From positions 40,315,715-40,379,714 of the forward strand of contig OU452200.1 of assembly GCA_911728435.2 (NCBI GenBank): a stretch of 64,000 nucleotides of DNA, given 5' to 3'. Position 1 is the first letter of the stretch, and each line of letters begins with the position of its first letter. Origin of the DNA: Apoderus coryli. Lineage: Eukaryota; Arthropoda; Insecta; Coleoptera; Attelabidae. The position numbers and the translations under genes are program-made. The notes under the pieces are model-generated. The model did no database searches. It saw only the letters and a program-made list of their open reading frames with translations, and was not told the DNA's origin. Below, piece after piece: positions 1-64,000 of the stretch.

Positions 1-496
1 GGCTTTATTTAAGAATTGCTTGTTACATAAAGCAACAAGACTTTAAGTTATGTTGGAAATTTATTTCACACTACCATGCTTCCACCAGAGAAAAAAAAAA
101 TAAATTTCCAACATAACTTAAAGTCTTGTTGCTTTATGTAACAAGCAATTCTTAAATAAAGCCTCCCTGCTAGGGGATTCGGGCGCATCTAGTGTTGGCA
201 ATAGGATATAATGGAGTTGTTACTTCTTATCCGGCCATCGTTAGTGAACTGTGTTTCACCCGGCATATTGCCTGTTCACGCTAGGTGTCGCCACAAACAT
301 CTCTCTCTCAATCAATACTCGTGCTAGTATAAGCTCTTTGTAAATGTTGGAAATTTAGGTCACACTGCCTGCCGATCACCACTGATGAGTCGTGGATCGA
401 CGAAACGGCCGTCTGGTGGAAGCATGGTAGTGTGAAATAAATTTCCAACATAACTTAAAGTCTTGTTGCTTTATGTAACAAGCAATTCTTAAACAT
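1..496. repeat. Hammerhead-bearing tandem/inverted repeat (retrozyme- or Penelope-LTR-like)
   Basis: The same sequence occurs three times: inverted at 1-87, direct at 102-165 and direct at 414-493. The two direct copies are about 336 bp apart, so 102-437 looks like one full unit running into the next. A type I hammerhead ribozyme sits at the junction (344-452). The inverted copy starts at base 87, the exact counterpart of the ribozyme cleavage point, and is separated from the first direct copy by an A-rich spacer (91-100). Tandem ~300-bp units with type I hammerheads, 5' truncation and inverted pieces are known for Penelope-like elements and their non-autonomous retrozymes. No reverse transcriptase or GIY-YIG endonuclease is seen here, so I call it a non-autonomous copy. 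The family assignment is inference; the repeat structure is direct observation. Confidence 0.75.
344..452 (+). ncRNA. Type I hammerhead ribozyme
   Basis: The core is complete: CTGATGA at 382-388, stem II GTCG/CGAC (389-392 with 398-401, loop TGGAT), GAAA at 402-405, and the cleavage triplet GTC at 411-413, so cleavage falls between 413 and 414. Stem III is the self-complementary ACGGCCGT (405-412), which leaves almost no loop; such minimal stem III forms are typical of hammerheads that act best as dimers. Stem I pairs 376-381 with 414-419 and, beyond an internal loop, extends through 344-369 pairing with 427-452, including a 14-bp run (ATGTTGGAAATTTA with its complement). All invariant core bases are present. 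Self-cleavage is inferred from structure. Confidence 0.87.
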
Positions 497-851
497 TATT
501 ATTTACCTGACATAAACACTTAGTTTTTGACTGGTAATTAAATTAAATGTTAGTTACGCTGAAAATAAGATAGTAATGGTAAATATTTTTGCAATTAGGT
601 AGAGATCGACTGGGGTTAAAATCTAATATAAACAAACATACAAAGTAGGTAGCTCTATCTCGTTTTATTCTAATAAAAAAAAATGCGTAAAGACTTTTTT
701 TTTTGATAGTTAATTAAAAGCAAATTAAAACACATTAAGGTAAACTTTCTTAACATGAAATTGATGTATGCAAATTTTACACTATAACTAATTCATAAAT
801 TAATGGTCGATGAATTAACACTTGTTTTTGTTTGTGTGTTTGTTTTTGCAG

Positions 852-1220
852 CTGAGGAACTTGTAGCTCAGTCCCCAACTAAACCAAAAGACACCACACC
901 ACCACTTTCCTCACCAAATCACGATTCTCCATTGAATAATGACATTAAACGACCCAATTCCTTAAACACTACGCCCACCAAAAGCACTACTCCTCCAAGT
1001 GAGGAACCGCCCGCCACTCCTACATCGCCTCCTCCTACTAGTAAAGAGCTGAATGGCACTAGTACACCCGATGGCAAAAAATCCCCATCTCCTGTTGCTA
1101 ATAGTGATGCCCAAGCGATGACTAACAATAAAACAAATAATGTGGCAGCGGCTGCGGAAGCGATAACAGCGACTGTAGAGAATAATAAGAGAGTGGAGGA
1201 GTTGTATGATATTCCTGTAG
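852..1220 (+). CDS. Amph: Amphiphysin exon: disordered Pro/Ser/Thr-rich linker
   Basis: Acceptor TTTTTGCAG precedes base 852 and donor GTGAGT follows base 1220. The exon enters in phase 2 (two bases of a codon) and leaves with one base. It encodes about 122 residues rich in P, S, T and N, including [21 protein letters not shown] and an alanine run, and ends with VEELYDIPV just before the SH3 exon. Linkers of this kind are the variable, often alternatively spliced part of amphiphysins. The open frame continues past the donor to 1261 but that part is intronic. Confidence 0.85.
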
Positions 1221-4200
1221 GTGAGTACATGCTTTTTGTGTATAATTTTTTCATTTATTAAACAGGGTTAAAAGGTCAGTTGCAAGTATTATTTTTTTAA
1301 TTTGGAATGTGTCAAAAAGGATTTACTTTATTCTGAAATTATAAATAAAAATGTAAAAATAATAATTCCTAACCTCACCCAACTACCGCAAAAAATATAA
1401 ATATAAAATGGCAAGAGTAGGGATCGAACCCACAACCTTCCGATTACAAAGCCCACACGCTACCCGCTAGAATACACTCGATACACATCTGCTATGCGAA
1501 TTACCACGAGCACATCGGCTCAACGTAGCGCTACTTCTATAGGAATCGGAAAATGGCCACCAAAATACCCTCATAACTCTATGGGACAAGACCGACTGCC
1601 AACAGAAAATACAAGAAGCAAGGAAATCTACTTTAATCGAATAATTGACGAATGCTGTATGACGGCGTGGTATGTAGACTCTGAGATGGCTGTCAGTCCG
1701 TTACGGATATACGCTCTATAACGACTGAATTCCTAAAAACGAAGCAAAGAATGGACGTATCTCTATGCCCTCTGATAAGTTGCGCATGCGCAGAGAACTG
1801 TTCATATATAAATTTCTTTTGAAACACCTTGTATAAAACTATATATCCTAACAGAAAATTCATGGCGTAGGAGGACAGCTAATCAATCCTTGCCCAGGGA
1901 CTCCAGATTTATTGTTGTTAGAGTACAGTAATTAGCTATATATTCTTTAACATTTGGTCACCATGTATTCAAGGTATTTAACATACATAACATTTTTTTT
2001 TTTCAGGTGCCACCACTGATAACCTACCGCCTGGTGTACTTTATAGGGTGAAAGCAACTTACAAATACACTAGAGAGGACGTTGATGAACTGTCATTTGA
2101 AGTTGGTGAAATCATTTCAGTAATAGAGTATGATGATCCAGAAGAGCAGGTATGTTTTGTGGAATATAACTTGATAATCAATAAGTCATATTTTGTCTTT
2201 CTCCGCAATATTTCATTTGACATTTACATCAAATATGGCTGGTACTATTGTTATTTTGTCTGGAATATGATTTACGGTTTTCATAGTTCCTGTTTCAATC
2301 CAGAAAGAGGATTGACTCTGTGGAATTTCAATTAATGTTTTTTTATGAAAATCCATGTATTTTAAGATTCTTCCGTTAACCAACTTGAACGTCCTCACCG
2401 TTTCCTCTAGGCGTTATTATTATCGCTGCAGGAATAAGGGCTCTGTGTTCGCCTTCTTACTACACTAGTCTCAGGAACCCAAAAGCACTATCTAGAACAA
2501 GACAACTCTTCCGATCATTCTTTGATGCAGCAATGACATTTGCTTCAGCAGGAATTTAATTGCATTTTTTGGGTCATATTTAACGACTCGTCAGCAGTTC
2601 GTTGAATATATTGGCTATCGGTGTGATTGCTTCAATGTGCCGAGTGGAGTCCCACAGGGTTGTACCTTAGCACCTTTACTGTTTGCTATCTTTGTGAACA
2701 GTATTGGTGATAATTTCTCAAGCCAGCACTTGCTTTTTGCGGATGATTTAAAGTTGTACAGTGTTGTACGGTGTGCCGATGATTGTGATCGTTTGCAAAG
2801 AGACCTACATATGCTGTCTGTATGGTGTGACCTAAACAAGCTTCCCTTAAATGCTAATAAATGTAAATTTATAACGTTTACAAAACGTCTTACACCTGTG
2901 ATGCACAACTACATAATGGAATCGCGTTGGAGAGATGTAATGTCAGGACCTCGGTATTTATGTTGACAGTGAATTGACTTTTAATGATCATGTCTCACGT
3001 GTTTCGGCGGCTGCACTCAGGATGCTGGGATTCATTTTCCGAAAAACAAAGACAACAACAAATTTTAATAATATAGACTGCCTTAAAACGGTATTTTGCT
3101 TATGTACGGTCCAAACGAAAGGGCAGCTGTTTGGCACCATTAATATTTTCAATTTTCATTAATGACATATCCCAGGAACTTACAAGCAACCATTTGATGT
3201 TTGCAGACGATCTGAAGTTGTATCGTGTTATTCGAGACACTTCGGATTGCGTATTGTTGCAGCGCGACTTATCTATGCTTGAAGATTGGTGTAACTATAA
3301 TAAATTGCCTTTAAATATTAATAAATGTAAGTGTGTCATATTTTCGAAATCGCAAACTGTTTTTGAATATCGCTATCAGCTGAGTGACACTGCGCTTGAG
3401 TCTTGTGATGTTGTCAGGGATCTTGGAGTTTACGTCGACACTGAATTGTCATTTAATTATCATATTCAAAGTATTACCCGAGATGCACTACGCATGCTTG
3501 GCTTTTTGTTTCGTGTTACCAAAGATTTTAGTGATATTGAATGTGTAACCAATTTGTATTGTGCTCTGGTAAGATCTAAGCTTGAGTACGCATCTATAAT
3601 ATGGTCTCCCATTTACCAATCTCATGCAGGACACATTGAATACATACAGCGCAAATTCCTTAAATATTTAGCGTTTAAAATTGACGGTAGATTCCCATGT
3701 AGAGGGTTCGATCATAGAGCACTGCTCGATCGCTTTTAAATGGTTTCGCTAGCTGCTCGCAGAGTGTATGCCAGACAACTCTTTCTGTTTAAGATTATAA
3801 ATAGCTTGGTGGACTGTTCAAATCTACTCCGATCGTTAAATTTTAACATACCGCGCCCCTCTGCGAGGAGTAGCAGACTATTTCACGTTCCTGTTTTTCG
3901 TACTAATTATGAATCCAAAGCACCACTACTTCGAGCATGCCAAACATGTAACATAGAAGGATTTAGTCAAGAAATTAACTATTTCAATGAGCCTGTAAGA
4001 TCTTTCTGCGCTCAATTGTCTCGGTTCCTGCAAAATCTGGCCATCTGATGTGTGTGCGTATTTTGTTTTGTAGGATTATTTGTTTATTATTATAGTAGCT
4101 TATTTATTTATTATTAAATTGGAATATGCCTCAACTGTTTGGTCACCTATGTATCATGTCCATATGCGGAGGCTTGAGAACATCCAACGCAAATTCTTAA

Positions 4201-4794
4201 AATATCTCTCATTTAAGCTTGATGGATGTTTTTCATCTCGCGGCTGTAGTGACGGCGCATTTATGTTTCTCAAATATTTATCTTCAAATTAATAAACCGT
4301 TTGCTGGATTGTCCTCAGCTGCTTCATCAGATTGGGTTTCGTGTTCCCGCTTACACGCAAGAGTTTCTAATATATTTTGGGTGCCTCAAGTTCACACAAA
4401 CTATGAAACTAGGGCGCCCCTTTTTCGGGCTTGCAACTACTGCAATCGTCTGAGTATTCATGAGAATATTAATTACTTTAATGCATCACGCAATTCATTT
4501 AGGCGTGACCTGCGCGGGTACTTACAAGCTAATGAAATTGATATTATTTAGGTAGCCATTTTATACCTTTGTTACTTTTGTTATTAGACTTATTTTCAAT
4601 TACTTATGCCATTGTATCATAATATATATTTTTGTTTTTGTCTTGTAATTGGGTAGTTATACCTGTTAGACAATAGAGAGATTATTATTATAATCTATAA
4701 TCTGTTTTAATTTTAGGAGGAAGGATGGCTCATGGGCTTCAAAGAAAACGGGGAAAAGGGTATGTTCCCAGCAAACTTCACGCGACCACTGTAA
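852..4794 (+). CDS. Amph: Amphiphysin / BIN1 family protein, C-terminal part (3 coding exons; 5' end outside window)
   Basis: BAR-domain plus SH3 protein that shapes and binds curved membranes; insects have one amphiphysin, used in photoreceptor membranes and muscle T-tubules rather than mainly in endocytosis. Only the C-terminal part lies here: a low-complexity Pro/Ser/Thr/Asn-rich linker exon (852-1220) and two exons for the SH3 domain (2007-2149, 4717-4794). The SH3 shows the ALYDY-like start [11 protein letters not shown], the acidic RT loop [22 protein letters not shown] split across two phrases (DELSFEVGE, then EYDDPEEQ), the conserved Trp in EEGWLMG and the closing GMFPANF. It ends with TAA at 4792-4794. 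Splice phases join without a shift. The 2.57-kb last intron is full of LINE fragments. The BAR domain must lie upstream of base 1. Confidence 0.93.
1375..1481 (-). mobile_element. tRNA-derived SINE head or tRNA relic
   Basis: On the minus strand, 1481 to 1383 reads like a tRNA body: an A-box-like TAGCGGGTAGCGTGTGG, a B box GGTTCGATCCC (starting near 1421), then CTACTCTTGCC. The anticodon stem does not pair properly and no 3' processing context is seen, so it is unlikely to be a working tRNA. It lies in an amphiphysin intron. A pol III promoter-bearing SINE is the best explanation. Confidence 0.5.
2007..2149 (+). CDS. Amph: Amphiphysin exon: first two thirds of SH3
   Basis: Preceded by a long pyrimidine tract and CAG, followed by GTATGT. 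The translation starts [19 protein letters not shown] and ends EYDDPEEQ. This covers the N-terminal lead-in, the first beta strand and the RT loop with its acidic cluster, which in this family contacts basic residues of proline-rich ligands. Confidence 0.9.
2600..3120 (+). pseudogene. LINE reverse transcriptase fragment A (jockey/CR1-like)
   Basis: Contains the RT motif phrases [17 protein letters not shown] and [10 protein letters not shown], then a thumb-region stretch with ALRMLGFIF. Frames shift near 2965. Truncated at both ends: it starts in the middle of the RT domain and breaks off near 3115 where fragment B begins. It lies in the last amphiphysin intron, in gene-sense orientation. Confidence 0.75.
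3120..4080 (+). pseudogene. LINE reverse transcriptase fragment B (same family)
   Basis: Begins at the corresponding RT position as fragment A ([12 protein letters not shown], then [10 protein letters not shown]) and runs to the C-terminal end of the ORF ([28 protein letters not shown], then [16 protein letters not shown] text). One in-frame stop (TAA at 3737-3739) separates two otherwise continuous frames. It resembles the antisense copy in the ABCF1 intron (50978-53640). Confidence 0.75.
4090..4695 (+). pseudogene. LINE fragment C with 3' end (same family)
   Basis: Starts at [12 protein letters not shown], continues through [17 protein letters not shown], is frameshifted near 4250, and runs to the end of the ORF at about 4551. 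The 3' UTR (TTGTCTTGTAATTGGG, then ATTATTATTATAAT) matches the reverse complement of the 3' end of the 51-kb copy, so this is a genuine LINE 3' terminus. It ends about 20 bp before the acceptor of the last amphiphysin exon. Confidence 0.72.
4717..4794 (+). CDS. Amph: Amphiphysin last coding exon: end of SH3 and stop
   Basis: Acceptor TTTTAG then 25 codons beginning [15 protein letters not shown] and ending PANFTRPL, then TAA. It supplies the ligand-binding Trp, Pro and Phe of the SH3 pocket. The domain ends three residues before the C-terminus, as in other amphiphysins. AATAAA hexamers downstream at 7118 and 8546 are possible poly(A) signals, but the intervening transposon relics make me unable to choose one. 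Confidence 0.92.
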   Translation, partial: EEGWLMGFKENGEKGMFPANFTRPL

Positions 4795-5980
4795 AAAAAA
4801 CATTTACGCCATTTATTGTGTTTTTTTAATAATAATCGGAGATTAAGAAAAGATGATATTTGTAAGTACTACTTAAAAAAGAAATTTGAAAAGATTGTTT
4901 GTTGAAGAACAAAGTGCCTTAATTATAAATTATTAATGTTGTATTTTTATAGTTTTTCTTTTTTTTTGTTGTTCATTTTAACATCGAATGATTAATTAAT
5001 GTTTAATTTATTATTATTTTAGTTTATCTGTTATCTCAATGAGAATTTTAGAATTATTATTATAAATACTTATTATTATTGTAGTTTAATACTCACTTCT
5101 AACATTTATAACTTTTTATATATGCTAGTAGGTAAATTTGGTCCGGTATTGTACTATTTTACATTTGTTATAATCTCATAAACATTATTTGGACCAATCT
5201 ACTGCATTTTCTATGTCTTTACATATAACTATTAGAATCTTTTTATATATTGCTCGAAGGTCCAGAAATAATTATTTTACAAAATACATACATACATACA
5301 TATTTTTTTTTCAAATTTTATCTTAGTGTAAGAAGTATAGAATTATTTTTTAAGATTTTAATATTCATATTTCATTCAATGTTCAGTTTTGACAAAACTG
5401 TCGAATTAGATGTACCTTTTGAGTTGCACCTTTGAGGATTATGACAACTTATAATGGGAGTTGCAACCTGTAGTGTTTAGGATGCAATGAACAACTTCTT
5501 TTGATAATCTCATATCACAAATACGTATTTGAACCTATTGGAATTATTTTCACCTTTATTATGTACATTCTACAAATAAGCCTTGAACAATAATTGAGTA
5601 TAGTTTTTAATTTGATCTGAACCAATAATACTATTTAAAAACACGAGACTGACTTGTAATAAGATTTCTGAAAATACAAGATTGGAAATGACTGACGTTT
5701 CTTGTCTAGTAGAAACTTTATGACGAAGTTTTGTCACTGTAGTAAGGTTTGTGCTAGTTATTTCTGGACCGTTTCAATAATCACGAATATAGTTTAATTT
5801 GGGAATGAAAAAAATTAGGTAAAACAGACAAAACTTACGCTGAATTTGGAAAATTTATTATGACTGATGATGAGAGTCAAGTACTCTCGAAACAAGTCTC
5901 TTGCTAATATCGACTAATTTGTTTTAGTTAAAAATCTATCCATGATTTTTAACTTGCTCTGAATATTGAAAACGTGATTT
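4795..5980. other. Amphiphysin 3' UTR / intergenic, no gene seen
   Basis: AT-rich sequence after the amphiphysin stop. No convincing reading frame. It contains one hammerhead-like core (5858-5905, listed separately). Part of it is probably 3' UTR. Confidence 0.5.
5858..5905 (+). ncRNA. Hammerhead-like motif (relic)
   Basis: CTGATGA (5864-5870), one extra T, a 6-bp hairpin GAGAGT/ACTCTC with loop CAAGT, then GAAAC and a GTC triplet at 5896-5898. The extra base before stem II and the weak stem I argue for a decayed or non-functional form. A second locus at 31997-32041 shares the same layout. Confidence 0.35.
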
Positions 5981-5984
5981 ATGA

Positions 5985-6600
5985 AAGGTTTTTTATTATT
6001 TGCCAAGGTCATTTAACCTCTTCTTGCTTTACAGTAGTTCTTAAAATCTTTTATGACATCTTGAAATAATTGAGGCTGTCTTTAACAAGTGACACGAATA
6101 ATTTCATCCGTGAGTTCAGGAATCGATTGTGTAGACCTGGTTTTCATATAACTCCAAAGAAAATCGCCCAATGGTGTAAGATCGCATGATCGTGGTGGCA
6201 AGTTAATAATGCAGAAAATGTTTTTTGCAGTAATTCTCCCAGTAAGTGTATCAATAAAGCAATTATTTCATTAGAATAAGTACAACACTCTCTTGATTGA
6301 ATGACCAGCCACATTTTCAAAGAAATATGGTCCGATTACACCACCTGACTATTATGCACACCAGACCGTGAGTCATTGATGATCTATAATAGAATTTTCA
6401 TGAAACATTTGTGAATTTTCCTCACCCCAAATATGGCAGTTTGGTTTATTAACAAAACCCCCAATTTGAACATATACTTGATCCGAAGGTACGTTTTGTA
6501 AGGCTTTAGTTCCTGTCTTATTTCAACCTTATGTGCCTTTAAAGCTAAATTTTTATGATCATCATATAATCCATAAAAATCACGTAGATTTCACAGAATA
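5985..6600 (-). pseudogene. Tc-like DDE transposase relic
   Basis: Reading the minus strand from about 6500, phrases of the insect Tc-like transposase family appear: GGFVNKPNCHIWGEEN, then GGVIGPYFFENVAG, then NLPPRSCDLTPLGDFLWSYMK. The last contains the DLTPLDFFLWG-type block that carries the third catalytic acid. Stops and shifts break it throughout. Related relics lie at 37440-37960 and 58490-58620. Confidence 0.65.
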
Positions 6601-6699
6601 CATTTTATTAACATCACACTAAAATGTCCAAATACGCAGATGACTTCAATGCGCCATTAGTTTAAAAAAACGCTCAATTTGAAATATCCTTTAGTTTAT

Positions 6700-8940
6700 T
6701 AAATGAATAAAGCCGCCTAAATTCGCCTGTATTCGTGACATTAGCTTTTTAAATAGCATGGGACCACCCTGATTCAATAACTACTAACTTTAGAGAAAAA
6801 AAAATCAACAGCAGTGATATTGAATTTGAATATCTGATCGTCTCGCGGTTAATGGAGTTTCACAGACCATGGAGTCTGATTCAAACCATATATATCTGCT
6901 TATTAATGAACTAAACTAAAACCGCGCCTCGATATTTAAAAAAGTGTTTTGGTGAAGTGGTAAAACGAGTTTTTCAGTATTACTTTACGCCAAGGTTATA
7001 CATATCAGCTGTTTAGATTTTTTTTTCTGAAATCAGTAGTGTTTATAATCGTTGTTGGGCTTTGATATGTTTGCATATAATACAATCTTATGTCTACCAT
7101 AGTTTATACTTATTACAAATAAAAGTGAGATATCTATTTATCGCATTTGTTATTAATTTTTGGAGCACCATGAACATTTTTTATATTTCGCCTAGTCTTT
7201 ATACAAATCAAATTGCTCAAATTGGAGAGGAATATAAATTGTAACATTGATAATAATAATAACGGATTGGTACAACAAACTAAATAATAGTGTCTAGTCA
7301 AATCTTGCAAATAATTAAATATTATGTTTGAAAGAATGGCTTAATATTATTCAAACGTTAATTATATTTAGTTCGACATGTTGTGTCCAGTTGACCCGGA
7401 CTGGATGTCCAGTTTGTGATAATTCACGCACTGGACTGGCTCCATTTCACGGACATCGAGTTCAGGTAATGGACAATTGCTATGTACTCGACAGACATAA
7501 ATACTAAATATTTTTAAATAAAATGTTTTCTATCTATTGATAATAAGTTTTAAATTTTCTGCAAGTGATTTGTATGGTAAAATGGCTAACTAACTACGTT
7601 GATGTTCTCAGTAAATCGAAGATGGTGGCACAGCTTTTATTACATTTTCATGGTTCCAGAAAAGTACTGAAAATTCTCGAGCTTTATGTTATGACGTCTA
7701 CTAGAAATAGTAGGTATGTCTGAAAGTCTAATTTGGTCTGAATTCATTTTCATTATTATCGTAAATTCTATTTAATATTGTGGTAGCCAAAGACGCCTTT
7801 TCAATTTTTTTACAAACTTTTTACATGGTCAGATATTCGAATCATTTGCAGAATTTATTTATCAGTTTAGAAATTTGTTTATATTGACAAATGTTCATGC
7901 TAAAAGTGCCTTTTTCGGTTTAGATTAGATAGAATAAATTTAAACAAAAATATAAGATATAAATGATTGATATATTTGCTTCCTAATATTACTATTTACA
8001 AATATTTAAAAATATATTTACGAGCGTTTGTACACCTAGGATGTATAATAAAACCTAATTAGTTCAATTATTTCTCACTTTGATACTTTGCAAAAATTGC
8101 TAATTAATAAATTTGACAATAATACATTTTACCAAATCTCACTAACTCGAAGAGTTAAAACACTTTTACCATCAGTTTCAATAGTAGCAAATTCGAATAA
8201 TTATTAAATATTTGATGGCATACTAGAAAATTATCTCAGACTCGACTCCGTCCTGCTTTCCTTTATTCAAAGAATTCTCATCCAGTAATTTTGATTCATC
8301 CTTGGTCTACACTCGTTTTAAAAATTACGTAAAGATGTGTTCAAAGAAACGACTAGCTATGTGTTTCTCACCATCCTATTTTTGTATTATTAAACCAGGC
8401 GAAGGAATGTTATTATTTTTATTAGAGTTTATTGTTGTGCTATAGATTATATTATGACGTTTATTTTACCTAATTATTATTATGTTGTAATATTTTATTA
8501 ACTTATGATTATACTATTTCGTCGAGTGTATGTTTGACTATGTTTAATAAAAACGATAATGTATTTGTGACTTGTTTGTGTTTGATTGTATGAGTGGTAA
8601 GTTTCAGGAGTCCCATATGGAATGGCGCTATGAACTACAATTGAATAGGTATTATAAAATGATTGTCCAGTGTCCAAATACAGTCTTGGACCATAATATG
8701 CACCTCGATGTTTATATATTATAGGATATTCTTTGTCGTGACTGTTCTACGATAGGTATTATTTTCGTATCAAAACTGTATAGTTTGCGCAAAATTTATA
8801 CCCTTTCGTTATCCGCTGGATTTGTTGCTAACAATAAGTCAATATCGCTGTTACGTTCCGAGGGATACACCCCTTGAAATACATCAAAAACAGCTTGCAA
8901 CCACAATGACAGTGCATTGGTTGGGGTCCTTGTCGCTCTA
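6700..8940. other. Intergenic, nothing recognised
   Basis: Very AT-rich, only short meaningless frames. AATAAA hexamers occur at 7118-7123 and 8546-8551 on the plus strand, possible distal poly(A) sites for amphiphysin. Confidence 0.45.
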
Positions 8941-8943
8941 GAG

Positions 8944-10931
8944 CAGGGGTTCCCAAACTTATTTTGTCTACTGCCAACTTGAGAATAAATTATTTTTTAG
9001 CGCCCCCCGTTTTTCACCTACTTAAAAACCACTATAACTTCAAATTAAATTAACTAATTATTGTGAGCTATATTAGCGGAGATTAAACATTCATTCTAAA
9101 CCAGACTTTTACTACAACCCACAAGAGTTAACAAGTTCAAAATGTCCTGGTATCGTTCGGTGAAGTCAATGTGCAGGTTTTCCAAATGTTGGCAGTAGGC
9201 AAACAAGCGAAAGCAGCAACGACATTTTTTTTGTTTTAATTAAATTTAATTAATCGCCTTGCAGTTGGAGATTCATGTCGTTGAACAATTTATACAGGTC
9301 TGTCATATCATTCTTTGATGTAATGAGCTTGTTGCGCAACTCTGTATCTTTAGTTTCCAAGAACTCGATCACAGAGTCAAACAGGTTGTAAAATCGAGTC
9401 AGCCAACGAACTTCAGTATGAAGCAACAAACGGTTGATATCTTCGTCATTAGTAACACAAAGCTGGAATTTTATTTTTTAAGTACGCTATGAAGCCTTTA
9501 TGACACCCTGTCATAGCCGGAGCGCCATCCGTAGCAACTGATACAATATTTTTCAAGGGAATCTCTTTCTCACAAAACTATTCCAATGTATTGAATATGG
9601 TTTGTATCTGAGTTTCTAGCAAACAAGTTTTTCACATATTTTCTCATCTTTAACAAACCTCACGTAAGACAGCAACAATACTTCATTAGTTGGTAAAGTG
9701 GACTCATCGAGCTGATTTGAGAATTGACTAGTCCTCAGATGATTGTACAATGATCCTTCAATGTTTTCCGCCATTTCATCAATTCGTCTTTGCACAGAAT
9801 TATTACTCAAAGGAATTTCTATATCTGCGGCCGGTTTATGAAGCACAGTAGTTATTACTTCCTTTATTGCTGACAAAATTAACTCTTCTCCCGATGGTTT
9901 GCCTTTTTGAGCAATTAACAAAGATATATTGTACGAAGCTCGAAGTCCGTCGTCATCTTGCTTATTAGCAGCCGCCGAAAATAGTTTTGCTACACTTAAC
10001 TGAGAATTATGCTTCTTCTCTAGGTCTTGAGAATATGCTACATTCTTGTCTTTCTTATCTGGATGCATTTTATTCAAATGATCTTGCAGTCTTGAATGCT
10101 TCATTGCTTCAATCGAAAATGTTTTTAGACATAGAAGGCACAAAGGCGACGATGGGTTAGTGGGATTTTCAAAGAATCCGAATTTAATATGTATATTCCG
10201 CACAGTATTGGCGTCTGTTCTTTTTTACTTCTGACAATGTTTTGTTTTAAGAAATACGTAAGTAAGTGTTAAACTTAAGTACTGCTTATCTATTACGCGC
10301 GAAACCGCAAATGACAATAAAATAAATATTACGTTGTTTATATAGGATTGCATAAGCAGCACGCACCAACAGGAATAAACATGCATAAACTCGTTTATCT
10401 CATTCGACGCTCAATCTTACTCAACAAGAAAGAACAAGTATTCTATGAACAAGCCGATTGATACAGGAATGTACAAATCGGCTTATTTAACAAAAACGTG
10501 TTATAACATAAATGCCCGCGGTCTATTATATACGAAAATTACCTATCTAAGAATACTAATAACTATTAAAATGCGAAAGTGTGTCTGTTGCCTTTTTATT
10601 TGTTTGTGTCTACTTTCATTTCGAAACGGAGCGACTGATTGACATGATTTGGCTTTTATTTATTGAATAAAACAGGACAGATATAATATGAACTACGCGG
10701 AGAGAAATATCGAACTGAGTTTAAGCAATCTCTTAATTAATATAAGTTGATGTTCACAAGTTGTAGTCGAGAGCTCTGTCGGTCTCTAAGTGTCCTCCTA
10801 GCTAGATAAAATTACAAATCGCCCTCCAAGCCTCTACACAACGCCCCCATTTTTTTTCTGCGTCTCTTACCGCCCCCTTTAGGCCTGCAGCACCCACAAG
10901 GGGGCGTTATCGCCCACTTTGGGAACCACTG
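8944..10931 (-). mobile_element. hAT transposon derivative (ZBED5-like transposase, defective)
   Basis: Ends are CAGGGGTTCCCAAACTT on the left and, reverse-complemented, CAGTGGTTCCCAAAGT on the right, the standard hAT terminal type. Both are bordered by CTCTAGAG (8936-8943 and 10933-10940, with one extra base on the right), consistent with an 8-bp hAT target duplication. GC-rich subterminal tracts (CGCCCCC and its complement) lie just inside both ends. The minus strand between them encodes a broken hAT transposase. The element is 1,988 bp, shorter than an autonomous copy with a full transposase would need. Confidence 0.8.
9616..10203 (-). pseudogene. hAT transposase N-terminal fragment (BED finger, ZBED5-like)
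   Basis: The 195-codon open frame starts MRNIHIKFGFFEN and holds a BED-type zinc finger: CLLCLKTFS followed by HSRLQDHLNKMH gives C-x2-C...H-x4-H spacing. It then runs into the conserved region SYNISLLIAQKGKP, typical of ZBED5-like domesticated and transposon proteins, and ends at a stop. Downstream on the same strand (9600 to about 9250), broken frames still show LLLHTEVRWLTRFYNLF, the conserved hAT block near the catalytic core. The C-terminal dimerisation region is missing, so no active transposase is expected. Confidence 0.75.
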
Positions 10932-11785
10932 ACTCTAGAGTACCCATCGTAGTTTCTAGAAAGCATAGAGTATGATTTACATCTGAGAAGTTCTGTCCCA
11001 ATTGCATTATATCGTTGTACGTACGTTGTACAACTACCAAAGAAGACATTCTGAGGAACTTCAACTCGATTTCTCCTGGTTGGTTAACAAATAAAACACA
11101 AAGTCAGAAAAAATTTATATTTTGACAAGAAATGATTTACAAATTCAATATAATTATATGGCAATACACGACATCCATCCATGTTTAGCAGCCATCGTAA
11201 CAATTTTGTCTTGTCTATATAAATCAAGCTCCTATGTACTTAAAATTTTTGAATTTATCTATTTTTTTCATATAAAAACGTAATTTTATTTTTTCCGCTT
11301 CAATTAATAAAAAGTAAACGGACATTTCGCAAATAAACTTATAATGTTAGACACAGTGAGACAAAAAAATATCAAGTGACAAATAAATAATAAATGCTTC
11401 TTCCTGACTAGAAGATTAATTAAATTTAGGAATAAGATATCACAAAATGTCCGTCTCGATCTCAACAAATATTTCTTTGTCCCACTGCGTCTAATATTTT
11501 ACGTTTTTGTTGTTTGAATTGAAACTATTAAATGTTTTATTGTAAATTTTAATGCGAATAAAAATAACATAAATATAAAAAATATATTTTTTATCCCAAA
11601 AAAACATCTAATAGGTACAAATCTTCAACAATACCGCACAGAACGATATCCATCTGTGGGAATCCCTTATCTATTTAAATCCTACTTACCGAAATTTACA
11701 TTATTTATATGTAAACATTATTTTGTTTAAAAACAAAACAGACGAATGATAGACTGTATGTCCCACTTCTGATTCATGACGTTAA

Positions 11786-13463
11786 CCCAGATATGCCTGA
11801 ATTATTTTTTGTAAAATATTTAGGATTTTTTGGTGTAAGTATAATACAAAGACCATAAATAAAGGGAAAAAATAGTAAATAACATTTCGATACTTTTAAA
11901 AGTATTTTATTTTTGGTGTCCTTTTAAAAGTACAATAGGAACTTATCCATAGAAACTTTGAAATACTAAGCTATCAAAAAGATTTCAATTAACAAAAAAT
12001 TTAAGCAACACAAAAGTAGAAAAAAAATATTAGTACAACATAATTGAAAATACATTATTTTGTGTGGTATGGAGCAAAACATCCTAATCCAAAATCCCTA
12101 TAGTAATTTTTTATAACTGATTTGGCACCTTGGTAAGGTTCGATCCAATTTACGTAGCCCTTACTGGTACATCTCATCCACACTTTATAACCAAATCAAA
12201 CCGGTTTATTCAAAATGCATTGTTTACAACCGTGCTTTCCAAAGTACTCATCGATGCTGTGATTTTCGGTAGGAATTGAAAAATGAAGAAACTTATTTAT
12301 TACACGAAATAATGGTCGCACTTTGGCAAATTTGTCGTCTTTATTCAAATTGTCAGTATCACAACAATGCAGGTTTGACATAACAAATTCAAATCTGTCC
12401 CTTGACATTGTTCTTGAAACCATTTCGTTGTGGGTGTCCACTGTATTCTCCCAGAACATCCTTCTTCTTGGCAGGGGAATATAGCCCCTAATAAGCAAAA
12501 TACCAAAAGAAGATCTTATTTAATCAGTTGTAATATCTGGTGTTTTATTCTTTTTGGCAGCATAGAGGTTCGTGTATTTGGCAAACAAGTCAACCATTTT
12601 ATCGTCAAAAAAATTGCAAAAAAGTTCTACCGGTGATCTGTTATTTTGTGCTGTTGAAAAAACTGGCCATTGGATTTGGTTTAACTTTATATCTTTATTT
12701 TTCCATTCGTAATGTTTCGTTTTTTTACAACCTAGCTGCACAATGGATAATGGAACGTTGTCATTTTCACTGTCACTGTCATCTTGTAAATTGTTAATTT
12801 CAGCTGGGGCTGTTAGTTGCGATGCTGGCAAGTTGTTTATTGATAAGTAATCTTCATCACCTGAGTCCTCGTCCATCAGATTATCACAAGCATTTGAAGG
12901 AGGCATCATATTTATTATCAACTCACTAGTATTAACTTCTTTGGCAGCACCTTCTTCCAAAGTAGATAACAACTCGTCAAGTGTGAGCCCTCTAAATATT
13001 AAAAGTATTGATATATTTTACAAGTTTACTGGAAAATATCCTGCTATTTTTTTTGTATATATTCCTATTGGCCTTTTAAAAGGACGCCACTCTAAAAGGG
13101 CCCCCCGTTAGCCCGTATTGTATTTGAATTAATCCTTTTGTGTTAGAATCAAAAAACACAACAATTATAAGTAATATTTACCACAAGGTAACTCAAAAAT
13201 AATCAAAATAATTTCTTAATGGTTACTCAACCAATCTAAGGTCGATTGGTGTGTCCATGTTGTAAAGCTGTACAATTTTGCTCACTGTTTACTTGTCACT
13301 GTTTCAATGCAAACTGATTTTATCCATATAAATCTATTCACATGACATTAAAACAACACAATATGAACCGCCATCTATGAATAAGTAGTTAAACACTGAA
13401 TAAATTGTCATATACAGCTGATTGTACAACTGTACTTATAAAAGGACAGTAGGCATATCTGGG
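11786..13463 (-). mobile_element. piggyBac-like transposon derivative
   Basis: Flanked by TTAA on both sides (11782-11785 and 13464-13467). Terminal inverted repeats begin CCCAGATATGCCT at both ends, with further inverted pieces inside (CCTTTTAAAAG near 11920 and 13070). The minus strand carries the N-terminal half of a piggyBac transposase. The length of 1.68 kb and the missing C-terminal half indicate an internally deleted, non-autonomous copy. Confidence 0.88.
12196..12972 (-). pseudogene. piggyBac transposase, N-terminal half with one in-frame stop
   Basis: The frame opens with an acidic N-terminus (DEDSGDEDYLSINN) and runs through SPVELFCNFFDDKMVDLFAKYTN split as SPVELFCNFF and DDKMVDLFAKYTN, the start of the DDE_Tnp_1_7 domain. 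After one in-frame TAA (12518-12520) the same frame continues with GYIPLPRRRMFWE, then MSRDRFEFVMSNLHCCD and NHSIDEYFGKHGCKQ, where DEYF replaces the usual DE(S/A)M of the first catalytic acid block. It ends soon after GYKVWMRC-like sequence. Catalytic residues beyond this are absent, so the copy is dead. Confidence 0.8.
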
Positions 13464-13467
13464 TTAA

Positions 13468-14270
13468 TATACGTATCGTGGATTAGACTACATGCTGGCG
13501 GGTTTCCCGATAGAAAATCGCTCTTAGAGGATATCAATTAAAAAGTGGCATCATTTAAATATACAAGGTGACCCCAGATTGCTACAACCAGAACTAAAAG
13601 CGAAAAATTTGCCTCTTAGCAATATAAATTATTTTAAATTGTAACAAAGAAATTATTTGTTTAATAAAACAAAACCCAGTTCCTTATTCGATTCAGACGC
13701 AAATAAGAGTACCAGTGGGTTTCACACCACTTCACTGAGCCATGAAGATAAAAAGTTAAGACAGAATATGTCCAAATTGAATATCAGAAATTCCACCCGA
13801 ATTTTAATTTAATGACTATTGAAGTATTAGTCAACTTCACATGATTGAGTCAAACAATCTTGACCCACATGTACAAAAAAAAAACCTTTTGAAGGGGGAG
13901 CTGCTAAAAAGGTTAAAAAGACTGAATTGTATTGCTAAAATTAGGCATAGCGAAAAATAGCATGTCAAAAAAGGAGCCAACAAAGATATCAAGTTTTCTA
14001 ATTCGGTTATTAAGTTAACCGATATTAATCGCACCGAAACTAGCGACGGCTCCTACGTCCTACGCGTTGTTGGAAATTAACTCGGGTTACTACGTTATAT
14101 AAGGAAAGTTTTGTACGATTTTTTACTGGTCAATTAGTCTGGTTTTAAAGTCGGTCACGATTGGGGCACTGCACATTTAATATTGTTAATGACATAACGA
14201 TAAGTGCTGATATGATTAGTCAATGTGTTTTAATTCAGGCACTTTATTGTCCAGGCTCTTCCGACACTGC
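13468..14270. other. Intergenic, nothing recognised
   Basis: Between the piggyBac element and a LINE scrap. No plausible gene on either strand. Confidence 0.4.
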
Positions 14271-14279
14271 TTATAAATT

Positions 14280-14640
14280 TATATCAAGTATTATGGGTCA
14301 CATCTTCATGTTAGGCGTTACGGAGTTCCTCAAGGTTCAATTTTGGGACCGCGATTTTCACATAAGTAACTTGGTTTACCCTGCAACAAAATGTTCCGTA
14401 GACATGTACGCTGATGATTCTCGATAAATATATCTTATTCGTTTTCACGTGATGATTGTCTGCGGTTTGTTGATGGGATTTGAAAATTTAGTCCACAATC
14501 TTACAAATGCTCCACCGTTTAGTACTGTTTCACAGTAACTAGGTATAGGACAGATGATGTTCATAATTTGGAGCTTTACAACTGTATAGAAGATTCTACG
14601 GCGATTGTACAATAAGATTCCAGACAATTTCAAGTCATAG
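14280..14640 (+). pseudogene. LINE reverse transcriptase scrap
   Basis: At 14310-14360 the plus strand reads [14 protein letters not shown], the RT palm motif, followed at 14400 by YADDS, the catalytic aspartates. Then comes a C-terminal scrap (RTDDVHNLELYNCIEDST, frameshifted). Heavily deleted and broken. Confidence 0.55.
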
Positions 14641-15482
14641 CATTCAAAGCTTGATTTACTTACTCCGAAACATTTGGGAGATATATTTCTACAACGGGTT
14701 TCATGTGGATGGAATCTGAGATGAGAAATTTGTTTTTACATGAAATGTCAAGTTTTAAAATTATATAAAACACTTTTCTATACTGTAATAATTGTCACAA
14801 TGTTGGGTTCACCTCGTATACAATAAAAACAACCAATTATGAAAAAAAAATATATATTAACATAAACGACTGCTATATTGTAATAAGCACTCCAGGAACC
14901 GTTTGCATAATTTTTGTATTTAGTCATTTCTTTAGTAATATTTTTTGGTGATTCGACAAACAAAATGAAAATGTTGATTTCTTACAGGCTACATTTTCCC
15001 TACAATTAAATTTTTATATATTATATTTATAACAATACCATAGTAAATGATTAAATGTCAATTTTATGGTTTTGCTTTCGCACTGTAAAAAAAACACTTT
15101 GGCTTAATCCATCGATTTTATATTATCATAGACACCGATTTTTTCTCTCTCTGTGTATTAAAGAACAAAAAAAATCGGCTCACTAAGCTAAGCGCACACA
15201 CTTGGACACAAATAATTTAGTAAATCGACAGTTATTATTAGTTTTTCTTTGAGAAAAAAAATAAACATCACAATTATTAGGTTGGTTTTTATTATTACAT
15301 TTTCTTCGTGATTTGTGAAGAACCATTAAAAAAAATATTATTTTTTTCACACATTCAGAGACGCCAAGACACTAAACAACGCAGCTGCTGTCAGTGATGT
15401 TGGTTAGCTTGATGTGATCACAATAATGACTGCTCGGCGGGAATTGTAGCGCCCACACCCAAATGACACTTTCCCAAGCCTA

Positions 15483-15565
15483 TTATACCAAATTGTATTC
15501 TCGCAAATTAGACTGTAATATTGTATCCTTTACTGCGGCAAACACAAATTTGATGTTTTCGGTGT
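15483..15565 (-). CDS. Galphaq: Galpha-q last exon 8b (EYNLV tail)
   Basis: Acceptor TTTTCAG; reads [18 protein letters not shown], then SNLREYNLV and TAA. This is the classical Gq C-terminus. An AATAAA on the minus strand at 15293-15288 is a likely poly(A) signal about 190 bp after the stop. Confidence 0.94.
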
Positions 15566-18500
15566 CTGAAAAAACAAATTAGACATGTGAAATTATGGTA
15601 ATAACAGAAATTTGCGTGAAAATAGATGTAATCATGCATTTTACAGACTTTACTGTGTCAGTGATGCTGATTCTGCATGCAAAATTCATCTCATTAAACA
15701 TTATACAGTTGTCCAAAATTTACTTCCTCTTTTAGATATAAGTTGTAAGAGTTACAGGCTTCTTTCTAACAGCTCTTTTTGTCTACTATTATAACTAGAG
15801 TAATAATAATTATAACAAAATTATTATTGACAGCCGTAGTATTTATTCACGTACCAGACAACAATAAAATCATGAAACTGTTAGCTTTGTATAAATACTA
15901 GCATTCAAGCGTGGCCGAAGCATTCCCGAAGATTTCCAATAACACTATATGGGCCGGTATTATAAACATGTTTGAAGTTAACTTTAATTTTAACAGTCAT
16001 GGTTAACTTGAGCTTTAGAATGTCTGTTTTATAAATGTGTCATTTCTAACCTAGAATTTTTCGCTCGGTTTTGTTTATGTACTGTGGTTTGTGCGTTAGT
16101 TTTTTTGTCTTGTCTTAGCTAACTGTCATAAAAATATATGGATAGACGAGCATTAAACTTTTCCAATGAAAAATTAGATTTCTTTTATTATTGGCGGATA
16201 AATTTAAGGACGTGGTGGAGTGAAAAAAAACTGATAGTTGGGTCTTTGTAAATTTAATAAATGTGCCCCATTAATAAGCCTACAGACTCCCTTGATAATC
16301 GAAATCGGTTTTTAAATTCTATTTCAACCTAGGATCAATTTTAAAACTGAATATTTGTATATGATGATGCTGTACAGCATTTACACTTCGAAGACGCCCA
16401 AGTAACTTTTTGAATTATTAAGGCGGCGATCAAGTGTGTTTTGACAATTTTACCATACCGCAGCATTCTGGTAGTAGATTTGAGGGCTGCTTTTCATATG
16501 CTGCCCCATATTTATTGAACAGGTACTGTGACTTGCCACCTAGGCAATTTCAAGATAATTTAAAGGAAATGTTGTTTAATTGAGACAGCTGCTCTATTTA
16601 GTTTTTTAATGTAATGTAATTGAACTGTTTTTGTTTTCTTTTGCTACTTTATTGTGAATTAATTAGTTATGTTGGAAATATAGGTAGAGTGGAACAATGG
16701 CCTTGAGCCAAATCTCTTACCTTTTGCACAAAGTTGGATAGGTGGATTACAGATTGTAATATCGCAATTTAGAAGAAAAAGTCATTCTTTATAAAATCGT
16801 CTGCTTGTGTCGAAATTTACGATTACTATACAGGGTATATCAAAAATAACATTTTTAATGATTTTGATTTTTTTGTTTTTTTTAATTTTATGAAAATATT
16901 TTCAAAGTCATGATTTATTACCCCAATTGTGCAATTGTGCAAAAAACACAAATAAACTTTTTTCTCAAAGTGGTTAATTTCATAGCTACTATTAAAATAA
17001 TAAAATTAAAAAAAAAACAAGGAAATCAAAATCATTAAAAATATTATTTTTGATATACCCTGTATAGTAATCGTAAATTTGTAGGTTTGACAAAAGTAGA
17101 CTTTTTTATAAAGAATGACTTTTTCTTCTAAATCTACAAATAAAAAAGTTTTTCTTCTTTCAAACTCTATCCAATGTGTCCACGGATAGAGTTTGGAAGA
17201 GCAAAAACTTTTTTATTTGTATATGTAGAAGAAAAAGTCATTCTTTATAAAAACGTCTGCTTGTGTCAAAACTACAATTTTGAGTACGAAATTTACGATT
17301 TCAAAAATAACATTTTTAATGATTTTGATTTCCTTGTTTTTTTTTTTAATTTTATTATTTAATAGTAGCTATGAAATTAACCACTTTGAGAAAAAAGTTT
17401 GTTATTGTTTTTTGCACAATTGGTGTAATAAATCACGGTTTTGAAAATATTTTCATAAAATTAAAAAAAACAAAAAAATCAAAATCATTAAAAATGATAT
17501 TTTTGATATGCCCTGTATAGTAATCGTAAATTTGGCATTTGAAATGATACTAATCTAAATTACTAGGTACTTATACAGGATGTCCCGAAATTAACTTAAA
17601 ATAATTTAAGGGGACATTCTACAAGCAAAAATAATGTTATTTTATGTATTTTATGTTTGTGCAATAAATGATTTATTTATTTATTTCGTTCCACGAGGTG
17701 AAATGGTCCAATCGATTTCTAAATATTTGGAAGTTAACTATAAAATGTGACGTCATTCCACAGTTAACTTTTAGTTATCTGTCAAAATAGTTTTATAATA
17801 CCGGCCCTAAATCATGTACTAAATTAATGATTTAATTTTAGCCGAAAAACGAGCGAAATTGGCGAGTTAGAAGATGCCACCAGCATCTCATAGTGGAAAA
17901 CAAGAAAGAATTGCTGGACAATTTGGAAAAGCTTGAGAACTATCTATTGCGTTTATCCATCATTTGTGACAACGGGCGACGCATCGATACACTACTATAT
18001 TTGAAAATAATAGCAGTTTCTTAAGACAGAGAAGATTTAACTTCACGTAATAAAGAAAAACCAGTACATAATATTGTGCAATAACAGTGAAATCTTCAAA
18101 TATTGGCCTAGAACTAAAAGGATTTCATGTCCGTAAATATATAAATGAAAAATAATTTAATGGCAAAGCGGACTAAAATGCTGGTTTCACCTACACAAGG
18201 AATTTTGTTTAATTTAGCAGGGCCCCAGTCTAATTCAATAGAACCAGACCGAGGCATGGGTCGACAGATACTGACGAATTCGTTTCGCTCTTGTTCTGAG
18301 CTCGTCAGAGTATCATAGTCGTTGCCCATCTACAAATATCGGCCTGCCTTTAAGCACAATAGGATACACAACAGTAGACACATGTAAACACGTATCATCT
18401 ACATGTACATAGTAATGCATATCCTATACCATGCAGAGGCCGAACAAACTCAATGTATAGGTAAAACCAGTCGTATAAATAGAAATAAATATAAATAAAA

Positions 18501-21500
18501 GTAGTATGAACACAAAACGCTAGCAGGAGACCATTTTATCCTTCTGCCAGCATCTCCCAAATATTTGGGTTTCAGCAATGCTCGGACGGTGGTCTCCAAG
18601 CGGTCTGCCGTCAATGTTTAATGCCAAATAAGCATTGCCGTCCGAGCATTGCTGAAACCCAAATATTTGGGAGATGCTGGCAGAAGGATAAAATGGTCTC
18701 CTATAGTATTTTTATTTATATTTATACGACTGGTTTTATCTACACATTGAGTTTGTTCGGCCTCTGCATGGTATAGGATATGCATTACTATGTACATGTA
18801 GATGATACGTGTTTACATGTGACTACTGTTGTGTATCCTATTGTGCTTAAAGGCAGGCTGACATTTGTAGATGGGCAACGACTATGGTACTCTGATGAGC
18901 TCAGAACAAGAGCGAAACGAATTCCTCAGTATCTGTCGACCCATGCCTCGGTCTGGTTCTATTGAATTAGACTGGGGCCCTGCTAAATTAAACAAAATTC
19001 CTTGTGTAGGTGAAACCAGCATTTTAGTCCGCTTTGCCATTAAATTATTTTTCATTGGCCTAGAACCTGATCATAAAGCAGTCAGTCGGTTCATTATCTG
19101 TTCATATACTATCGTGGGCAAAAAGGTCATAGAGAGACCCTATTTTTCAAGCCGCGAAGAAACATAATCGAAAAGAAATTATGAAACACGTTGCTATAAT
19201 ATAAATACCAGTTCCTATACTATAAACGAATGCAAAGAAAGGTTCTCATCTCAATAACTGATGGCAATTTTAAAAATCTATCCTTAAGAGGTGAACTTTT
19301 CGTATCGCAAAGAAGAGTATTTTATGACCCAGATCTTTACTGTGTTTAAGGGATTGGTGAGACTATTAATAGGGTTTATTTGTGTACATTTAAAAGAAGT
19401 TATTGTATTCTACATAATTTGAGAAATGTATCCCCTTTTTAAAGTAAATAGTTAACAACACGTTGAAGTTGCTGGATGCTACTATATTTTTACGGTAAGT
19501 ATCTCAAGAAACTACTTTCTCTTGGACGACCCGTCTAACTGTACTGTCATGTCATTCACACAAATAATTAATTTCTCCCCACCCACCTTAAATTTTACAA
19601 AAGCGAAGCAACGGTTACTGATGATCATAATTACAGTTCTAATCTGTATGTCTTGGTTTGAAGTTATAACTCTTACAATTTACAAGATTGCAATTAAATT
19701 TTGGCGATTAGACCCAAGCGACTTTTTAAAATAATCTATCACATTTACATTTTGATTTCTGCGTAGTAAATAGTAGGCTAGGCTGATTAATTTGTTAAAT
19801 TAGACGAAACTTTCAAACCCCAACATCGAACGCGGGTCAAAAATTTTTATTTTCTCTTTCAAATCTAGTGACTTTTTTTAGATTCACAAATAACACAGAT
19901 TAAATAACAATTTGTTATTTAATGTCAAAACATTTTTTCTCTTACACAACATTTCGACAATGTAAAACTGTTGCCTTCCTCAGGTAAAACATAATGCAAA
20001 AATCGTCTAGTCGACAAATGAATGAATGTGAAAACATTTGTATTAACAGTTTTACGTTGTTTAAGAGAAAAAAAAAATGACAGTAAATAACAAATTGACA
20101 ATTAATAACAAATTGTTATTTAATCTGTGTTGTTATTTGCGAACCTCATCCCAAGAATGTGTGAATCCAAATATATATTGAAGAAATAAGGCTCAAGAAA
20201 AAGAAAAGGAAAATCAAGTGACTGAAAAGTTGTAGGTACATCCGCAATGTTTGGCCCTGCAAAGTTTCGTAAAAAGTTTTTAAGCGTTAAAATCATTTTC
20301 CATTAGTAGTTTAAACTTTGTCCAGATAAATTTTCAACCCAACCTCATATGGAAAATAAATATCATTCCAGAAGGAAGAAATAGTTGGTGAAATGAATCT
20401 GATCAATCAATGATTATATTAATGAATATGACAACACAAATGATGATCCACTAAAACATGAAGGATGGAATTGCATGTGATATCGAATGAAATTACGATT
20501 TAATATGTTAACGAATCAACATACCTTAAGCTAAATTAAACTCTTTTAGAGCATTTTGCATTATGGTATCTTTTACAGCACAAAAGACAAGTTTTATATT
20601 TTCAGTGTCTAACATAAAAAAAATTTAAATATTTGAAAAAATCCACATTCCATTAAGTTAGATAGAAGGCATGCAAAAAGGAAAGAAATAACGTAAATAT
20701 TTGTGTATATTCTGCAATTAAAACGTCTTCACATTATGATCGAAAACTTATTGTGAAGCAAGTGATTGATTTGGGAAGCTTAAAATATAGTTTTCACAAT
20801 TATCAAGTCAAAGGCGATCAATTACATACGAGGCACGTTTTTTTAGTAAGTACCGTTTTGCAATTCCGCCGCCGCAGCGCTACGGTCGGCGTCCCGCCCA
20901 TGCGCGCTGGTTACCTACATCTCTTGTCTACACACTGACGCCATTACAGTCTGATTCCTCATTGTATACGTTGTTTACTGAGTGTTTAAGATGCCTCCGA
21001 CAATCGTGAGTTCCGCCGATTGTGAAGTACGGGCTGTTATACGATTTCTTAGTGCTAAAGGCGTAAAACCGATCGATATTCATCGTGAGATCTGTGAAGT
21101 TTACGGACAAAACATTATGAGTGATGGAATGGTAAGGAAATGGGTGAGAGCATTTAAAGATGGCCGCACAAATGTGCATGATGAAGAACGGAGTGGGCGT
21201 CCTTCGGTCGTTAATGAAGATTTGGTGCAGAAAGTGGAGGAAAAGGTGAGAGAAAGCAGACGCTTTACAATTTCATCAATGTGCGACTGCTTTCCTCAAT
21301 ATTCTCGTAGTGTTTTGTATCGCATTGTGACCGAGAACTTGAATTACCGGAAATTGTGTTCACGTTGGGTTCCAAAAATGTTGATGGATTTGCACAAAAC
21401 CCAACGTTTAAGCAGTGCATTGACTTTCCTTGAGCGGTACCACAATGAAGGTGAAGATTTTTTAGACCAAATTGTTACTGGTGACGAAACATGGGTGGCC

Positions 21501-24500
21501 TACGTCACACCAGAATCGAAACAACAATCCATGGAATGGCGACATTCATCATCACCCAAAAGAGTGAAGTTTAAGCAAACAATTTCTGCCCGGAAAATCA
21601 TGTGCACAGTTTTTTGGGACAGAAAAGGAGTATTGCTAGTGGAGTTTCTGCCTCGTAATGAGACAATCAATGCAGCGTCTTATTGTGAGACATTGAACAA
21701 TCTGCGTCGTGCAATCCAGAACAAAAGACGTGGCAAGTTGAGTAAGGGTATCGTTTTGCTGCATGACAATGCCCGTCCAGATGTGGCTAATCGGATCAAA
21801 GATCTCATCAAATCTTTTAAATGGGAAACTCTAGATCATCCTCCATACAGCCCTGATCTGGCGCCCAGCGACTACCATTTGTTCCTGCACTTGAAGAAAC
21901 ACCTGGGTGGTCAGCGTCTTCAAGACGATAACGAAGTCAAAATATTTGTGATACAGTGGTTAACAAGGCAGGCGGCAGAATTTTATGAGGAGAGTATTCA
22001 AAAACTGGTGCCACGTTACAAGTGCCTCAATATTCACGGAGAAAAGTAGATTAAGGTACAGGCTTTCATGTAAAAATAAAATTATTGCGATATCTTTGCA
22101 CGTCTTTTTTTAATTCCAAAACGGTACTTACTTAAAAAACATGCCTCGTACAATATAGTGGCCATGTTTTTCAGATTCCTGTCAAAATTGATGTTCCGGT
22201 TTAATATAGTATTTGTTGGAAAATTAATAAAATATTCGGACTACATTTCGCACATTCCGTGAAATTTATGGAAATTAGGGTATATTTTGTAAACAAATGC
22301 AATAATATTTCGTAAGTGGTAAGTTCTAAGACATACGGTTTTAAAGATACAGCCGATGGGTACTCTTAATGAACCACCCTATATATAGCTCGTATTTGAT
22401 CACCCTTCACTTACTCAACTCCTTGTGCAATATTAAAAACAATTCACAATAATATGCTAATTATAATATGAAGATACGTATTATAAAATTCAAACCCCAA
22501 CCCGACCCAAAAGCAAAATAATTAACAAAAGCAACTTTAGTACAATAATACTCATTAGTATACATGCATTATACTATAGTCTCAATTTGAAGTTACCTGT
22601 AGCACAAGTAAAATGTGAGTATATAATTTTTTCACTGTCCGGATTTAGATCAACAAACATCCTGAGGATAAATTCTCTAGCTGCAATTGCATCTCGTTGA
22701 GGACCTAAGCAAAATTCAAATTAACAACATCTAGCATACAATTTACAACTACAAATTATATTTACGATATACCTAGCAATGCTACAGATAAAAGTTTTGA
22801 CGGATATACGTATGTACTTAATAGTTTTCTAGAATTTGAGAATTTGGCTATACATAAGCACTCTCGAAAACCTACAAAATCAGGTCCGCTAACGCTGCAT
22901 CATCCTACGTGGACGACATCAACGCACGATGCAAGCGAAACGTTTTACAAATCTTTCCTGCAGTGAAGACTCACAGGACGTCGCGCGGTTGACGCGGAAA
23001 CTGATACAATTAACAAATCAAATTATTTTTTCAGAAAACGATTATTATCAAAAATTGTCACGTCATTGTCGGCGTAGGCTGCAACGCTCGCTGTTGTCCT
23101 CCACATAAAACGTATCGTGAGAGACTGAGGCGTCAACTTTTACTGGCGATGACGAAAAATTGAACCTCTTGTCCACGTTCAATAGCTTGATCTTAAAGCC
23201 GGCTTTCGTCATAAGCAAGCCCCTAGAACGGTTAAGCCGTAGAGTTTTATGATAAGAAGACTGACCTCACTCTAAGATAACCTAAAAATAGCGAACTGTC
23301 AAAGTGATTCGACATTTGGAAGTAATCTTTTTACAAAGAACGCCTCGCCGACTGTTTTCAGCACCAAAAACAGCAGTGATGCAGGAAAAAGTCCATACTG
23401 TGAGCAAGCTCATCCAGGAAGACATATCGCGAGATTGATGCATTATTATGGGTTTCAATTGAAACATTTTTGTATGAAGAACTATGTATAAAAAACTAGT
23501 TTACCATTGGAAACCAGATCTGTTGATCAAAGAACAGAAAACACTTTTGGCTCGAGCAGAGAGATACATCCAACCACGAGTGGCGAGTCCCACCTGAGTG
23601 AAGATCATGGCTCGGGATTGTGCACAGAGCTTGACCTATACGAAGCCTGATTCTTTTTCTATTTCCGCATGTCACAATTCTGCTGTATCCAAAATAATAC
23701 ACACTTGATGCAGGTTGACAAATGACATAGAGAAAGTTACGCTTCAATCTTGAAACAGTTAAAACCCGCATGAAAAATCGTGAATAGAAAATTACTTCCA
23801 TTTGCAACTTATAGACAGAAAAAATTTGGATGTTAACTTAGAGCAGCCTATGTCTAAATTTCAATTTTCCTTCAAGCTTATTTATCCAAGGAATATTAAT
23901 GAAAGCGGATAATATAAATAAATATGCATTAAAGCACCAATGAATTTATCCTAGAAAAAGGAAAAAACACTCGGCACTGGGGTTTACTTTGGATCTCTAC
24001 TCAAATCGTTAGCATGATAATTACTTTATTCACAACAAGCCAATTCTCATATATACGGTACAACCTGTTGCAGTAGTAAAATGGGAATAGCACTGCCGTT
24101 CCGGATCTGGATTCTCACGTAAATATACTTTCAGGATATATTCACGAGCTCCGATATGATCTTGTTTGGGTCCTTTACAGAAAATGTAAACAAAAAAAAA
24201 TACTAAAGTAAGGAGTTAAAGATTCACTAGGTATAAATTTAAATATAAAAGCCTTGGAAGTTTAATTAATGTTGGTATTGATAAGACAGTTGCACAGCGC
24301 GCTCTAGCGGAAGTTTTAGGCAACGTACACAACAGCTGATTGAAGTGTCACTGCGTAAATTTAAAAAAAAATGCAAAAAATTCGGAACGACCATGGGCTG
24401 ATTCAGATATGCTCAGCAGGTCAACGTTCGCTGTTAATGTTTGCTCTGAATGCATAGCATAGCTGAGTTTAATATGCTTTTTGATACAAACTAATTTGCA

Positions 24501-27500
24501 AGAATACAGGTTTCTTCAAAACGACAGTCGAAAATGTTGGGTACTAGTGTCACTGGAGCTACGAAGAGAAGAGAACAGAATTCAAGAACTTCCGCGCCGC
24601 TGGCATTGATGAAGGGTTAGAGCCAAATGTGCATTATATCAGGGACAGATAATATACTGAATGTTCTTCAATCTTACCATCATATTCTGGAAAATAATCA
24701 ACGAGATGTGAGTACATAATTTTTTCCTCCAATAAATCTTTTTTATTTAAGAACAATATTACAGACGAATGCTGGAACCAAGGGTACGTTATTATTGTTT
24801 TGAATAATGCCTTTGATTCTTCCATACGATTCTGAAACACAAAATAAATACATTCAGAAGAAATTCGATCATCTACTGAAGTGAAAGTAGTTTGTCCCAT
24901 AAATATCCGGCCTATGTTCATAAATCGGGAGTTCCCCAGGGTTCCAACTTAGGCCCTTTATTATTTTTTACTTTTTCATAAATGACCTGGGCTCTTTCAT
25001 CATGTCTGAGAGATTGATTTTCGCGGATGATCTAAAGATCTTTGCCAGAGTGAGTCGAGTTGAGGACTGTATTGCTCTTCAAAATGATCTTGACATCATT
25101 AAGGAATGGTGCGACACTAACAAAATATCCTATCTAAACCTTTCTTTTATACCTTCAGAGATTTTCGCCGTTTTGACCAGGATCTCTTTTACAATGACCT
25201 TATGAATATGCCTTTTTATAATATATTTTACGTTAATAACATCGATGATAAAGTTGCGCTATTCAATCAATATCTTTTGGAAGTGTTTGATCGTTATGCC
25301 CCCATAAAAACGGTAAGAATTTCTAAGAAAAGAGCACCATGGCTTTCTCCTGCTCTAAAGAATCTGCAAAGGCAAAGACAAAAAGCCTTGGCGAAATATA
25401 AGCGGAGTAGATCGGTTGGTGATTGGGACAAATACAAAAGAATTAGGAATTTAGTAACATCGGAAACAAGAAACGCAAGGAAGAGGTATTTGGAGCATAG
25501 CATTCGCGAGGGATCTCCAAGGCAGAACTGGAAACTTTTGCGTGAACTGAATGTGTGTTCAGGGGATAGGGTATCTCTGCCACCTACTCTGGGTAATGCA
25601 GATGCCATTAATGATTTTTTTGTCGATATTCATAACAATCCCCCTGATAAAGATACAGTGAGATTTTATTTATCCAACTACCTTAAACCCAATGTAAAAT
25701 TTGAGTTCAGAATGGCGAATTATGACGAGATATCTGATGCACTACTTAAGATTAAATCGAATGCAGTGGGGCATGATGGGATTAGTGCTGATATGCTGGT
25801 GAGATCTTGTCCATATATAGTTCCCATTATATTACACCTGGTAAATTTCTCTATTGAAACATGGAGCTTTCCTTTAAGTTGGAGGCAGGCAAACATTATT
25901 CCGATGCCTAAGAATAAATCTCCATCAGTTTTGAAAGACCTGAGGCCCATTAGCATACTGCCTGCAATCTCTAAAATCTTTGAAAGAATTTTACATAACC
26001 AAATACGAGAATACCTTGATGAGTACGGCTTGCTTCCGGAAGTTCAATCTGGTTTTCGCAGGGGTCACAGCTGTTCGACGGCACTGTCGAGTGTATTGGA
26101 TGATGCATTGCTGGAGGCGGATCGTGGTCGATTAACGGCTTTGGTGCTGTTGGACTATTCCAAGGCATTTGACCGGGTTGATCATGACTTATTGCTGGCG
26201 ATCTTGAATTATCTTGGCTTTGGAGACTGTGCGCTAAATTTACTTGGAATGTATTTGAGTGACAGGAGCCAGGCTGTGCTGCTGGGTGGGAAGATGTCGC
26301 GGCGTAAAGTGTTGGGCTGTGGTGTGCCACAAGGCTCAATTCTTGGCCCGATGTTGTTTTCTTTGTATACATCACAGTTCATTGGGGTCTTGAGACACTG
26401 CTCGGCACACTTATATGCTGATGACACCCAATTGTACATGTCCTTCAGGCCGGATAATATGGTTGACGTCGTGAGGCTTATCAATGATGATCTGGGACGT
26501 CTCGTGGAAATCTCTAATAAGCACTGCTTAACAATGAATCCCACTAAAACGCAATTGTTGCTGTTGGGTGCGCGTCGTGCTCGGTTGGACTGCTCCGCTG
26601 GACTGAGACTTGATTTGGCGGGTTTTGAACTAAAATGTGTCAATGTTGTAAAAAGCCTGGGCCTGCACATCGATGCAGATTTGAGGTTTAGCGAGCATGT
26701 AAGTGCGTGTATTAAGAAGGCGTTTTGTAATCTAAAATTGATCTATGGCCAGCGGGGACTACTGAGTCGGTCTATGAAGAAAATGCTTTGTGATAGCTTG
26801 GTCCTGTCGCATTTTGATTTTGGCGATGTCGTCTATGGGCCTTGTCTGCTTGGTGTTGATGAGCGCAGGATACAGCTTATGCAGAATTCTTGCATTCGTC
26901 TGATAGCTGGTATTCGAGGAAGAGAACGTGGTGTAAGTGCCAAGATTTCTGAACTGGGATGGCTGAGAATGGATCAGAGGCGTCTGCTACATTCACTCGT
27001 TTTTTATAATAAAATAATACATAATAAAATTCCAACATATTTGTTTAATAAAATTGAATTCAGATCAAGTGCTCATCCTATAAATACCAGAAATGCTCAT
27101 ATTATTACTCCACCCCTACACTACACAGCATTATTTGAACGGTCATTTAGCTATAGTGTTTCGAGATTGTACAACGTACTACCCGGCGATGTGTCCGGGT
27201 TGTCTGGCCACCGCTTCAAATCTATGGTTAGGAAATTAATAGTTAGCAACTCTCTTGCTTGTTAAAAGTTTTTATGTTTATTTTTTTTTGTCTTAAACCG
27301 GGTTACTTATATGTGTAAGCTTTCATTGAGGTCACATTTATTGTTTTTGTTTTTTTTATTGTCTTGTATATTTCTCTTGTGTATGTCTAGAATAAGTAAT
27401 AGATAAGGTTAAGCTAGGAGGCATGTGCCTCAACTTCGCCTTTTGTGTATCTACTATATCACAATAAAGTCATTATTATTATTATTTATTATTATTATCC

Positions 27501-30500
27501 TTAAATCCTGACAAGTGTAAAGTAATGACCTTCTCACGCAAAATGTCTGTAGTGGCTTTTGAATATGCAATTGGAAATACTATTCTGGGTCGGTGTGAAA
27601 CTGTAAAGGATCTGGGAGTCACTTTTGACAAGTCTCTGTCTTTTGCTGATTATATAACAAATATTGTGAAAGATGCATATAAAATGTATGGTTTTATCGT
27701 AAGAAATTCTGGATAGTTCCAGGAGTGTGGTACGATGAGGATTCTTTATTATGCTTATGTGCGCTCCAAGTTGGAGTACTGTTGTCCAGTGTGGTTTCCT
27801 TACAATGGGTATTATATTACCATGATAGAGTGCAGCGAAAATTTCTTAAATACCTTTGTTTTAAAGTGGATGGAGTGTACCCACAACAGGGTATGCAATA
27901 CCAGTATTTTATTAAGGGTCTGTAATTAAGAAGGGTACAGCAATGTTTACGATTTTTGTATTGTCTATTCAGTGGTAGAGTGAACTGTGACAGTATTTTG
28001 ATGTGTTTTCATTTTTGGGTTCCGCGATTGAATTCTAGAAGTGATATGACATTCTATACACCTCAAGCGAGAACTAACCTGTTGCTGAAATAGCCAATTT
28101 ATAATATGTGTAATTTATTTAATCAAATAAGTGAAAACTGCGATCTATTTTTTAGCTCACTGCATGAGATACTTGTAGAATCTGAACAACAATTTTCATT
28201 GTAATCTGTATTTTTTCAGATGTAGTGCCACTGTTTCTGTCTCATTTATATTTCATGTATGTTATGTAATACATATTTATTTCTATATCTCTTCTGTTAA
28301 TATTAGTTCTTAAGATTGCTCTGTAAATGGAATTTTCTGTTGAGCAATAATGCAATTATTATTATTATTAAATCCGTTCTCAATACCCATTTAACAAAAC
28401 AGTACGCCCCCATAGATGATTCCACATCCGAAGTCAGTTTTCAGAATGGCCTTCAGGACAGTCGCATTTGCTTCTATCGTTTCTATGCCTTTCAGCGGAC
28501 TTTTTATTCTTGGGGAGTCAAGTCGGGACTGTACGGAGGCTGCCGCGTTATCATGGTGAAAAAGCCAGTTGTAGCTCGCCCAAAAATTGTTGTGAAATTT
28601 AGGCAGGACAATGACATTATGAAGAGCTATCTGCATGCCAAACGACATGCGTGGAGTGGGTCATTAAGGATAGTTGCTTAGGTCTTGAATGATAGCGTCC
28701 TATACCGAACAAAACCATTAAAATTGAAATCTGTTCAGAGCCTGGTGGGGTTTGTGAAATGTAGGGTGATATTATGAAGGACTGACTATCTGCATACCAA
28801 ACGACATGCGTGGAGACTTTTCTTCTCGGTTACGTAATCTTTTCACAACTTCAAGGCAAACATTCTATATCGATTGGCGGCTTGGTGGTAGTAGTTCATA
28901 GTCGAAGAAAACAATCAACACAGGCTTAACATTACTGCAACTTTAATGCGCTTTTTTATGCCGCGGCTCGGGTGGAAATCACCACTGTGAAGACTGGACT
29001 TTTGGGGATCGTAACCCGTAATGAACTTCATGGACACACTTTCATCAGCTACCATTTCCAAATTGTCCTCATCGGTTTCAACACTTGGAAGAACTACGGG
29101 CTAGGATATTACATTAAACATGTACGCGCGTAAAAGGTTTAACAAGTACTGTATTGGAAAAAATAGTAATGGATATGCTCTTATAGTGTGTATTCATTTT
29201 GAAACGTCTGTACCATTGGTTTAATTTTTGTTTCATGTCGATACAGTCATTTCCAAAAGCTTTCTGTATCGATCCAGTAGTTTCCGCACACATTATTCCA
29301 AGTTTAAAACAAAAATTCGCCTGCAGCACAGTACACGTGATAGAAGTGAATACTTCTTTCACGAGAATTTCAAACTCCAACAGTATCTCGTATAATACAC
29401 AATGTTTGCCTTGTAAAATAACACCCTAAGTGTAGCTGTGCCTATGCATGCACTCGTTTTCTCTCGCTGCTATATACATACATAGTGTATGGTATAGGAT
29501 ATAGTGTGTAGCATACACCACAAATATCTCTGTCTCTCTCTCCCTCATATTTTGTTATATGCTTCATCTCTTTTGCGGGACGAAAATTTTATAAATCGTG
29601 TCGTGACGCGACCTTGAACAATCACTCTCATGCAACACCCAAAAAACTTGGTGTATACAAATCACAGAATACATAAATTAACAATTGGTTGGCGATGATT
29701 TATGAACACAGAGAGGATATTATTTATGGGACAGACTTCGAAAAAGTTGCTGTACTTTTTGTGGGTCGAAATAATAATTACTATTAATAAGTGTTTTGAG
29801 TGAAAAAATCAAAATATCGAATTTACACATTAACCATATTTTCAGTATGAAGGTGAGGAAAGTTTACCTTACCTCATTTTCTGATTCAAATAGAATCTGG
29901 TCATATTCGCTTAATGCGACTAAGAATATAATGGAAGTAACGTTCTCAAAACAGTGAATCCATTTTCTTCTTTCCGATCGTTGTCCACCAACATCAACCA
30001 TTCTAAAAAATTTAATACACACATATATTAATAAATACAACAACAAAAAACTAACTAAATTATTACTTTAAAATAATCTAAGTACTAACAAAACTATTAT
30101 GCTAAATAGGAAACCAAAGCAAAAATGCAGTAAATGGTATTCTATACTGTAAACCCATAATGTTTAATATCCATTAAATTAGTTAACCATGCTGGGCAGA
30201 AGCTATAAAAGCTTTCACACTATTTCAATCAGTGAAAAAAAAAAGCTGCTTAGTTGTGAATTATTTTAAATAATAAAAAACACAAAAAACCTGCCCACGA
30301 TGACTTATTCATGATGGCATTGACTCAGTTGTATTTATACGTAACCAGCTTCAAAAATAATGCACTTTATCGAGCATCCTAAATGTTGCAACCATAAACT
30401 TTACATTTTTTTTTACAAAGAATTAAATTAAAATACTGACAACATAATAAATTATAACTATAGTAAACACGCTTTTAAAGTATGGAAAAATATGCAGCAA

Positions 30501-33500
30501 TATATCATAAAAGACAAACTTAACGTCCAATCAATTGCGATGAAGGAAATGTTCATCTTTTTTAAATTCTACAATTTGCCTGGTTCAATTTTTAAATATT
30601 ATCCCCCTGGCCTCGAATGCCAAGTGGTGAATGTCATGATGGAAAGTGTGCTAACAGTAACCAGAAAATGGCATGTCAAAGTCTATAAAACGGCTACTTG
30701 GATTGAGGCTTCCAATTAGAAAAATAATATATAGTTTTCTACCTTTCATTGGCAATCTCAAAAATAATATCTGACGAATCGACACAGACAATTTTCAAAA
30801 ATATGATTTCGCGACGTAGCAAGCTGACATTTCACAGATTGATCACTTTATTGTTATTCCTTTTTCTCTTTTTACATCATACCACAGCACAAGTTGGAAA
30901 GACGCAAAAGTTATCCCACTCCCGAAGATATCGGAGCCGCAGGAGTTTTCTGCCAGTAATGACCAAGATATTGGAGAGGGTTATAGCTAAATCAGCAAAA
31001 AATAAATATTGGTTGAACACCAATTTCGTTTTCGCAAGGGATACAGCACTACAAGTTAGTCACCCACTTGACGAATGACATTACTCGTGCCCACGACAAA
31101 GAACTTGCTATGCGATTTCACCAAAGCATTCGATGCTGGTAGTTGCTGGAAAAATGTAAATGTCCTTGAATTTTCAGATCTTTCCTTTTCCAACTGGAAC
31201 CTTGAGCTGAATCTTTCAAATATTTTGTTGTGTGCAAGTCAAAAGCGCGAACTACTTAAAGGTAATCTGGAGTCTTCAAATATTAATTTTCATCATTTTT
31301 GAACAGATTTGGAACATTCCTATAAACTGGCTTTACTTTTAATGCTTTCACGTTATTTAACGAAATTGGAGAGAATAAAAGCACATTTTGCATTCCAAAA
31401 ACTTGAGTTACAATAATTATAAATATTATCTTATTTTTTTTTTCGAAAAATAATCAATTGTGACGAGGAGTGTTAATGTGACAAAACAAAATAAAAGTTG
31501 TTTCGTTTTGTGAAATTCAACTTCACCTCATTTGCTTCACATAAAAAACCCTTTTATTATATAAGAGTATTTATAATTGACTATGTTTCTCGCTTTTAAT
31601 AATCGAATCACATCAGTTGGTTTATCATAGTTCTCACATCAGTTCTAGTATGCGATTTGTGTCAGTTTAGATTTCTTACATTTCTCTGACACACCACTTT
31701 ACTTTATGTGCAAAATAATGAAAATTTGACGAAGATATAATTAAATTATCAATCAATTCGAATAATGAAAAGGAAGAAAAAGAAAAAATCATCCCATTCA
31801 CCTTTCATCAATTGAACAATCAATGTTTTATAATTCAACTTATTTTGTTTGTTAATCAAATTTTTCCACAATGTGGTAAGTTGTATGAACATATTCCAGC
31901 TTTAAAATATAATTTTCTATTGTATTCTATTACTTTTAGATTCTTATAATTATGAGTAACTAATATCCAATTTTCGCTTTCTGACACTACGTGATTTTAC
32001 CACTGATGATGAAAGTTTGCACTTGCGAAACATGTATGGTTTGGTTGTACCAATGATGATCTAGTGTAATTATACAGAGTTATATTGTGGAGTAGACGAG
32101 TTTTATTTTGTTTTGTATTATCTTATTTTTTGTTTTAAAAAATATAATCAAACACTAGTGAACGTAATAGTGTAATAACGGTCGCTTAAAACCCTCGATA
32201 TTTAACTGCAAACCCTCAAATGTAGGACAGTCCTCGTATGAGACAGTACTGTTTCCTTGGTGCCCACGTAAAAAAATTATTATTAAATGCTAATATTTTG
32301 AAACCATATAAACACAAGTCTTTTAAAGGGATTACATGGAAACGGATTTTTCTAAAAGTTTTAATAGGTTTACTTGTATTATATGAAATAGAAATTAAAT
32401 AAATTGCATGGACATGGGTAAATGCCAATATCGCGTATGACTGACTATAAGCCAAGAGGAATTAAGGAAATTAGCGTATGGCTTCGTCGTAGAAAAATTA
32501 TTTCAAATTTAAATGTACTTATTATTACCATGATCTGTAGAAATATAGAACCTTGGGAATTTTTTTCGTTAAAAAAAAAGCTTAGCAAACCTGCTCACTT
32601 AGAACATTTTAAATATGATATAAAATGAGTACCACAGGGGTCAGGTCTGGGTCCTATATTGTCCATAAGATGATATGACTTTGCTGACTTGTCAGACTCA
32701 AATGATTAGTTGTTCTCAAGACAGTCAGTTGGGGGTCTTACATAGAGGCTTTGGCAACTGAATTCAGAAAATGTTTAGGCCTTGAGCATGTTGGCGAGAA
32801 GTGTGTGTAAGAATACGGCGTTGATAGAGTTGAACATTTTATAGAATTATCTTTTTGGGGTCATAGTGTATAGGCTAATAGAATTTTAATATTGCACAAG
32901 AATTGTTAAATAATATTTAACTTTTCATATATAATGAAAGTTGTATGTAACGTTCTCAAACTCAAATTTAGCTAAATTGGTTAAAGGGTTTGGGTGCTAT
33001 CGTTGTAGAATACATACAGACCCACTCCAGACAGACAGACTTCCATCTGAAAATGGTCTTAATCGTATCATGGAACTTCAAAATGGTTATAATTTTTTTT
33101 TTACCGCGTTGACAATACTTTCCCTGTGCGGGACAGTAAAAGAAATAACTCAAAACTGTCTAAACGTATTCGAGTTGAATTGATACTGGCGTCCATCATT
33201 ATAATTCGAATGGAGTCAAACGATGTTTCATAGTGTGACATAAAAAAAGGTCGGCTGGCCAGGATTGTTACCGGAGACCAAACTTAGCTTCATCATTATG
33301 AACTCTCAGCACTAAAAAAGGCACACCACTACCAAAGAAAAGTCACACAGTCAGCCGGAAAGGACATGGCGAGAATTTCTTGTATTCAGAAGGCATACTA
33401 TTTATGAAGATGAACCAGATTATACTATTAAGACAGAGAACAACTTAAGTCCTACTGGAGAAACACTCCAGGCCTCCTAAGACAATCAAAAAGGTTTATC

Positions 33501-36500
33501 AAACCTTCAGAGGCCAACGCAGGGAAGCTTATCCAACTGGAGAGAAGCGACCTAAGGCGAATTACAGGCCTTTTTACGGGACACCACCCAGTGAAGTACC
33601 ATCTCAAAAAGATGGGCCTAACCGAGGACGACACTTGTCGGTTTTGCGAAGACGCAACAGAGACAACAGAACACGTGCTCTGCGAATGCATGGCACTTTT
33701 CTGCAAAAGGCGAAAACACCTTGGAGGTGTGACCCTAACACCCGACGAGGCAAGGAATTTAGCCCCCAGAGAAATCATCAACTTTATGAAAAGTGTGGGA
33801 CAGCTAGGCAATTCATAGATTAGAGTCATTCACAAAAGATCTTCTGCAGGTCGAAGTGAGGGGAGGCCAAACCGCCTAAACGACTCCGAAAAACAATCTA
33901 CAAAATCTACAATCTACTATTAAGACGTAAATTTTATTTGAAAATTAGCCACTTTCGCAAGAGGCCAAAAAAAAGGGAGACGAACCAGTATTGTTCTAAA
34001 ATTCCAGAACCTTGATAGACAGGAAAAAATTACCAAAATAGCAAGTACTAGGACTTTGCGCCAGCAGATATTAACACCCAACACATAACTGAAGTCCACA
34101 AGTTAGTGGAGGTTGGAGGGTACAGGGTTGTTGAATTGTGTGGCATAAAATACGGGGACTTTTCACAATAAGCCCATGAGGCTGCAGTGAAACCGGGGAC
34201 TTATGTCGAAGGGTCGCTAAAAGTACTAGGACTAGGACAAAGAAGCTTCTAATAAAGAATATAGTGATGAAGATGAACCAGATTATACTGTTAAGACGCA
34301 AATTTTATTTGAAAATTAGCCACTTTCGCAAGAGGCCAAAAAAAAGGGAGACGAACCAGTATTGTTCCAAAATTCCAGAACCTTTATAGACAGGGAAAAT
34401 TGCCAAAATAGCAAGTACTAGGACTTTGCGCTAGCAGATATTAACACCCAACACATAACTGAAGTCCACAAGTTAGTGGAGGTTGGAGGGTACAGGGTTG
34501 TTGAATTGTGTGGCATAAAATACGGGGACTTTTCACAATAAGCCCATGAGGCTCCAGTGAAACCGGGGACTTATGTCGAAGGGACCCTAAAAGTACTAGG
34601 ACTAGGACAAGGAAGGTTCTAATAAAGAATATAGTGATGAAGATGAACCAGATTATACTGTTAAGACGCAAATTTTATTTAAAAATTAGCCACTTTCGCA
34701 AGAGGCCAAAAAAAAAGGGAGACGAACCAGTATTGTTCTAAAATTCCAGAACCTTGATAGACAGGAAAAAATTACCAAAATATCAAGTACTAGGACTTTG
34801 CGCCAGCAGATATTAACTAACACCCACCACATAACTGAACTCCACAAGTTAGTGGAGGTTGGAGGGTACAGGGTTGTTGGATTGTGTGGCATAAAATACG
34901 GGGACTTTTCACAATAAGCCCATGAGGCTGCAGTGAAACCGGGGACTTATGTCGAAGGGGCGCTAAAAGTACTAGGACAAAGAAGCTTCTAATAAAGAAT
35001 ATAGTGATGAAGATGAACCAGATTATACTGTTAAGACGCAAATTTTATTTGAAAATTAGCCACTTTCGCAAGAGGCCAAAAAAAAGGGAGACGAACCAGT
35101 ATTGTTCTAAAATTCCAGAATCTTTATAGACAGGGAAAAATTACCAAAATAGCAAATACTAGGACTTTCCGCCAGCAGATATTAACACCCAACAAACACA
35201 TAACTGAACTCCACAAGTTAGTGGAGGTTGGAGGGTACAGGGTTGTTGAATTGTGTGGCATAAAATACGGGGACTTTTCATAATAAGCCCATGAGGCTCC
35301 AGTGAAACCGGGGACTTATGTCGAAGGGACCCTAAAAGTACTAGGACTAGGACAAGGAAGGTTCTAATAAAGAATATAGTGATGAAGATGAACCAGATTA
35401 TACTATTAAGACGCAAATTTTATTTAAAAATTAGCCACTTTCGCAAGAGGCCAAAAAAAAAGGGAGACGAACCAGTATTGTTCTAAAATTCCAGAACCTT
35501 GATAGACAGGAAAAAATTACCAAAATATCAAGTACTAGGACTTTGCGCCAGCAGATATTAACACCCAACACATAACTGAACTCCACAAGTTAGTGGAGGT
35601 TGGAGTACAGGGTTGTTGAATTGTGTGGCATAAAATACGGGGACTTTTCACAATAAGCCCATGAGGCTGCAGTGAAACCGGGGACTTATGTCGAAGGGGC
35701 GCTAAAAGTACTAGGACTAGGACAGAGAAGCTTCTAATAAAGAATATAGTGATGAAGATGAACCAGATTATACTATTAAGACGCAAATTTTATTTAAAAA
35801 TTAGCCACTTTCGCAAGAGGCCAAAAAAAAAGGGAGACGAACCAGTATTGTTCTAAAATTCCAGAACCTTGATAGACAGGAAAAAATTACCAAAATATCA
35901 AGTACTAGGACTTTGCGCCAGCAGATATTAACACCCACCACATAACTGAACTCCACAAGTTAGTGGAGGTTGGAGGGTACAGGGTTGTTGGATTGTGTGC
36001 CATAAAATACGGAGACTTTTCACAATAAGCCCATGAGGCTGCAGTGAAACCGGGGACTTATGTCGAAGGGACGCTAAAAGTACTAGGACTAGGACAAAGA
36101 AGCTTCTAATAAAGAATACAGTGAGGAAGATGAACCATATAATACTATTATTACGCAAATTTTATTTGAAATTTCGCCACTGTCGCAAGAGGTCCAATGG
36201 TCTACATTATATTCAATCTATTGATATTTTTAACTGCCTTAATACTATATGATGTTAAAAAAGCAAATAAAGGTCCAAAGAAAATTAATTTACATTACTC
36301 TTCGAACTCCCAAACGAATGATATTTGTAACTTATATTTATATACTTTAGACAAATTTTCTAGAAGATTTCAATAAATTGTCAACTGTTCAAAAATTTAC
36401 ATGAATTAACAAAATTTAACTTAGAGCATGTGCTATCAACGACAGAAATACTTTGTTCAGTAGTACCAGTGTTGAGTCATCCAGGCAAATTATATACTAT

Positions 36501-39500
36501 ATTTTCTGAATATTTTAAAATCATTACCTAAATATAATGCTGTCGAGATCGAAAGGATATTCTATGATTCCGGTAGTTGGTGCTCTCGCCCGCAAGATGT
36601 CCTGTTCAGTGGGCAAGTATTCGGGAGCTTTAATTCGCTCCAAGTCGCTAAGATAGCTGCAACCAACAACACAAACATGCAACATGCAGATAGTCAATGT
36701 ACAGAAAACATTACCAATATTTACATAAATGAAGCAATTTTATTTTTGGTCTTCATTTAATTTATTTGGTCAAATATACTTCCAACAAATATATTTATAA
36801 TATATACTAAATCCAATTTTTATACTTAATGTCAACTGTCAAATTACGGAACAAATACCCAAAGAGCTTATATTATGCGCTATGTGTCAAAATAAAGGGA
36901 AAGCCACACCCCAAGCTTAGTTGGCATCAGCCCTTTATGGTAACCACCGTTCAAAACATATATGGTTGCTATATATTTTTGAAAAGAGGCTAGATTAGAC
37001 TTCGGTATGGTACGTTGGTTTTTATGTCGCGCTCTGACATTTTAGCATGTTTTTCTGTACATCGACTAATAAAAAATTATAAAAAAAAAAACTAAAATAC
37101 TCTCTGCACTATAAAAAAAAGACACGGTGTTTCGTGAATAATAAGTTGCATTTTTAGTGATCCATAATCTACCAGTTTCAGAATATCAAGATCCAAATTA
37201 ACTTTAAAAATATGTTTCAAATTCAATCCTGTTCCTTGAAGGTCAAAATCAAGTGATGGTTTAAAAGTTTTCATATATGTTTCAGTGATATGTAAAAGTG
37301 GGAACTCATTATCCTTATCTTCACGTTTAATTAAAAAAATAACCCCCAAACAGTGGTGTGCATTGATTACTATTAAATCTGTGAAGCACTTGCGTGTCAA
37401 TATAGTTACCATCTTACAATAAAAACGGAAACATTCCTCAACCAAAATATGGATGAAAATCGAGACAATCCAATTAGATGTGGTCATCAAGAACTTGGAT
37501 TTCGTTATGCCACCACAACATTCCACATGTGTTCATTTCATGGCGTATAAAATTCTGTTGACTCAAGGACTTAAACCAATAACCATTTATTGGTCGAAAT
37601 TTTGTATATTGTACTTTAAAAAAACAGATCTTCAGCGATGAGGCTCATTTCTGTTTTTTATGGCTTTGTGCCGAACCAGTGATCCCTGATATCACTGCAG
37701 CCTAGGTGGGGGGTGTAATTGGATTATAGTTTTTTGAAAATGAAAATGGCTTTGTAGGTACCATCACTGGAAAACGCTACAGACTGATTTCTTATGGCAT
37801 GAATAGATTTGGTTTCAATAAGATGGTGCTACATGCCACACAATCAATTTAATGACAGTTTAATGTCCACAGAAAATCCGATATAAACTGGCCATCAAGA
37901 TCAAGCGCTATGGACAAATTCCTTTAGGGTAGTTGTAAAATATTGGTTGACTTAAAGTTGCTCGTATTTGTTTCTGTATAGCTCTTATTTTACCATCTTT
38001 TATTTTTCTCTTTACTTTGGCTATGAATGTCAATATAGACACCAATCGAACGTTGATATTACTCATGAAACATCCGTGTATATACAAAGTGTCCCATATT
38101 AAAATCTCAACACAATTTCCCTGAACTATGACGTTTTATGTATAAAATTTCCTATTAATATTATTGAAAAATTTGATACGAGATATGGGAAGTATAAATA
38201 GAACACCTTGTACATAAAAAAAGACTAAAATAAGACGGTGTCTTCCATATTATCAAAAAATATTAATGGAAGACGACCACTTTTATTTTAAAAAATGTAA
38301 TTCCCTTAAGCCTTCCCCACAGATTATACTCGTATAGAGATCAAACCACTCGAAACAGTTACAATTCATGAAGGACGAAATCTGGCCATGTATTGACGTG
38401 TTATGTGGGAAATTACAACATAGTAATATAATTTAAGTACTTATTTATTGCATTCGGAAATTCAAACTTATCAAAATGACAGCCTCTGTATTGGATTCAT
38501 TGGAAGGATAGCGAGTGCGTCAGCTGTATATATAATCTGTGGTTTTCCTCATATTTTGCTAAATATCCACGCTAATTGTAAAAAATATATAAAACTTGTA
38601 TTAAAATGTCTTGAAAAGCTCATGCCGCCAAAATAAAAGAAAAATAAAATATTAACCACACGTTTGCGCACGCTTAATGTGCAAAAAAAAACAGATATAA
38701 CTATATTATGTGACATAATTTTGCGAAATCCTGTCACACAATTAATTTCACTGTACCTAAACCTGATCTCGTCTAGATCAAAGGGGTATTCAATGATGCC
38801 CGTAGTAGGCACCCTGACACGCAAAATATCTTGTTCTGTGGGTAAATAGTCCGGTGCGGCGACACGATCAATCTCCATCAAGTAGCTAAAATTGATTTAG
38901 TATATTATGTCAATTATTGAATTAAAACATTTATATGTATTACCCCAACGTCGATAAATTAACATTAGATTTGTTGTCTTCCTTTTAATAGTGAAAAATT
39001 GATTACACAAGTTTTCTTTGCTGAATACGTATAGAGATATAGGTCAGTTTTAGGCACAAATCTTGAGTTCTACGCTTTTAGAATGAAGTGACAGATCACT
39101 GATTCTTCACTAAGACCGTTCCCCACATACACTTTCGTCAATAAGTTCTTTCTACAGAATAACATATGCAAAAAACTGGCGTAAAGCAGGGTTGTGTCAT
39201 ATGTTTGTGGGAACGGTCATTCAACTTGTTAACGATGAACTGTCGGGGGGGACAGAGGTCGTCTACAGATTTGATGGCGGCGGACTCTTCAACCTTCGTA
39301 GTCTGCAGGCTGGAACGAACATCGTATCCACATCAGTTATTGAGTGTCAATACGCGGATGACAAAGTTGTCCTAGCTGATACAGAAGAGGATCTCCTCAT
39401 TCATAGGGGCTTGAACTGAATATAAAGAAAACACATATTCGAGTTAACGGAGACAGACTTCAGAACATCGAAAGTTTCTCTTACCTCGACAGTATTCTCG

Positions 39501-42500
39501 CAGCGAATGCAAATATCGATGACGAAATTCAGCATCGTATAAGATGGACAAGCGCATCTTTTGCCGGTCACCTAATCCTGCATGCCAACGGAAAGCCTTC
39601 CAAAGAGAATTCTCTATTCACAACTTAAGGTCGGCTCACGAAATCAGGGAGGACAGCAACAGAGGTACAAGGATGTTCTTATGACCAACATGAAGAAGTG
39701 TAGCTTAGATGTGAAGAACTGGGAGCAGATAAAGTTTTTGAAGAGCAGCGACATGAGGATGCAAAGAGACAACATCGAAAGGACAACGCATCGATGGGGA
39801 AGCGCACCTACAACAGCCGGTAAATGGTGGTGATTGGGTCTGTCATTTTGTGAAAAAAATTGCGGCTCAAGGATCGGTCTGTTCAGCCATCTTAGAGTTC
39901 ACAACAGAAATCCCTGAGTTGGAATAATTAATACTCGTTAGCGAGTGAATGCTGATGATGAATAGAGAACATCTCTCTTTTAAAATCTCTTTACACTGAG
40001 TGAGAATACTCCAGAATAGGTCATATTATGTAACCTTTATAAAGTTTTAAAATAGTTTTGATAACTAAATCCCCGTTGTATTAAATATGCCATAGAATTA
40101 GCTCTTTTAACGACCCTCGTAACTTTTCTTGCCCATTTAAGGTTCTAATAGATAATGATGATCAAATCTTTTTGTTGTCCAATCGTTGTGAGCACTATAC
40201 CAATTATACCAGATTATTTTGCCTAGGCGTATAACCCCATACTTACCAACATTCAAGGACATCAGCCAGTCACGGTCCATCGCTCTAGACCTTGAAGATC
40301 CCTAACAACATCCACAATGTGTGTTATTCAGCTGGCAATAAATCTTAGTTATCATCTATATAATTGAATTTTGGTCCCATAGTGAGGTTAGTTCACTGAT
40401 GTACAATGTGAACAAGCGTGGTCCTTGAGGAACTCCACTGAGGACATGCTTGCTCAGAAATCTTTCTATACACAAGTGCGGATTACCCTCAATCCACAGC
40501 GACTCAACTTGCAAAAGATACCATTTTTATAAATAGAGATTAAGATACTTTTGAGTCCATTGAGCCGGTATTGATATTGACAGGAATACAACGATTGCTT
40601 TATCTTTCTGAGAATCAAGATCGGACTGAATGAAACTAAGCAGTAGTTCCCAAAATATACGATGTTTAAAATATTAAACAAGACCCTGCGGTGAATTAGA
40701 ATTTAAAATACAACATAATTTAAATAGTATCCAGTTAGAATTAACTCATGAGTTCTATTCTCATTCGTGGTTTTTAGACGATATGCCAAAATGAATGATG
40801 TTACTTGGCTCGAAATATCATGCAATTTGACCACGTTCAACTTATCTTGTAGGTTCAAATGAAGATAGGATACTGGACCATTCAAAAATCAATATTATTC
40901 AAGTTATAACAGACCTAGTGTCCTAGAACTCATCAAAACTATATAACAAAATAGACCTGTGCTCGTGACGGACAACATTTAGAGCCGTAGTAACCAGATT
41001 GTACCTTTTTGCCTATATCATACCTACTAAAATACTCTACCGGTATGTCAAATACAATTGAAAAACAATACAGAAAGACAACAAATCTAAATAATATACA
41101 TTTAAATCAGTAAGAACTTTATATACGAGAATAATCAGAATATTATATATATATATATATATTAAAAGGAGCCATAATTTTGTGGCATAGCGGACAAAAT
41201 TGCTGGTTTTACCTACACAAGGGATTTTGTTTAATATAACAGGTCCTCAGTCTAATTCAGTAAAACCAGACCGAGGCACGGGTCGACAGATACTGACAAA
41301 TTCGTTGCGCTCTTATACCGAGTTCGTCAGAGTACCATAGTCGTTGCCCATCTACACAAAACGCAATTTTCTCGAGAATTATGGGGGCAAATATCAAAAG
41401 ATACCTATCGTTGTAAAGCATATAAAATTGCTTTAAAATTATGTATCGCTCGACCCCTACTGATATATGAAAATTTAGTGCTATTTGTAAATATAGCGGT
41501 TGTGTCCACCCCTATCAGAGAGCTCAAGCGAGTTCAGCCAAAAACTAATGGGTTCATCCTAGGATAGCCCAAACTCATATATGAAAATTTAGCTCAATTG
41601 GTTGAAGCGTTTAGGCGCTATCGTGAAAGAATACATACAGACACACAAGACAGACAGACTTCCTTCGGGAAATGCTCTTAATCGACTTGAGTGACTTCAA
41701 AATCTTTATATCTTTGCACAATACTTTCCCTGAGCGGGAAAGTAAAATGTTAAGACGGTAAGTTCAAAAATAGAATTGGAAAATGAATAAACATTGGCCA
41801 ACGCGCACAGCAAGTTTATAAATGAAACTCAAATAAAATTTCCAATGAAATACATAAAACCATTCAATAAAAATTATTCTCGCATATTCAAGTTACAAAA
41901 CAATAATAAGTTTACACTTGGACATTACGACTTACTCTCCCTTTACCATCATTTTAACTAAAAAATTAGTAAAACTTTTCCTTTAACTTCCGCTTGATCA
42001 AAATACTTACTACAATACAAAACCCGACCTGTGCTAAACAATCAGAATTAAATTTATTTGATCACTTATAATCAATTATTACGTTAGAGGTACAAACATA
42101 AGAACGAACCAGGTAAATTAACATTGTAAGTATCTCTAACGTAACAATTATTGCTAGAAGAAGGTTTAATATTTAGTCAAAATAACGCACACGTTTATTA
42201 TTTATGGTGATATAAAGCAACTTACTATTTTGCAGAATCTGTCAATTGGTACTCTCTACGGCGATCATAACACTCCTGTATACCAGCGTCATTCCACAAA
42301 TCCTTTATGGCATCAACATATGGACTTTCAAAAGTTGTTACCGTTTCATAGTCTATGCTCTTTATCAGTTCTGCTTTCTCCTAAAACCATTATTAAACAT
42401 TTGAATTGTGCTCATCACCAGAAAAACTTGTCAAATTAAAAAACAAATTAATATAATCTATTTACATTTTATCCTAAACACCCAATATCAACCCTAATCA

Positions 42501-45500
42501 AAGAAAAAGGCCAAACCTGCACCAACCTAAGAAAAAACATTGCATTTAAACAAACATAGCCATACTAGAAAATGAAATAGTAGACCACGCCGCAAAAGAT
42601 GCCATTACAGATGAAAACGCCCAAGTCATCCCAGGGACCATCCCACAGACGTCAAAACCTTCATCAAACAAAAAACATAAGAAAAATGGCAAAACATGTG
42701 GAACCAATCGCAATCAAAAATTCAACGAAACCTTGGAGCTTTACACCCAGACAAAGGAACCAACAAGTCGCTATAACAAGACTCAGAACAGATCACACAA
42801 ACCTCACCCATGAATTATTCATGATCATCAAATCCGACAGACCCAAATGTAACACCTGCAATACAACACAATCTATAAAACACCTACTAACTGTACGGAA
42901 TGCCAAGAAACCCAACAAACACGAAGAGAACAAGGAAGAAGTATTAGACCAAGAAAGGAATATTGAAAAAATACTTTAATTTATAACAGATTGCGAACTA
43001 CAAAATGAACTGTTAAAGTTAAAAATAACGTAAAATGTAAAGCACAATGTAACGTATAATGTAATGTATAATGTAACGTATAATGTAATGTATAATGTAA
43101 TGTATAATGTAATGTATAATGTAACGTATAATGTAATGCATATAAATACAAACCGTACCGTGCTAATAACCTATAGGGTTGATGCCACATTAAACAAATT
43201 AACACATTCGCTGCCCAGAACGCGCCAAGGGCGTTGGCTATCATTTTGGCTCTGTGCCCACACCGCCCCCTGTATTTTCTTTTACCATCCCATTTTTATT
43301 CCAACAGGAAAGACAAACGGTCAAACTATTATTACCTAACAAAAACAGTAAGCGGTAAAAAACCGATGACCAATAAGCAACGTTGTCACTGCGTCGGTAA
43401 CAGGTCCACTTCCGTTAAATTTCTAACTTAACTGTCAATTAATTTTGCAAAAGGAACGTACGACTGAGCGAGGTGAGTGAAACTAACGTGTGATGTCATA
43501 TATCTATTTGCTCCCCGCCAGAGTGCGAATCAAACAACCAATTTCAGACCGCTACGAGTGTCGATAGGACTCAATCCTAGGCCATTATTTACGTACAACG
43601 AAATTTCCCAGTTTGGTGAGATATGCAGATGTAGGCTAATGATGTCCAAGTATTGCTTAGATCATTTGATTGTGCAGAAGCAAACCTTGAAATTAATTAG
43701 GAACTTGAAACGCTGTACCTACAGTCATGCTTGATAAAGACAGAATAGTAAATTTCGTTAAAGTGATTTTAACCAGCAACTTGCATTGCCGGCATTACCA
43801 AATTAGAGAATCATATAAGCAAGCTCGCTGGAGCTTAATTGTGTGGGGATTGGTCTGTTCGGAAATAGGATAATAGAACCACAGTTTCTACCCGGGATAC
43901 TAAACGCCGAAAACTATGCCAATTTTTGCGATAACTTAATATCTACGCTACTGGAAGTTGTTCCTTTAGTACAGCGGCCAAATATTGTGTTTCCACATGA
44001 TGGTGCACCTGCCAATTATTTTCGAAACGTTCGAGAGATATTAAATCGACGTTTTCCTAACCAATGGATCGGTCGTGGAGGACCTATTTCTTGGCCTCCT
44101 AGGTCCCCGGATCTCAACCGAATAGACTTTGGGGTTATCTAAAAAATTCGGTTTACCATGTCCTGCTGAACAATTAAGATGACGTTATTCTTCGCATTTA
44201 TGGAGTTTTAGCACAAATTACAAACGAAACAATAAGCCGTGTAGAAAACAATTTAAGTGGGAAGTTTTTTTTGCATACCCTGTATATAAATCCTTACTAA
44301 TATCTTGCATTAAACTTAAATTTATAAAAAAACGTAACGTCCATTGGATACTTATGTATTACCTGGCTGGAGGGTTCACCATACTGGATCTTCAACAAAT
44401 CCATAGCCTTGATCATACTTTGCATGGCCATGAAAATGTTTTGGTAAACCAGTTTTATAAATCCACGTTTGTCTTCATCGGAATAACCAGCGCCGTGAAT
44501 GATCCGCATCTGTTTGATAAAGGTGGACTTCCCCGATTCACCAGTACCTATAAAAGTCATAAATATTAACTAGCGACAGTCTTTTACTTTATTATCAAAG
44601 CGAAATGTGACCGATTCCTAATAACTTCCAGACCCACTTAAGTGGTATTTAATTCGATTAAAGATTTGAAAGGAACACCATAGATGTTCCGCCGTCTCAT
44701 GATCCTCCAGACACATACGGCATTCGAATTTGTCCGGTGCCTAACCAAGTCAAAGAATAACCTGTAGTTAAATGACTTCAATTCTTCAAACCAGGAAATG
44801 TTCGGTATAGGGCAAATAACCTAAACTTCAACCAACGTTTCATCTATTTAAAATAAACAACTTTAGGGTCCAGTAGTAGAATAGTAGTCATGATTTTATA
44901 CGACTAGGTATAGACACCATCATAAAACAACAACACATCAATATAAGTACTTAGGTATGTGAAAACAAATATATAAATCAAACTATTATTATTTACTTAA
45001 ATTAATGAAATAATAGCTTGAATATGTTTGTGTTGTTTTATATGTTGTTCTTGACCCATGCCGACAATATCCTGATTTGAAGAATTTCGTAGAATATCAA
45101 GATATTTGCGTAATACCTACATACACTACTTCATGGTGATCCAAATTATTCTTCAAACTGGTCACTATTTACCCCATACTTATATTGTAATAACAATGAA
45201 TTTATGGTGATAAACGAATTGTTTTGTTGTGTGTTTAATTTAACTATTCTCAGACAACTTATGATATGATTATGATTATAAGTATATCTTAACAAGGAAT
45301 AAGTATTTTATAATTTTTTATTAGGTCTGTGAGTTTGTTGCCAATAAAGTAGTCACGTACGTTACCAACTAATATTCATATTGATAAAATCGACCCTACA
45401 AGTCAGTTTCGTCTCTGGTTCCAACCGTAAAGATTTAAAGTAGGTACTTATTCAAGGTACCTATAGCTTCAAGGTTTTTCGTTTTTCTAACCTATAAACA

Positions 45501-46827
45501 AAAACTGTTAGTCATTGCCTCGGTCGTTACGGTTTATTCGAAGAAGAAAGGGTGATTACTTATAGGTTATGCCGCAGCTATTTTCAAACATTTTTACAAA
45601 CTTATCGTAAGAATTAGCCTAAAGTTGATGTCTTCGATTAAATCCGTATACAAGGTGATTCATATTCGAGGGCCACCATTGCGTTCTCACAAATGTGAAG
45701 AACAAGACGGTGAAATACGAAGTCTTCAGCCCCCGAATTCAGAATGGTCAATTCGACGATTTTATGACACAGTATTCGTCCGGTCATAAAGTAAGGTACG
45801 GAATTACCCAAGAGGAGAAACGCGACCTGTTTGAGGTCCCTTTGGAGAATGTTTTGGCTCATTGCGTAGCCAAAGATCTGCGAATGTGCAAAGAAATTGC
45901 CGCTACCTTCAAAAATAAATTTGGTAAAGTTTATGAACTTTATCAGCAGAATCCGAAGTTGGACAAGTATTGGAAATTGATCGGAAAGAACCTGAAGGGC
46001 AAAGGAAGATTTTCTTTAAAGTTGTAATCAAATTTATACAGTTAGAGCCAGAAAAGAAAAACTTATTATCTAGTTACTTAAATCAGTGTACAAACGAGCT
46101 GAATCTGGTAGCTACTTCGGAAATAAAATGATAGAAGAGCTTGCCTAAGTAATATTTATTTGAAACAATATGTAGACTGTGTTATTATTTTCACTGAAAA
46201 GTAACTAGTTAATTCTAACGAAATTTTAAATTACCTAGGTTGCTATTATCGCATTGCAATTTCCACTGTACTTAATAAGTACTTAAAATATACTTACTTA
46301 GGTACACCTAACCCAACCCCAACCTAATTTAAAAGGATTACGTGAATGTTTTCTGGAAGAACAGTGCTAACTTTAGGCTTATTAAGGACCCCTGTCTTTC
46401 GATTTGTGCTGTGCTATAGCCTAGGTACAATGACTTTGTGAACCACCCAAGTACCTAAACGAATTTTAGATCCCAAAACGGCTTTCTAACTGACAAGTTA
46501 GCCAAAAGATCAAGAGAATATCTAACGATACTTTCACCATTATCTAATTTTGGTTTAGCTTAAGAGTAACCATTAGTTATCAAGATGAACACAGATCAAG
46601 TAAGCTGTTTTATACTGACAGAGCCAAGTAGGTAGGCTAGGTACTAAGCAAATAATTTTGGTGTTACATTTTTTTGTTGGTAGAAACTTAATTATCAACA
46701 TACCCAAGAGAAGTAACTTAAGCTCACGTCGAGCATCTCGCTTGTCTCGGCGCAGTTGTTTCTCAATTTCGGCATTGATACGTTTTTGTTCCCGTGCCTC
46801 ATCTGACTGACAACACTGCATGGTCAT
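15483..46827 (-). CDS. Galphaq: G protein alpha-q subunit (whole gene, 11 coding exons incl. three alternative pairs)
   Basis: GTPase that couples GPCRs to phospholipase C-beta at the plasma membrane; in insect eyes it carries the rhodopsin signal. Exons 1-2-3-4(a or b)-5-6-7(a or b)-8(a or b) give 1,068 coding bases, 355 residues, the normal family length. Seen in the protein: N-terminal Cys pair for palmitoylation (MTMQCC), P-loop GTGESGKST, switch I Arg in RVRVPTTG (4a) or RARAPTTG (4b), switch [18 protein letters not shown], and TCAT or TTAT before the last helix. C-terminus is EYNLV (8b) or EFNLA (8a). All phases join. Positions 4, 7 and 8 each have two exons of equal length, as in Drosophila Galphaq, where one set makes the visual isoform. 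The gene spans 31 kb because introns are loaded with transposons. Runs tail to tail with amphiphysin and head to head with ABCF1. Confidence 0.96.
16440..16585 (+). pseudogene. LINE ORF C-terminal scrap
   Basis: Reads [18 protein letters not shown], then [18 protein letters not shown] and a stop. This is the usual C-terminal end of CR1/L2-like LINE ORF2 proteins (SYAAPxLWNxLP...FKxxLKxxLF). Confidence 0.6.
16767..17540. repeat. Nested inverted-repeat (MITE-like) copies
   Basis: 16767-17138 is an inverted repeat; its inner arms carry ATTTACGATTACTATACAGG. A second copy, in the same orientation and partly deleted at its left arm, runs 17226-17535. Both contain mirrored poly-T/poly-A tracts and a central AATTGTGCAA-type stretch. 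Confidence 0.6.
18144..19056. mobile_element. Foldback palindrome (~440-bp arms, 48-bp loop)
   Basis: Arms 18144-18589 and 18638-19056 are near-perfect inverse complements apart from short indels near 18500-18520. The inner part (ATCTCCCAAATATTTGGG) is itself palindromic. The 12-mer TTGGCCTAGAAC occurs at 18102-18113 and again from 19055, flanking the palindrome. No transposase. A diverged single arm recurs at 41171-41365, so this is a dispersed family. In the Galpha-q intron between 8b and 8a. Confidence 0.75.
19883..20143. mobile_element. Short inverted-repeat element (MITE-like)
   Basis: Ends TTCACAAATAACACAGATTA and its inverse TAATCTGTGTTGTTATTTGC; further inverse pairs (TTTTTTCTCTTACACAAC with GTTGTTTAAGAG) lie inside. 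A hammerhead-like CTGAGGA...GAAA pattern is present on the minus strand at 19946-19982. It ends about 380 bp from exon 8a. Confidence 0.55.
20526..20608 (-). CDS. Galphaq: Galpha-q alternative last coding exon 8a (EFNLA tail, probable visual-type)
   Basis: Acceptor ATGTTAG; reads [18 protein letters not shown], then NALKEFNLA and TAA. The stop is followed after one G by GTATGT, a consensus donor, so 8a can be an internal stop-containing exon spliced on to 8b. The intact mariner sits 220 bp upstream in transcript terms. The C-terminal five residues, which touch the receptor, differ from 8b. Confidence 0.9.
20829..22148 (+). mobile_element. Intact mariner transposon
   Basis: Terminal inverted repeats start CGAGGCACGTTTTTTTAG on the left; the right end reads CGAGGCATGTTTTTTAAG inverted, and both continue into AAGTACCGTTTTG. 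TA dinucleotides flank both ends (20827-20828, 22149-22150). The 1,320-bp length and a full transposase frame mark it as a complete, young copy. Confidence 0.92.
20991..22049 (+). CDS. Mariner transposase, full length
   Basis: 352 residues from ATG at 20991 ([16 protein letters not shown]); the upstream GTG at 20982 is not needed. N-terminal half has the two helix-turn-helix segments that bind the terminal repeats. The catalytic DD34D triad is intact: Asp in VTGDETW, Asp in [10 protein letters not shown] and Asp in [13 protein letters not shown], with exactly 34 residues between the last two. The WVPKML phrase takes the place of the family linker WVPHxL. One unusual residue is Asp for His in HDNARPH. 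No stop or shift. The protein cuts and pastes the element at TA. It lies antisense in a Galpha-q intron, between alternative exons 8a and 7b. Whether it still moves cannot be told from one copy. Confidence 0.93.
   Translation: MPPTIVSSADCEVRAVIRFLSAKGVKPIDIHREICEVYGQNIMSDGMVRKWVRAFKDGRTNVHDEERSGRPSVVNEDLVQKVEEKVRESRRFTISSMCDCFPQYSRSVLYRIVTENLNYRKLCSRWVPKMLMDLHKTQRLSSALTFLERYHNEGEDFLDQIVTGDETWVAYVTPESKQQSMEWRHSSSPKRVKFKQTISARKIMCTVFWDRKGVLLVEFLPRNETINAASYCETLNNLRRAIQNKRRGKLSKGIVLLHDNARPDVANRIKDLIKSFKWETLDHPPYSPDLAPSDYHLFLHLKKHLGGQRLQDDNEVKIFVIQWLTRQAAEFYEESIQKLVPRYKCLNIHGEK
22597..22704 (-). CDS. Galphaq: Galpha-q alternative exon 7b
   Basis: 108 bp, acceptor GCTTAG, donor GTAACT. Reads [18 protein letters not shown], then [17 protein letters not shown], the form found in vertebrate-like Gq proteins. 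The TCAT motif contacts the guanine ring. Confidence 0.92.
23280..23570 (+). pseudogene. Decayed mariner transposase fragment
   Basis: Plus-strand pieces such as [20 protein letters not shown] and [20 protein letters not shown] correspond to the second helix-turn-helix and the WVPHxLTEEQK linker of mariner. Several stops and shifts. Between exons 7b and 7a. Confidence 0.5.
24065..24172 (-). CDS. Galphaq: Galpha-q alternative exon 7a (probable visual-type)
   Basis: 108 bp, acceptor TGTAAAG, donor GTTGTA (weak). Reads [18 protein letters not shown], then [17 protein letters not shown]. Same phase as 7b. The [16 protein letters not shown] phrase matches the Drosophila visual Galphaq version as I remember it. 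Confidence 0.9.
24678..24831 (-). CDS. Galphaq: Galpha-q exon 6 (NKKD)
   Basis: Acceptor TGTTTCAG, donor GTAAGA. Reads [18 protein letters not shown] and ends [14 protein letters not shown] (last Gly split). Contains FLNKKDLL, the guanine-specificity motif. Confidence 0.95.
25131..27495 (+). mobile_element. CR1/jockey-group LINE, 5' truncated, with intact RT, inserted in another LINE
   Basis: Inserted inside the reading frame of an older LINE; TATCC occurs on both sides (25126-25130 and 27496-27500), a likely short target duplication. The 3' end has an ATT-rich microsatellite tail (27460-27495). The left end is open in frame, which shows 5' truncation within the endonuclease/RT linker. The single open frame and clean structure make it clearly younger than its host. 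Confidence 0.82.
25133..27265 (+). CDS. LINE ORF2 reverse transcriptase (5' truncated)
   Basis: Open from the left border of the insertion; first ATG is at 25202 (687 codons). It begins after the endonuclease domain with [17 protein letters not shown], then a basic linker ([14 protein letters not shown]). The RT domain shows [66 protein letters not shown] and the catalytic [13 protein letters not shown] thumb and C-terminal region ends [13 protein letters not shown] and a short tail. All RT motifs are intact, but without the endonuclease and 5' UTR the copy cannot move by itself. The LYADDTQLY form points to the CR1/L2/Daphne side of the jockey superfamily. Confidence 0.82.
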   Translation, partial: SKPFFYTFRDFRRFDQDLFYNDLMNMPFYNIFYVNNIDDKVALFNQYLLEVFDRYAPIKTVRISKKRAPWLSPALKNLQRQRQKALAKYKRSRSVGDWDKYKRIRNLVTSETRNARKRYLEHSIREGSPRQNWKLLRELNVCSGDRVSLPPTLGNADAINDFFVDIHNNPPDKDTVRFYLSNYLKPNVKFEFRMANYDEISDALLKIKSNAVGHDGISADMLVRSCPYIVPIILHLVNFSIETWSFPLSWRQANIIPMPKNKSPSVLKDLRPISILPAISKIFERILHNQIREYLDEYGLLPEVQSGFRRGHSCSTALSSVLDDALLEADRGRLTALVLLDYSKAFDRVDHDLLLAILNYLGFGDCALNLLGMYLSDRSQAVLLGGKMSRRKVLGCGVPQGSILGPMLFSLYTSQFIGVLRHCSAHLYADDTQLYMSFRPDNMVDVVRLINDDLGRLVEISNKHCLTMNPTKTQLLLLGARRARLDCSAGLRLDLAGFELKCVNVVKSLGLHIDADLRFSEHVSACIKKAFCNLKLIYGQRGLLSRSMKKMLCDSLVLSHFDFGDVVYGPCLLGVDERRIQLMQNSCIRLIAGIRGRERGVSAKISELGWLRMDQRRLLHSLVFYNKIIHNKIPTYLFNKIEFRSSAHPINTRNAHIITPPLHYTALFERSFSYSVSRLYNVLPGDVSGLSGHRFKSMVRKLIVSNSLAC
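28385..29090 (-). pseudogene. Decayed mariner transposase
   Basis: Minus strand shows [18 protein letters not shown] near 29010 (mariner GYDPETKQQS block) and [12 protein letters not shown] near 28550 (second catalytic Asp block WxxHHDNA), then a C-terminal [15 protein letters not shown] direct repeat (CATACCAAACGACATGCGTGGAG, seen as CAAACGACATGCGTGGAG at 28638 and 28799) breaks the order. Many stops. Confidence 0.5.
29873..30002 (-). CDS. Galphaq: Galpha-q exon 5 (switch II)
   Basis: Acceptor TTTTTTAG, donor GTAAGG. Reads [18 protein letters not shown] and ends [13 protein letters not shown]. Holds the catalytic Gln of DVGGQ. The M is internal, not a start. Confidence 0.95.
30880..31320 (+). 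pseudogene. LINE RT scrap
   Basis: Broken frames give [33 protein letters not shown] and [10 protein letters not shown], the RT fingers and first palm motif of a jockey-like LINE. Short and shifted. Intron between Galpha-q exons 5 and 4b. Confidence 0.5.
31997..32041 (+). ncRNA. Hammerhead-like motif with palindromic stem III
   Basis: Stem I ACCA/TGGT (31999-32002 with 32037-32040), CTGATGA at 32003-32009, one extra T, stem II GAAAGT/ACTTGC (one mismatch) with loop TTGC, GAA, self-complementary ACATGT (32030-32035) and the cleavable triplet GTA (32034-32036). Layout parallels 5858-5905. The extra base and short stems make activity doubtful. Confidence 0.4.
32630..32690 (+). pseudogene. Tiny LINE RT scrap
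   Basis: Reads [12 protein letters not shown], the RT palm motif, with nothing intact on either side. Confidence 0.35.
32955..33150 (+). repeat. Dispersed repeat with ACAGACAGACTTCC core
   Basis: TTTAGCTAAATTGGTTAAAG, ATACATACAGAC, CAGACAGACTTCC and GACAATACTTTCCCTG recur in the same order at 41585-41755. The kind of element is not known to me. Confidence 0.55.
33245..33395 (+). pseudogene. Decayed mariner transposase fragment
   Basis: Plus strand reads RIVTGDQT, a stop, [12 protein letters not shown], then [10 protein letters not shown], matching the mariner VTGDETWLHHYxPETKR...SAGKVMA block that carries the first catalytic Asp. Confidence 0.55.
33395..36195. repeat. Satellite: ~370-bp tandem repeat, about 6 copies, interrupted by a LINE
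   Basis: The phrase GAAGATGAACCAGATTATAC recurs at 33406, 34269, 34639, 35009, 35384, 35754 and (diverged) 36126. Spacing is 370-375 bp once the 481-bp LINE plus 11-bp duplication in the first unit is removed. Units are highly alike, differing mostly by single bases and short indels. Every unit carries a mirrored antisense frame starting [11 protein letters not shown], conserved because the DNA is repeated. It lies in the Galpha-q intron between exons 5 and 4b and ends about 330 bp from 4b. Confidence 0.9.
33435..33915 (+). mobile_element. 5'-truncated LINE (RNase H/zinc-knuckle end) inserted in the satellite
   Basis: ACTATTAAGAC occurs at 33424-33434 and 33916-33926, an 11-bp target duplication. 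The insert encodes only the end of an ORF2: [20 protein letters not shown], then [20 protein letters not shown] with the C-x2-C...H-x4-C knuckle (CRFC...HVLCEC), and a stop at about 33818. Its tail is ACAAAATCTACAATCT. The type suits I/R1/jockey-group LINEs that carry RNase H. Confidence 0.8.
36528..36656 (-). CDS. Galphaq: Galpha-q alternative exon 4b (switch I)
   Basis: 129 bp, acceptor TTGCAG, donor GTAATG. Reads [19 protein letters not shown], then [11 protein letters not shown] and DLDSIIFR. It lies only about 330 bp from the end of the 370-bp satellite array. Inclusion of both 4a and 4b would keep the frame but duplicate switch I, so splicing must choose one. Confidence 0.92.
37440..37960 (+). 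pseudogene. Tc-like DDE transposase relic
   Basis: Broken frames spell [53 protein letters not shown] and [11 protein letters not shown], matching in order the insect Tc-like transposases with SDEAHFWLNG and YFFENxxG blocks. Intron between Galpha-q exons 4b and 4a. Confidence 0.6.
38757..38885 (-). CDS. Galphaq: Galpha-q alternative exon 4a (switch I; probable visual-type)
   Basis: 129 bp, acceptor TTTTAG, donor GTACAG. Reads [19 protein letters not shown], then [11 protein letters not shown] and DLDEIRFR. Carries the switch I Arg. Same length and phase as exon 4b 2.1 kb downstream; 43 residues align without gaps and differ mainly at the N-terminal helix and the last few residues. Confidence 0.92.
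39140..39965 (+). pseudogene. LINE fragment, C-terminal half (RTE/CR1-like), with 3' end
   Basis: Shows [45 protein letters not shown] and, after shifts, [17 protein letters not shown] and [20 protein letters not shown], the typical end of this LINE ORF. The last 70 bp (GTTAGCGAGTGAATGCTGAT) match the minus-strand copy at 61130-61210, so both keep the true 3' end. Upstream of Galpha-q exon 4a in the intron. Confidence 0.65.
40030..40560 (-). pseudogene. LINE RT relic
   Basis: Minus strand gives [20 protein letters not shown] near 40420 and [19 protein letters not shown] near 40260, the RT palm and following WL.x.NxxK block. Shifted and stopped. A different LINE family from the jockey-like copies. 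Confidence 0.5.
41171..41365. repeat. Single diverged arm of the 18-kb foldback family
   Basis: Matches 18146-18335 in order (GACAAAATTGCTGGTTTTAC, ATTTTGTTTAAT, GTCGACAGATACTGAC, CCATAGTCGTTGCCCATCTAC). There is no mirrored arm here, so the family also exists without the palindrome. Confidence 0.65.
41585..41755 (+). repeat. Dispersed repeat with ACAGACAGACTTCC core, second copy
   Basis: TTTAGCTCAATTGGTTGAAG through CAGACAGACTTCC to CAATACTTTCCCTGAGCGGG; see 32955-33150. It continues directly from the foldback arm, which suggests both belong to one larger element. Confidence 0.55.
42226..42380 (-). CDS. Galphaq: Galpha-q exon 3 (helical domain)
   Basis: Acceptor TTTTAG; reads [17 protein letters not shown] and ends [10 protein letters not shown] plus two bases of a Tyr codon, donor GTAAGT. 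The split Tyr codon is completed identically by exons 4a and 4b. It is too short and too interrupted to show as an open frame of its own on the minus strand. Confidence 0.93.
42490..43145 (+). pseudogene. LINE RNase H / C-terminal relic with 12-bp tail repeat
   Basis: Broken frames show [13 protein letters not shown] (RNase H last Asp block), then [17 protein letters not shown] and [14 protein letters not shown] (zinc knuckle), the C-terminal order of I/jockey-group ORF2. From 43030 the sequence becomes a ~12-bp tandem repeat (ATAATGTAATGT and ATAATGTAACGT) of about nine copies, probably the LINE tail. Confidence 0.6.
43835..44290 (+). pseudogene. Tc-like transposase C-terminal fragment
   Basis: Open for 99 codons: [16 protein letters not shown], then [19 protein letters not shown] with the second catalytic Asp (HDGAPA), and [16 protein letters not shown], where the third acid block has lost its LWGYLK end through a shift. 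The following AACCCTGTATATAAATCC-like end (GCATACCCTGTATATAAATC) may be the terminal repeat. Adjoins Galpha-q exon 2. Confidence 0.65.
44363..44547 (-). CDS. Galphaq: Galpha-q exon 2 (P-loop)
   Basis: Acceptor TATAG, then [19 protein letters not shown], continuing into the helical domain and ending YGEPSSQ before donor GTAATA. Contains the phosphate-binding loop. Confidence 0.94.
44600..44850 (-). pseudogene. LINE zinc-knuckle scrap
   Basis: Minus strand reads [20 protein letters not shown] then [11 protein letters not shown]. The C-x2-C...H-x4-C pattern is that of RNase H-bearing LINE ORF2 C-termini. Just upstream of Galpha-q exon 2. Confidence 0.5.
44850..45630. other. Galpha-q intron 1, nothing recognised
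   Basis: AT-rich with no sensible frame on either strand. Confidence 0.4.
45650..46026 (+). pseudogene. OARD1-like macrodomain fragment (probable broken copy)
   Basis: The 110-codon open frame from about 45695 contains [19 protein letters not shown] followed by [20 protein letters not shown]. This is the start of the ADP-ribose glycohydrolase OARD1/TARG1 macrodomain (GDLFxxP..SLAHCVAxDxxMGxGIAxxFKxxFG). The key glycines of the ADP-ribose loop (MGxGI) are replaced by Cys-Lys-Glu, and the rest of the domain is missing, replaced by a Lys-rich end ([10 protein letters not shown]). There is no good start codon (the first in-frame codon is GTG). OARD1 removes ADP-ribose from glutamate; this fragment should not. 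It lies antisense inside Galpha-q intron 1. A retrocopy piece or TE-captured exon are both possible. Confidence 0.55.
46704..46827 (-). CDS. Galphaq: Galpha-q exon 1 (start codon, palmitoylation site)
   Basis: Starts ATG at 46827 (a second ATG two codons on, at 46821, is an alternative start; an in-frame stop lies upstream). Reads [16 protein letters not shown] and continues with the basic [16 protein letters not shown] helix. Donor GTATGT after the first base of the Gly codon. The two cysteines are the family's lipid-anchor site. Confidence 0.94.
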
Positions 46828-48656
46828 GCTCTTGTTGATGGGGCCGCGGATGTTTTCGTTCTGCTACCATTCACACCAACAACGTACGGCAAAAAAGCAC
46901 ATACAACTATTTTCTAACACACCTACAAACTGACACTTCCTGGAAACGCGCGGACCATCATCACTGTTAACAGGGTGTGGTGAAATAATAATAATAAAAG
47001 TCTAGCGATGACATGCTCTTATAATAGCCTTCAAGTTTCGATTTAATCTTGTTATTATAACTAGATTTCGGAAGCCTCATTCGCCTTTAGCATGTAAAGA
47101 GATTAAATGACCAGTTATAGATTCACTGTCGATTGCTTATTTCACCCAACAGTACAGTGCACAACTCACACGTTTACACTTACACAAAAACTACGCCAAG
47201 TGGAGTCGAATTCAATCTATACACAACATTATCCACACACTTTACCGCACCTATCAACTTTATAACACTAGTTATAATTAAATATTGTCCATTTTCACTT
47301 AAAAAATGCAGCCGCCTCTCACCTTTTGTCAATATGGCCGCTGCCCCGAATTTTTCGCGACTGCGCATGACAGGAAATCCCAGATCGGCTATGGCGATTT
47401 TTAAATTAAAGGGATTTTATTTAAAAAATAATTATTTTCCATTACATAATTTTATTTAATTAAATGCACATAATATTAAACGAATTATGGTTATAATATA
47501 ACTACACAAATTTCATTGTACTATTTATATATTATAAAGCAGATGGGAATAATATTAAAAATAGTAAGTAATTTCAATAAAATGAGGATGGATAGGTAAT
47601 GTACCTATTAATAGGATTATTATTATTATTAAACATATTTTTTAGTCAATTATTTGGTTTAACATGAAGTAGGTATTTGTGAGTTAAATTTCCCGCAATA
47701 TGTAATCTATGTTCGGGTAAAGCTGAAAAAAGGATGTTTTGGACAATAGTTATCTCATGAATGGATGACCTTTAACTACTATAACTCCGCCTGATATCCA
47801 TGTTTAATTTTTATTGGTTGCTGAAATCTCAAATGAATGAATAGGTATAAACAAGCACTTATCCATATCTGTCAATTCAGCAGATTCAGCTACGATACGA
47901 TGAAGTTCTGCGTTGCCAAGTTGTCATTCGACCCCTATAAAATTTGAACATCATGTTTCTTAGGAAACTGTCGGACTGTGATTCTATCAAGCTCAGAAAA
48001 ATAAATATTATTTATTTTTCTGAGCTATCAAGTGAAAATCCGACTGAATGCCATAACAAAAAATACCTGTTTGTGATTCCAAAACGGAACCTGTTGCCTT
48101 TATATAATTAACTGGTTCTTTTTTCTTCAGGTTTAACGTAATCATTGTCTTTATAAACTTTTTAAAGACAATGACGTAATCTAACATCATAATAATAACC
48201 GAAAGTAGGATATATTTGATTTATATTATTTTCATGAGTATATAAGTATCTTTAAACACATCCTTAGCAGGACTCAGTGCATGCACGATGTTGCCGCTTC
48301 TCTGTATTTAGAATGCTACTTATTATCAAAATTCATCGATCACCGAAAACAGGTTATATTTCAATAACTATCCATCTCTGAATACAATCATATTGCCTGA
48401 AGCGAATGTCACGTAATTTCTTAATTGACAAATCGGCATATCAGAATCAGGTCAAGTTTGAAACAATTATTTTAATATGTACCGAACCATTGTCTTTTAA
48501 TGACAATGACCTAACGTAGCATAGAGTGTGCGACAACCATTAAAAACTTTGTAAATGTCAACTGGCTGTCATTTGTCATTTCTTATTTATTGTAGGTTAG
48601 GTTTTACCATATTTTGTCCTAGAAAACGTTAATTTATTCTCAATTAATTTAAAGTA
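46828..48656. promoter_or_regulatory. Divergent promoter region between Galpha-q (-) and ABCF1 (+)
   Basis: The two start codons face away from each other across 1.83 kb, so promoters and 5' UTRs of both genes must lie here or begin here. A relatively GC-rich patch at 47310-47395 (AATATGGCCGCTGCC, CGCGACTGCGCATG) is a candidate upstream exon or core promoter for Galpha-q. Immediately before ABCF1 lies TGTAGGTTAGGTTTTACC (48592-48609). No TATA box is obvious for either gene. A 33-bp hairpin insertion lies at 47992-48024. Confidence 0.45.
47984..48032. repeat. Perfect 33-bp hairpin flanked by 8-bp direct repeats
   Basis: CTATCAAG at 47984-47991 and at 48025-48032 borders CTCAGAAAAATAAAT, ATT, ATTTATTTTTCTGAG, whose 15-bp arms are exact inverse complements. 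Looks like a minute insertion with an 8-bp target duplication. Confidence 0.7.
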
Positions 48657-48834
48657 ATGTCGAAAAAACGAGGAAATAAGAAAAACAAGAACTTGGACGA
48701 TGATTTTGAAGATGACCAAGTAGTTACAACGAATAAAGATAATTTAGCTTCTAAATCTTCCGGTAAAAATGCCGCAGGTAAAAAGGGAAAGAAGGGCAAA
48801 GGCGATGATTGGAGTGATGATGAGCCTAGCAAAG
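48657..48834 (+). CDS. ABCF1: ABCF1 exon 1
   Basis: ATG at 48657 follows AATTTAAAGTA; reads [20 protein letters not shown] and ends [11 protein letters not shown] plus one base, donor GTAAAT. The most upstream in-frame ATG. Confidence 0.93.
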
Positions 48835-51800
48835 GTAAATAAGCTTCAATAATAATTTATAACAACAACATTTAAATAAGTTATGGTAAATTATAGTGGA
48901 GCAGAAAGCAAGTGACAGTAAAAGTGGGAATACGCAACCAGCTGTGAAAAAGAAAGCTGCCAAAAAAGGTTTGTATTTTGTCTGCGTTTTCATTTTGCTC
49001 AGTTTTACAGTACTTACTAATATTTACATAGGTAAAAAGAAGTTAGATGACTGGTCGGACAAAGAGAATAGTGATATAGAACTCAAAGTCCCTGAGGATG
49101 AAGAACAAGTCGCTGTACCAGTGAAGAAAGCTGCTAAAAAAGGTTTGTACTTTGCAATATGCTCAACATTTATATATCTATTATTTACATAGGTAAAAAG
49201 AAGTTGGATGACTGGTCGGACAAAGAGAATAGTGATATAGAACTCAAAGTCTCTGAGGATGAAGAAAAAGTCCCTGTTCCAGTGAAGAAAGGTGCAAAAA
49301 AAGGTAAATCGAAAAAACAAAATGACGTTGATGATGAAAAAAAAGTTTCTGAAGAAGAGGAGATCGTAATACCACAACCAGTATTGAAAAAAAAGTCAAA
49401 GAAAGCTAAAAATAAACAGCATGTTGATAGCGATAACGAATTTAATCAAGATTCTGATATTGACGATGATGTAAAGAAAACGAATGAAGTTGAGGATTTA
49501 GAAGAACCTGAAGAGGTGTTACCGGGTAAAAAGAAGGGTAAGAAACCGCAGAAAAGCAAAAAGCAACAGAATGATGATAGTGGCGTTGAAGATGAAGATA
49601 AATTATCTGAAACTGAGGGAATTGTCAACGAACCTAACGTTTCCAGTAGTGAAGTGAAAACTACACACAAAGAAGAATCTATTAAAGACAAAGAAACACC
49701 ACCGCAAATAGATATTAACAAATCTGTGAAGTCGAAGAACAAGACTGGAGCAACCTCGAATGAAAAACCAGAAAGTGTATCTGAAAATAAGAAATCTTCT
49801 GAGGATATCAATGATACTATAAAAGAATCTACTAAGAGCTCAACAAACACGGAGGAGTCTGAAAAGAGGCTGACCCACAAGGAAAAGAAGAAGATGAAAA
49901 AACAACAAGAATATGAAAAACAGATGGAAGCTATGTTAAGGAAAGGTGGTCAAGGTCATTCTGATTTGGATAGTAACTTTACAGTATCACAAGCACAAAA
50001 GACTGCTGGGCAGTTGGCTGCTTTAGAAAATGCGGTCGACATTAAAATTGAAAATTTCAGCATAGCGGCTAAAGGCAAGGATTTGTTTGTAAATGCCAGT
50101 CTGCTTATCGCACAGGGTAGACATTATGGGTTGGTGGGACCTAATGGGTAAGAAAAAATTGTAATTACCTAGTATCCAGTCAGTCTTACAAGCAGTTTTG
50201 ATTTTCGAGTTTATGAACTGGATACTACACAGTTACCAAATGAATTCTCATGAAATTAAAGTTAACTTGTGTGTGTTTCTTCAAGCCATGGAAAGACAAC
50301 GTTACTGCGACATATATCCACTCGAGCATTCGCAATTCCACCTAACATTGACGTACTTTATTGCGAACAAGAAGTGGTTGCTGATGATTTTTCAGCGGTC
50401 GAAACTGTACTTAGGGCTGATGTTAAACGGACCGAATTGTTGGAGGAGCAAAAAAAGTTAGAAGATGAATTAAATAATGGTAATTTGGAAGTACAAGATC
50501 GATTGAATGATGTGTATGGGGAACTCAAATCGATCGGTGCTGATTCGGCGGAACCAAGAGCTCGAAGAATTTTGGCTGGTTTAGGATTTACACAAGAAAT
50601 GCAGGTAGGTCTGATTAATGGCCGTAAGTATTCGTATTTGCTAAATGTTTATGGTTTACGTTTTTTTGTTTCAGGATAGAGCTACGAAGAACTTTTCTGG
50701 TGGTTGGCGGATGAGGGTGTCTCTGGCTCGAGCACTCTATATCGAACCAACGTTGCTGCTTTTGGATGAACCTACAAACCATTTAGATCTGAATGCTGTA
50801 ATTTGGTTAGATAAGTAAGTAATGTTCTCAAGTGCACTAATTTTGTCTGAAGCAGGCTTTATGGTATATATATATATATATATTTAACTATGATCCATAA
50901 TGTACATACATGTACTTCCCTCTTTTTTATTCTTGTAATAGATTATTAATTTTGGTATCTCTGCACTGTTTACGGCATTTTAATAATAATAATCTTTATT
51001 ATGTCTAACAGGCTTACGCCCAATTACAAGACAAAACATATTATGCATAAATTATCCAGAAATATCAAAAAAAACACAAAAATACAAAAAATATATATAT
51101 GACAATGGTATAAATTAATTATTATAAATTAAATTAAATACACGTGAAAGATTAGAACCGTCATCAACAGCAATGATACAGAAAAACATCTACAAATGGA
51201 CTGACCTTAAATACTCTCCTAGTTCCCGTTTAACGGAGGAAACACTTCCGCCGAAATAATTTACATGTCTATTTAAGAACCAACCGTTACATAGCGTGCA
51301 AGCCCTTGTCAGTGGTGTTTTCCCTTCATAATTGTGGCGAAATCGGGGTGGTTGAAATAAATAGGGGTTACGAGAATGGTATTGAGGGGCGTTAAAATTT
51401 AATTGCGAAAGAAGTCGGGGGCAGTCAATCAGAGAATTGATCAGTTTAAATAGAAATAGTTGATAACTGAACACTCGCCGGAATTCGAGAGAATCGACAT
51501 TAAATCTGTCGAGCAGCTGTCTATGTTCGATACCTCGTGAAGGAAAATGACCATCAATTCTATAACAAAGATGCTTTAAAAATTTGCGTTGTATTTTCTC
51601 AAGTTTTAGAATATGGGTCTGGTATATAGGAGACCATAGAATTGAGGCATATTCAAGCTTGCTTCTAACTAGTGCATAGTAAAGGGCGATAAGACAATCG
51701 ATGTTCTCAAATCCCGAAGTAACTCTCAGTATAAACCCCAAACTACGCAGAGCACAGCCACATATATCCGTTATATGATCATTGAACGATAGATCAGAAT

Positions 51801-54800
51801 CCACTGTGATCCCAAGATCCCTGGTAAGCACACATCTAGCTAAGGAAGCACCGTATATCCGATAATCGAATTCATGTGGACTACCGCATTTAGTCATTGT
51901 TAAACATTTGCATTTGCTGATATTCAGTGGTAGATTGTTTTCCACACACCATTCTGCCAAAACATTCAGATCGCTCCGTAGTGCGTTACAATCGGAAGGT
52001 TCTGAGATAGTCCGAAATACCTTCAAATCATCCGCGAATAAGAGACATTGACTCGCGAACTCGTGAACGATGTCGTTAATGTACACGGCAAAAATCAGTG
52101 GAGCCAGGTTACTTCCCTGTGGAGCACCGCTAGTGACCATGAACTCAGGAGATCTAAAGCCACTATACTCAACAAACTGGCGTCTATTTGATAAATACGA
52201 GTTAAAGAGAGTTATTAGGCTCTCATGGAACCCAATCCCGTTCATTTTATTTTTTATTACATTGTGGTTAAGCTTGTCAAAAGCCTTCGAAAAATCTGTA
52301 TAGACAACATCGACCTGTTTGCCCAAACCAACAGCAGGAATTGCCGCCTGTAGGAATTCAACTAGATTGGTCGTAGTAGATCGCCTATGAAAAAATCCAT
52401 GTTGTTCCAAAATAATCCGATTTTTTATTTGTTGAAATATTTTATCATGAAGAATTGATTCGAAGACTTTTGAAAAGTTGGACAGAATAGATATCGGGCG
52501 ATAATTTGTTACTCTATCAATTGGACCCGCCTTATGAACAGGGCATATTCGAGCAAGTTTCCAGGAGGAAGGAAACCTACTGGATGTAATAATTTTGTTG
52601 AAAATAGTAAGCAGGGGTGCAGCCAGAACACCAGCACAGTCCCTCAGGATAAACGCAGGAACACCATCACAGCCCTAAGTCATTTTGGGCTTGAGCCCCC
52701 TCAGAGCTCCGAGTACATCCCCATCTCAAAGGCGTCCACAAGGATGGCACCATCGCCCATGCTAGCGCCAACAGGACCATGTGTCCCATGCGGTACGAAG
52801 ACACTCTTAAAAAAATCAGCGAAGGCATCCACAATACTCTGAGGGTTGGATGTTTCCGCGTCCGTAGCATAAGACCCGGTATACGAGATGTGCGTTTTTT
52901 ATCCTGCACGAATTTCCACAGTTGCTTAGGTTCACTTCGTATGGAGGTTTGTATTTGAACTAGGTAAGAATTATAGGCGATATTCATCTTACTCTTAACA
53001 GTTTGTCTTAATAGTTTAAAATTGTCCAAGTAGTAAATAATGCCAGTTTTCTTCCATTTATGAAAGTATTTAGATTTCTGCTTAATATCCCGAATCAGGT
53101 CGCGCGGATACCATGCAGGATCAGGATATGAGGTTCGCTTACTAGTGATTGGTAGTACGGGTGCACACAGATCAAATATAGTTACCAAAACTTGGTTAAA
53201 ACGAGACACAGCAACATCAACATCCACAATGTCAACCAAAAAATCTCAATTAGTTAAAAGTAACTGATCATATAGTTGATTAAAATTTGCTTTACGAAAG
53301 TTATTTTTTTTGGCTTGTGGCTTCAAAGTAAAATTTTTGTGATGATTGGCTTCAAGAGAAAAACTAATATTCAAACTGGGGTGGTGCAAATCCTCATGAA
53401 CCAATGATTCCGGAGAGGATATAACCTCGCATGAAAAGGTAGACAGGACCAAATCCAAGACTATTATTAATGTTAGCAATACCATTATATTGATCAAGAT
53501 TGAGAAGTGTCATAAAATCAAGTAATGATGCCGATTGCGAGGTAATCAAATTAGTGTCAGCTCCCTGAGGGATATTAAAATCACCAACAATCATTTGATA
53601 CCCTTTACGAGTGCTTGTGTCTTGTCACACCAATAGCGCCTATTATACATGTTCTTATCCAGATGAAGGGTGCTTCAAAGCATTTCCATCTATAATTCAA
53701 CAACAATGGACAACGCTGCTATACCGAATATACCCAATATACAACCACCTGACGGCAGGCTGTCGTCCTTCATAATATAAACTTAATATAGTTGCCAGCG
53801 TGTGTAATGCTTCCCGTTTCACCACAGTAAACTGCCACAAGCCGTCACTGATGGGTGATCTATCTAAGTTGTAGAATGAATGGTGATGCGTGAGAGTGAG
53901 TGCAGTCGTACACGCCGATCCCTGTAATCAGAGCGTACCAAAGTGTGCGAGTGTACCACCATAAAAATGCAAGAAATGTGTGTTTGTCAGACATAAAATT
54001 ACTCTCTAGACGAGGCCTGTCTAACCTATATATAAACACTAAGACATTATTTTAGCAAAAAAAAACTCAACTAGATAACAAACCAAAATTGTTAACAGGA
54101 AATATTTGTAACCGTTTATTTGTTTACTTTTTCAGTTACTTACAAGGGTGGAAAAAAACTTTACTGATTGTGTCTCATGACCAGTCCTTCTTAGATAATG
54201 TGTGTAATGAGATAATCCATTTAGATACTCTAAAATTGTACTATTACAAAGGAAACTATTCAATGTTTAAGAAAATGTACCAGCAAAAGAGAAAAGAAAT
54301 GATTAAAGAATTTGAGAAGCAGGAAAAGCGTCTGAAAGAGCTGAAATCATCTGGTTCATCGAAGAAGCAAGCTGTAAGTCCACAAAGTTAATACATTCTG
54401 TTATTTCGAAATGTGAATATGAATGAGTCATAACTAAAGAAGGGCAAATATGCAGAAACATATGAAATAAATATGCTCATAAATATGCATGTACTTTATT
54501 CAAAATATGCAAAAAGGGATATTTGACAAATCTGAAATTACCTCTTTAATCTGCCAAAAATTCTCTGCATAATAAATTGCAGCTTCCAGCCAAGTTCCCC
54601 CATCTTGTTAAAACGGGCTGAACTGGAAGCGAAGTGTTTGGTAGGGGTTCTTTAAAATACTGCACTCGAGTAGGTGTTTTAAGACATACTTTTTTTACAC
54701 TAGAAATTAAAACATTAACAAATGGAAATTTTTTCTAATCTATTCGGCAACTCTGTTTAGGCCATGTCCTAAACATGTTATATTCGTAAAATATTTTTAA

Positions 54801-57800
54801 ATTTTGACCAGTTTTTACCAAGGTGCTGCATCCGGTAAAAAAGTAAGAGACAAGGGTCTTTTACCATCTTTTATTAGGGTGGGTTTTCCCGTCTATTTAG
54901 GTACCTGCTTTGGTTTTAAAATTAAAAATTCTGTATATAATTAGGAATTTCCATTCTAACAATTATTGATGTAAATTTTTTTGGCTGAATGCAGCTTTTT
55001 ACAGAAATATGCCCAAGAACACTAAAAATGCACTTTGCATAAATGCCCTTCTTTAGTAATAACGTTTTGGGTTGTACATAGAGTGCGTCCTACGTAGACA
55101 TGTACCTTGTTTTCAAGGGTTCCAGCGAATTGATGTTACAAACGATAAAATACGTCTTGATATTGTTTATCTTTTGTAGAAGCTCGTAAAAATAGGTGTT
55201 GCTACGGACTGGTCGATACATGGAACTAGGCCATCCAAGGCTGTTTTTACCAAATCTATTTCTTCTCTTATTAGCTACAATACTCAAACCATCGAATTTC
55301 TTTATGAAGTTCAATAGCAACAAGTCAACTTTAGTACACATTAAGCCACTGTGTTTGTTGTCCTGTACAAAAAGATCTGCACACGCTAAGCATGGAAATG
55401 CACTGGCCGCAACTGTTTGTTTTGTTGCGCAATATTTCCATATTTCCTTTGTAATAAAAGGAACACGGCGCCATGCAACTTTTCGCACTGTATCGCATCA
55501 AGAGGGCGATGTTGCGCTGCCGAAGAGGAGTTGTCAGTTTCTTCGCAACATTCGTGTGGGGAAGTCGTACATTTTTAACGCTTTTAAGAAACGAGTGTCA
55601 TAACAAGGAGATAAAGACAAAGGATGAGAAAAAGAATGTCCATGTCAACCTACCGATTGACGCGGATCGACTGGTAGTTAGGAATATTCCTTTTTTGGTT
55701 CATCCACCCAAAATCTATTTTCCTTTTGATTTTGTTCATCGAACAGCTCTAAAAATAGCCACAATAAAGTAATTTCTTCAAATTCAAGCGCATCTCACAG
55801 TCACAGTGGACTGCAATATCAGTTTGCGAAATCTAGAATAAAATAATTGTCTCTGTCTGTCAAAAAAACACTTATGTACTGAAGTAATCTTGTTGCGACC
55901 CAAATGTCACATATGAAAATGTATCGACTTTTCGTGCGTTTCCACGCTAACTGTCCAACTTTCCTTCAGTTTCACCATGTTCAAACTAAGCAAGTTGTGG
56001 TCCCTAGTGCCATATTTAATCTCACCGAGTGAGTATTTAATCTCTTTGATTTAATTCAGGTACTTTATGACGGAGATTTTCATGCAACGACCAAAAATTT
56101 TATATTTTCTGATAAGTACATTTTAAAGAAGAACAAATAATGTATTTTTATAGACAAATATACCAAATATTTTATTTATAAATAAATTATTGAAACAGGA
56201 AAAGAAACAGAAAGAAGCTTTAACTAGAAAACAGGAGAAAAACAGGTCGAAGATTCAGAAACAAGAAGATGACACTCTACCAATTGAATTATTACAGAAA
56301 CCTAAGGAATATATTGTTAAATTTCGATTTCCAGAACCTCCTCCTTTGCAGCCGCCTGTTTTAGGACTTCACAGTAAGTGTGTATATTTTTAATTTTCTT
56401 CTAAATCGTTATACAATGTGAATTATATGGTCCATCGACGAGGGTCATATCTGGCAGGTTAAGTTTTCTATGATGTCGGTTAAATTAGAGAAAAGTCGTA
56501 CAATTTGAACACCTTTTAAAAAGTGTTTTCAAAAGTAAACTAACTTTAGCCGTTTTCGAGAATTTTTGAATAAAACGATTTTTTGCCATTTTAGTTCTTA
56601 TTTATTTCTGACATTATTTTTACAGATATTAAAAAATTAAAAGCACTTTCTCATTGTTACTTTTTGAGGAGAAAAATATAGCGTTTACAAATTTTCACTA
56701 CGATGTTTCGTTTTTCAAAAACCATTATCAACTTGGTTTTTTTCAATACGGCCCTGGATTTTTTATTGTTAAATTTACCGCCATTTCCACTTCAAAAATA
56801 GGTGGCATATCACATGTAATGGTTTAAATACGTTCTCAGTGTTTTTAGCTGTTATTTAGAAAAATCGCCATAGTTTGGCACATAACTGACTGAATGCATA
56901 GTAGTAGGTTTTGCAAAAACATTGTTTCGTCGTTACTCACAATTATTTATTATTATATGACAATTTATTTCTGTCTCAGTACAACATTTTATTTTGTGTG
57001 CGGTTTTTTAAATTTAGTTGAAATTTTTATGCTTTTTGAAGTTTTTAAAAAACCGCTCGAATGAATGTTTTACGCAAAATAAGTGCCAAACTATGGGGAT
57101 TTTTCTTGAATAATTTTAAATAACAGCTAAAAACACGGTAAACTTGTTTAAAGTATTACGTGTGATATACCACCTATTTTTGAATAGAAAATGGCTTTAA
57201 ATTTAATTATAAAAAATCATCAAAAACAAGTTGATGAGGGTTTTTCAAAAATGAAACGTCGTAATGAAAATTTCTAAACGCTATCTTATTCTCCTCAAAA
57301 AGTAACAATGAGAATGTGCTTTTAATTTTTTTATATCTGTAAAAATAATGTCAGAAATAAATAAAAACTAAAATCGCAAAAAATAGTTTTTTCAAAAATT
57401 CTCGAAAACGGATAAAGTTTGTTCACTTTTGAAAACACCATTTAAAAGGTGTTTCTATTGTACAACTTTTCTCTAATTTAACCAAGACTATATATTCATA
57501 AAAATCCAGCACTTTTTTGACCTTTGTTGAATATATCTCTGAAACTTTTTAGTACGTTTTCAACTATACTATATTTGCTGCAATTTGACACCAAAACTGT
57601 CTCAGTATACAAAGTATATAGAGATTTTGAAAATTTTACTAATCTGACATACTAATGCATATTTTCGTAGTTTTTTCTAATAAAACTCTTCGTTTTCTCC
57701 AAAAACTGATATTCGTACTGCAAATTACGCTCTCTGATGCAAAGCGTATTTATTTGTAAGAGTTACAAAGTTTCTTAAGTGATATTTCCTTAAATTGCAT

Positions 57801-60800
57801 TTAAGCACTTAAGAACAATAAAAACATGTCATTATTTGTAAAACTCTTACAAACAAATAAACTTTACATCATAGAGAGCGTAATTTGGACTACGAACACC
57901 AGTTTTTCAAGCAAGTTAAGTAGTTAAAATAATTACGAAAATCTCAGATTTTCTAAATTCAAATAGTGTTGCTTCGATGCGTAAAAGCTAATATATACAG
58001 GGTATGGTCAAATTTTTCGAGAATTTGACGAAAAAGCACAATCATTTTAGATTGACTAAACCTCGATAGAAAAGGCCAAAACAAGCAACTTTTTCAAATA
58101 AAATTTCTCAAATTTTTTTGTCAAATTGTCAAATTTGACAGATAAAGCAAGTCGCGAAGCTAATATGGTATTAATAATTTTTTGTCTTTAGAAAAACAGA
58201 AACTAACTGCGTCATCGATTTTCACTTTTATTAAATAATTTTTTTTTGAGTTGTTGGGGGGCGTCCTCCCCACCAGCCGCTACTGGACTATTATTTTCAG
58301 GTCTAATTTAACTTTTTTACTACTGAAAATTTCCGCAAAATATTTATTAATATATCACTTTCATGTCTATATACAGTGCTTTCATTTTAAAACTCGTCAT
58401 CTGAAGTACACACGATCTCCATCGTTTCAATTTTGTGTTGGAGGGTACTTAAACACTGAAGTATAATATAAAACACAACTAGAAGACATTGATGACCTCA
58501 AAAGTAGAATAACTCGAGCATGTAGACAGATATCTCGGGAAACATTACGAAAAGTCCGGCAAAAATTTGAAAATAGGTTGTATTATTTAGAATTAGAAAA
58601 TAATTAAGCTCATGTAAACATTTAATACAATCATTTTCCGATTTTTTGTCTACTACTTTAACGTATGCCTTTATCTGAGAAACAGATCGGATACGTCACA
58701 AGACAGGGCTATTTAAAATTATAAAGTTGGGGGTGCCTGCGGATAAAGGTGTGGAACACAAAATTCAACCAACAATGGTTTTGACGTTCTCCTTCAAAAG
58801 CAAAATCGACGTGTTCTTGTTGAAAATGGTGTCTACTTTCAATGAAGAGTTATTCTGGGTGACAATTTTTGAAATGAAAGCACTGTATAATATTTTAAAT
58901 AAATAAACAGTTTATTTTTGTGTCATTAAAGATCTAAGTCATTATTTAATTTGCAGATGTTACATTTGCATATCCAGGTCAAAAGCCTCTCTTAGTAAAA
59001 ACAGATTTCGGCATTGATATGAATAGTCGTGTGGCCATAGTCGGGCCGAATGGGGTAGGAAAATCCACATTTTTGAAATTGTTAACAAATGACCTCTCAC
59101 CGCAGGTTGGTGAAGTGAGGATGAATCACAGACTGGTAAGTTGAGGAATGAAAATACACGCTGTTGCATACTTTTATCAGCCACATATTTAACATATAAA
59201 TTTAGAATATGGAATTGGATATTATTATTTCTTAAGTTGCTAGAAATACTAGTGATGACACATACTTTGTTTGAGTTGTCTCTCAATCATAAATTTGGTA
59301 TTTTCTTCATCATCTTTGTAAACTAATCATTGTGGGATTCGTTCATATAATCATGGATATGATTTACCGAAGGAATTATGAAATTTTGCAAAAGTGCTGC
59401 TGGTACTACTTATATTTTTATTAGAAGAAATGTGTGAATGTTAATTTATCACGTGCTCGAATTTTTCAGTGATTTAAGCATTTCCAAAATAACCGAGAAG
59501 ATATTGAAGATGAATCACACTCTGGTGATGTTTTTTTACATCTAAAACTGATATGATTCGCTCTGATCTTTTAACTGTCCAAGCAATTACTGAAACAATA
59601 TGAATTTCGCAAGAATGTTTAAAAATAATTCCTAAAATGCTCACGATTGAACAAGCTCACTAAAATGTTTGTACTGACACTTTGAATCTCATCCCAAATA
59701 GATCTAACTTCATGGAAAGAGTGGCGCATTAGAAGGGCAACTTCAGCGAGAGCTAAAAAAGGTTGAAAAGCTGAAATGGGATTGTTGCTTTACACTATGC
59801 GACTTCTGAGACTTCTTAAGAATCTGTCTGATAGTCTGATTATGTAGCCTAAAAAATTGCTGATGCAGTAATGTTAAGTGCGGATTATGCCGGCATTTGA
59901 TTAACTCAGTGTCAAATTTTATTCTTCAAGAAATATGTTTTCACCTAAGAAAAAGCCATCTGCAAGTAATTGTATAAATGAGACAATACGATGAAGATGC
60001 CTTCGATTGTAGAATTTCCCCAATTATCTTGTTTATAGTCGAAACAACAACTTAAATAACCTGCAATTGGGTGCATGAGACAAGTTTGATTTAATCATTT
60101 CCCATTTTATTTCAGCGTATTGGTAGATTTGACCAGCACTCAGGTGAACATTTAACTGCTGAAGAAACTCCGTCAGAATATTTGATGCGTTTATTTGATT
60201 TACAATATGAAAAAGCTAGGAAACAATTAGGTACATTTGGTTTAGCTGGACATGCACATACAATTAAAATGAAAGATTTGTCTGGTGGTCAAAAAGCTCG
60301 AGTTGCCTTAGCTGAACTGTGTCTCAATGCACCGGATGTCCTAATTCTGGTAAAAATTATTTATTACTTTTCCCATTTGTGGTTATCTTGAAATACAATT
60401 CAATCTTTTGTTCGATTTTAGGATGAACCTACAAATAATTTGGATATTGAATCTATTGATGCCTTAGCTGAAGCTGTTAATGAATATACCGGTGGTGTTA
60501 TAATCGTGTCTCACGACGAAAGACTTATCAGGTATGGTTTTATATATGGTGTTGTTTTTATCAGTAGATCTGTCAACAACTGGACCCATGAAATGTCTGT
60601 TCCACTTATCCACAAGACAATATATTTCTAATGAAGTAGCTCGAAAACATGCGGTTCCTATGCATGAGCCTCTTCAGGTGTCAGAAAACGTTGACATTAC
60701 ATTTAATTTTTGATGTGCAAGAAAAAAAGTTACGTGATGTGTACGAGCTTGCATTGTTTCGACGGAGAATGATTCTGTTTTGGTGGGTCGTTATCCTCAT

Positions 60801-61924
60801 TTCTCTGGATGCTTCTAACAAGCAAATTTGGAATTCCCGCTACGTGCGTGAACGGTCTTGAACGATCGAATAGGGGCTGCTGTTTGGTTTCGAGCTCATG
60901 AGATAAGAGAAGCAACGTGATTGTATTTGTCCCTACATTTTGGACTGTTTGGTTTTGAACCATCCCTTTCAGAATCCACCCATTCATTGATCTGTGCTGT
61001 GACTTTCATGTTAAACTGCAATCTGTTGTCTCCATATGTGCCTCTGACATAAAATCCACCTGGCGCCCTTCCTCAAAACTATGTGAAGAGGAGTTTAGAA
61101 GTATTACTGCTGTTGACGGTGTGGTGGATAATCATCGTCATCAGCATTCACTCGCTAACGAGTATGAATTATTCCAACTCAGGGATTTTTGTTGTGAACC
61201 CTAAGATGCCGGAAATCCTTTCACAAAATTGACACACCCAATCAAAACCATTCGCCGACTGTTGTAGGTGCGCTGCCCCATCGATGCGTTCTCTCTCCTT
61301 TCGATGCTGTCTCTCGCATCCTCATGTCGCCGACGCTGCTCTTCAAAACTTGATGGCCTTCATAATGGTACCTCTTTTGCTGTCCTCCCTGATTTCGTGA
61401 GCCGACGTTAAGGTGTGAATAAAGGAATTTCTTTGGAAGGAGTTCCGTAGGCATGCGGATTACGTGGCCAGTCCATCACCTCAATGCTAGTGGTTTCAGC
61501 TTTCTCTAGAACGCTGACATCATTGACACCCGCGTATTGAAGCTCAATGACTGATGTGGATACGATCTTCGTTTCAGTTTGCAGTATACGAAGGTTGAAG
61601 AGTCCGCCGCCATCAAATCCGTAGATCTCTATTCCCCTCGGCAGTTCATCTTAAAATTTAAGGTGGATAATGCACCAATAATAGTCAGATATGCTTGTTT
61701 CTGCAAATCGCGAGAGCATGCCTCGTAAAACCATTTGATTTGGAGTCTTTGTATATATAAATATATTTTTAAGGGAAACTGGATGCGCTTTGTACGTAAT
61801 TGAGGATCAAACTATCAATGAAATGGATGGCGACTTTGATGATTACAGAAAGGAATTGTTGGAAAGTTTAGGTGAAGTGATTAATAGTCCAAGTATAGCA
61901 GCAAATGCCGCCGTCGCTCAATAG
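48657..61924 (+). CDS. ABCF1: ABCF1 (ATP-binding cassette subfamily F member 1), complete gene, 12 exons
   Basis: Soluble twin-ABC ATPase without membrane segments; binds eIF2 and ribosomes and promotes translation initiation. The 12 exons sum to 2,862 bases (953 residues) and all phases agree. The N-terminal third is charged and disordered ([10 protein letters not shown], many DDWSD and KKGKK units), as in human ABCF1. The linker [20 protein letters not shown] leads into ABC1: Walker A GPNGHGKTT, signature [15 protein letters not shown], Walker [14 protein letters not shown]-loop VSHDQSF. After the linker, ABC2: Walker [10 protein letters not shown], signature [14 protein letters not shown], Walker [14 protein letters not shown]-loop VSHDERL. 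Both sites look catalytic. The end [18 protein letters not shown] is family-typical. Exon 3 is duplicated in tandem into the start of exon 4. Large introns hold LINE and inverted-repeat insertions. Confidence 0.96.
48897..48968 (+). CDS. ABCF1: ABCF1 exon 2
   Basis: Acceptor TTATAG after a 62-bp intron; reads [19 protein letters not shown] and ends KAAKK, donor GTTTGT. Small and lysine-rich. Confidence 0.85.
49032..49142 (+). CDS. ABCF1: ABCF1 exon 3 (duplicated unit, first copy)
   Basis: Acceptor TTACATAG, donor GTTTGT. Reads [18 protein letters not shown], then [17 protein letters not shown]. The next exon opens with almost the same sequence, and the flanking introns also match (GTTTGTA...TATTTACATAG), so exon plus intron were duplicated together. 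111 bp keeps the frame. Confidence 0.88.
49193..50147 (+). CDS. ABCF1: ABCF1 exon 4 (second copy of unit, charged linker, start of ABC1)
   Basis: Begins with the duplicated [18 protein letters not shown], then a long Lys/Glu/Asp-rich stretch, the coiled [20 protein letters not shown] segment, [13 protein letters not shown] and [19 protein letters not shown], ending VGPNG split within Gly before donor GTAAGA. Confidence 0.93.
50286..50604 (+). CDS. ABCF1: ABCF1 exon 5 (Walker A of ABC1)
   Basis: Acceptor TTCTTCAAG; completes [15 protein letters not shown] and continues [18 protein letters not shown], ending GLGFTQEMQ before donor GTAGGT. Contains the ABC1 helical insertion. Confidence 0.94.
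50675..50814 (+). CDS. ABCF1: ABCF1 exon 6 (signature and Walker B of ABC1)
   Basis: Acceptor TTTCAG; reads [18 protein letters not shown] and [18 protein letters not shown], ending with two bases of an Asn codon before GTAAGT. Confidence 0.95.
50978..53640 (-). mobile_element. Jockey-like LINE, 5' truncated, antisense in ABCF1 intron 6
   Basis: The 3' end (minus strand, ATTATTATTATTAAAATG near 50990) and the sequence GTCTTGTAATTGGG match the LINE fragments in the amphiphysin intron, so this is the same family. The coding part starts inside the endonuclease domain near 53600. Intron 6 is 3.3 kb and this element fills most of it. Confidence 0.82.
51190..53600 (-). pseudogene. LINE ORF2 (endonuclease end, RT, C-terminus) with frameshifts
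   Basis: In order on the minus strand: [15 protein letters not shown] (endonuclease catalytic Asp-Asn block), a broken linker containing [19 protein letters not shown], a shift near 52670, [18 protein letters not shown], then a 406-codon intact frame (52410-51190) with [38 protein letters not shown] and the catalytic [11 protein letters not shown]. It ends with [17 protein letters not shown] and RACTLCN. Several shifts between 52420 and 53600 make the protein non-functional, although the RT palm is preserved. Confidence 0.78.
54136..54373 (+). CDS. ABCF1: ABCF1 exon 7 (H-loop of ABC1, linker)
   Basis: Acceptor TTTTTCAG; reads [20 protein letters not shown] and ends [13 protein letters not shown] before donor GTAAGT. 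The open frame runs a few codons past the donor. Confidence 0.94.
54374..56198. other. ABCF1 intron 7, no gene recognised
   Basis: Overlapping frames at 55090-55770 on both strands (for example [19 protein letters not shown] on plus, and [20 protein letters not shown] on minus) are unusually long for this AT content, but match no family I know. Confidence 0.4.
56199..56373 (+). CDS. ABCF1: ABCF1 exon 8 (inter-domain linker)
   Basis: Acceptor GAAACAG; reads [18 protein letters not shown], then [18 protein letters not shown] and ends PPVLGLH plus one base, donor GTAAGT. Confidence 0.93.
56478..57483. repeat. Long inverted repeat, ~400-bp arms
   Basis: Arms 56478-56880 and 57083-57483 are inverse complements with scattered mismatches: GGTTAAATTAGAGAAAAGT pairs with ACTTTTCTCTAATTTAACC, and GCCATAGTTTGGCA with TGCCAAACTATGGG at the centre. 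The ~200-bp spacer shows nothing. No transposase. In ABCF1 intron 8. Confidence 0.72.
57701..57907. repeat. Second inverted repeat (~207 bp)
   Basis: Outer arms AAAAACTGATATTCGTACTG and, mirrored, TACGAACACCAGTTTTT; inner ATTACGCTCTCTGATG with CATAGAGAGCGTAAT, and AGAGTTACAAA-type pairs inside. MITE-like. Confidence 0.6.
58374..58885 (+). mobile_element. Tc-like non-autonomous element with transposase remnant
   Basis: Ends CAGTGCTTTCATTTTAAAA on the left and, mirrored, CAGTGCTTTCATTTCAAAA on the right, each bordered by TA. Inside, 58490-58620 reads [17 protein letters not shown] then [17 protein letters not shown], the extreme C-terminus of the insect Tc-like transposases. In ABCF1 intron 8. 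Confidence 0.72.
58957..59135 (+). CDS. ABCF1: ABCF1 exon 9 (Walker A of ABC2)
   Basis: Acceptor TTTGCAG; reads [18 protein letters not shown] and [18 protein letters not shown], ending RMNHRL before donor GTAAGT. Confidence 0.95.
59445..59730 (+). pseudogene. Decayed mariner transposase fragment
   Basis: Plus strand pieces [18 protein letters not shown], then [11 protein letters not shown] and [11 protein letters not shown], match in order the mariner helix-turn-helix and WVPKxLTxEQK linker. Full of stops. ABCF1 intron 9. Confidence 0.5.
60116..60349 (+). CDS. ABCF1: ABCF1 exon 10 (signature of ABC2)
   Basis: Acceptor TTTCAG; reads [19 protein letters not shown], later [18 protein letters not shown] and ends NAPDVLIL before donor GTAAAA. 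78 whole codons. Confidence 0.95.
60422..60531 (+). CDS. ABCF1: ABCF1 exon 11 (Walker B and H-loop of ABC2)
   Basis: Acceptor TTTTAG; opens [19 protein letters not shown] and ends [11 protein letters not shown] plus two bases of an Arg codon, donor GTATGG. Confidence 0.95.
61130..61660 (-). pseudogene. LINE fragment, C-terminal half (RTE/CR1-like)
   Basis: Minus strand reads [29 protein letters not shown] and the closing [15 protein letters not shown], with [15 protein letters not shown] text near 61600. Same family and 3' end as 39140-39965 but opposite strand. In ABCF1 intron 11. Confidence 0.65.
61774..61924 (+). CDS. ABCF1: ABCF1 exon 12 (C-terminus, stop)
   Basis: Acceptor TTTTTAAG; reads [19 protein letters not shown], then [16 protein letters not shown] and ends NAAVAQ, TAG at 61922. 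The exon is too short and lacks a Met, so it is easy to miss. Confidence 0.93.
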
Positions 61925-64000
61925 AAGAAATTAACAATAATTATATTTTTTATATTTTTATGATGTATACAAGAAAAATGTTGGATCTTTTTTTACAACT
62001 TTGTTGTTGAAATTGTATTTACATTTTCTGGAGTATTTAATTGTGAAATACATAATATTAAATGAATGAAGAAGCGTGTGAAACTTTCATTTCTCAGATA
62101 CCCTAAAACTTTTACAACTAAAATTATTCCCAGTATTCCCTAATCAATTAAAAAATTTTGCAACGTTCCATTAATTTATATACATTTTCAGTGTTTATTA
62201 GTTGATAGAAATTTAAGTAAAAACGTACGTCTGCATTTGAGTGAGAGATTGCACCTTCGGATGAGTCGATACAAGTAAGGAATATGTGCAAATAATGAGT
62301 CATTATTTTCCCTTGATGTGAAGAACAAAAAGACCAGGATAAATAATAAAAAAATTATAAATATTTTAAATGTATTTATTTTCACTCAGTTTTCTGCTGT
62401 CTATAGCTTTTATTAAAACAAATTATGAAATTATAATTACAAATCATGTTTGACAATAATGAAAAATACTCATCGAACTATTTATTTATTTCTATATAGT
62501 ATTGGCACTATATAAACAAATGAACCTTGAATCATCAATTTTTTGGAGCCATACAAACACAAAAAAAAAATACACTAAACATTTCTTATTAACTTTTGCT
62601 TGATCTTAAATTACAAAACAAAAAAAAAGAGATCATTAACATATACATCGCTAAAACTTAAAAATTACAAAATGAAAAAAAAAAGGAGGTTGACAAGTCC
62701 CTCAAATATAGGAACAAGCTGTGGTCATATCACATTTCTGTTAATGTTTTCTTACTGGTACAGTGAAAGTACGAAACTATTAAACAAGTACGATATATCG
62801 ATAGTCATTACCTACTAAAACTGTCATTTTACTGAGCTGTCATCTTACTCAAGGTGTCATAAGTGGTGGATAGATATAAATTTGCACTCAAAAACAATAT
62901 AGAGCCAATATGAGTGAGGACTTCTTTAAAAAGAAATATTCAACAATGCTCAAAGATATATTGTGAAGAAATATGTTTATTATGACAATAATCCGAGATT
63001 ACAAAGAGTTTCGAGCACGAGTTAATACAAGCTGGAAGCTAGTACAAAAAAAAAGAAGAACGCTAAATCTTTTGAGGATTAAAATCCAGAGCATCAAAAA
63101 TGATTGCTGATTTTGTACTAAAATATAACGTTCCGATTGTATATTCTTGTTCATAATCGTCCTATGAAGTCTGTTGCTTGGCGCCTAACGTAGAGCTGGA
63201 ATCCACGACTCGAGATTAAGAGCAAAGCTCCAAAATTCGCTGTGATAACCGAATTCGTCGATAAAGCCAAACATTTAATTTTAGTCGACAAAGTGATCGA
63301 GCGTTATAGTTTGAAAAGACCTTAGGCGTTTTTAAACTAAAAAGCTAAGCGACACATTAATATTTGCTCGTGTTGGAAACCGATCTATGGCAGATTCTAC
63401 GTGGTTCTATAGCGATGGAAACTATAACCCGGTTGGACAGTCTGGATCCATAAAATCAGGAATAGCCGAGACTCAACCGAACATGGTTTGAAAAAAGTGA
63501 CAACGAAATAGTGGATTCAATGCGAGCAAATATTGTCCACAACTCATACCTGTTTTACTCGATAATGAATGAATGTTTTAAAATATTTTAACTTGAACTT
63601 TCATAATTTTCGTTTAAAAATTGGAACAACATTCAAATTCAATCAATATATCTTTTATATTTTTTTCGCCTGCCTGCACTTAAATAGAGTTTTACCGCCC
63701 GCATTTGCGGGCGGTAAATGACCATTTAGCGCCCGCTCTTTTTATTTTTTTTCCATAGATCGCGCTACTGTTATATTTGCAATAATAACGTTAACATCAG
63801 TAGTTTTCACTCACTTAACTTAATGTGCATTCCATCTAGAGGATAAGTTGACAATTAATTGAGAAAGTTTACTTAGATAGTCGTCTGCCCTTCGGCTAAA
63901 CTCATTTAATTATTTTAAATTGTCCATTATTAATTAGTAATCACTTTTAAATTATTATTGTAGTACCGAAATATACCTAAGATTCTAAAATCAAATTTCT
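61925..64000. other. ABCF1 3' UTR and downstream, no gene recognised
   Basis: AT-rich; an AATAAA-containing stretch lies at about 62345. Region 62900-63550 has the look of a decayed mobile element but I could not place it. A GC-rich palindrome lies at 63692-63718. Confidence 0.4.
63692..63718. repeat. GC-rich perfect palindrome
   Basis: TTACCGCCCGC, ATTT-type loop, GCGGGCGGTAA: 11-bp exact arms in an otherwise AT-rich context, followed 14 bp later by another AGCGCCCGCTC. Could be a transposon end or a hairpin. Confidence 0.6.

Follow-up and report, generated by a model that had tools for sequence, protein, structure and literature searches.

Hammerhead retrozymes with a Penelope-type insertion footprint: head-to-head arms and two complementary end sites

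The first half-kilobase of the window (the whole 64-kb stretch analysed, C7:40315715-40379714 of a 428-Mb genome) raises two questions: whether the hammerhead motif that it carries is a genuine ribozyme, and how the repeat around the motif was inserted. The initial annotation described a type I hammerhead with all core bases, a perfect stem II, a minimal self-complementary stem III and a stem I continuing outward, placed in a tandem repeat of about 336 nt, with parallels in Penelope-like elements (PLEs) and animal retrozymes. The structural part of this description holds throughout (Table 1): the segment 376-419 combines the conserved core with three helices, of which helix I is the open one, as in type I hammerheads, and the repeat unit, hereafter family A, measures 337 nt. 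What the annotation overlooked is that the repeat lies in a head-to-head insertion flanked by target site duplications (TSDs), and that a second hammerhead family, family B, is present at 18102-19066. The insect host that it assumed is plausible, as (TTAGG)n runs occur on four contigs.

Table 1. Features of the family A and family B insertions (window positions unless a locus is named; s1 and s2, recurrent arm ends near unit positions 59 and 215).
Feature	Position	Strand	Remark
Type I hammerhead ribozyme	376-419	+	predicted cut C413^T414
Hammerhead stem I, inner strands	TCACCA 376-381 / TGGTGG 414-419	+	sequence reading
Hammerhead core CTGATGA	382-388	+	
Hammerhead stem II, 4 bp	GTCG 389-392 / CGAC 398-401	+	loop TGGAT
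Hammerhead core GAA	402-404	+	
Hammerhead stem III ACGGCCGT, self-complementary	405-412	+	followed by C413
Outer stem I extension around the ribozyme	344-452; arms 344-369 / 426-451	+	inverted repeat, 88% complementary
Family A minus arm, part inside the window	1-89	-	whole arm L035 3853-4089, 237 nt
5'-to-5' arm joint	90-97		8 nt extending the match of neither arm
Family A plus arm, 396 nt = 1.17 units of 337 nt	98-493 (L035 4098-4493)	+	outer 3' end at s1
s2-equivalent position (unit 215), internal to plus arm	312	+	second recurrent arm 3' end
Right family A TSD copy ACATTATTATTT, 12 bp	493-504		
Left family A TSD copy ACATTATTATTT	L035 about 3842-3853		left of the window
Left family B TSD ATTGGCCTAGAAC	18102-18114		longest shared word; few microhomology bases possible
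Family B minus arm with ~29-nt outer-end tail	18114-18600	-	intact hammerhead 18314-18267
Family B plus arm without tail	18638-19056	+	hammerhead from 18892, one stem III pair broken
Right family B TSD	19054-19066		

In a 1-kb search with the hammerhead covariance model Rfam RF00163, the 376-419 copy scored 32.3 bits (E 6.3e-6), slightly below the gathering score of 34 bits, and at the gathering threshold Rfam gave no match across the whole 64-kb window. Two other places in the genome reach 37.4 and 34.4 bits with RF00163, the former being a family A copy (L001; L-numbers label the genomic loci fetched for analysis). The segment 340-456 has a predicted energy of -56.1 kcal/mol (z -8.6; none of 200 shuffles folded as well), its optimum fold differing from the hammerhead fold at the core. 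For the isolated 44-nt motif, fold prediction gives -6.9 kcal/mol for the hammerhead fold vs -16.1 kcal/mol for the optimum; as far as predicted folds go, the motif alone disfavours the hammerhead, in agreement with a dimer requirement.

A custom three-stem hammerhead descriptor matched the window twice, at 376-419 (+) and at 18308 (-). Among 100 dinucleotide shuffles (mean 0.33 matches) six reached two matches, so the motif by itself is only moderately significant. A looser pattern, with 23 matches vs 17.9 expected, was uninformative alone and pointed to family B, and exact pattern scans of a general genome-contig and a viral-contig collection, neither built for insects, returned 0 matches each. 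What settles the question is recurrence: the intact family A-type core occurs in 38 distinct sequence contexts among all fetched loci, by which, as judged from sequence, the hammerhead at 376-419 is genuine. In the same loci the commonest intact B-type core occurs in 25 distinct contexts. Since the copies of both families are young, intact cores say little about selection. The ribozyme presumably cuts in vivo, of which arm 5' ends at the cut site are the sole sign here.

Once the left flank (L035) is added, the window locus becomes an inverted pair, in which the minus arm has its 5' end at most 2 nt from the hammerhead cut site and its outer 3' end at s2. Thus, the tandem reading has to be divided: tandem arrays exist elsewhere in the genome, while the locus itself holds little more than one unit plus an inverted copy, flanked by a TSD. 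The family A unit is non-coding, with GC 43.9%, and no stop-to-stop frame of at least 90 aa is listed within 1-493 (the list excludes frames crossing the window edge). In family B (arm GC 38.6%) a listed frame, 18871-19167, overlaps the element and extends beyond it; among the listed frames of both families none encodes a reverse transcriptase (RT) or GIY-YIG domain. Judged by the listed frames, the A unit and the B arm thus have the lack of coding capacity and the GC below 50% that characterise animal non-LTR retrozymes. Judged by the same frames, neither family is itself a PLE; the presumed helper is a PLE. Matches to miRNA families at 1-185 and 18558-18669 fell below gathering scores and stem from the inverted arms, which form long hairpins.

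The genome search for family A (40 of 1534 candidates scored) gave 182 matches, only part of them listed; the other tandem copies with a conserved core and stems, on which the initial annotation depended, are therefore present. Long tandem arrays occur, e.g., at C16:7063942-7067531 and C19:14637506-14642899, and with its 337-nt unit family A falls in the 150-450 bp range of the tandem type I hammerhead repeats of animal retrozymes. Manual grouping of the listed matches produced 39 clusters, a best-matching rather than random sample. Among these, 29 are two-armed, and all 29 are arranged head-to-head, with the minus arm on the left and the plus arm on the right, and have a TSD of at least 8 bp (shared flanking word 8 to 14 bp). 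The outer ends, read in batches of 14, 10, 3 and 2 clusters (the middle of L120/121 being unread), follow a simple rule: in 28 of the 29, one outer end falls at s1 (close to unit 59) and its counterpart at s2 (close to unit 215), the exception being L040, whose second arm ends at unit 159; both arms end at the same site in none of the 29.

As a null for the TSDs, we swapped flanks among 24 of the 29 clusters. The median shared word was 5 in the 552 mismatched pairs vs 12.5 in the true pairs; 46 mismatched pairs reached 8 and none exceeded 11, and 21 of the 24 true pairs reached 12. The other clusters are nine one-armed ones and a complex one without TSD (L038). Seven of the one-armed clusters end at s1 (L037, L047, L058, L064, L134/135, L136/137 and L132/133, the last of which may contain a second arm of ~10 nt) and two at s2 (L114/115, L118/119); a convincing TSD is absent in three of the nine (L037, L118/119, L136/137). 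The Rfam-derived L001 has divergent arms, one ending at s1 and one at another end, and no TSD. The insertions at C16:7063942 and C19:14637506 occupy the same target with the same 14-bp TSD and have s1 and s2 on opposite sides, which is most simply explained by two insertions rather than by duplication. This common target lies in repeated sequence and may be an insertion hot spot. At L002, L003 and L004 the family A hammerhead has diverged relatives in which stem II is altered; in L004, an older relative, one stem II pair is compensated by sequence inspection (GTCC/GGAC vs GTCG/CGAC).

Family B, of ~525 nt as estimated from match spacing, is unlike family A in sequence, and its hammerhead has stem II GCTC/GAGC and stem III ACGAATTCGT. 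The genome search, which scored 40 of 1530 candidates, yielded 84 matches and led to 30 fetched loci (L005-L034), of which L005, L022 and L023 duplicate L006, L015 and L016, leaving n=27. The arms are divergent in 22 of the 27 and convergent in none, and five loci are one-armed. The tail of ~29 nt is found on one arm only in 19 of the 22 two-armed loci, and the remaining three have one tail and an unusual other end; concordant ends (both arms with a tail or both without) occur in none of the 22. At L008 the second arm consists of a 27-nt tail stretch only. A TSD of at least 8 bp is present in 17 of the 22 two-armed loci; in the corresponding flank null, 12 of 462 mismatched pairs reach 9.

The window contains further repeats and frames. 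A tandem array at 33915-36197, with about six copies of a period of 370 and 94% matches, gave no match to the hammerhead descriptor; a short 12/24-nt tandem repeat lies at 43026-43142 and MITE-like inverted arms (98 nt, 90% complementary, 11 nt apart) at 17075-17281. An open mariner-like transposase frame spans 20982-22049 (Transposase_1 and Mos1 HTH), and RVT_1 reverse transcriptase frames at 25121-27265 (+), 3077-3739 (+) and 51190-52674 (-) are probably LINE remnants.

The same architecture is found in PLEs resident in this genome. Of 1260 candidates in the GIY-YIG genome search, 150 matches were scored, and among these all 19 neighbouring pairs at most 8 kb apart are divergent. We fetched the ends of seven pairs, four from a first family and three from a second; the five pairs readable at both ends all have the tail on one arm only. 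In the first family, L094/95, L096/97 and L098/99 are tailed on the right arm only and have shared flanking words of 13-14 nt, and L100/101 has lost one arm and offers no tail comparison. In the second family, L122/123 and L124/125 are tailed on the left arm only, with TSDs of 12-13 nt read by eye (the automatic word search gave chance words only), and in L126/127 the sequences diverge before the end, which precludes a tail comparison. L128 and L129 are single GIY-YIG matches of another group. In the first family a ribozyme, CTGAGGA..GAAACGCGCGTC, with a self-complementary stem III, lies 50 nt before the tail-less end. Based on domain, hammerhead and architecture, we classify the GIY-YIG loci as putative PLEs. 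No 3' sequence common to families A and B and the two PLE families was found in 16 comparisons (the best was matched by 51 of 500 shuffles), and comparison of eight GIY-YIG loci with the A and B sequences gave short chance matches only. At L097 (from about 800) a copy of family B is found no more than about 0.6 kb away from a PLE end.

Similarity of the arms was assessed in 78 unit copies from 18 insertions. The two arms of one insertion diverge by 0.50% of unit sites vs 1.35% between insertions, and in 20000 permutations random arm pairing never gave a value as low (sum over the 13 insertions with both arms comparable). Taken singly, in 10 of the 13 insertions an arm other than the partner is the most similar, the partner ranking first among 13 in only three; in four of the 13 (ins03, 05, 08, 10) the two arms diverge about as much as those taken from separate insertions, perhaps owing to age or mixed templates.

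The inner 5' ends of 52 arms, forming 26 joints, are scattered over the whole unit. Six of them lie 0-4 nt upstream of the first post-cut base vs 0.77 expected (P 1.5e-4), in an interval picked after data inspection and with two of the six coming from one joint (L065); only two are exactly at the cut, and 46 are away from it. Among the one-armed clusters, L047 starts exactly at the cut site and L114/115 within 3 nt of it. The arms overlap by 0-4 nt in 16 of the 26 joints (by zero in five of those), and 1-17 bases are inserted in 10. On the unit, the two 5' ends are at most 16 nt apart in eight joints, some of them palindromic (e.g., L065, L107), and 23-154 nt apart in 18; fold-back may thus join a minority of insertions. 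The predicted energy of a family A circle, computed for a single sequence, is -110.1 kcal/mol vs a mean of -79.3 in 30 mononucleotide shuffles; the predicted fold would leave both start sites mostly unpaired, which, read as one multiloop, is only a hint.

We consider it quite probable that the two families, A at 1-493 and B at 18114-19056, are retroelements of the animal non-LTR retrozyme type, non-coding and non-autonomous, that are copied by PLEs. Their insertion is most likely the work of PLE machinery using two RT start sites, probably with circular or multimeric RNA as the template. Transcripts, most likely dimeric ones, would be cut by their own ribozyme, and the RNA, as a circle or self-processed multimer, would be copied in trans by the PLE-encoded reverse transcriptase/GIY-YIG endonuclease. 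Both target strands would be cut, 8-14 bp apart, and each target 3' end would prime synthesis, one at s1 and the other at s2 or, in family B, one at a start site without the tail and one at a start site with it. Both cDNA copies would run toward the RNA 5' side, sometimes for several rounds, and short microhomology or fill-in would link their ends into a head-to-head array flanked by a TSD. Similarly, a PLE protein was reported to nick and extend both strands in vitro, RT starting at two sites that bound the tail; against this model, strand and start site were unlinked for the PAc PLE in vitro, and ribozyme mutants still inserted (PMC11167929).

Several observations speak against PLE-type copying: the start sites of family A are ~156 nt apart and not 30-40, 3' sequence matching A or B was not found in the two PLE families, the four insertions with unlike arms and the ten with a closer non-partner arm are unexpected, most arm 5' ends are off the cut, and 9 of the 39 clusters are one-armed and one complex. 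Linear multimers would also yield tandem arms, which weakens the case for a circle.

Such linear multimers are the template in L1-type twin priming, where the second target strand primes internally on the same RNA and no circle takes part. It predicts the same divergent orientation, its linear oligomers account for multi-unit arms, and a few arms do end at the ribozyme cut; it also overlaps with PLE-type copying, which allows a circle or a multimer. Classical twin priming, however, gives non-overlapping arms with the second site chosen by microhomology, whereas here both arms may cover whole units repeatedly and the second site is fixed; besides, multimers should be shortened by ribozyme cutting. 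We regard this explanation as rather unlikely. Self-priming, in which a single copy serves, by folding back, as primer for its second arm, was proposed for Penelope on an antisense template (PMC3846280) and would also produce the head-to-head form; the eight joints with close, sometimes palindromic 5' ends and the overall likeness of the two arms are in line with it. As a general route it is improbable, as 5' ends are farther apart in the other 18 joints, and fold-back should tend to end both arms alike, which is seen in 0 of 29 A and 0 of 22 B two-armed insertions.

An origin at the DNA level appears highly improbable. Recombination or inversion of tandem arrays could make a palindromic satellite, gene conversion could homogenise it, and an assembly artefact might look similar; but TSDs flank all 29 two-armed family A clusters, outer ends recur while inner ends vary, and the opposite-polarity C16 and C19 insertions at one 14-bp target indicate insertion events.

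Within PLE-type copying, a more specific arrangement is possible, though we hold it with some doubt: two RT subunits would start at two fixed sites of one shared RNA circle, with one strand of the cut target as primer for each, and roll around it. The genome would then receive a palindromic array printed from a single ribozyme circle, and the PLE tail would be the visible distance between the start sites. The one-site-per-arm rule provides a concrete, testable picture of PLE insertion, and the optional PLE tail gains a possible reading from it.

Three known systems are close enough for comparison. L1 twin priming uses linear RNA and yields non-overlapping arms from a second site that is not fixed. 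It resembles A and B in divergent arms primed from both target strands, and differs in that the arms of A and B can overlap and their second site is fixed.

Animal non-LTR retrozymes, as described in PMC7229834, agree with both families in the type I hammerhead and the lack of coding capacity, and with family A in tandem repeats of a few hundred bp, low GC and TSDs longer than 4 bp. They are presented there as tandem repeats of 150-450 bp, insects being mentioned, whereas A and B are head-to-head with two complementary end sites and family B, at ~525 nt, exceeds this size range. Linear and circular monomer RNAs are a further hallmark of animal retrozymes. In the available parts of the open-licence literature we found no earlier account of head-to-head retrozymes.

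PLEs, in turn, share with A and B the head-to-head inverted repeats, the TSDs and the minimal type I hammerhead (PMC3846280, PMC11167929). Penelope itself is described with inverted ends in head-to-head order, TSDs of 8-10 bp and an optional 31-bp tail on one inverted end (PMC3846280). The combination of head-to-head arms and TSD that marks PLE-type integration is found in 29 of 29 two-armed A clusters, and in family B all 22 two-armed loci are divergent, 17 of them with a TSD of at least 8 bp. The parallel with PLEs and animal retrozymes drawn by the initial annotation holds. Unlike A and B in their listed frames, PLEs encode RT and GIY-YIG, and their tail of 30-40 nt on one arm is to be compared with ~29 nt in family B (19 of 22) and with sites ~156 nt apart in family A. 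According to the discussion in PMC7229834, PLEs are strong candidate helpers of animal retrozymes, the mobilising enzyme being so far an argued guess. In these terms, A and B are animal retrozymes whose insertion footprint is of the PLE type, and two retrozyme families that bear the unusual integration marks of PLEs of the same genome bear on the question of which enzyme moves retrozymes.
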